A stretch of 64,000 bases of DNA, taken from Peristeroidobacter soli. GTDB taxonomy: Bacteria; Pseudomonadota; Gammaproteobacteria; Steroidobacterales; Steroidobacteraceae. Position numbers and translations under genes: made by a program. The stretch covers positions 1,710,640-1,774,639 of the forward strand of contig NZ_ML142848.1 of the NCBI RefSeq assembly GCF_004138485.1, in the 5' to 3' direction. Of this stretch, positions 1 to 64,000 are shown piece after piece (within the stretch, counting starts at the first letter, position 1; each line of letters starts with the position of its first letter). Below the pieces are notes generated by a model. That model made no database searches and was not told the DNA's origin. It saw nothing but the letters and a program-made list of their open reading frames with translations.

Positions 1-783
1 CGTGAATTTCCGGAACTGAATCGCATCCATGTGCAGCTCGATCGCCGACGCCGGCACGATCGCGGCCGCTAGCCCCGCGCGCACCAGCCCCAGCATCGAA
101 TGAATCTGCGTCACGTGTTGCACGTACTCGGGTAACGCGCCGGCCGCCTCGAACAGACGGGTGAGCATGTTGTTGAAATAGCCGGCGCCGAGGCGCGAGT
201 ACATGATGAGCGGCTGACTGTCGAAGTCACTTGGCGTCAATACTTGTTTGTCCGCGCGCGGATCGCCGGCTGGCAACGCGGCCATCAACGACTCTCTGAG
301 AATGAGCCGCGACTCGAAGCTCGCCTGCTCGACCGGCGGCCGCACGAATGCGATATCGATCTGACCGGTCATCAGCGCCTCGAATTGATCCGAGGTCACC
401 ATTTCGAACAACTCGAGCTCGAACTGCGGCAGCGACGCGCGTGCGCGAGCCACGATGCGAGGCAGAAAACTGTAGCCCGAAACCGCGGTGAATCCGATGG
501 CCACCCGCCCCGTGTCGCCTTTGGCAACCCGGCGAGCGGCTAGCGCGGAGGTCTCGGCGAGACGAATGATGCGACGGGCTTCGGGAAGGAACGTGCTACC
601 CGCCGGCGTGAGCTTGACCTGACGGCTACTGCGCTCCAGCAGCTGGACGCCGAGGCCTCGCTCCAACAATTGGATCTGCCGGCTGAGCGGCGGCTGGGTC
701 ATGTTCAATCGCACGGCCGCCCGGCCAAAGTGCAGTTCTTCGGCGGTGACCACGAAACAGCGCAGCTGACTGAGTTCGAACAT
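1..783 (-). CDS. LysR-family transcriptional regulator (3' end outside window)
   Basis: The frame reads leftward from an ATG at 783 and is still open at base 1, giving 261 residues without the C-terminus. The first 60 residues are a typical LysR winged helix-turn-helix (FELSQLRCFVVTAEELHFGR, then QPPLSRQIQLLE). The rest matches the periplasmic-binding-protein-like effector domain, including the IAFVRPP stretch. It starts 19 bases after the stop of the 5-dehydro-4-deoxyglucarate dehydratase gene on the same strand, so the two are probably co-transcribed. A role in controlling sugar-acid catabolism is inferred from that position only. Confidence 0.9.
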   Translation of the reverse strand, partial: MFELSQLRCFVVTAEELHFGRAAVRLNMTQPPLSRQIQLLERGLGVQLLERSSRQVKLTPAGSTFLPEARRIIRLAETSALAARRVAKGDTGRVAIGFTAVSGYSFLPRIVARARASLPQFELELFEMVTSDQFEALMTGQIDIAFVRPPVEQASFESRLILRESLMAALPAGDPRADKQVLTPSDFDSQPLIMYSRLGAGYFNNMLTRLFEAAGALPEYVQHVTQIHSMLGLVRAGLAAAIVPASAIELHMDAIQFRKFT

Positions 784-802
784 GCACAGACATATAGCGT
801 GC

Positions 803-1759
803 TCAGACGCTGCGTACCAGAGGCTCTCCAAAAACTGCTGACGGCGCCGTCTCGACGCGCGCGATCAGGGCTCGCAATTCCTCCAGCTCGCGCTCGTTCA
901 AGTCGGTCAATGGCGGGCGGACGAAACCTGCGGGCTTGCCGATCGCACGCATGCCCGCCTTGACGATGGCGACCGCGTAGCCTTTGCCTCGATTCCGCAG
1001 CGTGATGTAGGGCATGACGAAGTCGCGCAGGCCCGCCAGCACTTTCGCTTGATCCTCGGCGCGCACGGCCTTGTAGAACGTCGACGCCCAACGCGGCATG
1101 AAGTTGAAAATCGCTGAAGAGTACGTGGTCACACCCATCTTCAGGTACGGCGCGGCGAATGTCTCGGCGGTGGGCAAGCCGCCGATGTATGTCAGCCTGT
1201 CGCCCATCCGCGTGTAGATGCGCGTCATCAATTCGATGTCGCCGACGCCATCCTTGAAGCCGACCAGATTGGGATGCCGGTCGCACAGACGCGCCAGCGT
1301 GACATCGTCGATGATGGCATTGTCGCGGTTATAAACGATCACGCCGGTCGAGACGGCTTTGCAGACGGCGCCGATGTGCGCCGCCAGCCCTTCCTGCGAG
1401 CCATTCACCAGATAAGGCGGCAACAGCAGAATGCCGTCGGCACCCGCGGCCTCCACCGCTTTCGCCAGTTCGACGGCCATGGCGGTGCCGTAGCCGCAGC
1501 CTGCAATCACAGGCAAACGGCCAGCGCATTCGGCGACCGCCGCGGACACGACATCGACGACTTCTCCGAACGTGAGCGAAAAGAATTCGCCGGTGCCGCC
1601 GGCGGCGAACAGCCCGGCCAGCTCATGTTCCATCATCCACGCGCAGTGCGCGCGATACGGTTCGACGTCGAAGCGATTGTCGGCATCGAAATGCGTGACC
1701 GGGAACGACAACAGTCCGCGGCCGATCGCCCGGGCCATTTCAACAGGTGTGACAGGCAT
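803..1759 (-). CDS. kdgD: 5-dehydro-4-deoxyglucarate dehydratase (DapA/DHDPS family)
   Basis: The 318-residue protein has the expected family length. The N-terminal block [11 protein letters not shown] and [15 protein letters not shown] is characteristic of KdgD within the DapA class I aldolase superfamily. The Schiff-base lysine lies in GFKDGVGD and the proton-relay tyrosine in VIVYNRDN. The enzyme dehydrates and decarboxylates 5-dehydro-4-deoxy-D-glucarate to 2-oxoglutarate semialdehyde in the cytosolic glucarate/galactarate pathway. A second ATG lies seven codons in (1738), so the start is not certain. The LysR gene follows directly, and a hydroxyacid dehydrogenase of a type used in the same pathways lies at 2653-3528. 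Confidence 0.88.
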
Positions 1760-2019
1760 GGGCGCTAGCGTACGAGCAACGCTCGCTCCCGGTCCAAACC
1801 AAAGGCGCTATTGATCGATGCCGATCCGCTCTCGATCGAGGGCCGGCCGCATCGCGAGGCCAGTCTTTACAATAAACATCGCGCCACAACCAACGCTCCG
1901 TTGTTAGATTTCCGCCACGACCTTGTCGCCAGGCGACGACGTCGGGGCTCGAATCCGAGCGACGCTGCTCCGAGAACAGTAGAATACATTCAGCGCATCG
2001 ACGCGCTACGTGAGAGTGA

Positions 2020-2604
2020 ATGAACGAACCTATGAAGATGAACGCCAAGACTTTGATCTGTGCCGCCGCCCTTGCTCTGCCGTTGGCGGCTTCCGCCGAG
2101 CAGCTGAGCTACCGCTTCGTGGACGTCGCGCACTTCCCCGAAGCGAAAATCGATGGCGGACGCTTCGACGTGGACGGCGATGGCATTCAGCTGCGCGGCT
2201 CGCTGCCCGTGTATCAGAACATTTTCGCGCTGGCTGAATACCAGGACCTGAGCCTGGATCACGGCATCGACGTCACCCGTTTCATGGTGGGTGCCGGCGG
2301 CCATTGGCCCCTCGGCCAGAACCTGGACATCATCGCGCGCGGCGGTGTGGTCCACTATGAAGTCGACTCCGACGACGACACCGGCCTGTTCGCCGGCGTG
2401 CGCCTGCGCACGTTCGTCGCACCGAAAGTCGAAGTGGAAGGCGGTGTCGAACATGTCTCCGCGAAAGCGGGCGGCATGGACAGCGACACCTACCTGATCG
2501 GCGAAGGCCGCTACAACTTCAACTCGCAGTTCTCGGCGGGCCTGCTGATCACGGTCGGTGGCGACACCCGCGTGTTCGGCGCCCAGGGCCGATTCAACTT
2601 CTGA
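2020..2604 (+). CDS. Small outer-membrane beta-barrel protein
   Basis: The 194-residue protein has a signal peptide (KTLICAAALALPLAASA, cleavage near residue 26). Alternating polar and hydrophobic strands end in a terminal phenylalanine (RFNF), the usual signature recognised by the BAM complex. No enzyme motif is visible. It resembles the small 8-stranded OMP_b-brl family; a substrate or binding role cannot be assigned. In-frame ATGs at 2032 and 2038 are alternative starts, and either keeps the signal peptide. It converges with the reductase gene at 2653-3528, with a strong stem-loop in between. Confidence 0.75.
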   Translation: MNEPMKMNAKTLICAAALALPLAASAEQLSYRFVDVAHFPEAKIDGGRFDVDGDGIQLRGSLPVYQNIFALAEYQDLSLDHGIDVTRFMVGAGGHWPLGQNLDIIARGGVVHYEVDSDDDTGLFAGVRLRTFVAPKVEVEGGVEHVSAKAGGMDSDTYLIGEGRYNFNSQFSAGLLITVGGDTRVFGAQGRFNF

Positions 2605-2621
2605 TCTGCCCGTTGGCGGGT

Positions 2622-2643
2622 GGCGTGACCGGTGGGTCACGCC
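2622..2643. terminator. Stem-loop between convergent genes
   Basis: A perfect 9-base inverted repeat (GGCGTGACC / GGTCACGCC, 4-base loop) lies 17 bases after the outer-membrane protein stop and 9 bases after the stop of the opposing reductase gene. It lacks a clear T-run, so it may act as a bidirectional transcription end or an mRNA-stabilising hairpin. Confidence 0.55.
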
Positions 2644-2652
2644 GCTCGCAGC

Positions 2653-3528
2653 TCACATTCCCGCCTGTTCCGCCGCGACCTTTCCCAAGGCGGCGATGTC
2701 ATCACCCTCGCCGCCACGCGCCAGCAGCGTAAGAAACTTATCGCGCACCAGGCTGCCCAGTGGCAGCGGCACTTTCAAACTTTCGCCGGCGGTGAGCGCC
2801 AGGCGCACGTCCTTCAATCCCAACGGCGCAGCGAAGCCGGGCGGCTGATACTGCTGCTTCGTGATCAGCGGCGCATAGCCTTTATAGATCGGCGCGGCGA
2901 ACAGCGTGCTGGTCATCAAATCGACGAATGCGTGCTCGTCGACACCGCCCTTGCGTATCAGCGCGATGCTTTCGGCGAGCGCTTCGACGGCGGCGAAGAT
3001 CATGAAGTTGCCGCTGAGCTTGACCAGATTGGCGGCGCTCGGCCGTTCGCCGAATGGCCACACTTTCTGTGCCATCGACTCCAGCACGGGCAGCACACGC
3101 TTCACCGGCTCGGCGGCGCCGGCGGCGAGAATGTTCAATTGGCCGGCAGCCGCGACTTGCGGCCGACCGAACACGGGCGCGGAGACGAAGTGCTTGCCCG
3201 ACTGGCTGTGCTCGATGGTGAGACGATCGGCCAGCGCGACGCTGATGGTACTGGCGGAAACATGCACGGCACCGACGCTGAGATTCTCGAGAATGCCGTG
3301 AGCGCCAAATGTCACTTCTTCGACAGCGGCATCGTCCGCAAGCATCGTGATGACCACGTCGCCACGGCACGCGTCAGCAGGTGTCTTGGCGAGCCGTGCG
3401 CCTTTTGCGACCAGCGCGTCAGCTTTGCTCGCCGTGCGGTTATAAACCGTCAGCTCGTGTCCGCCACGAAGCAGGCTTTCCGCCATGCCGTGGCCCATCA
3501 ACCCCAGGCCGATCAATCCGACTTTCAT
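2653..3528 (-). CDS. NAD(P)-dependent 3-hydroxyisobutyrate dehydrogenase-family reductase
   Basis: The 291-residue protein carries the N-terminal Rossmann signature VGLIGLGLMGHGM. The substrate-binding block is HVSASTIS, and the catalytic lysine lies in NLVKLSGNFMI (about residue 170). This is the beta-hydroxyacid dehydrogenase family (3-hydroxyisobutyrate dehydrogenase, tartronate semialdehyde reductase GarR/GlxR). The nearby glucarate dehydratase makes a GarR-type role in sugar-acid breakdown attractive, but the sequence alone does not fix the substrate. It is transcribed leftward, convergent with the outer-membrane protein gene. Confidence 0.85.
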   Translation of the reverse strand: MKVGLIGLGLMGHGMAESLLRGGHELTVYNRTASKADALVAKGARLAKTPADACRGDVVITMLADDAAVEEVTFGAHGILENLSVGAVHVSASTISVALADRLTIEHSQSGKHFVSAPVFGRPQVAAAGQLNILAAGAAEPVKRVLPVLESMAQKVWPFGERPSAANLVKLSGNFMIFAAVEALAESIALIRKGGVDEHAFVDLMTSTLFAAPIYKGYAPLITKQQYQPPGFAAPLGLKDVRLALTAGESLKVPLPLGSLVRDKFLTLLARGGEGDDIAALGKVAAEQAGM

Positions 3529-3713
3529 GATTGCGCACCTCGTCCCGCGGGGGCGGGACCCGACTCCAGGCCATGCTATGGGCTGGCGCAGCCAGAGTCA
3601 TCCGCTTGAATTATGTTCCCGGGCCCGCGCAAGTAACGCGACGCCTTGCTATAGTCCGCGGCGCGGCATTTATTACAAGCAAGCCGCGGATGTTTCTCAG
3701 CGGAATCCAAGAA

Positions 3714-6026
3714 ATGACGTGGAACACGGCGGTTCTTCGCGGGCTCTTGAGTGCGTGCGCGCTTCTGTTGCTGCTGACCGGCTGCGGCGGCGGTGGCGGT
3801 GGTGGCGGAGACAGCAGCAGCAACGGCCGCTATTCGATTTCGCTCTCCACCGGCACGTTGACCTTTTCCGGCGCGCAGTACACTACGCCGCCCACGCAGA
3901 CCGTGACGGCCACCTTCAAGGGCGACGGCGTGGTGGTCGGCACGTTGCCGGGCCAGACCCTGCCGCCATGGCTGAGCGTCAGCAACAGCGGCACTGGCAG
4001 CGGCGATCGCACCGATTTCACCGTCCAGGCCCGGCCGGGCGGGTTGGCCGTCGGGACCTACTCCGCCACGCTGCGTTTCGCCAGCGGCAGTGCCGACGGA
4101 TCGAACGTCGTCTATCGCGATCTGTCCGTCACGATGACCGTGCGAGAAGGCTTCAGCGCCACGCCGAACCGCGCGGAGTTCACGGCTATCGAGGGCGGTT
4201 CGTTTGCGCCTGCTGAAGGCGTCACGCTCCAGATCACCGGCGAGAATGTTTCCTGGACCGTGCAAGCCCCGACGTGGGTGAATGTCTCCGCGACGAGTGG
4301 CAATACGCGTGGCACGATCCGTGTGACGCCCAACATGACGGGCCTCGCGGCGAACCGTTATCAAGACTGGATTCGTATCACCGATTCGGTGTCCGGCGGC
4401 CAGGTGATGGTGCTGGCAGTCGTGCAAGTCACCCAGCCGAGTCTCACGATCAGCCAGCTGCAGTTCGATGTCACCATCGATTCGCAAACGCCCGATTCGG
4501 CGCTCCATCACAGCATCGTGATCTCGGACACCGCGCAAGGTCAGAACGCAGCGCGAGCCATCCCCTGGTCGGCGACCAGTAATTCGCCGCTGCTGACCGT
4601 CGCACCGCCCAGCGGCACCAGCGCAGGCGCGCCGACGACGGTGACGATCGACTTCGATCGCAATCAATTGAATGGCGTGCGTGCCGGCACCCTCAACCCG
4701 AGCGCGATCATCAGCACTTCGCAATACGACAACCGTTACGTTCGCTTCACCACGAACGTGAATCTGCCGCGAGCGAACAGCGCCCTGCCCTACGTCCTGC
4801 GCTCCGGCACGCCCGCCAACGTGACGTTGTTTGGGGAAAACTTCACGCAGGACGATATCGCTCGACTGCGCTTGAACGATCAGCCGCTGTCGGCCTTCGG
4901 CGCCTCGGCAACCCGAACCAACGCAAGTGAGATCGCCCTGAGCCTGCCGGCGCTCGCCGCCGGCGCTTACGACGTGAGTTTCCAAAACCAGCTCGGCCTG
5001 CGCCGCTCGGTCGCCACCCTGAAGGTCGCCTCCGCACCCGCGCCGGGCCCCGGTGAGATGGTCGGCACGGGCAATCGCATCAAGCTGCTGTTCGATGCCG
5101 CCCGCTCGCGACTGTATGCGGTCGACGAGCGCTATAACGAGCTCGAACGTTACGAATGGAACGGCACGCAGTGGAACACGCTGTCGAGCATTGCTCAGTC
5201 GCAGATCGAGGATGCCGCGCTGATGCGCGATGGCAAGCAGCTGGTCATGTCTTCACGGGACGGCCTGCGCACCGTCGATCTCGACACCGGGGCAGTGGCA
5301 CTCATTCCCGGCACCTCGTTTCCAAACTGCACCTCCACCTACGGTCTGTACGTCGCCGCCCCCGCGAGCGGCTCGTTGTTCGCGACCGGCCACAACAGTT
5401 GTGGCTCGTTGGGCGAGGTCCGGGAGCTGGATCTGCTGACCGGCGCGGTCGGCGGCATCGTGATGCCGACCTATGTCGAGTCTCATTACTATGATCCGAT
5501 GGTGGCTTCCAGCGGCGATGGCCGGGTGCTGGCCATCGGCAACACCGGCTCGAGCGGAGGTGCGTATGGACTGTTCGATCTTAACACGCGCACCTACATC
5601 GATCGCGGCGACTGGTGGCGTTACCTGCATTACTACTATTACCGCATGAACCTGGACTACACGGGCACCAAGGTTCTGATCAACCACGGCTACATGCGCG
5701 ATCGCGCGGGTAACGCGGTCGGAGTGTTGCCGGTCAACGCGGCGGCCACGCTATCGAGCGATGGCAACCGCGCCTATATCTACGTCCATGGCGCGGGTGG
5801 CACGGGGCACGTGGAAGTACTGGATGTGTCGACACCGGTCGGCGCCAACATCTATTACCCGCAGATCGGCGCGAACATTCCGGTGCCGGACGACCTGGGC
5901 ACGCCGGATCCGAACTACTGGGACAACTACGGCAGCGTCACCAGCTTCGGCATGACGCTGTCGGCCGATGAGCAATTGCTGTTCATCGCGGGCTCGACGC
6001 GGATCGTAGCGATCGATCTGCCTTGA
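3714..6026 (+). CDS. Large secreted lipoprotein with BACON-like repeats and a C-terminal propeller-like region
   Basis: From the ATG at 3714 the protein has 770 residues. A lipoprotein signal (RGLLSACALLLLLTGC) is followed by eight glycines and a serine-rich linker. Residues about 40-330 hold three Ig-like segments with the LPPWLSVS and APTWVNVSATSG signatures of BACON-type domains. An IPT/TIG-like stretch follows (LRSGTPANVTLFGENF). The last 300 residues carry repeated blades such as RLYAVDE, LFATGHN and LLFIAGSTRIVAIDL, suggesting a beta-propeller. It is probably a surface or periplasmic carbohydrate- or protein-binding lipoprotein. The frame is open upstream to 3531; an ATG at 3690 is an alternative start. 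Confidence 0.75.
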   Translation: MTWNTAVLRGLLSACALLLLLTGCGGGGGGGGDSSSNGRYSISLSTGTLTFSGAQYTTPPTQTVTATFKGDGVVVGTLPGQTLPPWLSVSNSGTGSGDRTDFTVQARPGGLAVGTYSATLRFASGSADGSNVVYRDLSVTMTVREGFSATPNRAEFTAIEGGSFAPAEGVTLQITGENVSWTVQAPTWVNVSATSGNTRGTIRVTPNMTGLAANRYQDWIRITDSVSGGQVMVLAVVQVTQPSLTISQLQFDVTIDSQTPDSALHHSIVISDTAQGQNAARAIPWSATSNSPLLTVAPPSGTSAGAPTTVTIDFDRNQLNGVRAGTLNPSAIISTSQYDNRYVRFTTNVNLPRANSALPYVLRSGTPANVTLFGENFTQDDIARLRLNDQPLSAFGASATRTNASEIALSLPALAAGAYDVSFQNQLGLRRSVATLKVASAPAPGPGEMVGTGNRIKLLFDAARSRLYAVDERYNELERYEWNGTQWNTLSSIAQSQIEDAALMRDGKQLVMSSRDGLRTVDLDTGAVALIPGTSFPNCTSTYGLYVAAPASGSLFATGHNSCGSLGEVRELDLLTGAVGGIVMPTYVESHYYDPMVASSGDGRVLAIGNTGSSGGAYGLFDLNTRTYIDRGDWWRYLHYYYYRMNLDYTGTKVLINHGYMRDRAGNAVGVLPVNAAATLSSDGNRAYIYVHGAGGTGHVEVLDVSTPVGANIYYPQIGANIPVPDDLGTPDPNYWDNYGSVTSFGMTLSADEQLLFIAGSTRIVAIDLP

Positions 6027-6054
6027 GCCCGGCCGATCCGACTTCGCTCGCCCA

Positions 6055-6573
6055 CTACACGTCTCGCGGCGACTCCAGTTCGAGCCCGGCAGCACGCGTG
6101 ATGAGCGACAACATCGTGAAATAGCCGACTGTAACCGCGATGGCGATGAGTCCGGAATCGCCCCACCTCAGCTCGATCGCTGCAACGTCGTTCGGCTCGA
6201 GTGCAAAGCCCGTCACCATCGACTCCACGGCACGCAGCAGCAGTTGCTGATCCAGATCGATGTCGCTGGCCGGGAGGCCCAAGAGCCATCCAACGATGTC
6301 GCAGTCGGGAATCCCCAGCCGTTGCGCGACCCGGCGATGTTGCCCTTCGACATAAGCGCTGCCGAACAGCCGGCCAACGCGCAGCGCGATCAGCTCACGC
6401 ACGCGAGCGGGCAATGCCACTTCATCGTTCATGACTTGTGCGCCGAGCGCGGCGATTCGGGCAGCCAGCGGCGGATGGTGACCGAGCAAGCGGAATAGAT
6501 TGATCGGCGGTGTGCGCGCGAGCAGCGTCCGCTGTTCCTCTGTTTCCTGGCCCGCCTCGATCAACTTCCACAT
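6055..6573 (-). CDS. Carboxymuconolactone decarboxylase (CMD/AhpD-like) family protein
   Basis: The 172-residue protein contains the CMD-family core (ARVRELIALRVGRLFGSAYVEGQH) and then AQRLGIP. The family's CxxC pair is absent here, as in the gamma-carboxymuconolactone-decarboxylase-like branch, so peroxidase activity is unlikely. It is the last gene of a six-gene leftward operon. The ATG at 6573 overlaps the amidase stop by one base (TGATG); a GTG at 6576 is an alternative start. Its role in the operon is not evident. Confidence 0.8.
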   Translation of the reverse strand: MWKLIEAGQETEEQRTLLARTPPINLFRLLGHHPPLAARIAALGAQVMNDEVALPARVRELIALRVGRLFGSAYVEGQHRRVAQRLGIPDCDIVGWLLGLPASDIDLDQQLLLRAVESMVTGFALEPNDVAAIELRWGDSGLIAIAVTVGYFTMLSLITRAAGLELESPRDV

Positions 6574-8006
6574 CACGCTGCGCTCGTCGCTGCGGGCGGC
6601 CGCGGCGGCCGATAACTGAAGCGGACCAACTGTTCGATGGCGTGGCCGACGCGAAGCACACGAGCTTCGTCGAACGGGCGGCCGACGACCTGCACCGACA
6701 GCGGTAGCCCATCGGCCGTGAGGCCCGTGGGTACGGCGAGTGCCGGTTGGCCGGTGACGCTGAAAGGAATCGTCAAGCCGGTAGTGGCATCGGCAATGGA
6801 CAGGTCCGTGCGTGAGCTGACTTTTCCGGCCTTCGCTGCCTCGAAAGAGAAGGCAGTCGTAGGCGTGGTCGGCACGATGAGCACGTCCACGTCGCGCATT
6901 GCATCCACCAGCGCGCGCCTGAGCGCATGCCGTCGATCGAGCGCACGAATGTAGTCGACACCGAGCGACCCTTGCATATGCGTCAATCCCGCCAGCGCGG
7001 CCGGGCCGTAATCATCGCGTCGCATAGGAAACGTCTTGGCGTGCCAACGGCTCGCCTCCGGCGCCGTGATGGAGAGCCATAGCTCGAGACAGCGCGTGAG
7101 ATCCGGCAGGTCGATGTAGCGCAGCTGCGCGCCGGCCGCTTCCAGCTCGGCCAACACGGAACGCCAGTTCGCCTCCACCGCGCCCGATAGCCAATTCTCA
7201 AAGAACGCACGCGGCACTCCCAGCACCACGTTGCGAGCACCCGCTTTCAGAGTCGCAACGTAATCCTGCGTTGGTTGCTCACTGGAGTGTCGATCGTCGG
7301 GATCGTGTCCGGCAATCGCTGCCAGCACAGTCGCGGCATCCGCAACGGATCGCGTCATAGGCCCGACTGTGTCCATGGAGCCGGCGAGCTCGCCGACACC
7401 TCGCGTACTCACGCGCCCGTGCGTTGGCTTCAAGCCAACGACGCCGCAATACGAAGCAGGGTTACGAATCGATCCGGCTGTATCGGTACCGATGCTCAAT
7501 GTTCCAAGTGCCGTCGCCGCCGCGACCGCCGATCCGTTGCTCGAACCGCCTGCGACATGACGCGCCTTCCAGGGATTGCGTGCGTCACGAAACAACGGAC
7601 TCGGCCCGTTGAAAGCGAACTCGAACGTGTTCGTCTTGCCGAGGATCACGGCGCCTGCCGCACGAAGTCTTTTCGTGACCGTTGCATCGAGCGCAGGCCG
7701 TCGCCCCTCGAACACTCGCGAACCATAGGTAGTTGGCAGATCCGCGGTATCGATAATGTCCTTCAAACCAATGGGTACACCCAGAAGCGGGCTGCAATCG
7801 CCGGAGCGACGACGCTTATCGGCCTGCTCGGCTTGTGCGACAGCCGCGTCCGCATCGACCGCCACATACGCACGCAGCTCCCCATTAAGGGTCTCGACAC
7901 GTTGCAAGTACGCACACGTCAGCTCGACGGAGGAATAGTCACGCGCGGTCATGCGCGCCTGCTGAGTTTCGGCGCTTGCGAACAACTCTTCATCGCTCAG
8001 AATCAT
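6573..8006 (-). CDS. Amidase signature-family hydrolase
   Basis: The 477-residue protein carries the Ser-cisSer-Lys triad of the amidase signature family: lysine in GVPIGLKDIID, and serines in GGSSNGSAVA and TDTAGSIRNPA. Members hydrolyse carboxamides or related amides in the cytosol. The start at 8006 is chosen because its ATG overlaps the upstream stop codon (ATGA), a sign of translational coupling; the frame remains open further upstream. It is the fifth gene of the TonB-receptor operon. The substrate is unknown; an N-acyl amino acid or peptide amide would fit the neighbours. Confidence 0.92.
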   Translation of the reverse strand: MILSDEELFASAETQQARMTARDYSSVELTCAYLQRVETLNGELRAYVAVDADAAVAQAEQADKRRRSGDCSPLLGVPIGLKDIIDTADLPTTYGSRVFEGRRPALDATVTKRLRAAGAVILGKTNTFEFAFNGPSPLFRDARNPWKARHVAGGSSNGSAVAAATALGTLSIGTDTAGSIRNPASYCGVVGLKPTHGRVSTRGVGELAGSMDTVGPMTRSVADAATVLAAIAGHDPDDRHSSEQPTQDYVATLKAGARNVVLGVPRAFFENWLSGAVEANWRSVLAELEAAGAQLRYIDLPDLTRCLELWLSITAPEASRWHAKTFPMRRDDYGPAALAGLTHMQGSLGVDYIRALDRRHALRRALVDAMRDVDVLIVPTTPTTAFSFEAAKAGKVSSRTDLSIADATTGLTIPFSVTGQPALAVPTGLTADGLPLSVQVVGRPFDEARVLRVGHAIEQLVRFSYRPPRPPAATSAA

Positions 8007-9166
8007 GCGGACTCCATCGCTTGCTCGACAGTCGGCGAGGACCAGCCATTGACGCGCGACCAACGATCGACGACGCCGGCGCCTCCCGCGACGACCCAAT
8101 AGCTGTCGTACATCGCGGCGGTCATGCAGGCGTGATTCGGAAATATCCGGACTCGCGAACCTACTGGAAGCCGCTCGAAGGGCAAAGGCGTTGCACTACG
8201 AATCTCACCGTGCTCCTGGTGAACGTCACGAACAGACATTCGCCCGAATGACAACTGCCCCTCGATGTCAGCGACGATTCCGTAACCGCCGTCACCGTCG
8301 CGAAGCTCCGCCGTGCTTCGATCCTTCGATAACGCCAGGCCACCCGCGTCGATCACGATCTGATTTCTACGTCGGTTGTGGCTGATGACCGTGGCCAGCA
8401 CGCTGAGCGCGACGTCTGCCATCGGCACCGTGCCGATGGCGGCCTGAAACAAATCGCCGACCATGTACACGCCGGCCCGCAGCTCGCTGAGCCCGTCGAA
8501 GTTCTCGCCATGCGCAGCCGTCGGCGTCGAACCCGCGCTGGCGCCACGAACATCGCAGCCACCCCGCAATAAACGTTGCCTGGCTTCGAGAAGCGCTGCA
8601 CGCTCCACCTCTGCGATACGCGCATGGGCGGCAGGCTCATGCACCGCGTACGCCTGCCCGGCATGCGTCGCCACACCTTCGATGCTCAAGTTCCGCACCG
8701 ATGACAGGCAGTGCGCGATCTCCAGCAACAGCGGATCGTCGGGCGCGACGCCGGTGCGATGCTCTCCACAATCGATCTCTATCCAGATATTCCAATGGCG
8801 GTCGGACGCAGCCAGTGCGGCAAGCGCGCGAGCCGTGGCGATGCTGTCGACGAAGAAGCTGAATTTCCGCGAGGGAACTCGCACGGCGCGCAGCAGCTTG
8901 TCGGGCGGCAGGCAGACCGCGAGCTGGATGTCCGTGATGCCAAGAGCTGCGAAGTATTCCGCCTCGCGCAGTGTCGAAACCGCGATGCCGCCGTGTTGCG
9001 GGTCGATGCAATAGCGAGCGGCTTCGATGGACTTGAGCGTCTTCATATGCGGCCGCAGGCGGGTGCCGCGCCGGTGACATTGATCCAGCATGCGCTTCGC
9101 ATTGATCTGGAGCTTGTTGCGATCCAGGACCAGCGCCGGTGTTGCGCACTCAGCAAGCGTCTTCAT
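8003..9166 (-). CDS. D-threonine aldolase / D-serine dehydratase-like PLP enzyme
   Basis: The 387-residue protein has the alanine-racemase-type N-terminal barrel (TPALVLDRNKL) and the PLP-lysine block LRPHMKTLKS near residue 42. A C-terminal domain has the FPNHACMT motif, whose His and Cys match the metal-binding pair of the D-serine dehydratase-like (DSD) domain. These enzymes cleave D-threonine and other D-beta-hydroxy amino acids or eliminate water from D-serine. The gene overlaps both neighbours by 4 bases (ATGA), so it is translationally coupled. It is the strongest hint that the operon handles a D-amino-acid-containing compound. Confidence 0.85.
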   Translation of the reverse strand: MKTLAECATPALVLDRNKLQINAKRMLDQCHRRGTRLRPHMKTLKSIEAARYCIDPQHGGIAVSTLREAEYFAALGITDIQLAVCLPPDKLLRAVRVPSRKFSFFVDSIATARALAALAASDRHWNIWIEIDCGEHRTGVAPDDPLLLEIAHCLSSVRNLSIEGVATHAGQAYAVHEPAAHARIAEVERAALLEARQRLLRGGCDVRGASAGSTPTAAHGENFDGLSELRAGVYMVGDLFQAAIGTVPMADVALSVLATVISHNRRRNQIVIDAGGLALSKDRSTAELRDGDGGYGIVADIEGQLSFGRMSVRDVHQEHGEIRSATPLPFERLPVGSRVRIFPNHACMTAAMYDSYWVVAGGAGVVDRWSRVNGWSSPTVEQAMESA

Positions 9167-10722
9167 ACGGCGTTCGCGGCGCGCAGCGCCTGCTTGTCGA
9201 TCTTGCCATTGGCCAGCACGGGAATCTCGGCGACGATCTGAATGATCTTGGGCACTTTGTAGTTGGCCAGCCGCTCGCGTGCATGGCGGCTCAGCTCGCT
9301 GCTATCGAGACTGGCGCCCGCCGTGGCGACGACGTACGCCTTGCCGACTTCGGAATAAAGCGGATCGGGCTGCGAGATCACCGCCGCCAATGCCACCTGC
9401 GGGTGTGTCTCGAGCGCAAGTTCCACTTCGCGCGGATAGACATTGAATCCTCCGGACTTGAACATCTCAGCACGACGGCCGACGAGCGAGATGTTGCCGT
9501 CCTCGCGCCAATAGCCAATGTCACCTGTGCGCAGCCAACCATCCGCGGTGAATGCTGCCTGCGTAGCTTCGGGCCGGCGCCAGTAGCCCAACATGTTGGT
9601 CGGTGAACGGAATTGCAGCTCGCCACTGTCACCGACCGCGCACAGCGCCCCGTCGTCGCTAACGATGCGGCAGTGGAATTCCGGCGGCGGTCGTCCGATG
9701 GTATTCGCCAGCACCTCATCCGAGGCACCAGGATCGGTCCACGTCACATTGACGGTCGTCTCGGTGGACCCGTAAACGTTATAAAGATCGGGCGTCAGAG
9801 CGCGCATCCGCGGGATCATTCCACTCGGCATGGGACTGCCGCCCCACCCTGCGCGCCGAATGGACGACAAGTCATAGCGGGCAAAATTCGGCAGATCCAG
9901 TGTCATCTGTACCATCGTCGGAATGCCGCCCCAGATGTTGACGCGCTCGCGTTGAATGAGCTCGAGCTGCTCCTCGGGGCGAAAGCGTTCGGTCAGGATG
10001 GTGGTGCCGGACGCCAGCAGGTTCGCGACGCAGGTATCGCCGACACAGGCAATATGATTGATCGGAAACGCGCACAGCGCGATCGGGCGCAGGCCTTCGA
10101 CACGCGATAGCTGAGCGCGATTGCCAGCGACCAGCCCCAGATGCGAAAGCACGGCGCCCTTCGGCTTGCCCGTCGTTCCGGACGTGTAGACGAGCAGCGC
10201 CGCATCGGAGGGCACTACAGTGCGTGCCGCGGCTACAAATGTTTCATTGGATACCGTGGTGTGACGCGCAATCCAGTCGGTGTATGCCAAGCCATCGGTC
10301 ACGGCGCCGAGGACGATCAGTTCGCGGATGGAAGCCTGGCCGCGCTGCAACTCCACGAGCTCCGGCCGGTAGTCGCGGCCTTCGAACTCATCGATACCAA
10401 TGAGCAGATCGGGCTCGGCGTCGGCGACGATGTAACGCAGCTCGTCCAGCCGGTTACGGATGCCGAGTCCCACCCAGATGGCCCCGATAGAGGCGGTGGC
10501 CAGGAACACAGTGAAGAATTCGAGGCGCGTCGTAGCGAGCATCGCCACGCGGTCACCATGCTTGACGCCGGAGGCGAGCATGGCGCGTGCGACACGCTCG
10601 ACTTCAGTTCTCAATTGAGCGTACGTGAGGCGCCGACTGCCGCACACGATGGCTTCGACGTGCGCGTGACTTTGTGCCACGTCCAGCAAGGCGCCGAACA
10701 GGGTATCGCGAGAATGAAACAT
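9163..10722 (-). CDS. AMP-forming acyl-CoA synthetase (ANL superfamily)
   Basis: The 519-residue protein shows the ANL signatures in order: YTSGTTGKPKG (P-loop, about residue 178), YGSTETT, LRTGDIGY, GRRAEMFKSGGFNVYP hinge region and the catalytic lysine in NGKIDKQ. It activates a carboxylic acid to its CoA thioester via an acyl-AMP. It follows the MaoC-like gene by 7 bases and overlaps the next gene by 4 bases. In this operon it could activate the acid released by the amidase. The acid's identity cannot be read from the sequence. Confidence 0.92.
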   Translation of the reverse strand: MFHSRDTLFGALLDVAQSHAHVEAIVCGSRRLTYAQLRTEVERVARAMLASGVKHGDRVAMLATTRLEFFTVFLATASIGAIWVGLGIRNRLDELRYIVADAEPDLLIGIDEFEGRDYRPELVELQRGQASIRELIVLGAVTDGLAYTDWIARHTTVSNETFVAAARTVVPSDAALLVYTSGTTGKPKGAVLSHLGLVAGNRAQLSRVEGLRPIALCAFPINHIACVGDTCVANLLASGTTILTERFRPEEQLELIQRERVNIWGGIPTMVQMTLDLPNFARYDLSSIRRAGWGGSPMPSGMIPRMRALTPDLYNVYGSTETTVNVTWTDPGASDEVLANTIGRPPPEFHCRIVSDDGALCAVGDSGELQFRSPTNMLGYWRRPEATQAAFTADGWLRTGDIGYWREDGNISLVGRRAEMFKSGGFNVYPREVELALETHPQVALAAVISQPDPLYSEVGKAYVVATAGASLDSSELSRHARERLANYKVPKIIQIVAEIPVLANGKIDKQALRAANAV

Positions 10723-10729
10723 GGTGATA

Positions 10730-11269
10730 CTAAGAATTGGACGGCGTGGGTCGCAAGCCGGCCAGCGACATCGAATGTCGCGGCAGCAGTGTCATCGAAA
10801 GCCATCGAGCGACGAGCGCGGGACGTTGCTTGTGCTCGATCTCGACCGTGACATCGATGCTGCGTAATAACCGGTCCACAGCCACCGCCTCGACTGACAC
10901 GAGCGTCGCTCGCGCACGAATGCGACCGCCAACCGGCACCGGCTCGATGAAGCGCAACCGGTCGCAGCCGTAGTTGATACCGATCAGATCGGCGTGATCG
11001 ATATTTTCGTACTGGCCGCCGTCTTGACCGCCGTGCAGCTCGTGCAACATCGCGGTGGTCATCGACAGCGTCCAGAAGCCGAACGCGATCGTGCCGCCCA
11101 GTGGGCTGTGAGTGCGTGCCCACTCTGGATCCACATGCATTGGATCCGGATCGTAAGTGCAGCGGCCGAAGTCGCCGATGTCGGACTGACGCACGTCGCG
11201 CCAGCGACTCGGCCCCAGTTCCTTGCCTAACGCCAGGCGCTCGCGTTCCAGCAGATCCTCGATCTTCAT
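10730..11269 (-). CDS. MaoC-like (hotdog-fold) dehydratase
   Basis: The 179-residue single-hotdog protein carries the hydratase-2 motif in the form YDPDPMHVDPEWA followed by GGTIAFGFWTLS, with the catalytic Asp and His in place. MaoC/NodN-type proteins hydrate enoyl-CoA thioesters. It is the second gene of the operon, 8 bases after the TonB-receptor stop and 7 bases before the acyl-CoA synthetase. The pairing suggests beta-oxidation-like processing of the activated acid. Confidence 0.85.
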   Translation of the reverse strand: MKIEDLLERERLALGKELGPSRWRDVRQSDIGDFGRCTYDPDPMHVDPEWARTHSPLGGTIAFGFWTLSMTTAMLHELHGGQDGGQYENIDHADLIGINYGCDRLRFIEPVPVGGRIRARATLVSVEAVAVDRLLRSIDVTVEIEHKQRPALVARWLSMTLLPRHSMSLAGLRPTPSNS

Positions 11270-11277
11270 GCGTGGGC

Positions 11278-13491
11278 TCAGTAGCGGTAGCTCAAGCGGA
11301 GCGACCAGTTGCGCGGCACGCCGTAGGTTCGAGTCTCTCCGATGGCGGCCGGCACCAGTCCGATCAAAGAATATGAACCCTGGTAGGCGAGACGCACATT
11401 ATCCTCGTCGAGCATGTTCTGACCGTACAGTGCCAGCTCCCAGGCGCCGCGCCGTACACCGAGTCGCGCGTCCAGTTGCCGGATCACCGTCGTCATCGAA
11501 TTCGGATTGTTGTTGGCCGCCGTGAACGACTTCGAACGGTAGCCGTAGTCGAATCGGAAGAACCCTTCCGTGCCGCCCGCGCCCAGAGTCCGCGAGTAAT
11601 CGAGCGAAGTGCTGACCGTCCACTCAGGTGCGAACGGCAGCGTGTTGCCCGAGTAATCCGTCACGCCGACCGTGTAGTCGTCGTACTTCGCGTCGGTGTA
11701 GCCGACGTTCAGGCCGAGCCACAGCCCCTTGGCCGGAATGCCGCTCAGTGACAACTCCGCGCCTTCGCTGGTGGCCTCGCCCGCGTTGGTCGTGACGTTG
11801 GCAAAGATGCCACCGCCCAGCGGCACGGATTGATTGACTTGCAGATCTCGATAATCGAGCCGGAACACGGCCAGCTCGGCGTTGAGGCGCCCGCCGAAGA
11901 ACACGCTCTTCAAGCCCGCTTCGTAGTTGGTCGCCGTCTCGTCGCCGAAGTCCAGGTCCGTGCTGGTGACGAAGTCCGCGTTCCAGCCGCCGCTCTTGAA
12001 GCCGCGACCGACAGTGGCATAAAGATTGACTGCGTCGGTGGCGCGGAACAGAACACTGGCGGTCGGAGAAACATCGCTCGGGGAGAAGCTGTCCCGAAGA
12101 TTGAGAATGTTCGGATAGGCCGGGTTGACCGAGGTCTGGTTGAAGAAGAAGTCCTTGTCTTCCTCCGTATAGCGTGCGCCGGCGTTGATGGTCACGCGCT
12201 CGGTGACGTGCCAGTTGGCATTGATGAAGGCGGCATAGGCACGGGTGTCGATGGTGCCGAATTGCCGTGTGGTCGCGGTGCCGTAGGCAAAATTGGGAAA
12301 GCCGATAAACGGTGCGACCTGGCCCCAGTCCGCGCCCGAGCGCAGCGCCTGGTCGCTGTCGATGCTCTGATCGTAGTAGTACAGGCCGGCGACGAAGTCG
12401 AACGCGCCCAGGCGGGGCGAGGCGATTCTCAGCTCCTGAGTCAGCTGCTCATCTTCGACGTGGATATCGAAGAACAGCAGATCCGCCGCAGCGCCGTCGA
12501 AGTCGCGGCCGAAAATGGAGTCGCTGGTGCGGTAGCCGGTGACCGAGGTGAGTTTGAAGCCATTGGAGAATTCATAGTTCGCGGTCAGCGCGGCGCCGCC
12601 GAGCTCCCGCTCGGTGCCGCGATCGAAACCTTCCATCACGGTGCGCTCACCGGGGGCGAGCGCCGGGAACATCGAATTGAACAGATTGAACGTTCCCTGT
12701 GCGCCCGGCGCCGCACTGAGGGAAACCAGCTCGTTCTGGTAGTCACGCGCCTTTTGATCGGTGTAATCGGCGCTCAACGTCACATCGAGCCGATCGGTCG
12801 GCGTGAAACGCAACGCGCCGCGCACACCCGTCGTATCGTCGTTGCCCTGAGCGCGACCGGTCGTGAGATTGTCGAAGTAGCCGTCGCGCTCGTTGTGAAA
12901 GGCGCTGATCTTGCCGAACAGCGTATCCTCGCTCAGCGGCCCGCTCAGGTAGGCCTCGGCGCGTTGCTTGCCGAAGTCACCACCCGACAGGGCTACTTCG
13001 GCGCGCAACTGCTCGTCGGGCGCGCGCGTGACGATATTGATGGCGCCGGCGATCGTGTTCTTGCCGAACAAGGTTCCTTGCGGACCGCGCAGCACTTCGA
13101 CACGCGCGACGTCGGGCAGGTCCTGGTTGACCGATGCCGCTCTGCCGGCCAGCACGCCATCCACGTACACGCCATAACCGGCTTCGATGCCGAAGTTGCG
13201 CTGAGGAATGCTGATGCCGCGAATGGACACTTCCGGCTGAATCGACGTCTCGGTGGCGCTGAACACCATGTTGGGAACGGCGTACTGCAGATCCGACAAG
13301 CGCTGCGCGCCGCGCGCCTGGATGTCCGCCTGAGAAATGGCGGTGATCGAAATCGGCACATCCTTGGCCTGCTCTTCGACCTTGCGGGCCGTGACCACGA
13401 TGGTCTCGATCTCGATGTCCTCGGCCACGGCCTGCGATGCCAGCGCCGCAACCATCAGGCTGGACAGTGCGATGGGCTTGAATGTGTGCAT
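11278..13491 (-). CDS. TonB-dependent outer-membrane receptor
   Basis: The 737-residue protein has a signal peptide ending AVA and a TonB-box-like IETIVVTARK. The plug domain (about residues 45-155) includes VEVLRGPQGTLFGKNTIAGAINIVT. A 22-strand-type barrel ends in the C-terminal WSLRLSYRY. The AGRAASVNQDLPD plug style is that of the large catabolite-uptake receptors rather than classical siderophore receptors. It heads the leftward operon, so it probably imports the compound that the downstream amidase, PLP enzyme and acyl-CoA enzymes process. Confidence 0.95.
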   Translation of the reverse strand: MHTFKPIALSSLMVAALASQAVAEDIEIETIVVTARKVEEQAKDVPISITAISQADIQARGAQRLSDLQYAVPNMVFSATETSIQPEVSIRGISIPQRNFGIEAGYGVYVDGVLAGRAASVNQDLPDVARVEVLRGPQGTLFGKNTIAGAINIVTRAPDEQLRAEVALSGGDFGKQRAEAYLSGPLSEDTLFGKISAFHNERDGYFDNLTTGRAQGNDDTTGVRGALRFTPTDRLDVTLSADYTDQKARDYQNELVSLSAAPGAQGTFNLFNSMFPALAPGERTVMEGFDRGTERELGGAALTANYEFSNGFKLTSVTGYRTSDSIFGRDFDGAAADLLFFDIHVEDEQLTQELRIASPRLGAFDFVAGLYYYDQSIDSDQALRSGADWGQVAPFIGFPNFAYGTATTRQFGTIDTRAYAAFINANWHVTERVTINAGARYTEEDKDFFFNQTSVNPAYPNILNLRDSFSPSDVSPTASVLFRATDAVNLYATVGRGFKSGGWNADFVTSTDLDFGDETATNYEAGLKSVFFGGRLNAELAVFRLDYRDLQVNQSVPLGGGIFANVTTNAGEATSEGAELSLSGIPAKGLWLGLNVGYTDAKYDDYTVGVTDYSGNTLPFAPEWTVSTSLDYSRTLGAGGTEGFFRFDYGYRSKSFTAANNNPNSMTTVIRQLDARLGVRRGAWELALYGQNMLDEDNVRLAYQGSYSLIGLVPAAIGETRTYGVPRNWSLRLSYRY

Positions 13492-13532
13492 GCGAACCCG
13501 CTCCCCGATCTAGTTATTGCCAGTGTGGCGTA

Positions 13533-13554
13533 TTAATACTCGATGTAGTTTCGA
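13533..13554. promoter_or_regulatory. Candidate operator in the receptor / hydrolase divergent promoter
   Basis: TTAATACTCGAT at 13533-13544 matches 12-mers in the two other divergent promoters of the cluster (17113 and, reversed, 21377). TCGATGTAGTTTCGA at 13540-13554 matches 11 of 15 positions of the perfect palindrome at 17120-17134. On the minus strand the TATTAA inside the motif could serve as the receptor promoter's -10. The TetR protein at 16286-17026 is the obvious candidate binder; this is inference. Confidence 0.5.
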
Positions 13555-13595
13555 ATTTCTAGTGTCACGTTTCCGCACCGAGATCGACCGCCGAA

Positions 13596-13609
13596 GCGCC
13601 ATATGGCGC
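13596..13609. promoter_or_regulatory. 14-base palindrome GCGCCATATGGCGC
   Basis: A perfect 14-base palindrome lies between the TonB-receptor gene and the serine hydrolase gene, about 33 bases before a TTGACA hexamer (13642-13647). It may be a regulator site for the rightward hydrolase-transporter pair. It has no copy in the other promoters of the cluster. Confidence 0.4.
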
Positions 13610-13695
13610 CAGTCCGCACCGGAGATGCCAGACGGCCCGGCTTGACAGCACCCCAATACTGGATGAAACATCGGGTTTGGCTCTCTGGAATTCCG

Positions 13696-14907
13696 ATGCG
13701 CCTCATCCACCATTGCTTGCACGCCTGCCTCGTGGCCGGCTGGACATTCACCGCTCAGGCGGTTGCTGCAGATCCAGCTCCCAAGGCACCGGACAAAGCC
13801 GCGGTCGAGACGCTCGACACCTTGCGAAAGGAGTACGGCTTCCCCGGCGCTGCCGCTGCGTTCAAGTTCGCCGATGGCACCGAGATAGTCGTGGTGAGCG
13901 GGTTGGCCGATCGCGAAACGCAAGCGCCGGTCGAGCCGGACTCGCGATTCATGTCGGGCAGCACAGGCAAGACCTTCGCGGCAGCGACGGCGTTGCATCT
14001 GGCGCATGACGGTAAACTGGACCTCGATGCGCCGATCAGCCGCTATCTCGGCGAGCGCGCCTGGTTCTCACGCCTGCCCGGGGGCGCGCGCATCACCACT
14101 CGACAATTGCTGATGCATTCCTCGGGACTCATCGACCACGTGTACACCGAAGCTTTCGCTCGCGACTCAATAGCGATGCTCGCGGAGCCGGACAGTGCGC
14201 TCACGCCGGAGCAATCGATATCGTACGTACTCGACTCGAAACCGCGCTTCGCGCCGGGCACACGGCATGGCTACACCGATACCGGCTATCTCCTCGTCGG
14301 CTTGATCATCGAGCAGGTCTCCGGCCGCCATTATTACGATCTGGTCGCCGACTATTTCTTACGGCCACTGCATCTGGATGGAACGGCGCCAGCCGAGCGG
14401 CGCGCGCTCGACGGCCTGGTGCAGGGATATCCGGCGCCCGACATGGGTTTTCCGCTGCCCTCGACCACGCTCGAAAAGCCCGGCGTGTTGCGTTGGAACC
14501 CAGCATCGGAATGGACTGGCGGAGGCTTTGTAACGACACCGCGCGATCTCGCCCGCTGGGCATGGCACCTCTATGGCGGCAGCGCTCTGCAGGGTTCCTA
14601 TGTAACTGATCTCGTCACGGGCATTCCGGCTCGCAACGATGCAGACATGCCGCGATACGCACTCGGCACAGTCGTGTTCGCGAGCCCCGCCGGGCTCGCG
14701 TACGGTCACAGCGGCTGGTATCCGGGCTATCGTTCGGATCTCGTGTTTTATCCCGAGCACTGCCTAGCCGTCGCTTTCCAGATCAACACGGACGGCAAGG
14801 ACTATGGCAACGCGCGCATGGCGGCGATGCGAGACCGGCTGACGCAATCAGTCATCGGCAAAGCAACCTCATCCACTTGTCGGCGCACGAGCGCGGTCGC
14901 GCCATGA
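13696..14907 (+). CDS. Serine hydrolase, class C beta-lactamase / D-peptidase type
   Basis: From the ATG at 13696 the protein has 403 residues with a signal peptide ending near AVAADP. It carries the SxxK motif in SGSTGKTF, a Tyr box in GYTDTGYLLVG and the third motif YGHSGWYPGY, the order seen in class C beta-lactamases, D-aminopeptidases and esterases. A likely periplasmic enzyme acting on a D-peptide, ester or lactam bond. The frame is open to 13603, and an ATG at 13663 is another possible start. Its stop overlaps the next gene's start (ATGA), so it is coupled to the MFS carrier. Confidence 0.85.
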   Translation: MRLIHHCLHACLVAGWTFTAQAVAADPAPKAPDKAAVETLDTLRKEYGFPGAAAAFKFADGTEIVVVSGLADRETQAPVEPDSRFMSGSTGKTFAAATALHLAHDGKLDLDAPISRYLGERAWFSRLPGGARITTRQLLMHSSGLIDHVYTEAFARDSIAMLAEPDSALTPEQSISYVLDSKPRFAPGTRHGYTDTGYLLVGLIIEQVSGRHYYDLVADYFLRPLHLDGTAPAERRALDGLVQGYPAPDMGFPLPSTTLEKPGVLRWNPASEWTGGGFVTTPRDLARWAWHLYGGSALQGSYVTDLVTGIPARNDADMPRYALGTVVFASPAGLAYGHSGWYPGYRSDLVFYPEHCLAVAFQINTDGKDYGNARMAAMRDRLTQSVIGKATSSTCRRTSAVAP

Positions 14908-16289
14908 GCGAATCGTCGAGCGTCACGCGCCTGCCGAGGCGGCTGTTGCTTGGCTATTCGATTGGATCGCTGGGAACGGGCGTGTATTCAACCGTTCCCG
15001 CGCTGCTGCTGCTGTACTTCATGACGGACATCCTGGGCGTTCCGTCCGCCTGGGCCATGGTCGCGCTGCTCGTGCCGAAGCTGTGGGGCGCGATCATCGA
15101 CCCGGTCGTCGGCATGCTGTCGGACCGTACGCGCTCGCGCCTGGGACGACGACGGCCCTGGCTGCTGGTCGGCGGACTGGGGATGAGTCTGACTTTCGTA
15201 TTCCTGTTTCGCGTCCCCGATTTCAGCGATGTGTTCAGTCGATTTCTCTACGTCGCCGCGGTGTTTGCCGCCAGCGCTACCGCATACTCGATATTCGCCG
15301 TGCCCTACGTCGCGATGCCCGCGGAGATGAGCCCCGATTCGAGCGAAAGAACGCGCGTAATGACCTATCGCATGAGCCTGGTGATGACGGGCATCGTGTT
15401 GGGATCGGCAATCTCGCCCATGCTCGTAACGCACTTCGGCGGCGGTCGCGAAGGTTATGCGCACATGTCAGTCGTCGTCGGCGCCGCCTGCGCTCTCGCG
15501 ATGCTGTGCACGTTCTTCGCTACTCACGCGGCGGCCGCAGGAAAACCGCCAGAAGCATCGCACCTGCCGCTGCGAACACAACTGCGTTCGATCGCGAACA
15601 ACCGGTCGTTCACACGCCTGATCTCTGTGTTCGTTTTACAGACGATTGCACTGGGCACATTCGGCGCCTTGCTGCCGTATGCGATCGCTCGGCATTTGGG
15701 GCAGGACGAATCCATGGTCGGCGTGCTGTTCCTGCTGCTGATCGGCTCCAGCATCCTGAGCATGCCGTTGTGGTATCGCATGTCGCGACGCTGGGGCAAA
15801 CGTCGCTGCCTGATGAGCGCTTCGGCCGCGCATGGATTGCTGATGCTGCCGCTGATGTTCGTCTCGCCGGAGTACCCGCACGCACTGCTCTACATGCAGT
15901 TTGCAGCGGGTGGAATCGCATACGCGGCTCTGCAACTCATGCCATTCGCGCTGGTCACCGACATCATCGAGCGCGATTGTCGGGAAACCGGCGTGCGACG
16001 CGAAGGTTTGTATTCGGGCGTCTGGACCGCCTGCGAGAAGATCGGCCTGGCGCTGGGGCCGGCGACTGCAGCGGCGTTGCTGGCATCGTCCGGCTACGTC
16101 GCCTCCAGCGAGGCAACGACAGTGCAATCGGCCGCGACGTTGGACGCGATCCGCTACGGGCTGGCGATCATCCCTGCCGTCATTCAAATCGCGAGCCTGG
16201 CGCTGCTGAGCTCCTATCCCGAGGATCACGCCAGGGGCCCGGTGGGTTCGGTGGAGTCACCCACCGCGCGGACCAGCTCGATTGCCTAG
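14904..16289 (+). CDS. MFS carrier of the GPH (glycoside-pentoside-hexuronide) type
   Basis: The 461-residue membrane protein has about 12 hydrophobic segments. The GPH-type signature LWGAIIDPVVGMLSDRTRSRLGRRRPW lies after the second segment. GPH carriers import sugars or glycosides, and sometimes other small solutes, with cations. Translational coupling (ATGA at 14904) to a periplasmic serine hydrolase suggests it takes up a product of that enzyme. The end overlaps the opposing TetR gene by 4 bases. Confidence 0.88.
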   Translation: MSESSSVTRLPRRLLLGYSIGSLGTGVYSTVPALLLLYFMTDILGVPSAWAMVALLVPKLWGAIIDPVVGMLSDRTRSRLGRRRPWLLVGGLGMSLTFVFLFRVPDFSDVFSRFLYVAAVFAASATAYSIFAVPYVAMPAEMSPDSSERTRVMTYRMSLVMTGIVLGSAISPMLVTHFGGGREGYAHMSVVVGAACALAMLCTFFATHAAAAGKPPEASHLPLRTQLRSIANNRSFTRLISVFVLQTIALGTFGALLPYAIARHLGQDESMVGVLFLLLIGSSILSMPLWYRMSRRWGKRRCLMSASAAHGLLMLPLMFVSPEYPHALLYMQFAAGGIAYAALQLMPFALVTDIIERDCRETGVRREGLYSGVWTACEKIGLALGPATAAALLASSGYVASSEATTVQSAATLDAIRYGLAIIPAVIQIASLALLSSYPEDHARGPVGSVESPTARTSSIA

Positions 16290-17026
16290 CGCTTTCCGGC
16301 GGATTTTGCTTTCCGTGCGTGCGGCGGAGGCGACCAGGCGCGGCCCGCCGGCTCGCCGGGCGGAGCACTGGGTACACCACGTCGAGGCAACACGGGCGGC
16401 AGGTAGTTGAGCAAATAAGACACGACCGCGCGCTTGGCTTCGGCGAGATGGAAGTCAGTGATTCGCCCGTGCAGCTCCAGAGAGGGCCGGAACCCTGCAT
16501 CCACGACGCGGGTGGCAAACGTGAATATCTCGACTGCGTTGTCCAGCTTCGGCCGCTCGAACTGGCGGTCGATGGCGGCGAGCATGCGCTCGGCCTGTTG
16601 CTGATAAGCCTGGTCGTGCGCGGGATAGACCGCACGCGAGATCTTCCATGCCGAGAACAGCTGCGCGAAGGCGAGGTCTTCGTTGTAGTTGCTCGCCAGC
16701 GCATCCATCAGGCGCTCGAGCATTTGTTTCCACGATTCGGCCGGTGCGTTGAGTGCCGTCAATGTCACCTCCGCGAACCAATGGCCGGCGTGATCGATCA
16801 GCGCGGCGAGCAGTTCCATCTTGCCGGGGAAGAAGTGATAGCAAGAGGCCAGCGGCATCCCCGCCGCGCGGGCAATGTCCTGGTAGGTGATCTCCTCGAC
16901 GTGTCGCTCCCTCAGCAGTTGCACCGTCGTATCGAGCAGCAGCTTGCGCCTGATCTCGCCGCGCTCCTGCGTGTAGGGACGCCGTACGCGAGCGGCAACG
17001 CGGGTTCGGGAACGTGTCTTGGGCAT
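16286..17026 (-). CDS. TetR-family transcriptional regulator
   Basis: The 246-residue protein has a basic N-terminal tail and then a TetR helix-turn-helix (EEITYQDIARAAGMPLASCYHFFPGK, residues about 44-69). A variable ligand domain follows, and the C-terminal tail is Pro/Lys/Arg rich. The gene diverges from the POT transporter gene. Their shared 132-base promoter region holds a perfect 15-base palindrome. Related motifs in two other promoters of the cluster make it the probable regulator of the whole 6-24.7 kb set. Confidence 0.9.
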   Translation of the reverse strand: MPKTRSRTRVAARVRRPYTQERGEIRRKLLLDTTVQLLRERHVEEITYQDIARAAGMPLASCYHFFPGKMELLAALIDHAGHWFAEVTLTALNAPAESWKQMLERLMDALASNYNEDLAFAQLFSAWKISRAVYPAHDQAYQQQAERMLAAIDRQFERPKLDNAVEIFTFATRVVDAGFRPSLELHGRITDFHLAEAKRAVVSYLLNYLPPVLPRRGVPSAPPGEPAGRAWSPPPHARKAKSAGKR

Positions 17027-17112
17027 GTATGGAACATCCGTTGGTAACGAATGACGCTCTTCGATGAGCGGTCTGTGGCGCGGAGTATAGATGATCGCGG
17101 TTGCCGGCCGGT

Positions 17113-17134
17113 CTAAAACTCGATACCGTATCGA
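17113..17134. promoter_or_regulatory. Candidate TetR operator (15-base palindrome)
   Basis: TCGATACCGTATCGA at 17120-17134 is a perfect odd palindrome, 25 bases before the transporter ATG. It overlaps GATAAT (17133-17138), a good -10 hexamer. The overlapping CTAAAACTCGAT at 17113-17124 is shared with the promoters at 13.5 and 21.4 kb. A site over the -10 fits repression; binding by the adjacent TetR is inferred. Confidence 0.6.
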
Positions 17135-17158
17135 TAATTAGTCATACCGGAACCGAGC

Positions 17159-18667
17159 ATGGGGCGCCCATCGGCAGCGATGTTTTTGAATCATCCCCGC
17201 GGACTCGCCGTACTGGTCGCGCTCAAAATCTGGGAGCTGTTCAGTTACCAGGGCATGCGCGCGTTCCTGGTGCTCTACCTGATCGCGACGTTTGCGCTCG
17301 GAGACGCCGAGGCCGCGGTGCTGTTCGGGTCTTACGCTTCTCTGGTCCTGGCCACCGCGGTGTTCGGCGGTTTGATCGCGGATCGTTGGCTTGGCGCCAA
17401 GGAGCCGATGATCGTGGGCGCGTGCTTGATCATGGTCGGGCATCTGGGACTGGCGCTGGAAAACTTCCTCGGCGGCCGAGGCTTGCTGCAGCCGGAAGCC
17501 ATCTTCGACATGTTCTGCGGCTCGCTCGCGGTCATCGCGGTCGGCACGGGTCTGCTCAAACCCAATGTGCTGAACCTCATCGGCGGACTGTATCGACGCG
17601 ATGATCCACGGCGCGACACAGGCTACTACCTGTACTACATCGGCGTGAACATCGGCAGCTTCAGCGCGCCGCTGGTGTGTGGCTATTTGAGCAGCCGTTA
17701 TGGATGGGCCTATGGCTTCGCCGCCGCGGCGCTGGGCATGGCGGCAGGCCTGCTCGTACTGGTCCTTGGAAGACGACACATCGTGAGTGCCGAACAGGAC
17801 GAGAGCGCCACACCGCGCGTTATCACGCTGCGACATCGATTGGGGATCTATGCGAGCGTCGCTGCGGCAATCGCGCTGGCCGCGTTGCTCATTCAACAGG
17901 GCGTCGTGCTAGCGATGCTCCTGGCAGCGACGCTGATGTTCGGCGCGGTGTACCTGCTAACCGTGGCGAAAGCCCATGGCAACGAGGCGACAGCCGCCGT
18001 TTGGGGATTTTTCGCGGTGATGCCCGTGCCGGCGCTGTTCGTCATCCTGTTCGAACAATTCTCGCTGTCCGTCAATCTGTTTGCCGATCGCCTGGTCGAT
18101 CGTGACTTCTTCGGCGCAACGTTCGCCGCCCCTCAACTGCTCTCCCTCAACAGCATCTGTGTGCTGGTCGTCTTACCGCTGCTCGCGATGGCCTGGGCGG
18201 CGCTGCGCGAACGAGGTGTGGATCCGGCGACCACCACCAAGTTCGCGGTCGGCTTTGCTCTGATGGCCATCGGATTCCTCGTGCTGACGACTGGCGTCGT
18301 CGCCAGCGCCGGGCGTGTCGACTTGAAATGGGTGGTCGCCGGCTATGTGCTGATCACGGTGGGTGAGCTTTGTATCGCACCCCTCACCTACGCCATGGTC
18401 GGCAAGACGCTGCCGAAGCCGCTGGAAGGCGTAGGCATGGGGCTGCTGCAATTGTCGTTCTCGATCGGCAATCTGTGTGCCGGCCTGTTCGCGACGCTGG
18501 GCGCCGTCCCCAAGGGCAGCTCCGACATACAGATCAAGGAAATCTATGCCGAGTTCTTCGTCATGGCGAGCCTGCTGGGAGTCGGCGCAGCCGCCTTCTG
18601 TTTGTTGATCGGAAGATGGTTCGCGGCTCGCGATGCGCGAACGGCGCCGCAGCGACTCCCCGCTTGA
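17159..18667 (+). CDS. POT/PTR2-family peptide transporter
   Basis: The 502-residue polytopic protein begins with a classical POT first helix (MFLNHPRGLAVLVALKIWEL, then FSYQGMRAFLVLYL). Further family blocks are FGGLIADRWLGAKEPMIVG and GLYRRDDPRRDTGYYLYYIGVNIGS. POT carriers import di- and tripeptides with protons. The usual ExxER of the first helix is WELFSYQGM here, so the motif's Arg-containing part is missing, which may indicate altered proton coupling. The first codons offer two starts (17159 or the ATG seven codons later). It diverges from tetR and converges with the OCD-like gene, 6 bases away. Confidence 0.9.
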   Translation: MGRPSAAMFLNHPRGLAVLVALKIWELFSYQGMRAFLVLYLIATFALGDAEAAVLFGSYASLVLATAVFGGLIADRWLGAKEPMIVGACLIMVGHLGLALENFLGGRGLLQPEAIFDMFCGSLAVIAVGTGLLKPNVLNLIGGLYRRDDPRRDTGYYLYYIGVNIGSFSAPLVCGYLSSRYGWAYGFAAAALGMAAGLLVLVLGRRHIVSAEQDESATPRVITLRHRLGIYASVAAAIALAALLIQQGVVLAMLLAATLMFGAVYLLTVAKAHGNEATAAVWGFFAVMPVPALFVILFEQFSLSVNLFADRLVDRDFFGATFAAPQLLSLNSICVLVVLPLLAMAWAALRERGVDPATTTKFAVGFALMAIGFLVLTTGVVASAGRVDLKWVVAGYVLITVGELCIAPLTYAMVGKTLPKPLEGVGMGLLQLSFSIGNLCAGLFATLGAVPKGSSDIQIKEIYAEFFVMASLLGVGAAAFCLLIGRWFAARDARTAPQRLPA

Positions 18668-18673
18668 TCCTGC

Positions 18674-19642
18674 TTAGAAGTCGACCTCGACCGCCGCGCC
18701 CGAACGCAGCGCCGTGGCCAGAGCGAATTCAGCGATCGCGAGATCCTGCAGCGCCATGCCGGAGCTGTCGAACACTGTGATTTCATCCTCGCTGCCGCGG
18801 CCCGCCAGCGCTTCGCAAAGTACTGCACCCAACGGACGAATGAGTTCGGGCCGAAGCACGCCAGCGCGCACCGCGGACTGAAGCTCCCCGATCGACGTCG
18901 ACTGAGCCGGCACGTCGGCGAAACAGGTAGCGCGCGCGATCAGCTCGACATCGAGTTCCTGCTTGCCCGGCGCATCGGCACCCATGGCCGAAACGTGAGT
19001 TCCAGGGCGCACCCACTCATTCATGACCAGAGCTTGTCGCGATGCTGTCGCCGTCACGACGATGTCCGCTTGCCTGACGGCCCGATCGATCGGTAACGCC
19101 TCGCACGCCAGCTTCAACTGCTGCTGAACGCGCTCGGCGAATTGGCTCGCGGTCTCAGACATGCGGCTCCACACATACACACTTTCGATCCGACGAACGG
19201 CGCATACCGCCAGCAAGTCGTACCACGCTTGATGACCAGCACCGATGATCGCAACCGATCTCGCATCCTTCCGGGCAAGCTTCCGGACGGCGACACCGTC
19301 GGCGGCGGCGGTACGTAACGCAGTGAGATGCGTGGCTGCAACGATCGCACGCACGGTTCCTGTGGCGTCATCCAGCAGCACGGTCGTCGAGCCATGACTG
19401 GCCAGCCCTCGCGTACGATTCGATGGCCAGTACGTACCCACTTTCATGCCCGGCAAGCGCTTCGATCGGATCAGCCCGCTCTTGATGGCGAAACCGTTGC
19501 CTGGATCGGAACCGTGCCCCGCTACGACGGGAAAGACTTCGGCCGTGCCCGCGTGCAGCGCACGGAATACCTCGTCGATGACCTCGATGGCATCGGCCAT
19601 CGTCACCAGCGCCTGGGCGACGGCTTCACTGACTACATACAT
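18674..19642 (-). CDS. Ornithine cyclodeaminase / mu-crystallin family protein
   Basis: The 322-residue protein has the expected family length. It shows THLTALRTAAADGVAV and the Rossmann NAD(P) site SVAIIGAGHQA, then DIVVTATASRQALV. Family members include ornithine cyclodeaminase, alanine dehydrogenase and ketimine reductases, all NAD(P)-dependent enzymes acting on amino or imino acids. Its start overlaps the end of the upstream serine hydrolase gene by 17 bases on the same strand, so the two form an operon. Which amino acid it uses cannot be told. Confidence 0.88.
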   Translation of the reverse strand: MYVVSEAVAQALVTMADAIEVIDEVFRALHAGTAEVFPVVAGHGSDPGNGFAIKSGLIRSKRLPGMKVGTYWPSNRTRGLASHGSTTVLLDDATGTVRAIVAATHLTALRTAAADGVAVRKLARKDARSVAIIGAGHQAWYDLLAVCAVRRIESVYVWSRMSETASQFAERVQQQLKLACEALPIDRAVRQADIVVTATASRQALVMNEWVRPGTHVSAMGADAPGKQELDVELIARATCFADVPAQSTSIGELQSAVRAGVLRPELIRPLGAVLCEALAGRGSEDEITVFDSSGMALQDLAIAEFALATALRSGAAVEVDF

Positions 19643-21299
19643 GCTTTGCGACCGATGCTTCGGCGGGCGAAGGTGACGGCGTACCGGGCCGGATCGAATC
19701 CGTCAGCGATCCGATCCACGAAGCCCCGGCGGGATTGAGATAAAGAACACAATCGATTTGGGCTCGAGCGGCAGCGAGATCGCCGCGCGCCACGTAGGCC
19801 GACGCCAGCGACGCATGCGCGTAGGGCGACTCAGGGAACAACTCGACGTTGAGCGCAGTCAGGCGTAACGCATCGGCGAGTGCCTGCGTCCGATTCTCAG
19901 CCGTGGAGAACGCCACGATAGCACCGGCCACGTCCGTCGCAGTTCGTTCTCTGATGAACATGCGGCTGTTCGGGTCGAAGAATTGCGCGCGGATGCCTTC
20001 GATAGCGGACTCGATACCTTCAGTCGCGTACAGCATATGCAGATACGAGTGGCCATGCTCATGACACGCGTTCTGCTGAGCCACGCCCGCGCCATCGAGC
20101 GCACGCCGCCAGCGGCACAGCACATTGACGAGCACGCCGTTACCCGCTTCGCCATTCGCCAGCACCACGATGCCCTCGCCCGACTCGGGCACCACCATCG
20201 CCCAGGCTTTGGTGCCCCAGATGCTACCGCCATGACCGATGAGTCGGCGCCCGTCCGGCAAGCTGTAAATGAGCGGCCCCACACCGTAGCGCGCGATCAG
20301 CGGCTCACGCACGGCTTCGGGTGCCAGCGCGATTGTGAATGGACTGGACGACGGCTCTCCCGCGGCAGGCGAGATTGGAGTGGTCAGCAGCGTGCGCGTC
20401 GCGGCGGAAATACTTGATTTGGAGTCTTCGCGTAAGAAGACCGACTCCATGAAGGTCGCAAGATCGCGTGCGCTGATGGCGAGTGACGCGGCACTCTCCT
20501 CGGTGAAGTAGCGCCTCGGCGCGCGAGTGCCGTCGGGATTGTGAACAGCAGCGACGTCCTCGCCATCGGCGAATTCGGCCGCGAAGCTCGCATGCTTCAT
20601 TCCCAGTGGTATGAACAACTCCCGTCGCGCCAGCTCAGGCAGCCTTCGTCCGGTGACATCTTGCACCGCTTGTTGAACCAACGCGTAGTTCGCACCCGAG
20701 TACATCCAGACCGAACCCGGTCGCCGAACGATTCGCACCGCCGTACTGGAGCTCGGCCGGCCGAGCAACGAATCGCCGAGCGTCGCACTCGTATCGCGCT
20801 CCAAGCGCCCCAGATACGAGACGGCCGCGAGCCCGGCACTGTGCGACAGCAAGCGACGCATCGTGACCCGCTCGAAATCCGGATCCGCCGGTAAAGTCAC
20901 GCTCCGCGAATATCGAGCGATGGGAGCGTCGTAATCGATTCGTCCCTGCTGCGCGAGACGCGCCACGAGCGCGCTGAAAACCAATTTGGAAATCGATCCG
21001 ACCTGAAACGCGGTATCCGGCGTTACCGTGCGATTCGTCGTACTGTCAGCGACACCATAGACGTGAAATCGGGTCGGCTCCCCCGCCCGTAGCAGCGCGA
21101 TGGCGACGCCGGGCGTGCGGTATTTGGCGGCGAGCGCGGGGACGACGCTGCCCAAGGATTCCTGGAACTCCGCCACGGCGTTGCGCTCCGCACCGCCGGC
21201 GGTGGAGGCCGCCACCAGCAACGTTAGAAGCAGCCATCCACGCCGCCATTCACTGGGCGACTCGGCCGGTGGCCGAGCCCGATTCTCTGTCGACATCAT
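19626..21299 (-). CDS. Serine hydrolase (class C beta-lactamase type) with C-terminal repeat region
   Basis: The 557-residue protein has an N-terminal export signal (RRGWLLLTLLVAASTAGGA). The SxxK motif is in QVGSISKLVF, the Tyr motif in WMYSGANYALV and the HGG motif in LIGHGGSIWG. After the about 380-residue catalytic domain, the last 150 residues look helical and TPR-like (ALADALRLTALNVELFPESPYAHASLASAYVARGD). It is predicted to hydrolyse a peptide, ester or lactam outside the cytosol. It is the second enzyme of this type in the cluster, only distantly similar to the one at 13696. It diverges from the S9 peptidase gene. Confidence 0.85.
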   Translation of the reverse strand: MMSTENRARPPAESPSEWRRGWLLLTLLVAASTAGGAERNAVAEFQESLGSVVPALAAKYRTPGVAIALLRAGEPTRFHVYGVADSTTNRTVTPDTAFQVGSISKLVFSALVARLAQQGRIDYDAPIARYSRSVTLPADPDFERVTMRRLLSHSAGLAAVSYLGRLERDTSATLGDSLLGRPSSSTAVRIVRRPGSVWMYSGANYALVQQAVQDVTGRRLPELARRELFIPLGMKHASFAAEFADGEDVAAVHNPDGTRAPRRYFTEESAASLAISARDLATFMESVFLREDSKSSISAATRTLLTTPISPAAGEPSSSPFTIALAPEAVREPLIARYGVGPLIYSLPDGRRLIGHGGSIWGTKAWAMVVPESGEGIVVLANGEAGNGVLVNVLCRWRRALDGAGVAQQNACHEHGHSYLHMLYATEGIESAIEGIRAQFFDPNSRMFIRERTATDVAGAIVAFSTAENRTQALADALRLTALNVELFPESPYAHASLASAYVARGDLAAARAQIDCVLYLNPAGASWIGSLTDSIRPGTPSPSPAEASVAKHVCSQ

Positions 21300-21343
21300 G
21301 CAGCGATCCGTCCGGTGAACTGGGGCGCCCGTCAGGCCTGTGC

Positions 21344-21372
21344 TTGACAGCCTCGTTGAACAATACTAGAAA
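21344..21372 (+). promoter_or_regulatory. Sigma-70-type promoter for the S9 peptidase operon
   Basis: A perfect TTGACA (21344-21349), a 17-base spacer and TAGAAA (21367-21372) stand 43 bases before the GTG start of the peptidase gene. The operator-like dyad at 21378-21393 would cover the transcription start. Confidence 0.6.
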
Positions 21373-21376
21373 TGAT

Positions 21377-21393
21377 ATCGAGTTTTAACTCGA
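21377..21393. promoter_or_regulatory. Candidate operator downstream of the S9 peptidase promoter
   Basis: TCGAGTT-TT-AACTCGA (21378-21393) is a dyad with 7-base arms, just after the -10 hexamer. Its minus-strand 12-mer TTAAAACTCGAT (21388-21377) is nearly identical to the motifs at 13533 and 17113. The position is ideal for repression of the rightward operon. Confidence 0.55.
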
Positions 21394-21415
21394 ATACAAC
21401 TCTGGCGGAATCGAA

Positions 21416-23233
21416 GTGCAAGCACGCCCCTGCGGGCCATGGAATGCGATCGAGGTGGACGCTGTGATCGCTGCCGATGCAATCGAAGTGAGCGAGCTGG
21501 CCGGCGACGCGGCTGCCGCGTACGCGTTGATCGCGTCGCCGACCCCGGATCGAGGTCCAGCGCTGCTCCGCCTGGAGACTCAGACGGCTGTATCCATGAG
21601 CACGGCCGGAGTCGCGATCGGCAACTCTGTGCACGGCTACGGACTGCATTCGTTGGCAGCGATGCCCGGTGGCGTAGTGGCATGCGAACGCGAATCGACG
21701 AACTTGCAACTGCTGCTCGCTGACGGCGAGACCCGAACGATAGAGGTCGACGTCGATGGCGCGATCGGCGATCCGGTGTGGCACGCAACCTCACGACACG
21801 TGCTTGCCGTGCACGCAGAGCCCGGCAAGGCCGACCGTCTGATCGACATTGGTTCAGTGGGCGATAGTCGGACGGTGTTCGAATCCGATGGAATGCTGGC
21901 AAGGCCCGTGTGCGGACCCGACGATCGGGTCGCTTGTATCGGCTGGCAGCTACCATGGATGCCGTGGCAACAGTCTTCACTGTGGGCGGGGTCGATGCAG
22001 GCAGGCTCGTTCGCGCGCGTGCCGACGCCCGCCGGGGCGGCAGTCGCACAGCCCATGTTCACCGCACACGGGCAGCTCTATTTTCTATGTGACGCGACCG
22101 GTTACTTCGAGCTGTGGCGCTTCGATGGCCGCGACGCCCGACCCGTAACGCAGCTCGATGCGGATATCGGCTTGTCTCTTTCTCGCCAGACGAGCCGCAG
22201 CGTTGCGTTCCTCGGGGAGGATCGAGCGGTGGCAGTCGTGTGGCGACGTGGAGTCTCCGAGCTGTGTTCGTTGGACCTGGCGAGTGGAGCGACGAGCACG
22301 TTACAAACGCCTTCGCCGCCTGCCGATCAAGTCCTCTCGCGAAACGGTTGCCTGTGGTACACGACCTTACCCACGGAAGGCGCTGTCGCTATCCGTTCGA
22401 TAGATTCCTCGCAATCGGATCGCGCCGTATGGAACGCACCCGCAGTCGACTCGCCAGCAGCACCTGCGCCCATCACTGTCACGCTCGACGCCGCTGATGG
22501 CGCGCGCATCGATTCATTTGTGTTTCGCGCAGTTCCCGAAAGGCGGCGTGGAATTCTGCTGATCAACCTGCACGGGGGGCCGAACAGCCTTGCGCCGCGA
22601 CGTTTGAAGGGCGCGCTGCGCCTGCTGCGTGATGACGGCTTCGACGTCGTCGAGCTGAACTATCGCGGCTCGGCGGGTTTCGGCCGGCGCTACCGCAGTC
22701 GATTGGATGGACAGTGGGGTGTCGCGGATGTCGAAGATGTGCTGGCGCTGAGCCGGCATCTGGAAAAGCTTGGCGTTGCGAGCCGCGCTCGAACCTTGTT
22801 ACGTGGTGCCAGTGCTGGCGGCTACACAGTTCTCAACACACTGTGCCGACACGATGGTTTCGCCGGTGGCATCGCCTATTGCGGCATCAGCGACCTGCAG
22901 GCGCTGGGCACAACCACGCACGCCTACGAGTCGGGCCTGCTCAAGCACTTGGCAGGCGCCGCGGATCTCGCCGACCCGCGCTTTATCGATCGCTCTCCCA
23001 TCCATCGAGCGGAACATATCTCGGCGCCCCTGCTCCTGCTGCAAGGAGCAGCCGATCGCGTAACGCCGCCGGAACAGTCGGTCGCGATTGCGAAGCGCAT
23101 GCGCGCGCACAACCGCAGCGTTCAGCTGCACATATTCGACGATGAAGGACACGGATTCACGCGCCTCGAAACATTGCGCCGCTGTGCGTCGCTGGAGCGC
23201 GATTTCCTCATCGAAGCGACTCGTCATTTTTAG
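21416..23233 (+). CDS. S9-family prolyl-oligopeptidase-type peptidase
   Basis: The 605-residue protein begins at a GTG after a GGCGGA ribosome site. It has an N-terminal beta-propeller-like half (repeated LYFLCDATGYFELWRFDG-type blades) and a C-terminal alpha/beta-hydrolase domain. The nucleophile lies in RGASAGGYT (about residue 466), the Asp in GAADRVTPP and the His in DDEGHGFT. Such enzymes cleave short peptides or remove acyl-amino acids. No signal peptide is evident, so it is probably cytosolic and may act on peptides imported by the POT carrier. The TAP-type hydrolase gene follows 24 bases later. Confidence 0.9.
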   Translation: MQARPCGPWNAIEVDAVIAADAIEVSELAGDAAAAYALIASPTPDRGPALLRLETQTAVSMSTAGVAIGNSVHGYGLHSLAAMPGGVVACERESTNLQLLLADGETRTIEVDVDGAIGDPVWHATSRHVLAVHAEPGKADRLIDIGSVGDSRTVFESDGMLARPVCGPDDRVACIGWQLPWMPWQQSSLWAGSMQAGSFARVPTPAGAAVAQPMFTAHGQLYFLCDATGYFELWRFDGRDARPVTQLDADIGLSLSRQTSRSVAFLGEDRAVAVVWRRGVSELCSLDLASGATSTLQTPSPPADQVLSRNGCLWYTTLPTEGAVAIRSIDSSQSDRAVWNAPAVDSPAAPAPITVTLDAADGARIDSFVFRAVPERRRGILLINLHGGPNSLAPRRLKGALRLLRDDGFDVVELNYRGSAGFGRRYRSRLDGQWGVADVEDVLALSRHLEKLGVASRARTLLRGASAGGYTVLNTLCRHDGFAGGIAYCGISDLQALGTTTHAYESGLLKHLAGAADLADPRFIDRSPIHRAEHISAPLLLLQGAADRVTPPEQSVAIAKRMRAHNRSVQLHIFDDEGHGFTRLETLRRCASLERDFLIEATRHF

Positions 23234-23257
23234 CTCGACTTATTCTTGGAGAAACCA

Positions 23258-24727
23258 GTGAAGCAGCTCACCATCCGGCACGCCCTGCTCGGCACGATCG
23301 CCTTGCTTGCCGCTGCCTCGAGCCTGGCATCCGCAACCCCGCCGCGTTTCATCGAGCAGGACTGCAAATTGCCGGCGGCAGGCGTACCGATGCGCTGTGG
23401 GGAAGTCATCGTTCCAGAGAGTCGTGACAAACCCTCGGGACGCACCATCGCACTGGCAGTTCAAGTCGTGCTCGCCAATCGCCAACCGAAACAGCCGGAC
23501 GGCATCGTGGTTCTTGGCGGTGGTCCCGGCGAGATCCTCACCGATAAGGCCGCTGCCGTAGCAGTCGGTGAGCGCGATCGCGATCTGATTTTGCTCGATC
23601 AGCGCGGCGTCGGCATGTCACGCCCCGTGCTGTTGTGTGAAGAGGGCCGCCCCGAGGAACGCATCGAGGGATTTCTGTCTCGGGCGGAGCGTGACCGTCG
23701 GCTCGCCGGTTGCGCTCAGCGGCTGAGTCAGTCGGCGGATCTATCCGCCTACTCGACCAGGGAGAACGCCGCCGACGTGGTCGATGTCATGCAGGCGCTG
23801 GGCTACGAGAAGTGGAATATTCTAGGTGTATCTTACGGTAGCCGGCTTGCCCTCACCGTGATGCGCATGCAGCCGAAAGCGCTGCGCTCCGTGGTTCTGG
23901 ACTCGCCGTATCCGCCACAGGTCAACGGCTTCGACATGCAGCGGCCGCAGTTCTTCGCTCAGCTCGATGTCATGTTGGCGGACTGCGCCGCGAATGCCGG
24001 GTGCGCCGGTGCCTTTCCGAACCTTCGATCACGCGTCGTCAAGGCTTTGCAAACGATAGCGCTCGAGCCGGTGCAAGCGCAGGTGCGTAGCCATCGCGGC
24101 GGCCCGGCGCAAAGCGCCAAGGTCGGGGCTCGTCTCGTGCTCGGCGATCTGCGCAGCGCCATGTACGACCCGGCCGCACTACCGTTACTTCCGGCGGCAC
24201 TCAACCGGCTGGCCAATGGAGATGTCGCTGGTTACTTCGCGATGCTCGACGGTCCGCGTGGCGTGACCGACCAGGTTCGGCCGATGCGCCCCGAGCAGTT
24301 TGCCTTCGGCATGCAACTGTCGATTCAATGCCAGGACGATCAAGCGTGGGCGAAGGGCAATCCGGTACGCGGCGACTGGCCACGCGAGGTCGCGGACTCG
24401 TATGGCAGCGGCTATAACATCGACGACTGCAAAGTCTGGAAGGTGCGCTCGGCCGATCGCTCGTTGCACCTACCGGTGCACAGCGATGTCCCCGTACTGA
24501 TCCTGGCGGGACAGTACGATCCGGTGACGCCGCCCGAGCTGGGCCGACTGTTGCTGGCCGATCTCAAGAATGCGCGCCTCATCGTCATTCCTGGCGCCGG
24601 CCACGCGCTGACTCGGATGCCTTGCGGCCGCTCGCTGATCGATCAATTCGCCGCCAACCCGACCGGGGACCTGGATGAGCGCTGCGTGGCCGAGGCCGCA
24701 AAGTCGTTCAAGTTCCGGACCGAGTGA
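23258..24727 (+). CDS. Secreted alpha/beta hydrolase with TAP-like C-terminal domain
   Basis: The start is set at the GTG at 23258 because GGAGA lies five bases upstream; the product has 489 residues with a signal peptide (ALLGTIALLAAASSLASA). The alpha/beta-hydrolase fold shows LILLDQRGVGMS, the nucleophile in LGVSYGSRL, then Asp in GQYDPVTPP and His in GAGHALTRMP. The last two motifs belong to the TAP-like C-terminal domain of tripeptidyl aminopeptidases. It probably releases amino acids or short peptides from substrates in the periplasm. It forms an operon with the S9 peptidase. Confidence 0.85.
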   Translation: MKQLTIRHALLGTIALLAAASSLASATPPRFIEQDCKLPAAGVPMRCGEVIVPESRDKPSGRTIALAVQVVLANRQPKQPDGIVVLGGGPGEILTDKAAAVAVGERDRDLILLDQRGVGMSRPVLLCEEGRPEERIEGFLSRAERDRRLAGCAQRLSQSADLSAYSTRENAADVVDVMQALGYEKWNILGVSYGSRLALTVMRMQPKALRSVVLDSPYPPQVNGFDMQRPQFFAQLDVMLADCAANAGCAGAFPNLRSRVVKALQTIALEPVQAQVRSHRGGPAQSAKVGARLVLGDLRSAMYDPAALPLLPAALNRLANGDVAGYFAMLDGPRGVTDQVRPMRPEQFAFGMQLSIQCQDDQAWAKGNPVRGDWPREVADSYGSGYNIDDCKVWKVRSADRSLHLPVHSDVPVLILAGQYDPVTPPELGRLLLADLKNARLIVIPGAGHALTRMPCGRSLIDQFAANPTGDLDERCVAEAAKSFKFRTE

Positions 24728-24760
24728 GAGCGACGATTTCGGCCAAGCTTCGCTGCTGTT

Positions 24761-24786
24761 GACGTCTGCTGCCAGCCACAGACGTC
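24761..24786. terminator. Inverted repeat between convergent genes
   Basis: Perfect 8-base arms GACGTCTG / CAGACGTC with a 10-base loop lie between the rightward hydrolase stop and the leftward ychF stop. There is no T-run. It is a plausible bidirectional end of transcription at the junction of the accessory cluster and the core genes. Confidence 0.4.
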
Positions 24787-24797
24787 GATAGCTTTCC

Positions 24798-25889
24798 TCA
24801 GACGTTGAAGCGGAAGTGCATGACATCGCCTTCGTCGACGATGTATTCCTTGCCTTCCAGACGCAGCTTGCCGGCTTCCTTCGCGCCCTGCTCGCCCTTG
24901 AAGTTCACGTAGTCGTTGAACGCGATGACTTCCGCACGGATGAAGCCTTTCTCGAAGTCCGTGTGAATGACGCCAGCCGCCTGCGGCGCCGTGGCGCCGA
25001 CGCGAACGGTCCACGCGCGCGCTTCCTTCGGACCGGCGGTGAAATACGTCTGCAGGCCGAGCAATTTGTAACCCGCGCGAATCACGCGATTCAAACCGGG
25101 CTCTTCCAAACCGATGTCCTTCAGGAAGTCGGCGCGATCGGCTTCTTCGAGCTGCGCGATTTCGGCTTCGATCGCCGCGCACACAGCAACGACTTCTGAG
25201 TTCTCGCGCGCCGCGAGCTCACGCATCGAGTCGAGATGCGGATTGTTGGTGAAGCCGTTCTCGGCCACGTTGGCCACATACATCAGCGGCTTGATGGTGA
25301 TGAGATGCAGCTCGTGCAGCAGCTTCTTCTCTTCCGGATCCTTGATCAGCGAACGCGCCGGCTGGCCGGAATCCAGATGGTCCTTGAGCTTTTTCATCAG
25401 GTCGCGCTGTTTGATCGCGTCCTTGTCGCCCGCCTTCGCGGCCTTCTCGGCGCGCTGCAAGCCGCGCTCGACGGTGTCGAGGTCGGCGAGCGCGAGCTCG
25501 GTGTTGATGACTTCGACGTCATCGAGCGGCTTGATCTTGCCCGCGACGTGCACGATGTCGTCATTCTCGAAACAACGCACGACGTGCGCGATCGCATCGG
25601 TTTCGCGAATGTGAGACAGGAATTTGTTGCCGAGTCCTTCGCCCTTCGACGCGCCGGCGACCAGGCCCGCGATGTCGACGAACTCGACCGTGGCGGGCAA
25701 GCGCTTTTCGGACTTGGCGATGCCGGCGAGCACATCGAGCCGCGGATCGGGCACGGGCACGATGCCGACGTTCGGATCGATGGTGCAGAACGGATAGTTC
25801 TCCGCCGCGATCTGCGCGCGCGTCAGCGCGTTGAACAGAGTCGACTTACCGACGTTGGGCAGACCAACGATGCCGCATTTAATTCCCAT
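24798..25889 (-). CDS. ychF: Ribosome-binding ATPase YchF (Obg-like)
   Basis: The 363-residue protein has the usual family length. It shows the P-loop [15 protein letters not shown], the YchF-specific [14 protein letters not shown] and [20 protein letters not shown] blocks, and a C-terminal TGS domain ([17 protein letters not shown]). It binds ATP rather than GTP and associates with ribosomes. It lies downstream of pth, with a 53-base gap containing short TGACTGATGA repeats. Confidence 0.97.
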
Positions 25890-25942
25890 GGAAGTGACTA
25901 CTGACTGATGACTGATGAATAGCGAGTGCGTTCAACCGTCAC

Positions 25943-26530
25943 TCACTTCTTGGAATGCAGCCCGTTCATGGCGCGCTCCGCGCCTTGCTCGAGAAAGGTG
26001 GGCAACGCCTGCAAAGCCGTATCGATGGAGGCGAGGATTTTTTCTTCCTCGGCCTTCGGCGCCCGGCGCAGCACGTAATCGATCACTTGCGATTTGTCAC
26101 CGGGATGTCCGACGCCGATGCGCAGTCGCCAGTAATCGGGCCCCATGTGAGTGGTGGTGTCGCGCAGGCCGTTGTGGCCGCCGGCGCCACCGCCGAGCTT
26201 GAAACGCACGTCGCCGACCGGCAGGTCCAACTCGTCGTGCACGACCAGGATCTCGCCGGGCTCGACCTTGATGTAATCGGCGAGCGCGCGTACCGCGAGA
26301 CCGCTGCGATTCATATAGGTGCTGGGCTTGAGCAGAGTGACGTCCTGACCGCAGTACTGCACGCGGCAGATATCACCGTGAAATTTCGCATGACTGCGAA
26401 ACGTACCACCGAGCCTGGCCGCCAGCGCATCCACGAACCAGAAGCCCGCGTTGTGCCGTGTGAGCAGATGCTCCGGCCCGGGATTGCCGAGGCCGACGAT
26501 GATTTTGAGGTGGGTACCCGCCATAGCCAT
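25943..26530 (-). CDS. pth: Peptidyl-tRNA hydrolase
   Basis: The 195-residue protein carries IIVGLGNPGPEHLLTRHNAGFW with the catalytic His of RHNAG, LLKPSTYMNRSG and the Asp-containing LVVHDELDLPVG. It recycles peptidyl-tRNAs released from stalled ribosomes. An ATG two codons later (26524) is an alternative start. It lies between rplY and ychF, the usual gammaproteobacterial order. Confidence 0.97.
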   Translation of the reverse strand: MAMAGTHLKIIVGLGNPGPEHLLTRHNAGFWFVDALAARLGGTFRSHAKFHGDICRVQYCGQDVTLLKPSTYMNRSGLAVRALADYIKVEPGEILVVHDELDLPVGDVRFKLGGGAGGHNGLRDTTTHMGPDYWRLRIGVGHPGDKSQVIDYVLRRAPKAEEEKILASIDTALQALPTFLEQGAERAMNGLHSKK

Positions 26531-26625
26531 GGGTCCGAAAGTAACGCAACGATGGCGGGCTGCCTATGCGCCCCGCCATCGTTTTCACGCCACCAGCCGT
26601 GTTGCCACGGCTGGGCGCGAACGCG

Positions 26626-27351
26626 TTACTTCTTCGCCGGGGCCTTGGCCGCCGGAGCAGCCGCCGCCTTCTTGTCGCCACCCGCCGCAGGAGCGGCAGC
26701 AGCGCCAGCCGCCGGAGCGGCACCAGCCGCGGGAGCCGCAGCAGCGGCAGCCGCCGGAGCTTCGGCCTCTTCGGCACGCGGATGATGGATGGAGACCACC
26801 GCCTCGTCGCGACCGTGCGCGAGCAACACCAGCTCGACACCGGCCGGCAGCGGCAGGTCGGACAGACGACGCATGTCGTTGATCTGCATTTCCGACAGAT
26901 CGATCTCCAGATATTCCGGCAGATCCTTCGGCAAGCACAGCACTTCGACTTCGTTCAACAGGTGCGACACCACGCCGCCCTGGGTCTTCACGCCCGGCGA
27001 TGCGGCCGCGCCCTTGAAGTGCAGCGGAATGGTCATGCGGATCTTTTCGTTCTCCAGCACGCGCTGCAGATCCATGTGCAGGATCTGGTTCTTGGCCGGA
27101 TGACGCTGCACGTCCTTGAGGATGGCGGCCTGCGGCTGACCGTCGATCTTCAACTGCAGAATGGTGGAGAAGAACTTTTCGTTCACCAGCAGGGTGAGCA
27201 GGTTCTGGTGATCCAGAACGATCTGCTTGGGCTCCTGATGGCCACCGTACAGAATCGCCGGAACTTTCCCCGTACGACGCAGGCGGCGGCTCGCACCCTT
27301 CCCCTGCTCGCTCGGCCGGGAATCGGCGACGAGGTCAAATGAATATTTCAT
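26626..27351 (-). CDS. rplY: 50S ribosomal protein L25 (Ctc form)
   Basis: The 241-residue protein has the N-terminal 5S-rRNA-binding L25 domain (GKGASRRLRRTGKVPAILYGG, HMDLQRV) and the TL5/Ctc beta domain (VSHLLNEVEVLCLPKDLPEYLEID). An unusually Ala/Pro-rich tail of about 45 residues follows, ending in lysines (low-complexity GCC/GCG-rich DNA at 26630-26770). The tail probably arose by slippage and is likely disordered. The gene sits between prs and pth. Confidence 0.95.
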   Translation of the reverse strand: MKYSFDLVADSRPSEQGKGASRRLRRTGKVPAILYGGHQEPKQIVLDHQNLLTLLVNEKFFSTILQLKIDGQPQAAILKDVQRHPAKNQILHMDLQRVLENEKIRMTIPLHFKGAAASPGVKTQGGVVSHLLNEVEVLCLPKDLPEYLEIDLSEMQINDMRRLSDLPLPAGVELVLLAHGRDEAVVSIHHPRAEEAEAPAAAAAAAPAAGAAPAAGAAAAPAAGGDKKAAAAPAAKAPAKK

Positions 27352-27376
27352 GGTTACTCCAAGTGAGAAACGAAGC

Positions 27377-27511
27377 GACGGCGTATCGCGACCAATTACG
27401 CCGTCACCGTAGATGTTTCTTTGCTCGGCTACGCCTCGCGAAGAAACAAGAAAACAATTACTGGCGCCACGAGGCGCGCCTCTTCCAAAACCTGCGCGGC
27501 GAAGCCGCGCA
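27377..27511 (-). promoter_or_regulatory. Cluster of stem-loops between prs and rplY
   Basis: The prs-rplY gap (27352-27563) holds three inverted repeats. TGCGCGGC/GCCGCGCA at 27493-27511 lies after prs. A GTTTCTT/AAGAAAC-flanked imperfect hairpin spans 27415-27447. GACGGCGT/ACGCCGTC is at 27377-27405, just before rplY. The first could attenuate prs read-through; the others sit in the rplY leader. Function is unproven. Confidence 0.4.
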
Positions 27512-27563
27512 ACAAACCAAATATTTCTTACTGAGAGCGGCGCCGTCAGGCAGCCGCGAGCAC

Positions 27564-28517
27564 TCAGTCGATGTACAGCGAGCTGACGCTCTCTTCGTCA
27601 CGGATGCGGCGCATCGTCTCCGCCAGCAGGCCCGCCACGCTCAACTGCCGGATCTTCTGGCAGTTGCGGGCATCCGGGCGCAACGGAATCGTGTCCGTCA
27701 CCACCAGCTCATCCAGCTGCGACTGCGAGATGCGGTCGATCGCCGGACCGGACAGCACCGCGTGGGTGATGTACGCCACGACCTTCTTCGCACCGTTCGC
27801 CTTCAACGCCTCGGCCGCGTGACACAGCGTGCCGGCGGTATCGACCAGGTCGTCGATCAGCACGCAGGTCTTGCCTTCGACCTCACCGATGATGTTCATC
27901 ACTTCGGATTCGTTCGGGCGCGGACGGCGCTTGTCGATGATGGCCAGCTCGGCGTCGTCCAGGCGCTTTGCCAGCGCTCGGGCGCGCACCACGCCACCGA
28001 CGTCCGGCGACACCACCATCAGGTTGTCGTACTTCTGCTTCCACGCATCGCCGAGCAACACCGGCGAGGCATACACGTTATCCACCGGGATATCGAAAAA
28101 TCCCTGGATCTGGTCGGCATGCAGATCGACCGTCAGCACCCGGTTCACACCGGCGCTGGCGATCATGTTCGCGACCAGCTTGGCCGTAATCGGCACTCGC
28201 ATCGCCCGAGGACGGCGGTCTTGCCGTGCATAGCCGAAGTAAGGAATCACAGCGGTGATGCGTGCGGCCGAAGCGCGGCGGCACGCATCGGTCATCACCA
28301 GCAATTCCATCAGGTGATCGTTGGCCGGAGAACAGGTCGGCTGCACGATGAAAACGTCGCGACCGCGGACGTTTTCCAGCAGCTCGACCGTGCACTCGCT
28401 GTCACTGAAGCGACTGACGCTGGCCCGGCCGAGCGGCACCATCAGGTGACGCGCGATCTCTTGGGCGAGCGGCTGATTGGCGTTGCCCGTAAACACCGCC
28501 ATCGTGGCACGATCCAT
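27564..28517 (-). CDS. prs: Ribose-phosphate pyrophosphokinase
   Basis: The 317-residue protein matches PRPP synthetase throughout: [14 protein letters not shown], the flexible-loop [10 protein letters not shown], the metal-binding [29 protein letters not shown] and the PRPP loop [14 protein letters not shown]. It makes PRPP from ribose 5-phosphate and ATP. A GGAG precedes the ATG at 28517; a second in-frame ATG lies at 28502. Its upstream region carries the tRNA-Gln 3' remnant that marks the island boundary. Confidence 0.97.
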
Positions 28518-28542
28518 TCAACACTCCGACTGCAACTGCGAC

Positions 28543-28582
28543 TGGCTGGGGCGGAAGGTTCGAACCTCCGCATGGCGGGAGC
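28543..28582 (-). repeat. tRNA-Gln 3'-end remnant (island boundary, att-like)
   Basis: These 40 bases align with the 3' part of the intact tRNA-Gln at 43716-43756 with 37 of 41 columns identical (three substitutions, one gap). They include the CCA end, the acceptor strand and the T-arm with TTCGAAC. The 5' half of a tRNA is absent beyond it, so it cannot be a tRNA gene. It lies just upstream of prs, exactly where tRNA-Gln stands next to prs in related genomes. That is as expected for the original 3' end left behind after island insertion. Confidence 0.75.
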
Positions 28583-28976
28583 ACCCCGACAGGAGGACTA
28601 ACGGAATCAGTAACTTATTGATTCCACTCGCCTTTCAACCCCCTCCAGTCCCATCGACTCCCCATGGCTGGCACCAAAACTGGCAGCAGCGATAGCGGTG
28701 AACCAGTTAAAGCACACGGTCGAAAGCGGGGGCGCAATATACACGAATCCGGGCGGTCTGATGCTCCCCGCTTCAAGGATTTGTAAGGCCGGCCCCCTGT
28801 CGGAACGCCGCGGCCGGCTGCGGAAGGCATTGGCCTTCGGACAGGAGCGGGCATTACACTAAGCCCCTGTTCCCTGCCGGTGAAAACAATCCGACGATTC
28901 GAGGCAGACGACCTCATCCAAGAAGGACCGGTGGTCAAGGCTCTTGGGTCAGTCTCAACCACCTACCGAGGGCGCG
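28583..28976. other. Non-coding stretch at the left island edge
   Basis: No convincing gene is visible. It holds a GAATCA/TGATTC inverted repeat around 28604-28623, next to the tRNA remnant, and the leader of the CheB-CheR kinase gene. The prs promoter presumably lies in or beyond the remnant. Confidence 0.4.
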
Positions 28977-31900
28977 ATGAAGTCACCTATCGTCGGCGTT
29001 GGCGCCTCGGCCGGCGGATTGGAGGCAGTTTCCGAGCTTCTGGGAGGCCTGGCTTCACATCCGCGCCTGGCAATCATCGTCGTCCAGCACCTGGACCGCG
29101 CGCGTGACAGCCTGCTGCCAGAGATTCTGCGAGGGCGCACGACGCTGCCCGTCATCGAAGCCCGGGACGGGATGCCTGTCGCGCCCGATCATGTGTATGT
29201 CATTCCTCCCAATGCCACTTTGACGGTTGATGCGCGCGTGCTGAGGCTCTCGCCGCGCGCGGCCGCTGGAATACACATGCCGGTCGATGCCCTGTTTCGA
29301 TCGCTCGCAGAGGACTGCGGAGAAGCGGCGGTAGGCGTCGTTCTCTCCGGCGCCGATTCCGACGGATCGGCGGGCATGCAGGCCATAAAACACGCGGGCG
29401 GCATCACCTTCGCGCAGGATCCCAACACCGCCCGAGTGCCTGGGATGCCCCAGGCCGCCATCGAAACCGGATGTGTCGACTTCGTGCTTCCGGCTGGAGA
29501 GATTGCCTCTGAGTTGCAACGTCTCGCCGCGCACTCCTATCTCAGAGCTGCTGACGTTCCCGACGCTGGCACAGGAGAGAGCGAAGAGCGCGAAGGCGCG
29601 ACCGAGGCAGAACTGCTGCGTAGGATCTTTCGTCGGCTGCGGCTCACGCACGGAGTCGATTTCTCCGGGTACAAGTCCAGCACCTTGCGTCGCAGACTTG
29701 CACGGCGCATGGCCGTGCAGCGCATCGAAACGCTCACGGAATACACAGCATTCCTGGAGAACGACTCCGGAGAAGCCGCGGCGCTCTACCAGGACTTCTT
29801 GATCCGTGTGACCTCGTTCTTTCGCGATCCAGCCACCTTCACCGCGCTGACCGAGCACGTGTTCCCGCGCCTCGCCAGCGGGCGTTCTCCCAAAGAGCCG
29901 ATTCGGATCTGGGTGCCGGGTTGCGCGACCGGCGAGGAGGTTTATTCGATCGCCATCGCCTTGCTGGAGTATCTGGGCGATCTGTCGCCGCCGGCGGGGA
30001 TTCAGCTCTTCGGCACCGATATCAGCGAAGCCGCGCTCGAAAAATGCCGCGCGGGCGCCTATCCCGACTCCATCGCGCTCGATGTTTCCGCAGACCGGCT
30101 CCGTCGCTATTTCGTTCGGCAGAATTCTCACTACGTCATCGCGCGCTCCATCCGTGATTTATGTGTGTTTGCCCGGCAGGACATCACGCGAGACCCACCG
30201 TTCTCACGGCTCGATCTGGTGAGCTGCCGCAATGTGCTGATCTACCTCGGGGCTGCCGCCCAGGCCCGCATCATGCAGACCCTTCGATATGCTCTGCGAC
30301 CCAACGGTTTTCTTCTGCTCGGTCCGTCGGAGAGTATCGGGCAGGGGACAGAGCTGTTCGAGGCGGTCGACAAGCCACATCGGCTCTACAAGCCCGGGCC
30401 GATAGCGAGCTTCGCGGCTGCCGATCGCGCGCTCACCGGCATTCACGGTTCGATATCCGCGTCGTCGCAGCACCCAGCAGATCCGCTCATCGAGGCGGAG
30501 TCGGCCGTGCGCCATGCCGACCGACTGCTGCTCGCTCGCTACTCGCCCGCCGGCATCGTCGTCGACGATGCACTCAACATTTTGCAATTCCGCGGCGAGA
30601 CCGCGCCTTTCCTGGCGCCTGCAAGCGGGCCTCCCAGCCTGAACCTGCTCAGGATCGCGCGCCCGGAACTGCTGCTGACCGTTCCGCCCGCGATCGAGGA
30701 GGCGCGCGCGAGCGGGAAGGTTGCCCGCCGGGCAGGTTTGATCATCGAGGGGATCGGAGCGGTGAATGTCGAAGTGATTCCGCTGCGGCAGGCAGGCACT
30801 CTCGCCTGCTATCTGATCCTGCTGGAAAGCGAATCTTTCCGGACCGTTGGCCGGCGGGAGCGCTTGACCAGCACGACATCGCTCACGGAATCGGAGAAGG
30901 ACAAGCACCTCGCCGAGCTGGAGCGCGAGAACGTGGAGCTTCGTGAGTTCCTGCAGGCGACGATGGAGCAGCACGAGGCCGCCAAGGAGGAATTGAAGTC
31001 GGCGCATGAGGAGGTACTTTCGGCGAACGAGGAATTCCAGAGCACCAACGAAGAGCTGGAAACGTCGAAAGAGGAACTGCAGTCCGCGAACGAAGAGCTC
31101 ATTACGACCAACGACGAACTGCGGGAGCGCAATCGCGAGCTCGCCGTTCTCAACATGCAGCTGGCAAGTGCACAGCAGATGTCCGAGCGGGCGCACGCGT
31201 TGGCAGAGGCCATTGTGGAGACGGTGCGCGAGCCGCTCATCGTCCTCGACCCCGACCTGAACGTTCTGCGCACCAACAGGGCCTTCACCGCGCAGTTCGG
31301 CGTAACGGTCGAGGATATGAGAGGCCGGTCGCTCGATGTACTTGGCGTCGCGCTCGAGGACCAGACGCTGCACCAGCGCCTGTCCGCCATTCTCACCGAC
31401 GGGCCGACCTTCACCGACTTCGAGGTCGTCATGCCGCACGGTCGGGACGGCCGTCGCATCCTCTCGCTCAGCGCACGAAAGATCGCAGCAGACGCCAATC
31501 GCATCGAGCTCATCCTGCTGGCGATGGAGGATGTCACCGAGAAGAGCGCGCGAATCGAGATGGTGCGCAAGGAACTGGTGGAGTTACGACGCAACCTCGC
31601 TCATGCCGGTCGAGTCACGGCGCTTGGCGAGCTCGCCTCCGGCCTGGCTCACGAGCTTCGTCAGCCCCTGACCGCGATCCTGACCGATGCGCAGGCGGCG
31701 CAGATGCTGCTGCGTGGACCGGATCCCGATCTGGTGGACTTGCCGGAGATCCTCGGCGAAATAGTACGCGACGCGCAGCGTGCGGCGGGAGTGATCGACC
31801 GATTGGGCAAGATGCTGAAGCGTCGGCCGATGGCACTCGCACGAATGTCCGTGGAGGACTTGCTGAAAGATGTCACCTTGCTGGTCCACGGCGACACCGT

Positions 31901-32303
31901 GAGGCGAGGAATATCGCTGCAGACGAACCTCGGCTACCGCTCCATGTTCGTCCAGGGCGACAGAGTGCATTTGTCCCAGGTGCTGATCAACCTGATCATC
32001 AACGCGATGGACGCAGTCGACGGCCTCGATGACGCACGCCGCCGTGTCATCCTGCAGGCTCGCACCAACGCCGAGGGTTGGATCGAGATCGGCGTGTCGG
32101 ACGCTGGCCCCGGCGTTCCGCCTGAAGCGATGAAGAAGATCTTCGAGCCCTTCTTCACGACCAAATCCTCCGGGATGGGAATGGGATTGGCCATTTCTCG
32201 CACCATCATGGAAGCCCACGACGGCAGACTCTGGGCGGAGAACAACCCGGAGATTGGCGCAACCTTCTGGTGTGCGCTGCCCGCGTCCGCCGAGCAGGCG
32301 TGA
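28977..32303 (+). CDS. CheB-CheR-PAS-histidine kinase fusion protein
   Basis: The 1108-residue protein starts at the ATG at 28977, four bases after GAGGG. Domains in order: CheB methylesterase (GASAGGLEAV serine, VQHLDR histidine, SGADSDGSAG aspartate); CheR methyltransferase (TSFFRDPATF, VPGCATGEEVYS, CRNVLIYL); a PAS-like segment; a coiled coil of EEL/NEE repeats (about residues 650-735); a second PAS; and a HisKA/HATPase pair (SGLAHELRQPLTAIL, INLIINAMDAVDG, SDAGPGVPPEAMKKIFEPFF, GMGMGLAISR). No receiver domain and no chemotaxis or flagellar genes are nearby. It is more likely a general or stress signalling hub than a chemotaxis enzyme. Confidence 0.92.
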   Translation: MKSPIVGVGASAGGLEAVSELLGGLASHPRLAIIVVQHLDRARDSLLPEILRGRTTLPVIEARDGMPVAPDHVYVIPPNATLTVDARVLRLSPRAAAGIHMPVDALFRSLAEDCGEAAVGVVLSGADSDGSAGMQAIKHAGGITFAQDPNTARVPGMPQAAIETGCVDFVLPAGEIASELQRLAAHSYLRAADVPDAGTGESEEREGATEAELLRRIFRRLRLTHGVDFSGYKSSTLRRRLARRMAVQRIETLTEYTAFLENDSGEAAALYQDFLIRVTSFFRDPATFTALTEHVFPRLASGRSPKEPIRIWVPGCATGEEVYSIAIALLEYLGDLSPPAGIQLFGTDISEAALEKCRAGAYPDSIALDVSADRLRRYFVRQNSHYVIARSIRDLCVFARQDITRDPPFSRLDLVSCRNVLIYLGAAAQARIMQTLRYALRPNGFLLLGPSESIGQGTELFEAVDKPHRLYKPGPIASFAAADRALTGIHGSISASSQHPADPLIEAESAVRHADRLLLARYSPAGIVVDDALNILQFRGETAPFLAPASGPPSLNLLRIARPELLLTVPPAIEEARASGKVARRAGLIIEGIGAVNVEVIPLRQAGTLACYLILLESESFRTVGRRERLTSTTSLTESEKDKHLAELERENVELREFLQATMEQHEAAKEELKSAHEEVLSANEEFQSTNEELETSKEELQSANEELITTNDELRERNRELAVLNMQLASAQQMSERAHALAEAIVETVREPLIVLDPDLNVLRTNRAFTAQFGVTVEDMRGRSLDVLGVALEDQTLHQRLSAILTDGPTFTDFEVVMPHGRDGRRILSLSARKIAADANRIELILLAMEDVTEKSARIEMVRKELVELRRNLAHAGRVTALGELASGLAHELRQPLTAILTDAQAAQMLLRGPDPDLVDLPEILGEIVRDAQRAAGVIDRLGKMLKRRPMALARMSVEDLLKDVTLLVHGDTVRRGISLQTNLGYRSMFVQGDRVHLSQVLINLIINAMDAVDGLDDARRRVILQARTNAEGWIEIGVSDAGPGVPPEAMKKIFEPFFTTKSSGMGMGLAISRTIMEAHDGRLWAENNPEIGATFWCALPASAEQA

Positions 32304-32558
32304 AATACAGCCGCTGCCACGTGTCGTACGCGCCTCGTGCCGGGACGACAGCCATCACGCCTCGCTTCGGCCGCCTTTCGTGATCGCCCTGCTCGAGCAG
32401 AGGAAACAACTCCGTTTCTTCCCGTTGCCCCCTTCTGTTCTTTGGCTCGAGTAAACACATTGCGAGCAGGAACTTCGCTTCTTCCTGGTCGTTAGTCCGG
32501 CACACGGGAGGTTCTCCATGCGGTCATCTCGATCTCAGCCATCCGCGAGGATCTCTCC

Positions 32559-32951
32559 ATGCTCACACCATTTTCATTGTCGACCGCAGTGCTTGCCGGA
32601 ATCCTTACAGTCACCGCAGTGAATGCGCAGACGACCGAGTCGGCAACCAAGCACGCAGCCGCCGACAATACCAAGGCGAACGCGACAGACCGGAACACGG
32701 CTGCGAAAACGCCGGGCGATCAATCGAACGACAAGGACGCAATTGAAGTTACTGCCGGCATTCGCAGAGCCGTGCTGGACGACAAGTCGCTGTCGACTTC
32801 GGCGCACAACGTCAAGATCATGACTGACGGAGATGTCGTAACGCTGCGCGGCCCGGTGGAAAGCGCCGACGAGAAGAAGCGCGTCGAGGCGCTGGCGGTG
32901 AAAGTAGCGACAGGCAAGCAGGTGCGCAACGAAATTTCCGTTGCTCGCTGA
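32559..32951 (+). CDS. Exported BON-domain protein
   Basis: The 130-residue protein has a signal peptide ending near VNAQ, a low-complexity Thr/Ala/Lys/Asp linker and one C-terminal BON domain (VTAGIRRAVLDDKSLS, then VKIMTDGDVVTLRGPVESADEKKRVE). BON domains are associated with envelope stress proteins such as OsmY. It is followed 44 bases later by a stress-protein-like gene on the same strand, probably as an operon. Confidence 0.85.
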   Translation: MLTPFSLSTAVLAGILTVTAVNAQTTESATKHAAADNTKANATDRNTAAKTPGDQSNDKDAIEVTAGIRRAVLDDKSLSTSAHNVKIMTDGDVVTLRGPVESADEKKRVEALAVKVATGKQVRNEISVAR

Positions 32952-32995
32952 GCCGAAGCTGCCACCTGAATTTTCTCAATTATCGAGGATCATGT

Positions 32996-33694
32996 ATGAA
33001 GAACGCAGTCTATGGCATTGCCAACACCCCGCAGCAGGCCGAATCCATTGTCACCCGGCTTCAGTCGCTGGGTATTCAGACTTCCGACGTCTCGGTTCTT
33101 TTCCCGGACAAAGCAGGCACGCGAGACTTTGCCCATGAAAAGAACACCAAAGCTCCCGAAGGCGCGACCACCGGCGGACTCGCCGGCATGGGCGTCGGCG
33201 GTGCCTTGGGCCTGCTCGCGGGCATCGGCGCGCTAGCCATTCCCGGCGTCGGTCCTCTGATAGCGGCCGGTCCCATCATGGCAGCCCTCAGCGGCGCAGC
33301 CGTTGGCGGAGCAACGGGCGGCCTCATCGGCGCCCTGGTCGGACTGGGCATTCCGGAATTGGAGGCCAAGCAATACGAAGGGAAGGTTCGAGCAGGCAAC
33401 ATTCTGATTTCGGTGCACACGGAGAATAGCGAGCAGCGTTCGCGCGTCAGGCAGGCGCTCGAGGAAGCCGGTGCTACGGACGTAAGCTCCACAAGTGAAG
33501 CCAGCGTCCCCAAGGACTCGAGCAAAAAATCGCGCGTCTCTGAAAGAGTCGTCAAGCCGGAGTTCAAAGGCGAGGTGACGCGGGGAGCCAGCGACACGAG
33601 CGATATCCGTGCTGACGAAGTGGATGGCGCGCGCGAGCCTGCAACTGGCGACCGCTCGGCTATTCCGACGAGCCCGACTCGACGCCCGCTGTAA
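32996..33694 (+). CDS. Glycine-zipper membrane stress protein (GSP17M/DUF1269-like)
   Basis: The 232-residue protein starts with KNAVYGIANTPQQAESIVTRLQSLGI, like the general-stress-protein 17M-type fold. A glycine-rich hydrophobic hairpin follows (GGLAGMGVGGALGLLAGIGALAIPGVGPLIAAGP and GAAVGGATGGLIGALVGLGIP, about residues 58-120), then EAKQYEGKVRAGNILISVH and a charged tail. Related proteins are found in stress clusters with BON proteins. A GAGGATC lies before the ATG. The biochemical function is unknown. Confidence 0.75.
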   Translation: MKNAVYGIANTPQQAESIVTRLQSLGIQTSDVSVLFPDKAGTRDFAHEKNTKAPEGATTGGLAGMGVGGALGLLAGIGALAIPGVGPLIAAGPIMAALSGAAVGGATGGLIGALVGLGIPELEAKQYEGKVRAGNILISVHTENSEQRSRVRQALEEAGATDVSSTSEASVPKDSSKKSRVSERVVKPEFKGEVTRGASDTSDIRADEVDGAREPATGDRSAIPTSPTRRPL

Positions 33695-33763
33695 CACAGC
33701 AGCGTAACCAGGTCGGAGCGCCAGCGGCGGCGCTCCGACTGCAAGTTAAAATGGATGTTCCGA

Positions 33764-33920
33764 TTACTTGAGTTGCATGCCGTTCTTGACGGAGGTCACG
33801 CCGTTGACGTTGCGCCACTTTGATTGCTGCGTCCATATCCTCGCGTGAGCTCACGAAGCCGCTCAGTTGCACCACACCCTTGAACGTTTCGACGTTGATC
33901 TCGGCAACGCGCTGATCACC
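33764..33920 (-). pseudogene. BON-domain protein remnant, frameshifted
   Basis: On the minus strand one frame reads VAEINVETFKGVVQLSGFVSSREDMDAAIKVA, and another completes the domain as VNGVTSVKNGMQLK and a stop at 33764. The BON consensus would be restored by two extra bases near 33808 (GTGGCG-CGC-AAC-GTC), so a 2-base deletion has broken the frame. The N-terminal part and signal peptide are missing as well. The rest of the 33695-34104 gap holds only the promoter region of the desaturase gene. Confidence 0.75.
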
Positions 33921-34026
33921 AAACCAATGCCGCTATCGAGGCTGTACGAGGTACTGGCAGCGTATTTCAACGCGCAGCGTACGCAGTGAGAGCCATTTCA
34001 GCGTCGGGTGCTTGAACAATCCGGCA

Positions 34027-34047
34027 TATGTGCGCCACCGCACCGAG
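34027..34047. promoter_or_regulatory. Dyad motif TATGTGCGCC-A-CCGCACCGAG (copy 1)
   Basis: This 21-base motif contains GTGCG/CGCAC arms with a 4-base spacer and lies 57 bases before the desaturase ATG. A second copy (one substitution in 21) lies at 38027 before the DUF4398 gene. It may be an operator for one of the Crp/Fnr-type regulators of the island. Confidence 0.45.
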
Positions 34048-34104
34048 GCAGCGGGGGCATCGGCCCATCCTCGATAGCGACGCAACCAACGTTGACCTAT
34101 CTGT

Positions 34105-35163
34105 ATGGGATCTCTGCGAGAGCCGCCAGTATCCACCGCCGACTTGAAAGACGTGCTCGTGGCACATCAGAACGCCTCCACGAAGCGCGCGCTATGGCAG
34201 GTCGCGAACACCTTCCTGCCGTACTTTCTTTTGTGGCTGGCGATGTACTGGGCACTGGAGGTGTCGCTGTGGCTTACCGTGCCGCTCGCCGTCCTCTCCG
34301 GTGTGTTGCTGGTGCGCATTTTCATCATTTTCCATGACTGCACACACGGTTCCTACTTTCGTTCCCGGCGCGCGAACGACATTGTCGGTTTCATCGCCGG
34401 CGCCTTGACCTTCAGTCCGTACCAGCACTGGCGCTGGGAGCATTCCATACATCACGGCAGTTCCGGGAATCTCGACCGGCGCGGGACCGGCGACATCTGG
34501 ACCATGACGGTCGAGGAGTATCTGGGCGCGTCGCGTCAGCAACGTATTCTGTATGGGCTGGCGCGCAATCCACTGGTGCTGTTCGTATTCGCGCCGCTGT
34601 TCGTCTTCGTGATCAAGCAGCGCTTTGCGTCCGGGAATGCGCAACGGCGACAACGCCACTCGGTGTGGTGGCTGAACGTGACGCTGCTGATCAGCACAAC
34701 ACTACTCAGCTCGATATTCGGCCTGGCCGGGTACCTGCTCATTCAATCGATCGCCATGACGGTGGCGGGCGCGACCGGCCTGTGGCTCTTCTATGTCCAG
34801 CATCAGTTCCAAGGCGTCTACTGGGAACGCAACGATAAGTGGGACTACACGGCGGCCGCGCTGCGCGGCAGCTCCTACTACAAGCTGCCGAAGGTGCTGC
34901 AATGGATCTCCGGGAACATCGGCTTTCATCATATCCACCATCTCAGTCCGCGCATTCCCAATTACAACTTGCAGAAGTGTCATGAGAGCGACCCGCGATT
35001 CGCAGCGGTCACGTCGCTGTCGCTGCTGTCGAGCCTGCAGTCGCTGAAATTCCGCTTTTGGGACGAGCAGACGAAGGAGCTCGTCGGCTATGCGCACATT
35101 CGCAAGCTGCAAGCAGACCGGCGCGCGGACGGCCAGCCGGGCGACGCACGTCCAGCCACTTGA
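34105..35163 (+). CDS. Membrane fatty acid desaturase
   Basis: The 352-residue protein has several hydrophobic segments and the three His boxes of membrane desaturases: HDCTH (about residue 83), HSIHH (about 115) and HHIHH (about 275). These bind the di-iron centre that puts double bonds into acyl chains. The spacing fits DesA/delta-12-type acyl-lipid desaturases. It converges with the Crp-type gene (stop codons 1 base apart). Cold or envelope stress control is plausible from the neighbours but not shown. Confidence 0.9.
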   Translation: MGSLREPPVSTADLKDVLVAHQNASTKRALWQVANTFLPYFLLWLAMYWALEVSLWLTVPLAVLSGVLLVRIFIIFHDCTHGSYFRSRRANDIVGFIAGALTFSPYQHWRWEHSIHHGSSGNLDRRGTGDIWTMTVEEYLGASRQQRILYGLARNPLVLFVFAPLFVFVIKQRFASGNAQRRQRHSVWWLNVTLLISTTLLSSIFGLAGYLLIQSIAMTVAGATGLWLFYVQHQFQGVYWERNDKWDYTAAALRGSSYYKLPKVLQWISGNIGFHHIHHLSPRIPNYNLQKCHESDPRFAAVTSLSLLSSLQSLKFRFWDEQTKELVGYAHIRKLQADRRADGQPGDARPAT

Positions 35164-35164
35164 A

Positions 35165-35887
35165 TCAATAATACTGAGTAATGGCCGGCAGCAGCCGGTC
35201 GAATTCCTTCTTGACCACGGCATAGCATTCGCAGGTCCGTGCCTCCAGGCCCGCGCGATCGAGCACCTTGATACGGCCACGGCTGTATTTGATCAGTCCG
35301 GCGCTTTGCAGATGACCTGCTGCCTCCGTCACGCCTTCACGACGCACGCCCAACATATTGGCGATCAATTCCTGGGTCATCACCAGCTCGTTGCCGACCA
35401 GACGATCCAGGCTCAGCAACAGCCAGCGGCACAGTTGCTGGTCGACCGAGTGATGTCGATTGCACACCGCGGTTTGCGCCATTTGTGTCAGCAGCGCCTG
35501 CGTGTACCTCAGCAGCACATGCTGCATGGGTCCACCGAGTGTGAATTCTTCCTTGAGAAACTTGCCTTGCCATCGATAGGCGTAGCCGGCACTCTGCACC
35601 ACCGCCCGGCTCGGAGTGGTTTCGCCGCCCATGAAGAGCGACACGCCGATGATCCCTTCGTTGCCGACCACGGCAATTTCCACTGAGGAACCGTCCGCCA
35701 ACGTATAAAGGAGCGAAACGATCGCAGTGGTGGGAAAGTACACGGCCCGCTGATGGCTGCCGGATTCATACAAGGCTTCTCCCAGCGGCAACTCCACCAG
35801 TTTCAGCCTTTTGCTCACGCGCTCCAGATCCTCCGCCGGCAACGCAGCCAGAAGATAATTCTGACGAGGATCGTGAGCTGCCGTCAT
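35165..35887 (-). CDS. Crp/Fnr-family transcriptional regulator
   Basis: The 240-residue protein has a cyclic-nucleotide-type beta barrel (residues about 15-120, with VYFPTTAIVSLLYTLADGSSVEIAVVGNEGIIG) and a C-terminal winged helix (MTQELIANMLGVRREGVTEAAGHL). No FNR-type N-terminal cysteine cluster is present, so it should not bind a 4Fe-4S centre. The C-terminal LEARTCECY motif is shared in form (CxCY) with the second Crp-like protein at 37107. It is transcribed leftward. Confidence 0.9.
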   Translation of the reverse strand: MTAAHDPRQNYLLAALPAEDLERVSKRLKLVELPLGEALYESGSHQRAVYFPTTAIVSLLYTLADGSSVEIAVVGNEGIIGVSLFMGGETTPSRAVVQSAGYAYRWQGKFLKEEFTLGGPMQHVLLRYTQALLTQMAQTAVCNRHHSVDQQLCRWLLLSLDRLVGNELVMTQELIANMLGVRREGVTEAAGHLQSAGLIKYSRGRIKVLDRAGLEARTCECYAVVKKEFDRLLPAITQYY

Positions 35888-35985
35888 CGAGAGGGCCCGA
35901 GCATAGTTGAGTTCCGCGCCACCCGTTTATGTTCGGTATCGTACACAACTTCACGTCGGCGCAGCAGCGAATTGCGAGGCGAGGC

Positions 35986-36001
35986 GTAAGTTGCAACTTA
36001 C
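35986..36001. promoter_or_regulatory. 16-base perfect palindrome upstream of the Crp-type gene
   Basis: GTAAGTTGCAACTTAC lies about 100 bases before the start of the leftward Crp/Fnr-type gene and 10 bases beyond the stop of the PAS gene. Crp/Fnr proteins bind palindromes of about this length, so autoregulation is a reasonable guess; a terminator for the PAS gene is the alternative. Confidence 0.45.
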
Positions 36002-36010
36002 AAGTGCAAT

Positions 36011-36559
36011 TTATGTTGGCGCGCTCGCCACATAGCTGAATCCCTGCACTCGCCCGTCTCGAAGCACCACCGGCTCGATGTCGAAAGTTCCCCAGTACGG
36101 GCTTGCTCCGTCAGGCCGGCGTCGCCAGGCTTGCCGCGCGATGCGGCCATCGATCACCGCCGCACGCAAATCGCGATAGGGTTGTCGTCTTGCAACTTCC
36201 TCGGAGACGTAGAACAGGGACATATGGCGATCCACGACTTCCTCGGAGGCGTAATCGCGTCCATTCGGGCTGCCGTACCAGCACACCACGATTCCCGTCT
36301 CGTCCAGCATGGCCAGCGAGCTCGATTGCGCACGCGCGGTCATCGCCGTGTGCAGCCGTGCGCCGCGTTTCAACAACGCTCGTCGTCGCCACAATCGAAT
36401 CCTCTCGGAGCGGCGGTCAGCGGGCCTGGCCAGATCCCACTTCGATATCGACAACGATGACCAACCCGCCTGCGAGTCACCGTTGCCCTCCGCACGGGCC
36501 GACATCAGATCGGGCTGCACATCTGTAGCGATTGGGACAATGTCCCGATTGAATTTCAT
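36011..36559 (-). CDS. PAS-domain protein
   Basis: The start at 36559 is chosen for its strong AGGAGGAG ribosome site six bases upstream; the product has 182 residues. Residues about 85-180 form a PAS fold (GIVVCWYGSPNGRDYASEEVVDRHM, then the RRPDGASPYWGTFDIEPVVLRDGRVQGFSYVA core). The N-terminal half is Arg-rich and unassigned. There is no kinase or output domain, so it may be a stand-alone sensor or a piece of a larger kinase. It is most similar in style to PAS modules of histidine kinases. Confidence 0.7.
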   Translation of the reverse strand: MKFNRDIVPIATDVQPDLMSARAEGNGDSQAGWSSLSISKWDLARPADRRSERIRLWRRRALLKRGARLHTAMTARAQSSSLAMLDETGIVVCWYGSPNGRDYASEEVVDRHMSLFYVSEEVARRQPYRDLRAAVIDGRIARQAWRRRPDGASPYWGTFDIEPVVLRDGRVQGFSYVASAPT

Positions 36560-36722
36560 ATGCTCCTCCTGCCGCGTACTGTGCGCTGGCGACCTCTCTC
36601 GATCAGTGCGCTGGCGAACATTGCACATTGACGGCCCGGTTGCGGTACATGCTGTGCTCAGCATCGCGAATGATGAACGTCTTGCGATTCCCGTGCGAAC
36701 CGCCAGCCAACAAAAGGTCAGC

Positions 36723-36863
36723 ATCCGGATGGGCGATCACCTGATCGAGTATCGCGTACAGCCGCTCATCGCTCACCCATCTGCGGGCGGGTGTCAGTAG
36801 CCCGAGAATGACTCCCGCAATCGTGGCATGAATGCCCGAGGCATCGATGGCGAGCCACAGGAG
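36723..36863 (-). pseudogene. NhaA Na+/H+ antiporter fragment
   Basis: The minus strand reads LLWLAIDASGIHATIAGVIL, then GLLTPARRWVSDERLYAILDQVIAHPD. This matches the conserved middle of NhaA, where a helix carrying SGIHATIAGV is followed by a cytosolic loop. The flanking parts of the antiporter, including the catalytic Asp-Asp region, are absent on both sides. The fragment lies inside a longer open frame (36603-37103) whose other parts I do not recognise. The remainder of the 36560-37106 interval contains nothing else I can support. Confidence 0.7.
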
Positions 36864-37106
36864 CATACCATCGCAAAATATGCCGAGGCCGCTTCGCTCA
36901 TTGAGTTCCCTCAGAACCTCATCGAAGCGCTCGAACGGCACTACGCCGGCCAACTCCTGCGGCACGATCGCCAAGCACGCATCACCCGAGTCGATGTCCA
37001 AGTCGGTGGATGCATCCGACGTCGATCCGCCGAACTTGAGAAAATGAAGGCGGCGGTCTCGGCACTCATCCGGACATGGGCCGCCAGGTCCGCACGGTCG
37101 CACGCC

Positions 37107-37907
37107 TCAGCCGGTAAGCTTATGCGCCGTCCGCCGTGTCGAGGCCTGGTCGAGGCGACGAGGCCTCGACACGGCCAATGGGCCCAAAGCGAGCTCATAC
37201 ATGTCGTTTGATCCTCGATAACATGCGCACGATGCCAGCTCGAGCGCAGGCCCGTCCAGGATAGTGATGGCGCCACGTCGGTAGTCGATCAAACCTTCCT
37301 CTCGCAGCGAGTTTGCGGCATTCGTAACCCCCACCCGCCGCACGCCGAGCATGTGTGCCAGGAACTCCTGCGTGACATGAAACTGATTGCCGCGCACCTG
37401 ATCGCGGTTCAGCAGCAACCGCCGCGCCAGACGAGCTCGCACTTGGTGATAGTGCGAACAGGCCGTCGTCTGTGCCAATTGTCCCATCAACACGTACACG
37501 TAGCAGTTCAGCAACCGGCGCAAGGCGATGTTCCTCCGCAAATGCCGCTGAAACACGGCGGCACCGAGCCGCCACGCCGTCCCGGACCGCTGGACTATCG
37601 CATGCTGCGCGGAAGTATTGACGCCCAGGATGAGCGACGAGCCCAGCATGCCCTCGTGACCGACACTACCGACTTCCAGGCGCGATCCATCACGCAGCGT
37701 GGTTACCAAGGAGATGATGCCGTCGGTCGGGAAATACACATGCGTCATCAACTCGCCCGACCCGCAGATCGCCTCGGCTGAACGCAGCTCGACCCGCTCG
37801 AAGTCCGCGACCAAGCGCTGCCGGTCCGGCCCGGCCAATGTCGCCAGCAGACGGTTCTCGCCCGCATTTTGTTTCAAAGAAACCAATGAACTCTCGCGAC
37901 AGGGCAA
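37107..37907 (-). CDS. Crp/Fnr-family transcriptional regulator (second copy)
   Basis: The up to 266-residue protein has the effector barrel (THVYFPTDGIISLVTTLRDGSRLEVGSVGHEGMLG) and a winged helix (VTQEFLAHMLGVRRVGVTNAANSLREEGLIDYRRG), then LELASCACY. Start codons available are TTGs at 37907, 37886 and 37877; GAGAG before 37886 favours that one. The last about 30 residues are encoded by a large inverted repeat and look non-native, so the ancestral stop may have been earlier. It is only distantly similar to the regulator at 35165. Confidence 0.88.
   Translation of the reverse strand: MPCRESSLVSLKQNAGENRLLATLAGPDRQRLVADFERVELRSAEAICGSGELMTHVYFPTDGIISLVTTLRDGSRLEVGSVGHEGMLGSSLILGVNTSAQHAIVQRSGTAWRLGAAVFQRHLRRNIALRRLLNCYVYVLMGQLAQTTACSHYHQVRARLARRLLLNRDQVRGNQFHVTQEFLAHMLGVRRVGVTNAANSLREEGLIDYRRGAITILDGPALELASCACYRGSNDMYELALGPLAVSRPRRLDQASTRRTAHKLTG
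37134..37174. repeat. 14-base perfect inverted repeat within the Crp-type gene tail
   Basis: CCGTGTCGAGGCCT and AGGCCTCGACACGG are perfect complements separated by 13 bases. They encode the C-terminal SRPRRLDQASTRR stretch. The hairpin could act as a terminator or be an inserted repeat unit. Confidence 0.6.
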
Positions 37908-38000
37908 GAAGATGTTTCAGCCTCGCGCCGAGGCTACGCGCACCGAAGCCATCGCGATGTACGTTAGCGCACACTCGATGGATTGTTCCACGCCCGCTCG

Positions 38001-38047
38001 GCGATGCGCCATCGCGCGTATCCACCTATGTGCGCCAACGCACCGAG
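38001..38047. promoter_or_regulatory. Paired dyads upstream of the DUF4398 lipoprotein gene
   Basis: GCGATG-CGC-CATCGC (38001-38015) is followed by the second copy of the 21-base motif TATGTGCGCC-A-ACGCACCGAG (38027-38047, dyad GTGCG/CGCAC). The latter differs from the copy at 34027 by one base. The sites end 83 bases before the start of the next gene. Confidence 0.45.
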
Positions 38048-38130
38048 ATCCCAAGAGCGGCGGCGCAATCTCACCGGCAGTAGATGAGCTGCCGACTCGG
38101 CAGGCCTCGACCACAACGGAGATAATCTCA

Positions 38131-38574
38131 ATGCGCCTCTCCTCGGCTGCTGTAGCAAATGTTTACTCGCGATTGGTTGTTGCAACACATGTCCACCGAA
38201 AGAGTGCAGCGCTGGCCCTTGGCGTGAGCCTGCTCGCGACGCTCGGGGCGTGCACCAACACGTCGGCGCTCACGAAGGAGCGAGTTGCCCAAAGCGACGC
38301 ATCGGTGCAGCAGGCACAACAGACCGTGGGCCGGTCGGAAGCCGGCGCGATAGAACTGCAGCAGGCCAGAGACAAACTGAGCGTAGCCCAGGCTGCGCTC
38401 GCCAAAGACCAGCCGCAGGAGGCGGAGCACTCGGCCGCGCAGGCGCACCTGTACGCCGAGCTTGCGATAGCGAAATCGCAGAGCGCCAGCGCGCGCAAGG
38501 CCGCTGACGAAGTGCTCGCCAGCGTCGAGATCTTGCGCACCGAAGCCGAGCGCACCTCGCCGACGCAACGCTGA
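38131..38574 (+). CDS. DUF4398-type lipoprotein
   Basis: The 147-residue protein starts at the ATG at 38131 behind GGAGATA. A hydrophobic segment leads to the lipobox LLATLGAC. The mature part is an Ala/Gln/Glu-rich helical hairpin (VQQAQQTVGRSEAGAIELQQARDKLSVAQAAL, DQPQEAEHSAAQAHLYAELAIAKSQ) typical of DUF4398. Such proteins usually stand next to an OmpA-like lipoprotein, as here (34 bases downstream), and are thought to work together at the envelope. The long N-region before the hydrophobic segment is unusual. Confidence 0.8.
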   Translation: MRLSSAAVANVYSRLVVATHVHRKSAALALGVSLLATLGACTNTSALTKERVAQSDASVQQAQQTVGRSEAGAIELQQARDKLSVAQAALAKDQPQEAEHSAAQAHLYAELAIAKSQSASARKAADEVLASVEILRTEAERTSPTQR

Positions 38575-38607
38575 TCCATCCCCAATCATATGCATGAGGT
38601 TACGGAC

Positions 38608-39420
38608 ATGAAGTTCAACAAGCGCATCGTGCTGAGCATCGCGGTAGCCGCCATACTGAGCGCGTGCAGCGCCACCCCCGAGCACAACGAAACGCTGGAA
38701 CGAGCGCGGACGCTGGTGCCGGAAATCGAACGATCGCCGCGCGCGGGAGTAGCGGCAGCCGATATCGCCAACGCCCGGGCTTCACTGGATGCGGCGAATC
38801 GTCTCGCCGAATCCAAGAGCAGAAAAAACGATATGGAGTTCGAAGCCACGAACGCCGTGCTCAGCTCACAAATCGCCAACGAGAAGATTCTGACCGCGCA
38901 GGCCAACGAGCAAGTCGCCGCTGGCACCGCTCAGCGCCAGGCGGTTCTGACTCAGGCGCGCGAACGCGACGCGCAGCGCAGTGCCGATCATGCCAAGTCT
39001 CTCGAGGCGGAGCTGGCGGATATGAAACTGCAGAGGACCGACAGAGGCCTGGTCCTGACTCTTGGCGATGTGCTGTTCGACACCGCGCAAGCGACGTTGA
39101 AGCCGAGCGCCGACGCGCCTCTCGATCGGCTTGCCACGGCCTTGAAAGAGCAACCCGATCGCAAAGTGCTCATCGAAGGCCACACCGACAACGTGGGCTC
39201 GGACCAGAACAACATGGGCCTGTCGGAACGTCGAGCTCAGTCCGTGCAGATGGGCCTGACTCAGCGCGGCGTGGATCGCAGTCAGATCACTGCGATAGGC
39301 AAAGGTGAGAACTTCCCCATCGCCAGCAATGACAGCGCCGCAGGCCGCCAGTCGAACCGTCGGGTCGAACTGATTTTCACCGACGGCGCCGCGCATGTCG
39401 CTGCGGAATCAGGCCGGTGA
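38608..39420 (+). CDS. OmpA-family lipoprotein with DUF4398-like N-terminal region
   Basis: The 270-residue protein starts at the ATG at 38608 (GAGG nine bases upstream) and has the lipobox AAILSAC. Residues about 25-145 are a helical DUF4398-like coiled region (VPEIERSPRAGVAAADIANARASLDAANRL). The C-terminal OmpA domain binds peptidoglycan (LTLGDVLFDTAQATLKPSA, VLIEGHTDNVGSDQNNMGLSERRA, GRQSNRRVELIF). It probably tethers the outer membrane to the cell wall. It forms an operon with the upstream DUF4398 lipoprotein. Confidence 0.9.
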   Translation: MKFNKRIVLSIAVAAILSACSATPEHNETLERARTLVPEIERSPRAGVAAADIANARASLDAANRLAESKSRKNDMEFEATNAVLSSQIANEKILTAQANEQVAAGTAQRQAVLTQARERDAQRSADHAKSLEAELADMKLQRTDRGLVLTLGDVLFDTAQATLKPSADAPLDRLATALKEQPDRKVLIEGHTDNVGSDQNNMGLSERRAQSVQMGLTQRGVDRSQITAIGKGENFPIASNDSAAGRQSNRRVELIFTDGAAHVAAESGR

Positions 39421-39486
39421 CCGCCCTGCTGGCAGGAGGACGCTGCCGCCTTCGCAATGGACTGTTCGCACGCCGGAGCACTATCC

Positions 39487-40809
39487 ATGATCGACACGAG
39501 CACTACGAAACGATGGAGTCGACACCCCGACTATTACATCCCGGCACATACGTTACCGCAGCGGACGTCCCCTCCGAATCTGCGCGCCGAGGCCGCGGCG
39601 ATCTGCGAGTTGTCGCAAGCCCTTGCCGAAGACCCAAGCGCAGCCGTCCGATACCTGCTGGACTGCGCGCAAGATCTTTGCGGCGCAGGCAGCGCCGGGT
39701 TGAGCCTCGTCCATCTGAGTCAAACCGGTGAGGCAACCATACGCTGGGAAGCCGTCAGTGGCGTGTTATCCGCGCACGAGACTACCGCCCTGCCACGAGA
39801 CAGCAGTCCTTGCGGCCTCTGTTTGGATATTGGAATCGCCATTGTTGTCTCACGGCCTCAGCGCATGTTCGACCAGCTGGCCGATAGCCCACCGCCCATT
39901 GCCGAAGTCCTGACCATTCCACTGTACGACGGCGCACGAAAGCCGCTGGGCACGCTCTGGGTGGCACATCACGACAGCCAGGCGCACTTCGACCGCGACA
40001 ACGTGCGTATCGCAGAACAACTGGCGGCACAACTGGCACTGGCACTGAAGCTGCAGGAGCAAGCCAGCGACCACGCCAACGCGCTGGCCGTGTTCGAGTC
40101 GCACCAACGGGCTCAGCAAAATATGCTCACCTACGATCTGTATGAAGAGCGCTCGCTATTCGAGCAGGCGGAAGTCGAGAATCGGCAAACACTGAGGTTC
40201 AAAGACGCGCTGATCGCGGAAGTGCATCACCGCGCCAAGAACACGCTGCAGATAGCTTCCAACCTGCTGACCATGCAGGCACGAGCAAGCTCATCGACGC
40301 AGGTGCGCGACGCTTTGCTGGATAGCGCAGCCCGCCTGCATGTCCTGGCAAAGGTTCACGAGTTGCTGTACGCGAGCGCCAACAGCACGCAGCGCGTACT
40401 CATGCCACAGCTCTTGCAGTCACTCGGGAGCGCGTTTCGGGAATCGTTCGGTCGCGCGCACCCGCACGTGACGTTGGACATCGAATGCGATCGAATGGAG
40501 CTGTCCGCCCAGATCGCGGTCCCGCTGGCACTGCTCGTGAACGAAGCTGTAACCAACGCATACAAACATGCGTTTACAGACGAATCCCCGGGCATGATTG
40601 CCGTGGCGCTACACCGCACGCGCGAGAACGCCTTGTCGCTTCGCATCGAAGACACTGGCAACGGCTTTACTTCGCCCAAAAACGGCGATGAAGGCCTGGG
40701 ACTGACGCTGATCCGAACCTTCGCGACTCAACTGTGCGGAACGCTCGTTGTGACACATAGAGACGCCGGCACGGGCACGCTGGTCGCGCTCACGATCGGC
40801 GATCACTGA
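39487..40809 (+). CDS. GAF-domain sensor histidine kinase of the HisKA_2/HWE type
   Basis: From the ATG at 39487 the product has 440 residues; an upstream in-frame start lies at 39457. A GAF-like domain (CELSQALAEDPSAAVRYLLDCAQDL to IPLYDGARKPLGTLWVAHHD) is followed by a helical linker. The HisKA_2 phosphoacceptor box is EVHHRAKNTLQIASNLL, and a HATPase domain follows (LALLVNEAVTNAYKHAF, IEDTGNGF, GLGLTLIRTF). It is a soluble cytosolic sensor kinase. No response regulator is adjacent. It follows the OmpA-like gene by 66 bases. Confidence 0.9.
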   Translation: MIDTSTTKRWSRHPDYYIPAHTLPQRTSPPNLRAEAAAICELSQALAEDPSAAVRYLLDCAQDLCGAGSAGLSLVHLSQTGEATIRWEAVSGVLSAHETTALPRDSSPCGLCLDIGIAIVVSRPQRMFDQLADSPPPIAEVLTIPLYDGARKPLGTLWVAHHDSQAHFDRDNVRIAEQLAAQLALALKLQEQASDHANALAVFESHQRAQQNMLTYDLYEERSLFEQAEVENRQTLRFKDALIAEVHHRAKNTLQIASNLLTMQARASSSTQVRDALLDSAARLHVLAKVHELLYASANSTQRVLMPQLLQSLGSAFRESFGRAHPHVTLDIECDRMELSAQIAVPLALLVNEAVTNAYKHAFTDESPGMIAVALHRTRENALSLRIEDTGNGFTSPKNGDEGLGLTLIRTFATQLCGTLVVTHRDAGTGTLVALTIGDH

Positions 40810-40850
40810 CGATCACTCGTCGCGGCTCAGCTTGAAATCGCCTGACGATT

Positions 40851-41159
40851 GGATTTCCGGGTTACAGCGTGTATGCGGCGAGCAAGGCGACGTTGCACGC
40901 ATTCGCACGCGGGTGGCTCAACGAGCTCAAGGGCAGGAACATCCGGGTGAACGTGCTGCACCCAGGGCCGATCGCCACACCGATGCAGGACCAGGTTCTC
41001 ACCGAGGAGGCAAGGCAGATGTTCGAATCGCTGATCCCGCGGGGAAAGATGGGTCGTCCCGAGGAAATTGCGGCGGCCGCGCTGTTTCTTGCTTCAGACG
41101 ATTCGAGCTTCGTGAATGGAGTGGAGTTGTCGGTCGACGGCGGCTTCTCGGCCATCTGA
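40851..41159 (+). pseudogene. Short-chain dehydrogenase/reductase, C-terminal fragment
   Basis: The frame reads GFPGYSVYAASKATLHAFARGW, with the catalytic YxxxK, and continues to RVNVLHPGPIATPM and the SDR-typical C-terminus SSFVNGVELSVDGGFSAI. The NAD(P)-binding N-terminal half is missing, so only the last 100 residues survive. It starts abruptly after the kinase gene, which suggests a deletion or recombination junction near 40850. Confidence 0.85.
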
Positions 41160-41173
41160 TGCAGGAGGGTCCG

Positions 41174-41480
41174 ATGTACGACTCCACCAGGCTTGTTGAG
41201 TTGAGCCGATTCGCACGAGTTCATGCGGGCTCGACTGTGATGGATGTATGGCCTGGCAGTGGCGACTGGACCCGCCTGTTTTCCGACATCGTCGCTCCCG
41301 AGGGACGCGTCTACAGCTTCGTGCCGGCCGAGCTCGCCCATTTCAAGAGCGATCCGGTCGGCCAGATGCGGGCGCTGGCAAAGGAGCCGGAGCGAGCGAA
41401 TGTGCAGGTTGTTTCAGCGGACCTCGTGGCGCTGCCGGAGAGTTTGCAAACGCCCGCAGAGCTGCGACACCTCTCGGCAT
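41174..41480 (+). pseudogene. SAM-dependent methyltransferase, N-terminal fragment
   Basis: The ATG at 41174 follows a good GGAGGG site. The frame gives YDSTRLVELSRFARVHAGSTVMDVWPGSGDWTRLFSDIVAPEGRVYSFVPAEL, which is the first Rossmann part of a class I methyltransferase (motif DVWPGSGDWT). After about 100 residues similarity ends, and the frame runs into the HipA fragment region. The C-terminal half is deleted. Confidence 0.7.
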
Positions 41481-41511
41481 CGGGACTTTCTGCTTGCAAC
41501 GGAGCATCTGA

Positions 41512-42336
41512 GAACAGTACTTCCTACGCGAAGGTCAGCTGTACCACCCGGTTGGCAACACGCCCTCGACCTGGCTTTTGAAGCCAGATCATGAGGACAA
41601 AGACAACTGGCCGAGTTCGGTCGCCAATGAATACTTCACGATGCGGCTCGCCGCGCATCTGGGGCTGCCCGTGCCCGAAGTTGCGATCCGCTTCGTTCCC
41701 GATCCCGTGTATCTCATCCAACGATTCGATCGAGTCCACGACACCGAGCCGGTACAGCGCCTGCACGCCATCGATGCCTGTCAACTGCTAGGCCTCGACC
41801 GCCAATTCAAATATCAGCAGGCGGGCGTCGATGCGCTCATCGCCTGCGTCGACCAGTGTGGGAATCCGGCCCGTAGCCGTATCAACATCTTGCAGTGGGC
41901 GCTCTTCAACCTGCTCACCGGGAATGCCGATGCGCACCTGAAGAATCTGTCCTTCCTTGTGAGACCCTCCGGGATTGAGCTGGCACCATTCTACGATCTC
42001 GTATCCACCGAGAGCTATCGCACCTCCGCCGACAACGATCCACGTTGGCCCCATCGCGAACTCACCATGCGCATCGGCAACGCCTCAACCTTTGCCGAGG
42101 TGAGTGCCGAGAACTTCTTCACATTCGCAGATCAGCTCCGCGTGAATCGACGCGCCAGTACGAGACTGCTCGATGACTTCACCCGCACTATCGACGGGGC
42201 TGCCACCGAGCTCTACCGGGCGCATGAAGCTCTGCCAGTACCGCAGAATCAGCGCGCAGGTCAGCTTCGCGCACTGCGAACGATCCACATCGTAGTCATT
42301 CGAGAGATGATCGATCGATTGCGGCCAAAGCTGTGA
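41512..42336 (+). pseudogene. HipA-like kinase toxin, C-terminal fragment without antitoxin
   Basis: The frame opens after a stop at 41509 and reads YHPVGNTPSTWLLKPDHED, then ANEYFTMRLAAHLGLPVPEV. It carries the HipA kinase core ALFNLLTGNADAHLKNLSFL (catalytic NADAHLKN) and LAPFYDLVST, and ends at 42336. The N-terminal about 130 residues, including the first HipA domain, are missing. No ATG stands at the fragment start and no HipB gene is nearby. A truncated but possibly still folded kinase domain; most likely a remnant. Confidence 0.8.
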
Positions 42337-42362
42337 GTAGTGCCGCCGGTCAGCAGGTTGGC

Positions 42363-43024
42363 ATGCGTAGCAAGTGGTTCACTGGCGGAGTCGTTGCGGC
42401 GCCTCGCGGCAGAATCCAATTCGATTTTGTTCTGGACGGCATCCGCTACCGTCGATCAAACGGCCGCCCTCGGAAACCAACCTTCGACGAGCACCTCGTC
42501 CAATGCGAAGCACGTCTGGGGCGAGGCGCAGGGAAACTACGATGAGTTTCGGTTCTTCACGGGACTGCGGCACTCGGAGGAAATTGCCCTCGTGCTCTCC
42601 GATGTCGACCTCGTCAACGGTGTTATCAGCGTCAACCAGGCTCGAGTCCATGGCATCGATCGATGCCAGACCAAGACCGGCGAAGATCGACGCGTCGAAC
42701 TCTGCCCCCCGAGCGCTTGCTGTTTTGACAAGACAGCTTCGCCTGCGAGCCGCTAGGCAGATCGCCCACGACCATGTCTTCTTCCAGGATTGCGGTGAGC
42801 CCATTCGCGATCTGCTCTGTCCCGCCATCCGGTCGCGCAAGAGCCTGCGCTCGCTGAAGCTGCGTCATCGCCGGCCCGACGTGGCACGCCACACGTCCGT
42901 GAGCTGGCACCTCATGCTCGGCAAGAATCTTCTGTGGGTGGCCAGGCAGCATGGGCACAGTATCGTGACGACACTGCGCAACTACTCGGGTCTTTCGCAA
43001 GCGTTTCTTCAAATCCGTAATTGA
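42363..43024 (+). pseudogene. Tyrosine site-specific integrase, multiply frameshifted
   Basis: Pieces in three frames match one integrase family. The N-terminal arm-binding part is SKWFTGGVVAAPRGRIQFDF (from 42363). A short PPSETNLRRA piece follows in another frame. YDEFRFFTGLRHSEEIALVL (from 42539) holds the first catalytic Arg. The C-terminal RHTSVSWHLMLGKNLLWVAR, QHGHSIVTTLRNYS, with the Arg/His and Tyr region, lies in the second frame again. The central core-binding part is deleted. It lies about 700 bases from the intact tRNA-Gln, the standard place for an island integrase. Confidence 0.85.
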
Positions 43025-43099
43025 TTTTGATGAGAACCGGGCCGTTATAATTATTTTTAGGCCATAATAATCGAACTTGTCGCCCTCCAGGGGATTCCC

Positions 43100-43463
43100 A
43101 TGGCGTCCAATTCGATCGGATACGGATGGCTCGTCGACCGCTATGGCTTGAGCGTTACGCAACCATGCCTGGCGTTATCCCGATCTCACACGGCAGGTTA
43201 CGTTTATTTCGAGCTCGCTCGAAGAAACGATCGAACGTGAAATGTACGCCGAAGCCTTGTATCTGCAGCAGCACGGACGGGCACGTGCGCGCCTGAAGAC
43301 AATCATCGAGGGGCCGGACGGCACACTCGAGCGCATCATCCGATCCATTCGAGAATCTCGGGGAACGGTCAGCGGGAAATTGCGCGCCGAATATCCGATC
43401 CTCCAGCGCGAAGAGATCGCTCAGGATGTCGTTACCGCGATTCGCGAGGAGTTTCCGTGGTAG
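43100..43463 (+). pseudogene. Fic-family-like protein remnant with internal deletion
   Basis: An ATG at 43100 behind AGGGGA starts ASNSIGYGWLVDRYGLSVTQP, which resembles the N-terminus of Fic-type proteins. From 43170, in another frame, WRYPDLTRQVTFISSSLEETIEREMYAEALYLQQ runs to a stop at 43463 and resembles their C-terminal helices. The central FIC motif (HPFxxGNGR) is nowhere to be seen. The family call is tentative; the broken state is clear from the frame change and short length. Confidence 0.5.
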
Positions 43464-43715
43464 ACGGATTGAGCGCCGCTTGCGGCAGAACTGCGAAATG
43501 ACGGCCATAGCTCCAGCCTGCAAGGTGAACTCCGCAACCGTTCGACCGACCGCCCTTCTACGAACGAAACCGCATCGACATCCCAAGATCTGGCAGTGAT
43601 TCAGCCAGTACCGATAACGATAAAGGGGCCGGAGGAGCTGTCCTTCGCGATCGACGACGCGAGGATACGAATCCCAAGTGTTGGTTCGATTAGGGGAAGT
43701 CGACTTCGGGAAGGT

Positions 43716-43790
43716 TGGCTGGGGTGGAAGGATTCGAACCTCCGGATGGCGGGATCAAAACCCGCTGCCTTACCACTTGGCGACACCCCA
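43716..43790 (-). tRNA. tRNA-Gln (anticodon TTG)
   Basis: The minus strand folds as a complete cloverleaf. The acceptor is TGGGGTG/CACCCCA with discriminator G and an encoded CCA. The D-arm contains AAGTGGTAAGGC. The anticodon stem GCGGG/CCCGC has loop TTTTGAT, giving TTG, and the T-arm is GGAGG-TTCGAAT-CCTTC. It stands upstream of the island and downstream of ispE, and its 3' part is duplicated beside prs. Confidence 0.95.
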
Positions 43791-43828
43791 ACAGCTGTAA
43801 ACCTGACTCGATCTCGAGTCGGCGGGAT

Positions 43829-44704
43829 TCAGGCCGATTCGTGCGCCAGCCGGTCCAGCAGCGGCGAACGGTTCAGGCCACGGACAACATAACCGGTCCA
43901 GCGCGCAGGTACGCGCGCCAATACGCTCCGCGCCGTCGCCTCGTCAGGCATCGCGACGAACACGCAGGCGCCCGTCCCGGTCAGCCTTGCCTCCCCAAAA
44001 TCATCAAGCCAATCAAGCGCTTCGGCGATCTCACCACTGCGCTTGCGGACCACCGGGGCACAGTCGTTGTGACCACCGCCCGCAAAGAAGGCGCGTATTG
44101 TCGTGACGGGGGAATTACGTGTCAATTCAGGGTCCTGAAAGACCGCCGCCGTGCTCACTCCCGTCTGGGGTTTGAGCACCAGAAATACCTGCTCCGGGAA
44201 GTCGCAGGGCGTGAGTCGTTCGCCGACACCCTCGGCCCAGGCCGAATGGCCGCGCACGAAAATGGGCACGTCGGCGCCCAGCTCCAGGCCCAGCGCCGCC
44301 AGCTGTTCGATCTTCAAATCCAGGCGCCACAGGTCGTTGAGCGCGACCAGCACGGTAGCCGCATCCGAGCTGCCGCCGCCCAGGCCGCCCTGGACGGGAA
44401 TGCGTTTTTTGATTTCGATGCCCACGCCGTCGAAGACTTCGTATCTGGTTGCCAGCAGACGGGCCGCGCGCACGACAAGGTCTTCTTCGGCGGGGATGTC
44501 CGCGTTATCGCCGACGCGTTCGATGACGCCCGCCGGGCGCCGATAGAACTGCAGCTCGTCGCACAGATCGATGAGTTGCATGGCGCTTTGTAACAAGTGA
44601 TAGCCGTCGTCGCGCTGGCCGACGATGTGCAGGCACAGGTTGAGTTTGGCCGGTGCCGGCCAGGGCTCCGGCAGCCCCAAGAATTCATCGCGAGCCGTAG
44701 TCAT
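43829..44704 (-). CDS. ispE: 4-diphosphocytidyl-2-C-methyl-D-erythritol kinase
   Basis: The 291-residue GHMP kinase shows PAPAKLNLCLHIVGQRDDGYH, the ATP loop PVQGGLGGGSSDAA and the C-terminal LTGTGACVFVA. It phosphorylates CDP-ME in the non-mevalonate isoprenoid pathway. It is followed on the same strand by tRNA-Gln, the usual order. A 124-base gap without a gene separates it from lolB. Confidence 0.97.
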   Translation of the reverse strand: MTTARDEFLGLPEPWPAPAKLNLCLHIVGQRDDGYHLLQSAMQLIDLCDELQFYRRPAGVIERVGDNADIPAEEDLVVRAARLLATRYEVFDGVGIEIKKRIPVQGGLGGGSSDAATVLVALNDLWRLDLKIEQLAALGLELGADVPIFVRGHSAWAEGVGERLTPCDFPEQVFLVLKPQTGVSTAAVFQDPELTRNSPVTTIRAFFAGGGHNDCAPVVRKRSGEIAEALDWLDDFGEARLTGTGACVFVAMPDEATARSVLARVPARWTGYVVRGLNRSPLLDRLAHESA

Positions 44705-44828
44705 GTCTTTGTCTTTATCCGGCCGGGTGAGATCTTCGGCACTAGCGCGGCCGCCATGTTACAGCACGCGTTGTGCTCGCAGGGACGCGTCGGCGCGAGG
44801 CCGTCATGGCCGCGGCATACGCCGCTTG

Positions 44829-45506
44829 TCATCGTCCCAATTGCCAGCGATCTACGACGATGCGCACGCGCGCATCGCCGCTGGTGGCGGTGATACGCAT
44901 GGGGACCCGGGCGCCGGGTTCGGTGGAAAAACGCTGATAGTCGATGCGCCAGCCGGCCTGTTCGAGCGTGGTCACGCCGTTCTGGTTTTCTTCGTGCCAT
45001 TGATGCTCGCCGGGCGCGGCGATGCCGAGCATCCAGTAACGCAGGTTGCCGGCGGGGACGGAGGTGCCGAGGCGGTTCTGGAGCTCGTCCCAGGCGGCGT
45101 CGGATTCCAATTTGAGTCCGTCGCTGGTTTGCAGAACCAGATTGGGATTGCCACCGGCGCCGCGCATTTCCAGATGCACGCCGCCGATGCCGATCGGGCC
45201 CCGGATGTCGACGTTGGAAACATCGCCGCGCTGGCTCCATTCGAAGCTGCCCGAGCCGCCGTTGTCCGGACCGGAGACGCCGAGCCTTCCTCGTGCTTGC
45301 CAACGATCCAAGTCTTTCAGGTCAGCGGGAATCGCCGTGCCCGGAGCGGGCCCTGTGGGCGTGGTGGCACAACCAGCAGCGAGTAAAAAAATGGCGGCCA
45401 ACGCTGGCCAGGAAAAGTGGCGAAGGCGAATAACGCTGGCCTCAGCGGGTTGCCGCCGCGAAGCGGCGGCGAAAGAAAAGAGCCGCGGCATCGTCGCCAC
45501 GCTCAA
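44829..45506 (-). CDS. lolB: Outer-membrane lipoprotein receptor LolB
   Basis: The 225-residue protein has a hydrophobic signal and lipobox (LAAIFLLAAGC). The LolB fold follows: RWQARGRLGVSGPDNGGSGSFEW, GIAAPGEHQWHEENQNG and GWRIDYQRF. It accepts lipoproteins from LolA and inserts them in the outer membrane. The signal starts only at about residue 30; the preceding residues are encoded by a GC-rich perfect hairpin, so the N-terminus may be an insertion. Its ATG overlaps the stop of the TPR gene (ATGA). Confidence 0.92.
   Translation of the reverse strand: MSVATMPRLFSFAAASRRQPAEASVIRLRHFSWPALAAIFLLAAGCATTPTGPAPGTAIPADLKDLDRWQARGRLGVSGPDNGGSGSFEWSQRGDVSNVDIRGPIGIGGVHLEMRGAGGNPNLVLQTSDGLKLESDAAWDELQNRLGTSVPAGNLRYWMLGIAAPGEHQWHEENQNGVTTLEQAGWRIDYQRFSTEPGARVPMRITATSGDARVRIVVDRWQLGR
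45452..45470. repeat. GCCGCCGC-gaa-GCGGCGGC hairpin inside the lolB start region
   Basis: A perfect 8-base stem with a 3-base loop lies within the first codons of lolB, before the signal peptide. Similar GC-rich hairpins stand after prs (27493) and ppiB (62036), suggesting a REP-like repeat family. Confidence 0.5.
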
Positions 45507-47194
45507 TTCAGCTTCTGCAGCCGCTGTTTGATCTCGTTATTTTCCGGGTAACGCTCGCTGGCGCGCTTCCACACATCGCGGGCATCGTCCTTGCGATCCA
45601 GGGCGAGCAACACTTCGCCGAGGTGCAGATCCACTTCGGGGTCGTTGATCCGGCGCTTGGCGTGTTCGAGGTAACCGAGCGCGTCCTGGGAGCGGCCGAC
45701 CCGGTGCAGGGCCCAGCCCATGCTGTCGAGGACCGCGCCGCTGTCCGGCGTCTCGGTGAGCGCCTGTTCGATCAGATCCAGGCCTTCCTTGTGATGACGC
45801 GTGCGATCGACCAGCGTGTAGCCGAGCGCATTGGTCGCGGACGGATCGTTCGGGCGGTCGGCCACGAGGTGGCGCAGATCCGCGATCGCTTCATCCACCT
45901 TGTCCGCCGATTCGAGCTGGAAGATGCGCGCGAAGCGCAGCTCCACCGCATCGGGATAAGCCTTCAGCGCCGTATCCAGCAAGGCGAGTGCGCCAGCGCT
46001 ATCGCCGTTGGCACTCAACAGAGAAGCACGAGCGGTAATCGTCTCGATCCGGTACTGCGGGCGCGTGGCGCCGAACTCTTCGAGGTGCTTCAAGCCGGCA
46101 TCCAGGCCTTCCTGCTTCACCTTGAGACGGGCCAGACGCGTCTGCGCGGCCATCGCGAATTCACCGCCGGTGACGCGTGCGTAGATCTGAGCGGCGTCAT
46201 CCCAGGCTTCGCGCCCTTCGGCGATGGCGCCGAGATAGAACAGCGACTCGTAAACGAACCGGCCGCTCGACACCAGATTGCTGAAACGTTGCGCGGCCGA
46301 GTCGCGGTTGCCGAGCTGGAAGTCGATATCGGCGAGTGCGCGTTCCACGACGGTGCCGGTGGATTCGCTGTTGGCGAGCGCGCTCAATTCCTTGCGCCCC
46401 TGCTCTTCCTTGCCCGCCTGCATCAGCATCAGCGCATATTCGAGCCGGTTCGAGTCCTGATTGTCCTGATCGATGACCTGCTTGGCGGTGGCGAGCGCGC
46501 CATCGGCATCGCCAGTCAACATTTGCAGCCGGGCCAGCAACAGACCGGCCGGCGACCAGTACGGCCCCAACTCGCGGGCCTTGCGCGCGTGTTCCATGGC
46601 CAGCGCCAGGTTGTCCGACTGGGACGCCGCCTGCGCCAGCGCGTAATGCGCTTCTGTCACATCGGGATACTTCACGACCAGCTGGCGAAGCACGGCGGTG
46701 GCGCCGCTCGGCGTGCCCTCGTCCGCCAGTTGAGGCAGCAGCGCCAGGAAACCGGCCTGCGGATTGATGAACGCGGTGTCGAGCAGGATGCCCAGGTGCT
46801 CGGCGGCCGTGTTGATCCTATATAGATGTAGGGCGGCGAACGCGGCGAAGCGCCGGGCCTCCTCGTTGGTGTGGTTCAGCTCCAGCCAGCGCTCGGCGGA
46901 AGCCTGTACCACGGTCCATTGGCGATGCTCATGGGCGACGCGCGTGGCCTGTTCAGCCAGCTCCTCGTCATTGGAAGCCTGGGCGGCGCGGAGATACGCC
47001 TTGGAGGCTTCCAGGTATTGCCCCCGTTGCAAGGCCATTTCGGCGCCCAATACCAGTGCATTGGGATCCGCCGGCAAATTCTCGGCAGCCGCCTCGCGCT
47101 GGGTGGCGGGGGTGGTGCAGGCTGCCAGCACGGCAGTGACCATTAACGCCGCGAGACGCGGGGCCAAGCCTAATGGACGAGGAAGTGGGCTCAT
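45503..47194 (-). CDS. TPR-repeat lipoprotein
   Basis: The 563-residue protein has a lipoprotein signal (ALMVTAVLAAC) and about a dozen tetratricopeptide-like helix pairs along its length, for example YLEASKAYLRAAQASNDEELAEQA and SGAVLDSMGWALHRVGRSQDALGYLEHA. Homologues hold the same place next to lolB and hemA in Pseudomonas (PA4667). It probably scaffolds envelope protein complexes; a precise role is not known. It diverges from hemA across a 111-base gap and is coupled to lolB. Confidence 0.9.
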   Translation of the reverse strand: MSPLPRPLGLAPRLAALMVTAVLAACTTPATQREAAAENLPADPNALVLGAEMALQRGQYLEASKAYLRAAQASNDEELAEQATRVAHEHRQWTVVQASAERWLELNHTNEEARRFAAFAALHLYRINTAAEHLGILLDTAFINPQAGFLALLPQLADEGTPSGATAVLRQLVVKYPDVTEAHYALAQAASQSDNLALAMEHARKARELGPYWSPAGLLLARLQMLTGDADGALATAKQVIDQDNQDSNRLEYALMLMQAGKEEQGRKELSALANSESTGTVVERALADIDFQLGNRDSAAQRFSNLVSSGRFVYESLFYLGAIAEGREAWDDAAQIYARVTGGEFAMAAQTRLARLKVKQEGLDAGLKHLEEFGATRPQYRIETITARASLLSANGDSAGALALLDTALKAYPDAVELRFARIFQLESADKVDEAIADLRHLVADRPNDPSATNALGYTLVDRTRHHKEGLDLIEQALTETPDSGAVLDSMGWALHRVGRSQDALGYLEHAKRRINDPEVDLHLGEVLLALDRKDDARDVWKRASERYPENNEIKQRLQKLN

Positions 47195-47305
47195 TGTCGG
47201 ATGACTATATCAGCTGGTTCAAAACTCGGGTTCGGGCTTACCGCCTCGCTTGTCATTAGTGGGCCCTTCCCCGACAATCCGCACCCGTCGCGACTGCGCC
47301 CCGGC

Positions 47306-48630
47306 ATGCCACTCGTCGTCATAGGAATCAATCACCGCACCGCGCCCGTCGAAATCCGCGAGAAGATGGTCTTTGCGGGCGAGGAGCTGCCCGAGGCCTT
47401 GCGGGAACTGGCGGGCCAGCCGGGCGTGCGCGAAGCGTTGATCGTGTCCACCTGTAACCGTACCGAACTCTATTGTTTCGCGGACGGCGCGACCGGCGGG
47501 GAATCCACCGACCCTGGGCCTAACGGGCCAGCACACGTGTCGGATCCATCGCTGCCCCTCTCCAACTGGCTCGCGCACTGGCACGACCTGGCCACGCATC
47601 GTCTGGACATCAATCAGACCCTGTATCGCAAGCACGGCACGGCGGCAGTCCAGCACTTGTTCGCGGTCGCCTGCGGCCTGGATTCCCTGGTGATCGGCGA
47701 GCCGCAGATTCTGGGTCAGCTCAAGGACGCCTATCGGGCCGCGCTTGACCAGAAAGTCACCGGTCCCTATTTGAACCGGGTGATGCAGACGGCGTTCTCG
47801 GTCGCCAAGCGGGTGCGCACGCAGACTCGTATCGGCGCCAATGCGGTCTCGGTCGCGTATGCCGCGGTCTCGCTCGCGCGCACCGTGTTCGAAAAATTCT
47901 CCGGCCACACCGCCTTGCTGGTCGGAGCCGGCGAGACGATCGCGCTGGCCGCGCGTCACCTGCACGCGAACGGCCTGGGCCGGATGATCGTTGCCAATCG
48001 CAGTGTCGGCCGCGCCCAGGAACTGGCCGCCGAGTTCAAAGGCTTCGCGATCGGCATCGACGACATCGCGAGCCACCTGCCCGAAGCGGACATCGTGATC
48101 ACCTCGACCGCCAGCCCGACGCCCGTGATCACGTATCAAGCGGTGCAAGCGGCGGTCAAAGCGCGCAAGCGCAAGCCGATCTTCATGGTCGACATCGCCG
48201 TGCCGCGCGACATCGAAGCCGAGGTGTCGAAGATCGAGGACGTGTATCTGTTCACCATCGACGATCTGCAGAACGTGGTGAACGAAAACCTGGCGTCGCG
48301 CCGGGAAGCGGCGCGCGATGCGAGTGAAATGCTGGCAACCGAAGTCTCGATGTTCGAGCAGCAGCTCAAGACGTTGAGTGCGGTGCCGACCATCCGGCAA
48401 CTGCGCGACGATGCCGAAGCGATGCGCTCGCAGACCGCCGAACAGGCGCGGCGTATGCTGGCGGCCGGGCGCGATCCCAAGGAAGTGGTGGATTTCCTGG
48501 CCTCGACGCTCACCAATCGCCTGTTGCATGGCCCGAGCCAGCGGCTGCGAGAAGCCGCCGAACGAGGCGAAGTGGAGTTGCTGGAGGCCGCGCGCATTCT
48601 GTTTGCCGCCGACTCTCCCGATCAAACGTG

Positions 48631-48631
<1 letters not shown>
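47306..48631 (+). CDS. hemA: Glutamyl-tRNA reductase
   Basis: The start is set at the ATG at 47306 ([20 protein letters not shown]), although the frame is open to 47201; the product has 441 residues. The catalytic Cys lies in [12 protein letters not shown], with [14 protein letters not shown] and a Rossmann domain ([17 protein letters not shown]). It reduces Glu-tRNA to glutamate-1-semialdehyde, the first step of haem synthesis. Its stop overlaps the prfA start (TGATG). A linker of about 20 residues after FADGA is longer than usual. Confidence 0.97.
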
Positions 48632-49713
<1,082 letters not shown>

Positions 49714-49731
49714 CGGGAACAAGGAACAGCC

Positions 49732-50466
49732 ATGGCCGCGCCTCAGGTCACCCTGCAGAGCATTACCGGCGTCGATATCGAGCTGCGCATCGCCGGCGTC
49801 GGCAGCCGCAGCTATGCCTTCGTGATCGACTGGCACATCCGCGCGATGCTCGCGTTCTCCTGGTGGGCGGTAGGCACCGCGCTGTCCTTCGGCGGGTTCA
49901 CATCGCTGTTCAACGATGACGCCGCGCCCTCCAGCTACTATCTCTGGGTGGTCATGCCGACCGCCGTCATTTATTTCTTTTATCACCCGGTCCTCGAAGT
50001 GCTCATGCGCGGCAGCACGCCGGGCAAGCGCATGGCCGGCGTGCGCATCGTCACGCGCACCGGCGACATTCCCAACGCCGGCGCTTTGATGATCCGGAAT
50101 CTGTTTCGTCTGATCGATGCGTTGCCCTTCGCGTATCTGGTCGGGCTGATCGCAACCATGTTCACCGCGCAGCACGTGCGCATCGGCGACATCGCCGCCG
50201 GCACGCTGCTGATCCTCGACGGCAAGGAACACGATGTTTCGTTGGCTCGGCTCGCGCCGGCGAACAGCTCGCTCGATCCCCGCGCCGCGGACTTGATTCA
50301 CGAACTGCTGGAACGCTGGTGGGAGCTCGAATACCCGACGCGCCGCGAGCTGGCGCGCTCGCTGGTTGCTCGCACCGATAAATCGCTGTCGCCCGAGCAG
50401 GTCGGCCAGCTCGATGCCAATGAGCTGAGGGCTCGACTGGAAGCGCTGGTGAACCCGACCTCATGA
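49732..50466 (+). CDS. RDD-family membrane protein
   Basis: The 244-residue protein shows the RDD domain with hydrophobic helices (SYAFVIDWHIRAMLAFSWWAVG, TAVIYFFYHPVLEVLM) and the signature RGSTPGKRMAGVRIV. The soluble C-terminus is charged. Its function is unknown; homologues stand beside SpoIIM-type and MoxR/DUF58 genes, as here. It follows prfA by 18 bases and overlaps the next gene by 4 bases (ATGA). Confidence 0.9.
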   Translation: MAAPQVTLQSITGVDIELRIAGVGSRSYAFVIDWHIRAMLAFSWWAVGTALSFGGFTSLFNDDAAPSSYYLWVVMPTAVIYFFYHPVLEVLMRGSTPGKRMAGVRIVTRTGDIPNAGALMIRNLFRLIDALPFAYLVGLIATMFTAQHVRIGDIAAGTLLILDGKEHDVSLARLAPANSSLDPRAADLIHELLERWWELEYPTRRELARSLVARTDKSLSPEQVGQLDANELRARLEALVNPTS

Positions 50467-51455
50467 GTGCCGAGGCCGGCATGCAGGCGTGGCTCGCGTC
50501 GCGCGTCGAGACCTGGCGGCAACTCGCGCCCCAGCTCGAAGCGCTCGAAAAGAGTCGCAATCACTCCGCCGCCGAAGCGCAGCAGGCCATCGAGTTGTAT
50601 CGCGCGCTCGGCCGGGATCTGTCGATCGCCCGTCGCATCCTGCCAGCGAGCCGCGTGACCAAGGCGCTGGAACACAGCTACGCCAAACTTCACTCCATCA
50701 TCTATCGCAAGCCGCACGACTGGCGGGCCCGCCTGCTCAGCTTGTTCCGGGACGAGATTCCCGAAGTCGTACACGAGCTGCGCGGCGCGATTCTCTGGGT
50801 GACGCTGCTGTTCGCGCTCAGCGCCGGCGCGGGCTGGTGGCTGGTCTCCGCGCATCCGGAGTTGATCTCGCTGCTCGCCGACGAAGAGACCATCAACAAC
50901 GTGGAGCGCGGCAAGCTGTGGACCGAGGGCATTCTCAATGTCACGCCCTCTTCCGTGCTGTCGATCGGCATCCTGTCCAACAACATCGCCGTGACGCTGA
51001 TGGCGTTCTGCGTCGGCATCTTCTTCGGGCTCGGCACGTTTTATCTGATCGCCACCAACGGGCTGATGCTCGGCGCCATGTTCGCCTTCACTCATCAGCA
51101 TGGCCTGGCCGGCGAGCTGTTGAAGTTCGTCACCGCGCATGGCGTGGTCGAACTGTCGGTGATCTGCGTTGCCGGCGCGGCCGGCACGATGCTCGGTGAA
51201 TCCTTGATCCGTCCGACGCATCCGACGCGTCGCGAATCGTTTCAGCACGCGGCCACCAAAGTCTCGCGATTGCTGGTGCTGTGCGCGCTGCTATTGGTGG
51301 GCTGCGGATTCATCGAGGGCTATCTGTCGCCCGATCCGCAGTTCCCCATGATCAGCCGCGTCATCGTCGGCTTCGGCTACGGCGTCGTGATGGTCGCGGC
51401 GATGACCGGTCACTTGTTCGGCCGCAAGCGCGTCAGACCCGACGTCGATGCCTGA
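50463..51455 (+). CDS. Stage II sporulation protein M (SpoIIM)-like membrane protein
   Basis: The 330-residue protein has a soluble N-terminal helical region and five or so membrane helices. These include ILSNNIAVTLMAFCVGIFFGLGTFYLIATNG and the conserved HGVVELSVICVAGAAG, typical of the SpoIIM/DUF95 family. Despite the name it is common in non-sporulating bacteria, next to RDD and MoxR genes. Its end overlaps the opposing DUF58 gene by 23 bases. Confidence 0.9.
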   Translation: MSAEAGMQAWLASRVETWRQLAPQLEALEKSRNHSAAEAQQAIELYRALGRDLSIARRILPASRVTKALEHSYAKLHSIIYRKPHDWRARLLSLFRDEIPEVVHELRGAILWVTLLFALSAGAGWWLVSAHPELISLLADEETINNVERGKLWTEGILNVTPSSVLSIGILSNNIAVTLMAFCVGIFFGLGTFYLIATNGLMLGAMFAFTHQHGLAGELLKFVTAHGVVELSVICVAGAAGTMLGESLIRPTHPTRRESFQHAATKVSRLLVLCALLLVGCGFIEGYLSPDPQFPMISRVIVGFGYGVVMVAAMTGHLFGRKRVRPDVDA

Positions 51456-52731
51456 ACTCGAGGTACGCGTCGAACACGGCGCGTTCCATGTGTTCGGGAC
51501 GCGTGACCAGGGCCGGCGCTCCCAGCGCGCGCAGCGCTCGAACGTTGCGCTCCAGTCGCGATAGATATTCCTGAGCGGCCAGCGCCTCATAAGGATCGAG
51601 CCAGGAACGCGCCGGCGCATCGCGCATCGCCTCCGCTTCGGGGCTGGAGATACCGGCGATCAGCGGCAAATGTTTCGGTAACAACAGGCGCGCCGCCGAT
51701 GCGAGCTGGCCGGCCACGGTGGCATCGTCCACATCGGTCAACATCACGATCAGACTGCGATGGCGCACGAGCGTGCGGATGCGCAGCGCCGCGTTCAACG
51801 GATTCGACTCGGCCAGCTTCGGCGTCGCCGCCGCCAGCATCTGACGAATGCGCAATACGCTGCCGATGCCACGGCCCGGCGCGAGCGTGGCGAGCGGTTG
51901 ATCGGCGAACAACATGACGCCGACCCTGTCGTCCTGCGCGACCGCATGCTCGGCGAAGCGGGCAGCGAGATTGATGTAATGACCGAGACGATCCAGGTCC
52001 CCGGCGCGCAATGCGCTGGTCCGTCCCGCGTCGATGGCGATGACGATATCGAGGTGCTGATCTTCGGTGTAGTCGCGACTGATCAACCGGCCTCGTCGCG
52101 CCGTCGCCTTCCAGTCGATGGCGTTCTGCGGATCGCCGACGCGATACTCGCGAAGCTGCAGAATCTCCGCGCCCGCGCCTTGATTGAAGTGAGCCCGCAT
52201 GCCGCCGCCGAGGGCACTGATGCGTCCGGCCGAATCACGCAACAGCTCCGGCATCACTTTGAACGAATATTCCGGCTCGAGCCGACGCGACCACCACGCC
52301 AGTCCCAGCGGACCGCCGATGCGAGCTTGCATCCCCGGCCACACGTTTTGGCCGAGACGTCGAGGCGTTGCGCGCAACTCTATTGCTGCCGCCTCGCCGG
52401 AGGGCACGGACAGCATTTGAATCTCGTTGTTGATCTCGACTGCTTCGGGCGCAGCCGGCGCGACCTGGACTTCCAGCGCGCGTCCGAGTGCGTGACGAAA
52501 CAACAGCTGCAGCGGCATCGAGCGACCCAATATTCCCTGGACCGGCGCGTCGACCGTCACGTTGGTTCGCGCACGCGTGACCATCAAACCTTCGTAGGCC
52601 AGCCCGAGCAGCAACAGCGCGAGCGGCAGCAGCCACAGCCGCTGCAGATCCGCCGCACCGCTCCACATGCCAAGAATGGCCACGAGCGCGGTGAGCACCG
52701 CGAACACGAGGCCATTGAGACGAAGATGCAT
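51433..52731 (-). CDS. DUF58 / von Willebrand A-like protein
   Basis: The 432-residue protein has two N-terminal membrane segments (VFAVLTALVAILGM, LWLLPLALLLLGLAYEGLMV). The DUF58 core is EILQLREYRVGDPQNAIDWKATARRGRLISRDYTEDQ, followed by a vWA-like DIVIAIDAGRTS metal-site region. DUF58 proteins act with MoxR ATPases, probably as chaperone or assembly partners. It is 3 bases downstream of the MoxR gene. Confidence 0.92.
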   Translation of the reverse strand: MHLRLNGLVFAVLTALVAILGMWSGAADLQRLWLLPLALLLLGLAYEGLMVTRARTNVTVDAPVQGILGRSMPLQLLFRHALGRALEVQVAPAAPEAVEINNEIQMLSVPSGEAAAIELRATPRRLGQNVWPGMQARIGGPLGLAWWSRRLEPEYSFKVMPELLRDSAGRISALGGGMRAHFNQGAGAEILQLREYRVGDPQNAIDWKATARRGRLISRDYTEDQHLDIVIAIDAGRTSALRAGDLDRLGHYINLAARFAEHAVAQDDRVGVMLFADQPLATLAPGRGIGSVLRIRQMLAAATPKLAESNPLNAALRIRTLVRHRSLIVMLTDVDDATVAGQLASAARLLLPKHLPLIAGISSPEAEAMRDAPARSWLDPYEALAAQEYLSRLERNVRALRALGAPALVTRPEHMERAVFDAYLEFRHRRRV

Positions 52732-52734
52732 GAC

Positions 52735-53673
52735 TCAGCGAGGGACCGGCGTGCGATCCAGCAACTGCTGCGTGATGGTCTGCTCGGTCACGCCTTCGAG
52801 CAGCGCTTCGGGCGCCAGCATCAGGCGATGGGGAATAACGAGCGGCGCGACTTGTTTCACATCATCCGGCGTCACGAACTCCGCACCACGCATGCCCGCA
52901 GCGATTCGCGCCGCACGCACCAGTGCCAATACACCGCGAGTGGACAGACCAAGACTGACATGAGCATGCGAACGCGAAGCCGACGCCAGATCGATCACGT
53001 AACCCGACAACTCCGGCGCAACGTGGACTTGCTCGACGGCCTGACGAACCGCGGTCAGATCGATCGGCGGCAACTGTTGCGCCTCGACGCGAGCATGCGC
53101 GTCCGTGCTGCCGTAGCGAGCGATGATCGCCAACTCGTCTTCGCGAGATGGATAAGTGAGATCGACCCGTAGCATGAAACGATCGAGCTGCGATTCGGGC
53201 AGCGGAAACGTGCCTTCGAACTCGCGCGGATTCTGAGTCGCAACGACCAGGAAATTGTCCGGCAGCGGATAATTCTGGCGATCCACGGTCACCTGCCGCT
53301 CCTCCATCGCTTCGAGCAGCGCCGACTGAGTCTTCGGGCCGGCGCGATTGATCTCATCGACCAGCAGCACATCGGCGAACACCGGGCCGGGACGGAACAC
53401 GAACTGCCGCTGCTCGGCGTCGAACGCGTGCACACCGGTGATATCGGCGGGCATCAGATCGGATGTGCCTTGCACTCGCTTGAACACGCCACGCAACGAG
53501 CCGGCCAGCGATTTGCTAAGCAATGTCTTACCCAGACCGGGCGCGCCCTGCAACAGCACGTGGCCGCGAGCGACGACAGCAATCGCCAGCGCCTGAATGA
53601 CCGGCTGCAAGCCGAGCACCACCGCGCCCAATTCCTGTTGCAAACGTTGTTCGAAATCCACGAGGGCGTTCAT
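52735..53673 (-). CDS. MoxR-family AAA+ ATPase
   Basis: The 312-residue protein has Walker A (LLQGAPGLGKTLLSKSLAG), Walker B (ADVLLVDEINRAGPKTQSALLEAMEERQVTVD) and sensor-1 (FLVVATQNP) followed by FPLPESQLDRFMLR. MoxR ATPases help mature metalloenzymes or envelope complexes together with vWA proteins. It lies between the DUF4350 and DUF58 genes in one leftward operon. Confidence 0.96.
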   Translation of the reverse strand: MNALVDFEQRLQQELGAVVLGLQPVIQALAIAVVARGHVLLQGAPGLGKTLLSKSLAGSLRGVFKRVQGTSDLMPADITGVHAFDAEQRQFVFRPGPVFADVLLVDEINRAGPKTQSALLEAMEERQVTVDRQNYPLPDNFLVVATQNPREFEGTFPLPESQLDRFMLRVDLTYPSREDELAIIARYGSTDAHARVEAQQLPPIDLTAVRQAVEQVHVAPELSGYVIDLASASRSHAHVSLGLSTRGVLALVRAARIAAGMRGAEFVTPDDVKQVAPLVIPHRLMLAPEALLEGVTEQTITQQLLDRTPVPR

Positions 53674-53681
53674 TCTGTTCC

Positions 53682-54998
53682 CTATTCTAGAGCTGTCCGC
53701 AATCGTATCAGCAGGTTATGCAACTGAGACAGATTGACGCGCTTGCCTTGCTCGACCTTGGCGTGCAGAGCTTGCAGACGTTCGACGTCCCGCTCCGACA
53801 CCATCGTCTGCGCACCCAGCCAGTCCCACATCGGCGCCGTGCCCGCGGGCAGACCGTGGCGTTTACGCGCATCGTTGAAGAAATTCGAGATCATTTGCTG
53901 AGCGACGGTGGCGGGCCGCATCACGCGCGCCATGAATCCGCCCGTGGCGCGCACGAATCCCGTGATATCCACCGGATTCCAGCTGGACTGCGACGGACGC
54001 AGGCGCTGCGAACCGAGCACGAACAGCAACCACAGGCCCAGCAGCCACCACAAGGTCGCATGCAGCCGCGAGTCGCCGAAGAAAGCATCGGGATCGTAGA
54101 AAGCCACCAGGCCTTGATGGGCATCGTCGAGGATGACTTTGCCAGCGCCACGCAACGACCACCGCACGATGTTTGCAACCAGATGCGCGTTGTCGCTCTC
54201 GCCCAGCAATCTGTTGCCGAGAATGCTGCCATAGGCACTGACGATGATCTGCCCCCTGCCCTCGGACAGCAGCCACAGCACCGGCACGCCCGACTCCGGA
54301 TCGTGCGCCAGCTCCAGCACACTGGTGCCTTTCGCCCAACCTTCCCATTTCGCGGTGGGAAAATCGGACAGCGCGCTCACCTTGTTCACCCCTTCGAGCA
54401 GCGGATGCGTGCCCGCGGGAAGCATCTGCAGAGGCAGCGGCTCGGCAAGTTTGGTTTGCGCGGCGATCATTTGCATCGGCGTCGGCTGCTTCTCCTCGCT
54501 TTCCTCGTCATCTTCGCTTTCTTCGTCGCTGGCCTCATCACCCTCGTGCTTCTGTCCGAAGTACAGGCGAGTGATCGACTGCAGATTCAACAGAAACTGA
54601 CTGTCGCCGCGAGGATCCATAGACCAGTCCGGTGTATCGGACAGACCGGCGACGATCAGCAGCGTATTGCCCCGCTGCACCCAGCGACGCAACGGCGGCA
54701 TTTCGGAATCGCGCAGCGGATACAGATGCGGCATGGCGGTGATCAGTAGATTGCCGGTGTGCGATTCCAGCCCGGCGAGATCGCTCAGCTTGGTGAAGCG
54801 GTCGCGCAGCGACAGCACCGGCACACGTTCCGACTCCAGCCAGCGCGTGAGACCGAGATAGCCGTTCGGGCCAGCTTCGATGCTGATCGGACGCGTTGCC
54901 TGTTGCTCCTGCGGACCGGACGGCTTCGGCGCCATCACCACATAGAACGCGACGAACGCGCCGATGGCGAGCGCCAATGTGAGCAAGCGATCTCTCAT
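53682..54998 (-). CDS. DUF4350 membrane-anchored protein
   Basis: The 438-residue protein has an N-terminal membrane segment (LTLALAIGAFVAFYVVMAP). A GATase1-like DUF4350 region follows (GPNGYLGLTRWLESERVPVLSLRDRF, TLLIVAGLSDTP), with an inserted Glu/Ser/Asp-rich acidic loop (EGDEASDEESEDDEESEEK, about residues 152-170). A second membrane segment is WWLLGLWLLFVLGSQ. It is known from MoxR-DUF58 operons. Its start overlaps the DUF4129 stop by 4 bases. Confidence 0.85.
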   Translation of the reverse strand: MRDRLLTLALAIGAFVAFYVVMAPKPSGPQEQQATRPISIEAGPNGYLGLTRWLESERVPVLSLRDRFTKLSDLAGLESHTGNLLITAMPHLYPLRDSEMPPLRRWVQRGNTLLIVAGLSDTPDWSMDPRGDSQFLLNLQSITRLYFGQKHEGDEASDEESEDDEESEEKQPTPMQMIAAQTKLAEPLPLQMLPAGTHPLLEGVNKVSALSDFPTAKWEGWAKGTSVLELAHDPESGVPVLWLLSEGRGQIIVSAYGSILGNRLLGESDNAHLVANIVRWSLRGAGKVILDDAHQGLVAFYDPDAFFGDSRLHATLWWLLGLWLLFVLGSQRLRPSQSSWNPVDITGFVRATGGFMARVMRPATVAQQMISNFFNDARKRHGLPAGTAPMWDWLGAQTMVSERDVERLQALHAKVEQGKRVNLSQLHNLLIRLRTALE

Positions 54999-55912
54999 GT
55001 CGCCGCCGCCTTCAATTGCGCGTCCAGGCTGTGGCCGACGCGCAGCGCTTCATCCAGGTCATCGCTCGCGACCTCCCGGCCGCCAAAGACTTCGCGCTCG
55101 GCGAGCTGCGCGATCTTTTGGAAAGACTCACGCTGCGTGGAATCGTCGAAGCGCGCGCGTTTCGTCAACTCGCGATGAGTCAGACTCTGCGCGCCATTCA
55201 AACGTCCGGTCTTGACCAGCGTTGCAATCAACATTCTCAGCAACGCGGACGGTCGCTCGCCACTGAGCGCCAGATCCAATCTGGCGGCGCCCGCCGCGCC
55301 CGGAAGATCGGCCGCAGCCGCTTCCGCTGCGCCCCTGCGGCCGCGGACCGCCAGACGCACCTCATTGATGACAATCCCCAGCGTGAGCAATACCACCAGA
55401 GTGATCGAGCCGTAGACCACGATCCATATCACCACTTCCGGCAACGGATGCTCGTCCAGCCAGCGACTCAGCCAGGACTCGGTATTGGCGTCGGGTTGGA
55501 TCTGTTTCTTTTCGAAGAGCTGGTGCAGCCATCGCTTGAGCCGCTCGTACCAGGACAGCGACTGCTCCGCCACCGGCGGCTGACGCAACGATTCGAGCAG
55601 CGGATCGAGACTCTCGGTGCCGATGGCTTCGCGCTCGGGCTCGTTCTCATAGCGACTGACGAGCGCGCGCAAGCTATCCAGGCCATCGCGATTCAACACA
55701 CTGAGCTGATTCTCGGACACCAGATCCGTGAGCCCGAGTTCTTCGAGCGCCACCCGGAGGTCGGGGCAGGTCTCCTCGATGTCCTCCAGACCGATGACGT
55801 CAGGTTCGAGCGAACGAACGCATTCCTCGAGCACTTGCCGAGCCGGACCCTCGCTTTGCGCGAAGGCCGCCGGCACGGCAAGCAACCACAGGACGAGAAA
55901 CGCCAGGCGCAC
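54995..55912 (-). CDS. DUF4129-domain membrane protein
   Basis: The 305-residue protein has a signal peptide (AFLVLWLLAVPAAFA). The middle region contains WYERLKRWLHQLFE, followed by a transmembrane helix (VVIWIVVYGSITLVVLLTLGIVI). The C-terminal DUF4129 region is QSLTHRELTKRARFDDSTQRESFQKIAQLAEREVFGG. The function is unknown. It is the second gene of the operon, 3 bases after the preceding one. Confidence 0.85.
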   Translation of the reverse strand: MRLAFLVLWLLAVPAAFAQSEGPARQVLEECVRSLEPDVIGLEDIEETCPDLRVALEELGLTDLVSENQLSVLNRDGLDSLRALVSRYENEPEREAIGTESLDPLLESLRQPPVAEQSLSWYERLKRWLHQLFEKKQIQPDANTESWLSRWLDEHPLPEVVIWIVVYGSITLVVLLTLGIVINEVRLAVRGRRGAAEAAAADLPGAAGAARLDLALSGERPSALLRMLIATLVKTGRLNGAQSLTHRELTKRARFDDSTQRESFQKIAQLAEREVFGGREVASDDLDEALRVGHSLDAQLKAAAT

Positions 55913-55915
55913 GAA

Positions 55916-56719
55916 TCAGGCAGCGCTCAATGCATTCACGCGCGCGGCGAGATCGCCGCCTTCTTTGCGCAACTTCAGATCCCAGTAGAGCGCGATCATC
56001 ACCGCGCTGGTGAATGGAGAAATCAGCACGTTGACGACTGCATTCAACACCAGCTGCACGACCATCCCGGCCACCAGCGAGTCCGCGGCCATGCCGGCGA
56101 ACGGCGTGATGATCGCGACGACGAAGCCCACCGCGATGAAGAGCACGACCAGCAGGATCGCGGTCACCGTGAAGACGGCACAGGTGCGCCACCAGTTGCC
56201 CCACACCAGTTTGTGACTGCCGATCACCGCCTCGATGGGGCCTTTGGTTTCGAACACCACCAGCGCCATGTACATGATCAAGCTCAGCATCAGGATCAGG
56301 CCGGGCACGATCAGCAGAATGGAGCCTACGGTGATCGCGATACCGTACACGATGGTCGCGCCGATCAGCGGCAGCAGGCGAAGCAACGCCACGCGAAACG
56401 CCTCGCCGGTGCTCATCGGCTCATCGCTGCCGATCGAGCGCTGCTTCAACAACATCGCGCTCGCCCCCCACATCGAGGGCACGACGGAGATCACCACCAT
56501 CACGACCATGGTGCGGAAGAAAGAAAAATCGCCCGCGGCGATCGCCTGCGGGTCCAGGGTCGACATGCCGACGAACAGAAAATACAGCCCCGGCAGCAGG
56601 CTCATGACCGCGATCAGCAGCGAGATGGGCCACACCGCGCCGAGCGACTCTTTGTACAACTGGAACGCCGTGTCCAGAACGCCGCCGATGCCCTGCGGCT
56701 GGGTGGGCTGAATGGCCAT
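55916..56719 (-). CDS. Six-helix membrane protein (GPDP/DUF975-like)
   Basis: The start at 56719 follows GGGAGA; the product has 267 residues. About six hydrophobic segments are seen (VWPISLLIAVMSLLPGLYFLFV, LLPLIGATIVYGIAITVGSILLIVPGLILMLSLIMYMALVVFE and others). The style matches membrane domains of the glycerophosphodiester phosphodiesterase or YciC/DUF975 type. It leads the DUF4129-DUF4350-MoxR-DUF58 operon. The biochemical role is unknown. Confidence 0.8.
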   Translation of the reverse strand: MAIQPTQPQGIGGVLDTAFQLYKESLGAVWPISLLIAVMSLLPGLYFLFVGMSTLDPQAIAAGDFSFFRTMVVMVVISVVPSMWGASAMLLKQRSIGSDEPMSTGEAFRVALLRLLPLIGATIVYGIAITVGSILLIVPGLILMLSLIMYMALVVFETKGPIEAVIGSHKLVWGNWWRTCAVFTVTAILLVVLFIAVGFVVAIITPFAGMAADSLVAGMVVQLVLNAVVNVLISPFTSAVMIALYWDLKLRKEGGDLAARVNALSAA

Positions 56720-56880
56720 TGCACAAATCTCCCTGGTGTTGGTCTCGATGGATCGCGAGATACGGCGCCCGCTGAGGCGCATCGGCGGCGCAGATCATCG
56801 CGGCGCCCCGGGCCAATGGCAAATATCCCTTTCGCAAAACCAGGGGCTTAGCCTCATCGGCCGGGCCATTCTGGCACAGT

Positions 56881-56897
56881 GATATCAGTTTGATATC
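56881..56897. promoter_or_regulatory. GATATCA-GTT-TGATATC palindrome upstream of the SPFH gene
   Basis: Perfect 7-base arms with a 3-base spacer lie 40 bases before the SPFH ATG. TTGATATCT within it could be part of a promoter. The ribbon-helix-helix protein encoded by the same operon is a candidate binder. Confidence 0.5.
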
Positions 56898-56937
56898 TAC
56901 CCATGGTAGGGTCTCTCTGAAAAATCAGGAGAAGGCC

Positions 56938-57801
56938 ATGAAAGAGCGACAAGTATTGACCCTGCCCGGCGTGCCCATGGTGTTGATCCTCTTGGTGTTA
57001 TTGGCGGTCTGCGGCTGGTGGCTGTGGCACTCGGTGAGCGCCTTCGTCTCGCCCGTGCCGCCGATGGTGGGTGGGGCTCTGGTGGCCTTTTGCGGGATGG
57101 GGTTCTTCATCGTCCAGCCCAATCAGGCGGCGGTGATGCAGTTCTTTGGCAAGTACGTCGGCTCGGAGCGTGCCAGCGGCCTGCGCTGGGCCAATCCGTT
57201 CTATTCCAAGAAGACCGTGACTCTGCGCGTGCGCAATTTCGAGTCCAGCAAGTTGAAGGTCAACGATCTGGAAGGCTCGCCGATCGAGATCGCCGCGGTA
57301 GTGGTCTGGCAGGTGCACGATGCCGCCGAGGCCGTGTTCAACGTCGACGATTACGAAAACTTCGTGCAGGTGCAGAGCGAGGCGGCGCTGCGCCAGATGG
57401 CGACCTCGTATCCCTACGATCTGCACGAGGAGCACAAGGTCGCGCTTCGTTCGCACGCCACCGAAATCAACGAACATCTGCGCAACGAAATCCAGGATCG
57501 GCTGGCGCAAGCGGGACTGACGGTAATCGAGGCTCGCGTCAGCCATCTCGCCTACGCACCCGAAATCGCGCAGGCCATGCTTCAGCGTCAGCAGGCCGCC
57601 GCGATCATCGCCGCTCGGACGCGCATCGTCGAAGGCGCGGTGACCATGGTGCACATGGCGCTCGAACAGCTGGCGAGGAAAGATGTGGTCCACCTCGACG
57701 AAGAGCGCAAGGCGGCCATGGTGTCGAACCTGCTGGTGGTGTTATGCGGTGAGCGCGGCACGCAGCCCGTGGTCAACGCCGGCACGTTGTATAACGGCTG
57801 A
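56938..57801 (+). CDS. SPFH/band-7 (stomatin-like) membrane protein
   Basis: The 287-residue protein starts at the ATG at 56938 after AGGAGAAGG. Two hydrophobic segments (VLILLVLLAVCGWWLWHSVSAFV, MVGGALVAFCGMGFFIV) are followed by the SPFH domain (QPNQAAVMQFFGKYVGSERASGLRWANPF, VAVVWQVHDAAEAVFNV, EARVSHLAYAPEIAQAML). Such proteins form oligomeric rings in membrane microdomains. The small RHH gene follows nine bases later. Confidence 0.92.
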   Translation: MKERQVLTLPGVPMVLILLVLLAVCGWWLWHSVSAFVSPVPPMVGGALVAFCGMGFFIVQPNQAAVMQFFGKYVGSERASGLRWANPFYSKKTVTLRVRNFESSKLKVNDLEGSPIEIAAVVVWQVHDAAEAVFNVDDYENFVQVQSEAALRQMATSYPYDLHEEHKVALRSHATEINEHLRNEIQDRLAQAGLTVIEARVSHLAYAPEIAQAMLQRQQAAAIIAARTRIVEGAVTMVHMALEQLARKDVVHLDEERKAAMVSNLLVVLCGERGTQPVVNAGTLYNG

Positions 57802-57810
57802 GCCAATCCG

Positions 57811-58011
57811 TTGGCCGAGAAAAAAGCTTATCCGCTGCGCATCAGCAGCGACGTACTCGACGCCGTGCAACGCTGGGCGGCGGATGAGCTGCGCAGCGTG
57901 AACGCGCAGATCGAGTACGTCCTGCGCGATGCGCTTCGCAAGGCGGGACGAATCAATTCCTCCTCGCCCCCGCCGCCCGTCGAGGGCGGCCAGGACACGG
58001 AAGGCTCTTAA
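57811..58011 (+). CDS. Arc-type ribbon-helix-helix DNA-binding protein
   Basis: The 66-residue protein begins at a TTG, since no ATG or GTG is in place. [44 protein letters not shown] is a complete ribbon-helix-helix, followed by a Ser/Pro tail. It is co-transcribed with the SPFH gene and may repress the operon at the palindrome at 56881. Its end overlaps the opposing PLP-enzyme gene by 4 bases. Confidence 0.8.
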
Positions 58012-59171
58012 CTGGCGAGCGCCTGCTCCAGATCCGCGAGCAGATCTTCGACATCTTCGATCCCCACCGACAGCCGGATCAACGAGTCGTCGATGCCGAG
58101 CTCGCGACGCTTCTCGACTGGAATCGAGGCATGGGTCATCAGGCCGGGATGATCGACCAGGCTTTCCACGCCGCCCAGACTTTCCGCGATCGTGAAGACC
58201 CGGCAGCGCTCCAGGAAATGTTTGGCCTCGCCCAGCCCGCCCTTGACGAAGAACGTGACGATGCCGCTGAAACCATTCTGCATCTGACGTTTGGCCAGCT
58301 CATGCTGAGGATGGCTGGCCAGCCCCGGATACAACACCTTCGCGACGTGCGAATGTTTCTCCAGCCAGCCGGCGATTCGTAACGCGCTCTCGCTCGACTG
58401 GCGCATGCGCAGCGCCAATGTTTTCAACCCTCGCAACGCGAGGAAACTGTCGAACGGCCCGCTGACCGCACCGACGGCGTTCTGCAGGAACCCGATCTTC
58501 TCCGCGAGCTCGTTGTTGCCAGTGACCGCGACGCCGCCGATCATGTCGGAGTGGCCGTTCAGATATTTGGTCGCCGAATGCATGGTGATGTCGGCGCCCA
58601 GCTCGATCGGCCGCTGCACCCAGGGGCTCGCGAAGGTGTTGTCGACGACGGTCAGAATGTTCCGCTTGCGCGCGAACTCGGCGACCTGCGCGATATCGAC
58701 CAGGCGCAGGGTCGGATTGGTCGGCGTTTCGATCCAGATCATCCTGGTCGTCGGACGCACGGCCGCTTCCAGCGCCTTCTGGCTGGTCAGATCCGCGAAC
58801 GTGATGTCGAGGCCGGCCGAGCGTTTACGCACACGTTCGAACAAACGGAACGTGCCGCCATACAGATCGTCCATCGCGACGATGTGACTGCCGGAGTCGA
58901 GCAGCTCCAGCAGCGTGCCGGTCGTCGCCATGCCGGAGGCGAACGCGAACCCGCGCACGCCACCTTCGAGATCGGCGATGCATTTTTCCCAGGCACTGCG
59001 AGTGGGATTGGACGTGCGCGAGTAGTCGTACCCCTTGTGCACGCCGGGACTGCTTTGAGCATAAGTCGAGGTGGCGTAGATCGGCGGCATCACCGCGCCC
59101 GTGCTCGGGTCGGGCGCCTGACCGGCGTGGATGCAGCGAGTGCCGAAACGCAACGAACGGGAGTCAGTCAT
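58008..59171 (-). CDS. Cystathionine gamma-lyase/synthase-type PLP enzyme
   Basis: The 387-residue protein belongs to the Cys/Met-metabolism PLP family: [24 protein letters not shown], the PLP-binding [33 protein letters not shown] and the Schiff-base lysine in [17 protein letters not shown]. Being downstream of cystathionine beta-synthase (18-base gap) favours gamma-lyase, completing reverse transsulfuration from homocysteine to cysteine. Gamma-synthase cannot be excluded from the sequence. Confidence 0.92.
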
Positions 59172-59189
59172 GGTGTCCTCGGGAGCGGA

Positions 59190-60554
59190 TTATTTGACCT
59201 GGCGGCGCAGATAGTTGAGCACGTCGGAACGTGTCACGAGGCCGAGGAATTTGTCGCCATCCATCACCGCCGCCGATGACAGCACCTCGAGCATGGCCAC
59301 CAGATTGTTCAGCGTCTGGCCTTTGTCGACGCGCAGGAACGTGCTGGTCATGGCCTTGTTCACCGGCTCGTTGAACCGTTCCGGATGACCGAACGCAAAC
59401 CTGAGGATGTCGTCTTCGGTAACGATACCGATGAGCTTCTCCCCATCCATCACCGGCAACTGCGAAAAACCTGCGTTGCGTAGACGATTGTGTGCCGTGG
59501 TGAGCACGTCGTTCGGCCCGACCGTGATCGTGGCGCGCTCGCCGTGCGGACGGCCGATCAAGTCGCGCAGGTCGCCGTACGTCTCACGCTGGATGAAGCC
59601 TTGATCCTCCATCCAGAAATCGTTGTACAGCTTCGACAAATACCGCGCGCCCGTGTCGCACGCCAACGTCACGACGCGCTTCGGTGTCTTCTGCTCGCGG
59701 CAATAACGCAACGCTGAAGCGAGCAACGTGCCGGTGGACGAACCCGCGAGCACGCCCTCTTTCTGTAACAACTCTCGCGCCACCGAGAACGACTCGGCGT
59801 CCGAGATGCTGTACGCACGCTTGGTCATGGAGAAGTCGGCGATCTCGGGAATGAAATCCTCGCCGATGCCTTCCACCAGCCAGCCGGTCTTCTGAGTCAT
59901 CTTGCCGGTGGTGATGAACTCCGCGAGGATGGAGCCGACCGGATCGGCCAGCACCAGCTCCACATGCGGCGCATGTTTCTTGAAGAACGCCGCGAGGCCC
60001 GCAATCGTGCCGCTCGAACCCACGCCGATCACCACCGCATCCAGCTTCTGCCCCATCTGTTCCCAGATTTCCGGCGCGGTGGTGCGCTCGTGCGCCTTGG
60101 GATTGTCGGGATTGGCGAACTGGTTGATGAAGTACGCGTTGTTGCGCTTGGCGATGGCCGCGCCCAGGTCCTGGTAGTACTCGGGATGGCCCTTGCCCAC
60201 ATCCGAGCGCGTCAACACCACTTCGGCGCCGAGCGCGCGCAGGTTGAAGATTTTTTCCTGGCTCATTTTGTCCGGTAACACCAAAATGAGCCGGTAGCCC
60301 TTTTGCGCGGCGACCAGCGCGAGGCCCAGGCCGGTGTTACCGGCGGTGGCTTCGACGATGACGCCGCCGGGCTTCAGATCGCCTCGGCGTTCGGCTTCCT
60401 CGATCATGGACAGACCGATGCGATCCTTGATGGAGCCGCCAGGATTCATGTACTCGAGCTTCAGGAACAGCTCGCAGGGCCCCGTATCGAGTCGATGCAG
60501 CTGCAACATGGGAGTGCGGCCAATCATCTCGATCGCGTTCTGATAAACGTGCAT
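59190..60554 (-). CDS. Cystathionine beta-synthase with C-terminal CBS domain pair
   Basis: From the ATG at 60554 (GGAG eight bases upstream) the protein has 454 residues. The fold-type II PLP core shows NPGGSIKDRIGLSMIEEAE (PLP lysine), EATAGNTGLGLA and GVGSSGTIAGLAAFF. Two CBS motifs (GERATITVGPNDVLTTAHNRLRNAGFSQLPVMDGEKLIGIVTEDDIL, then KAMTSTFLRVDKGQTLN) form a C-terminal regulatory module. It condenses serine with homocysteine. It diverges from prmC over 57 bases. Confidence 0.93.
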   Translation of the reverse strand: MHVYQNAIEMIGRTPMLQLHRLDTGPCELFLKLEYMNPGGSIKDRIGLSMIEEAERRGDLKPGGVIVEATAGNTGLGLALVAAQKGYRLILVLPDKMSQEKIFNLRALGAEVVLTRSDVGKGHPEYYQDLGAAIAKRNNAYFINQFANPDNPKAHERTTAPEIWEQMGQKLDAVVIGVGSSGTIAGLAAFFKKHAPHVELVLADPVGSILAEFITTGKMTQKTGWLVEGIGEDFIPEIADFSMTKRAYSISDAESFSVARELLQKEGVLAGSSTGTLLASALRYCREQKTPKRVVTLACDTGARYLSKLYNDFWMEDQGFIQRETYGDLRDLIGRPHGERATITVGPNDVLTTAHNRLRNAGFSQLPVMDGEKLIGIVTEDDILRFAFGHPERFNEPVNKAMTSTFLRVDKGQTLNNLVAMLEVLSSAAVMDGDKFLGLVTRSDVLNYLRRQVK

Positions 60555-60611
60555 GGAAGACTCCGTCAGCAATCCAAGTCAGTAGCCAAGTGTGTTAGTC
60601 CAACGTCATTC

Positions 60612-61484
60612 ATGCCCGCCGTCAAATCCTCGCAAACCGTATCCGATGCTCTGCATACCGCAACGATGCTGTTGTCGCGGTCCTCGCCCTCCGCGCGCCT
60701 CGACGCCGAGTTGCTGCTGGAGTACGTAACCGGGCTGTCACGGACCAATTTCCGCGCCAACCCGGAGCGCGAGCTGCCGGCCAATGCCGGCTGGTCGTTT
60801 CAGCAACTGGTCAAGCGTCGTTCGCTGGGCGAGCCGGTTGCATACATCCGCCAGCAGCAGGAGTTCTGGTCGCTGCTGCTCGAGGTGAGCTCGGCGGTGC
60901 TGATTCCGCGCCCGGAGACCGAGTTGGTAGTCGAGCGCATGCTGGCTCACATAAAGAAGGAAGACCCGGTCCGAGTTGCCGACCTGGGCACCGGAAGTGG
61001 CGCCATTGCGGTCGCGCTCGCGCATGAGCTGCGCCAGGCGCGGGTCACCGCGATCGATGCGTCGAAGGATGCGCTGGAACTGGCCAGTCGCAATATCGGG
61101 CGACTGCAGCTGACCAACGTCTCGCTATTACACGGCAGCTGGTTCGCGCCCGTGACCGGGCAGAAATTCCATGCGATCGCGTCCAATCCCCCCTACATCG
61201 CGCAGGACGATCCCGACCTCGCGCCCGACGTGCGCAAGTTCGAGCCTGTCATGGCGCTGATCTCGGGGCGGGCTGGATTCGAAGCGCTCGACAGCATCAT
61301 CCGCGATGCGCCGACACACCTGGAACCTGAAGGCTGGCTGGTGCTGGAGCACGGCTGGAAGCAGGCGGAGGGGGTCCGTCAGCGGCTTGTGCGCCAAGGC
61401 TTCGTTCACGTAACCTCGCACGCCGATCTGGCCGGCCACGAACGCGTCACCGAAGGCCAATGGCCCGGCCCTCAACGAGGATAA
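60612..61484 (+). CDS. prmC: Release-factor glutamine methyltransferase
   Basis: The 290-residue protein starts at the ATG at 60612. It has the PrmC N-terminal helical domain (LDAELLLEYVTGLSRTNFRANPERE, LGEPVAYIRQQQEFW). The methyltransferase domain has VADLGTGSGAIAVALA and the substrate motif ASNPPYIAQDD. It methylates the GGQ glutamine of RF1 and RF2. Unlike in many relatives it is separated from prfA. It is followed by ppiB after 6 bases. Confidence 0.94.
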   Translation: MPAVKSSQTVSDALHTATMLLSRSSPSARLDAELLLEYVTGLSRTNFRANPERELPANAGWSFQQLVKRRSLGEPVAYIRQQQEFWSLLLEVSSAVLIPRPETELVVERMLAHIKKEDPVRVADLGTGSGAIAVALAHELRQARVTAIDASKDALELASRNIGRLQLTNVSLLHGSWFAPVTGQKFHAIASNPPYIAQDDPDLAPDVRKFEPVMALISGRAGFEALDSIIRDAPTHLEPEGWLVLEHGWKQAEGVRQRLVRQGFVHVTSHADLAGHERVTEGQWPGPQRG

Positions 61485-61490
61485 GCGCCC

Positions 61491-61988
61491 ATGCTCGAAT
61501 TCAAGACCACCAAAGGTACTTTCACCGTCCAGCTGTTCGACAAGCAGGCGCCGATCACGGTGGAGAACTTTTATCGCTATGCCGACGAAGGCTTTTTCGA
61601 CGGTACCATTTTCCATCGCGTGATCCCGAACTTCATGGTTCAGGGCGGCGGCCTGACCGAAGACCTGAAGAACAAGAAAGGTCATGAGCCGATCCAGAAC
61701 GAAGCCACCAACGGCCTGAAGAACAAGCGCGGCACCTTGTCGATGGCCCGCACCAACGACATCAACAGCGCCACCTCGCAGTTCTTCATCAACGTGGTCG
61801 ACAACGACTTCCTGGACCACAAGGGCGCCAGCAACTACGGCTATGCCGTGTTCGGTCGCATCGATTCGGGCATGGAAGTGGTCGACGCCATCGTCGGCGT
61901 GAAGACCGGCAGCCGCGGCGGCCATCAGGACGTGCCGGTGGAGCCCATCATCATCGAGTCGGTCAAGCGGATCGAACCGAAGGCCTGA
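61491..61988 (+). CDS. ppiB: Cyclophilin-type peptidyl-prolyl cis-trans isomerase
   Basis: The 165-residue protein is a complete cyclophilin without signal peptide: DKQAPITVENFYRYADEGFFDGTIFHRVIPNFMVQGG, then SMARTNDINSATSQFFINVVDNDFLD and YAVFGRIDSGMEVVDAI. The active-site Arg is in FHRVI. It is cytosolic and speeds proline isomerisation in folding. It is probably co-transcribed with prmC; strong stem-loops follow. Confidence 0.95.
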   Translation: MLEFKTTKGTFTVQLFDKQAPITVENFYRYADEGFFDGTIFHRVIPNFMVQGGGLTEDLKNKKGHEPIQNEATNGLKNKRGTLSMARTNDINSATSQFFINVVDNDFLDHKGASNYGYAVFGRIDSGMEVVDAIVGVKTGSRGGHQDVPVEPIIIESVKRIEPKA

Positions 61989-62009
61989 CTAACAAAATCG
62001 AGCTTTCGA

Positions 62010-62091
62010 GTACCCGCCCGGGTACATGGATGTACCCCGCCGCTGCAAGCGGCGGGCGAGCGGCAAAAGTCACGCCTTTTGCCGCCTCGCC
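62010..62091. terminator. Three stem-loops between ppiB and the opposing barrel gene
   Basis: GTACCCG/CGGGTAC (62010-62025), CCCGCCGCT/AGCGGCGGG (62036-62056) and GCGGCAAAAG/CTTTTGCCGC with outer GGCGA/TCGCC (62055-62091) follow each other between two convergent genes. The third is a 15-base-pair stem. Together they should end transcription from both sides. Confidence 0.7.
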
Positions 62092-62127
62092 AGGAGGGTC
62101 GTGGCAGGGATGCCCGATCCCGACTTT

Positions 62128-62892
62128 TTATTTGAACAGCACGCCGACGTTGATCACGTCGATGTCCTGCTCGTAAGCCTTGTCGTCGTCGCCCACGTCG
62201 AAGAACTTCTGATATTCCACGCGGATCGCCAGGTTCGGCGTCGCATTCCAGGTGGCACCGATGCCGGCGAACAGCTCGGTCTGACTGGCGTCGATGCGCT
62301 CGTGGTAGAAATTTTCCTTGAACTCGACGTCGGTGATCCGGATCGTCTGGCGCGTATCGGCCAGGAAGATGCCGGCCTTGCCATTGAATTCGAAGTGCTG
62401 GCCCACCGGCACGAACGCCACGACCGACGCGGTCGGGCCGGCGCTGCTGAAGCGATAGCCCATGGCGTAATCGATGTTCTCGTTCACAGTGAGCAGATTG
62501 CTGTTGAGCACGCCGTCGAAGTCGTATTTCACTTCGCCCAGGTTCACGTAACCGATTTCCATGCCGACCCACTTGTTGAAGCGGTAGCCGACCAGCGCGC
62601 CCCACACGCTCGTGGTGTCATCCAGTGAGGAAGGATCGCGACCGAGGTCGGTCAAGGTCCAGGTGCCGGGGTTGGTCGGATTGTCGTTGTAGTCGTCCGC
62701 GATGTTGTCGAGGATGCCCTGCACCCAGTTGGTATCGAAGGTGGCATCGATATCGCCGCGCGAAGGCATGTCGGTCATGCCGCCGCCGCCCCAGACGCTG
62801 AAGTAAAAGCCGCTATATTCCTCGGCGAGTGCCGGAGCCGACAGCACACAGCCCAGTGCCAGCCCAGCCAGCAAGCGAGTCTTATTGATCAT
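62128..62892 (-). CDS. Outer-membrane beta-barrel protein
   Basis: From the ATG at 62892 (GGAGAG upstream) the protein has 254 residues and a clear signal peptide (RLLAGLALGCVLSAPALAEE). Barrel strands follow, such as GYRFNKWVGMEIGYVNLGEV, FEFNGKAGIFLADTRQ and NLAIRVEYQKFFDVG, resembling the OmpA/OMP_b-brl porin fold. The last residues are VLFK rather than a terminal aromatic. The acidic loops (DDYNDNPTNPGTW) suggest extracellular turns. No specific substrate is evident. Confidence 0.8.
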   Translation of the reverse strand: MINKTRLLAGLALGCVLSAPALAEEYSGFYFSVWGGGGMTDMPSRGDIDATFDTNWVQGILDNIADDYNDNPTNPGTWTLTDLGRDPSSLDDTTSVWGALVGYRFNKWVGMEIGYVNLGEVKYDFDGVLNSNLLTVNENIDYAMGYRFSSAGPTASVVAFVPVGQHFEFNGKAGIFLADTRQTIRITDVEFKENFYHERIDASQTELFAGIGATWNATPNLAIRVEYQKFFDVGDDDKAYEQDIDVINVGVLFK

Positions 62893-63034
62893 GTCCCATC
62901 TCTCCGTAAGTTCCGTGACATCATTTGTGGGGATAGCCAATCCCAAGATTTTGGGCGGGGATGGTAGACGATTATGTGCAATCAAACAGCGACTGGATCA
63001 CACTTGACCGGCGCGTGAGCCGCTTTCGTGACTC

Positions 63035-63778
63035 ATGTCCGCTTCGGTTTCCGCTATAACCCCCGCAAATCATCGCCTACCCCGAATGTTTCGTTTCCTC
63101 GCCTGGCTGCTGGTCCTGCTGCTTTTGCTGAGCGTCGGCCCGGTAGTTTTACTGAGATGGGTGGACCCGCCGACCAGCGCTTTCATGCTGCGGGAAGCCG
63201 GCCCGGTCCGCTACCGGTGGGTGGATTGGGAGCGGATCTCGCCCCACGTCAAAGTGGCGGTGATTGCTTCGGAGGATCAGAAGTTTCCGGAGCACCACGG
63301 TTTCGATTTCGATTCCATCAATGACGCCCTGGAGGATCGCGAGCGCGGCCGCCGGGTGCGCGGCGCCAGCACGCTGTCGCAACAGGTCGCGAAGAACCTG
63401 TTTCTCTGGCCCGGGCAGAACTGGATCCGCAAGGGCCTGGAAGCCTACTTCACGGTGTTGATCGAGACGCTGTGGCCGAAGAAGCGCATTCTCGAGGTAT
63501 ACGTGAACATCGCGGAATTCGGCAGCGGGGTGTTCGGCGTGGGCGCCGCGTCCGAGGTATTTTTCAGGAAGCCGGCCGCGCGACTCAGCGCACCGGATGC
63601 GGCCTTGCTGGCGGCCGTGCTACCGAACCCAAAGCGGATGAAAGTTGGCGCGCCGTCCGTTTACGTCCGCTCGCGCCAGCTATGGATTCTCGGGCAGATG
63701 CGGGGGCTGGGTGGCGTCAGCTTGTTACAAACGATCGACCCGCCGCCCCCCAAGCCATCGAAGAAGAAAGCGGCCTGA
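63035..63778 (+). CDS. mtgA: Monofunctional biosynthetic peptidoglycan transglycosylase
   Basis: The 247-residue protein has one N-terminal membrane anchor ([22 protein letters not shown]) and a GT51 domain. The catalytic Glu is in [33 protein letters not shown] and [16 protein letters not shown] follow. There is no transpeptidase domain. It polymerises lipid II into glycan strands in the periplasm. The ATG at 63086 just before the anchor is an alternative start. Confidence 0.95.
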
Positions 63779-63781
63779 GGC

Positions 63782-64000
63782 TCAGCCCGCGCGCACGACT
63801 TTCTGATCGATCGCGCCGAAGATGCTGCGGCCGTGGCCATCGAACATCTCGATGCGCACCGAGTCGCCGAACTTCATGAACGACGTCACCGGCTTGCCCT
63901 GCTCGATCTGTTCCAGCGTGCGACGCTCGGCGATGCACGCCGATCCCAGCGAACGGTCGTAATTTGAAATCGTCCCCGAGCCGAGCACCGTGCCGGCGCG
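63782..64000 (-). CDS. Fumarylacetoacetate hydrolase-family protein (5' end outside window)
   Basis: The minus-strand frame enters at base 64000 and gives 72 residues to a stop at 63782. The sequence RAGTVLGSGTISNYDRSLGSACIAERRTLEQIEQGKPVTSFMKFGD, then VRIEMFDGHGRSIFGAIDQKV, matches the C-terminal end of FAH-family enzymes. These hydrolyse or decarboxylate beta-diketo acids in aromatic or sugar-acid catabolism. The catalytic N-terminal part is outside the window. Confidence 0.85.
   Translation of the reverse strand, partial: RAGTVLGSGTISNYDRSLGSACIAERRTLEQIEQGKPVTSFMKFGDSVRIEMFDGHGRSIFGAIDQKVVRAG

Follow-up and report, generated by a model that had tools for sequence, protein, structure and literature searches.

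The interval between prs and ispE in Peristeroidobacter soli is very probably an old genomic island targeted to a tRNA gene, with an ancient insertion on the side of its prs-proximal terminus and a cargo that has since been turned over. The window, the whole 64,000-nucleotide stretch analysed here, lies inside a 2.09-Mb contig of a 9.37-Mb genome assembled in 17 contigs. The core flanks are a ribose-phosphate pyrophosphokinase gene (27564..28517, minus strand) and a second gene (43829..44704, minus strand), which we take to be prs and ispE, the names used in the initial annotation. The former is 97% identical to prs of two same-genus relatives, G001 and G011 (P. agariperforans KA5-B, NZ_RYFW01000004.1), and its second-best match within the host genome reaches only 34%; the latter is 95% identical to IspE of G001. 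ARAGORN finds a single tRNA in the window, the intact tRNA-Gln(TTG) adjoining ispE (43716..43790, minus strand), which is the target gene. A displaced and decayed 3' end of this tRNA lies 25 bp upstream of prs (28543..28583, minus strand). Fragment and gene align over 42 columns, 38 of them identical, with three mismatches and one gap; the initial annotation was right to call the fragment a degraded 3' copy, and its figure of 37 of 41 columns is corrected. A 701-bp query containing the tRNA matches only itself and the prs-side fragment in the host genome (E 1.4e-7). A 16-base pattern of the shared end, with up to two mismatches allowed, occurs at these two window sites only, and two matches were obtained in 0 of 100 shuffles. 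The intact tRNA beside ispE and the accessory block of about 15 kb between it and the prs-side fragment are thus as first described.

Base composition differs in the direction expected of an island, and the signal is weak: GC content is 61.2% in the interval, compared with 63.2% outside it, and 15.1-kb stretches outside range from 62.7 to 63.9%. Such a small difference would suit a second tRNA end produced by rearrangement or assembly error and not by site-specific integration, as would the draft contigs that end at this tRNA in some genomes (G081, for example). This explanation is nevertheless highly improbable, given the position of the window inside its 2.09-Mb contig, the same terminus beside prs in three other genomes, and an integrase relic beside the tRNA.

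Empty sites are found in relatives. In 94 of the 106 distinct ones read, ispE, tRNA-Gln and prs directly adjoin one another; the relatives were drawn from 29 whole-genome loci and the best 80 of 574 matches of an IspE search in GTDB genomes, with three genomes common to both sets. For the whole-genome set, IspE was searched in 60 genomes and matched in 44, the host's own included; loci were read for 30, leaving 29 relatives. In 23 of these 29 nothing else lies between the three genes, four are split (G001, G010, G011 and G023), and the contig of G005 stops 134 bp past ispE. Among the best 80 of 574 GTDB matches, 73 are contiguous, two more have prs within 800 bp, one is G011 again and four end too soon. 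For the earlier statement that these genes adjoin in Pseudomonas, the comparison covered one Halopseudomonas locus (L187), which is contiguous. The comparison suggested by the initial annotation therefore yields strains in which prs, one tRNA-Gln and ispE adjoin, and the genes of the island are no constant feature of this locus in relatives (23 of 29 loci, and 73 of the best 80 of 574, without anything between). No contiguous relative with an extra tRNA-Gln fragment beside prs was found among the 23 whole-genome loci that are contiguous: in 18 of these genomes the fragment matched once, at the tRNA, and in five it matched nothing at that sensitivity. In the same-genus genome G008 (86% identity in ispE and prs) the site is empty, the tRNA lies 26 bp from prs, and the final 12 bases ahead of prs are those of the window. 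Both a regenerated tRNA with its displaced fragment and an empty site in relatives, as looked for in a genomic island, are thus present.

Filled sites differ widely in size. Within the genus, the split intervals measure 35.9 kb in G001 and 79.4 kb in G011 and exceed 41 kb in G010, whose locus is spread over two contigs. In G023, of another genus, tRNA-Gln and prs lie 21.5 kb apart (L050, L069; contig C117); a tRNA-Gln fragment beside prs was not found there, and the contig has no Pfam integrase match. The site is probably also occupied in G016, of a further genus, because 1 kb of DNA without prs follows the tRNA-Gln (L266, C164) and a second tRNA-Gln 3' end of 47 bases lies on a separate 3.3-kb contig (L267, C65). 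Genome G132 has two prs copies, each adjoining a tRNA-Gln end at a contig end (L270, L271), reflecting either a duplication or a mixed assembly.

The letters of the tRNA bear on the direction of displacement. Positions 6 and 66 of the gene, which form a base pair of the acceptor stem, are C6/G66 in 11 of 12 same-genus relatives. The intact tRNA-Gln of the window and that of G008 have T6 and A66; the prs-side fragment has G at 66. A G66 as usual in the genus is expected of a displaced original, and the letters agree with a fragment that predates the 3' half now found in the intact tRNA, in support of the earlier proposal that integration took place at the 3' end of tRNA-Gln(TTG) and that the prs-side copy is probably the ancestral end. 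The T6/A66 change may have come with an element.

The following course of events is proposed. (i) A tyrosine integrase would have inserted a circular element, by recombination, in the 3' half of tRNA-Gln(TTG). (ii) The element would have brought a replacement 3' half, so that the ispE-side gene stayed whole. (iii) The original 3' end would have been pushed to the far side, beside prs, and would have decayed there. (iv) This insertion, whose prs-side terminus is common to four species, would be old, and its cargo would have turned over since. (v) Part of the present cargo is a cluster of regulator, envelope and desaturase genes that the genus has at other loci too.

The age of the insertion is read from the prs-side terminus. 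A 248-bp query of this end was run on 148 genomes. Beyond its tRNA part, the terminus occurs in four of the 148, namely the genome of the window (G000), G001, G011 and G010, which are the same-genus genomes with a scarred and filled interval. The prs-side copies of the three relatives are 83–85% identical to the query; three internal copies in those genomes and one partial copy elsewhere in G001 were also recovered. This partial copy (L130 9573-9678, G001:C3; 82% over 107 columns) lies 0.7 kb from an integrase gene whose neighbour we take for dusA. Seven copies were aligned, four beside prs and three internal; each internal copy follows the integron integrase gene intI or what is left of it. 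The two groups diverge upstream of the stretch that all seven share. The four copies beside prs therefore look like orthologues, and the insertion appears to predate the split of the four species. As the terminus is common to four species while the contents differ, an old insertion with turned-over cargo is suggested. The initial reading of the locus is refined to that extent: integration at the tRNA 3' end stands, and a fresh, single island does not. In core-gene trees the four species and G008 form one clade (support 100), within which the placement of G008 relative to G010 has little support (45 and 47). The empty site of G008 may thus be original or the outcome of a later loss.

Two sequence features mark the terminus. 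A near-palindrome (28604..28623, no strand assigned) is present at the locus in four of ten same-genus genomes, exactly the scarred ones. It recurs in G001 (L226, G001:C7:17459) with GTGGCA repeats and a sequence resembling a tRNA 3' end, and in G011 (L227, G011:C9:131757) near tRNA-Arg. GTGCCA-type direct repeats (28670..28686, minus strand) occur, with small changes, in all seven aligned copies. Similar repeats flank five tRNA-adjacent integrases, and those of the terminus are candidate integrase arm sites. Neither the prs-side terminus nor the G011 intI region matches an Rfam family at E<=1. A structured RNA was rejected for the terminus, which folds no better than shuffled sequences (z -0.14), and searches for the terminus in plasmid and phage records gave no match.

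The enzyme expected of such an island, a site-specific tyrosine integrase, is present as a broken relic only (42312..43003, plus strand). Its pieces match the open frames of four tRNA-adjacent relatives (best E 1e-51) at residues of about 5–54, 236–300 and 299–401; the reading frame changes along the relic, and its middle part is lost. The decayed integrase reported beside the intact tRNA is thus real; the Pfam integrase model has no match in the interval of the window. The C-terminal frame of the relic recurs at six other loci in 60 genomes (E<=1e-10), five of which adjoin a tRNA: Ser, Met three times, and Val with Asp. The 3' ends of those five tRNAs lie 172–213 bp from the match edge and face the C-terminal side, in the same orientation as in the window; the sixth locus has no tRNA within its flanks. 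The relic was also considered as an intI and rejected, since the G011 intI matches nothing in the window at E<=1e-3. With its integrase broken, the island can probably no longer move unaided.

Four points count against the island reading: the relic lies about 0.7 kb from the tRNA, compared with 170–215 bp in its relatives; the tRNA-side arm of G001, G010 and G011 is unrecognisable in the window; the GC difference is small; and the island may have been lost from G008. The distant relic and the missing arm suggest that the tRNA end was rebuilt or is part of a second element. The interval may accordingly be a composite of two or more tandem insertions fused by deletion, with an older terminus at prs and a younger, integrase-bearing insertion at the tRNA, a finer version of the island explanation to which we give a little less than an even chance. 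Tandem tRNA-Gln scars in G001 (one), G011 (one) and G010 (two) favour it, as do a prs-side terminus that resembles those of relatives while the tRNA-side arm does not, and the gene fragments from unrelated families close to the integrase relic. The window retains no internal tRNA-Gln fragment, which speaks against a composite.

The cargo of the old tRNA-targeted island begins with a fusion of CheB, CheR, PAS and histidine kinase domains (28944..32303, plus strand; Pfam CheB, CheR, PAS, HisKA, HATPase_c). A BON-domain gene (32559..32951, plus strand; Pfam BON) follows, whose homologue in G001 is 87% identical and lies away from this site, and then a weak YflT-like gene (32996..33694, plus strand; Pfam YflT at 22.8 bits, below the cut-off of 26.2), whose 84% homologue in G001 adjoins the BON gene. 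Next come a DesA-like fatty acid desaturase (34105..35163, plus strand; Pfam FA_desaturase; NCBIfam DesA at 438 bits, under the cut-off of 500) and two Crp-type regulators, Crp1 and Crp2 (35165..35887 and 37107..37907, both minus strand; Pfam HTH_Crp_2 and cNMP_binding in each). Between the regulators lies a fragment of a Na+/H+ antiporter gene (36603..37103, minus strand; Pfam Na_H_antiport_1, 48 residues only). The remaining genes, all on the plus strand, encode a DUF4398 protein whose true start is probably later (37699..38574; Pfam DUF4398, residues 196-271), an OmpA-family lipoprotein-like product (38590..39420; Pfam OmpA), a GAF-domain histidine kinase of the HisKA_2/HWE type (39457..40809; Pfam GAF, HisKA_2, HATPase_c), a C-terminal fragment of a short-chain dehydrogenase (40869..41159; Pfam adh_short_C2, profile positions 142-236 of 236) and a HipA-like C-terminal domain lacking its start (41578..42336; Pfam HipA_C, 146 bits). 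The antiporter and dehydrogenase fragments and the startless HipA-like gene point to decay.

Part of this cargo is shared within the genus. The G010 interval has homologues of the OmpA and DUF4398 genes, the two Crp-type regulators and the desaturase, with amino-acid identities of 92% for the desaturase and Crp1 and 75% for OmpA. The regulator, envelope and desaturase cluster recurs, whole or in part, at other loci of at least G011, G001 (two), G008, G010, G012 and G007, the loci having been found through Crp1 only. The GAF kinase is present in several of those copies, and the BON and YflT-like genes lie beside one G001 copy; the CheB-CheR kinase was not found among the copies located through Crp1.

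The insertion parted prs from ispE and the tRNA, and the terminus contains a candidate promoter. A block of 36 bp (28712..28747, minus strand) is identical in the four prs-side copies (36 of 36 columns), compared with 140 of 207 columns in the rest of the terminus; the internal copies match it at 31, 30 and 25 of 36. The longest invariant run, 38 columns, was reached in one of 20000 column shuffles, a statistic for a block picked after the alignment had been viewed, in sequences that share descent, whereas shuffling ignores kinship. No sigma-70 consensus was found in window positions 28400-29100, and the promoter idea is drawn from conservation and a TATATT-like stretch. The block could now serve as the prs promoter, a suggestion we put at two chances in five or thereabouts.

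In three relatives the same site holds integrons between tRNA-Gln 3' repeats (L033, L034, L035). Besides the prs-side copies, internal tRNA-Gln 3' fragments number one in G001, one in G011 and two in G010. The first unit of G011 (L034 1972-13185) measures 11.2 kb, has tRNA 3' repeats at both ends and contains little beyond intI (489.5 bits against the TIGR02249 cut-off of 265) and 18 attC matches, all on the same strand at spacings of 0.24-0.9 kb, the composition of a chromosomal integron. Its other mechanical ORFs of at least 80 residues run opposite to intI in 16 of 18 cases, and the Pfam integrase model matches intI alone. Between 20 and 40 kb of the G011 interval, no cassette repeats were seen. 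In G001, intI is truncated and accompanied by five attC matches, beyond which lies a weak sixth (E 0.006); in G010 there are two intI, both broken, and 17 attC matches. The attC model was built from 13 sites (ten of G011, three of G001) that match by construction, and its 46 matches include five second-strand duplicates.

The window itself carries neither part of an integron: none of the 46 attC model matches (E<=0.05) falls in it, and no intI was found in the host genome at E<=1e-40 (one is present in 44 of 148 genomes). Descent of the window island from a G011-type integron-bearing unit, with later loss of the integron, is on this account improbable. It would explain why the prs-side terminus is homologous to the G011 terminus 0.2-0.3 kb after intI (84% over about 209 bases), but the prs-side and intI-side copies differ upstream of the shared stretch.

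The intI enzyme is not favoured as the one acting on the tRNA. Direct repeats of 34-49 bases are not a known product of intI, and a tRNA-Gln fragment lies nearby in only two of the 30 intI loci read (46 matches listed), both at this locus. At four of those 30 loci (L084, L085, L094 and L097) an intact tRNA (Gln-CTG, Met, Thr and Met, respectively) stands about 0.5-0.75 kb beyond the intI 3' end, with its own 3' end facing intI. Many of the available contigs break off close to intI. A joint reading can be offered tentatively, and we regard it as unlikely in all its parts together: the genus would keep integrons at tRNA-Gln as site-specifically inserted, partly tandem units (tRNA 3' end, cassette array, intI, 200-bp terminus, tRNA 3' fragment); whole chromosomal integrons, as the sparse 11.2-kb unit of P. 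agariperforans would suggest, would have arrived and accreted through a tRNA-type integrase that either worked in trans or has since disappeared; and the prs-side terminus would now be the prs promoter. Among the open-access titles and abstract openings listed, none describes an integron flanked by tRNA repeats, and no paper on tRNA-Gln with ispE and prs was found.

For the old tRNA-targeted island, the locus offers a clear insertion with comparative support from one genus: sites that lack the insert, an old insertion common to four species, and scars in tandem. Should the integron reading be true, a chromosomal integron could relocate without a transposon or plasmid, and this would be a locus for testing that. 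If the terminus drives prs, the end of an element has become useful to its host.

Three known systems invite comparison. With tRNA-targeted islands the window shares a regenerated tRNA at one end, a displaced 3' fragment at the other and a tyrosine integrase relic beside the tRNA; it differs in that the integrase is broken, the terminus is common to four species and prs has possibly adopted that terminus. CIMEs (PMC5704250) are elements that have att sites without integration genes. The successive tRNA-Gln scars in G001, G010 and G011, and units without a tRNA-type integrase, resemble the tandem accretion described there, the first unit of G011 being at most a putative CIME; the units of three relatives differ in containing an integron, and cis mobilisation is only putative here. 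The G011 unit is like a chromosomal integron in its intI, its 18 attC sites on one strand and its ORFs mostly opposite to intI, and unlike one in being flanked by directly repeated tRNA 3' ends; none of this is present in the window. The window island is of the ordinary kind, a tRNA-Gln island that has decayed and whose prs-side end is old and shared with relatives, and the same site elsewhere in the genus has collected integrons.
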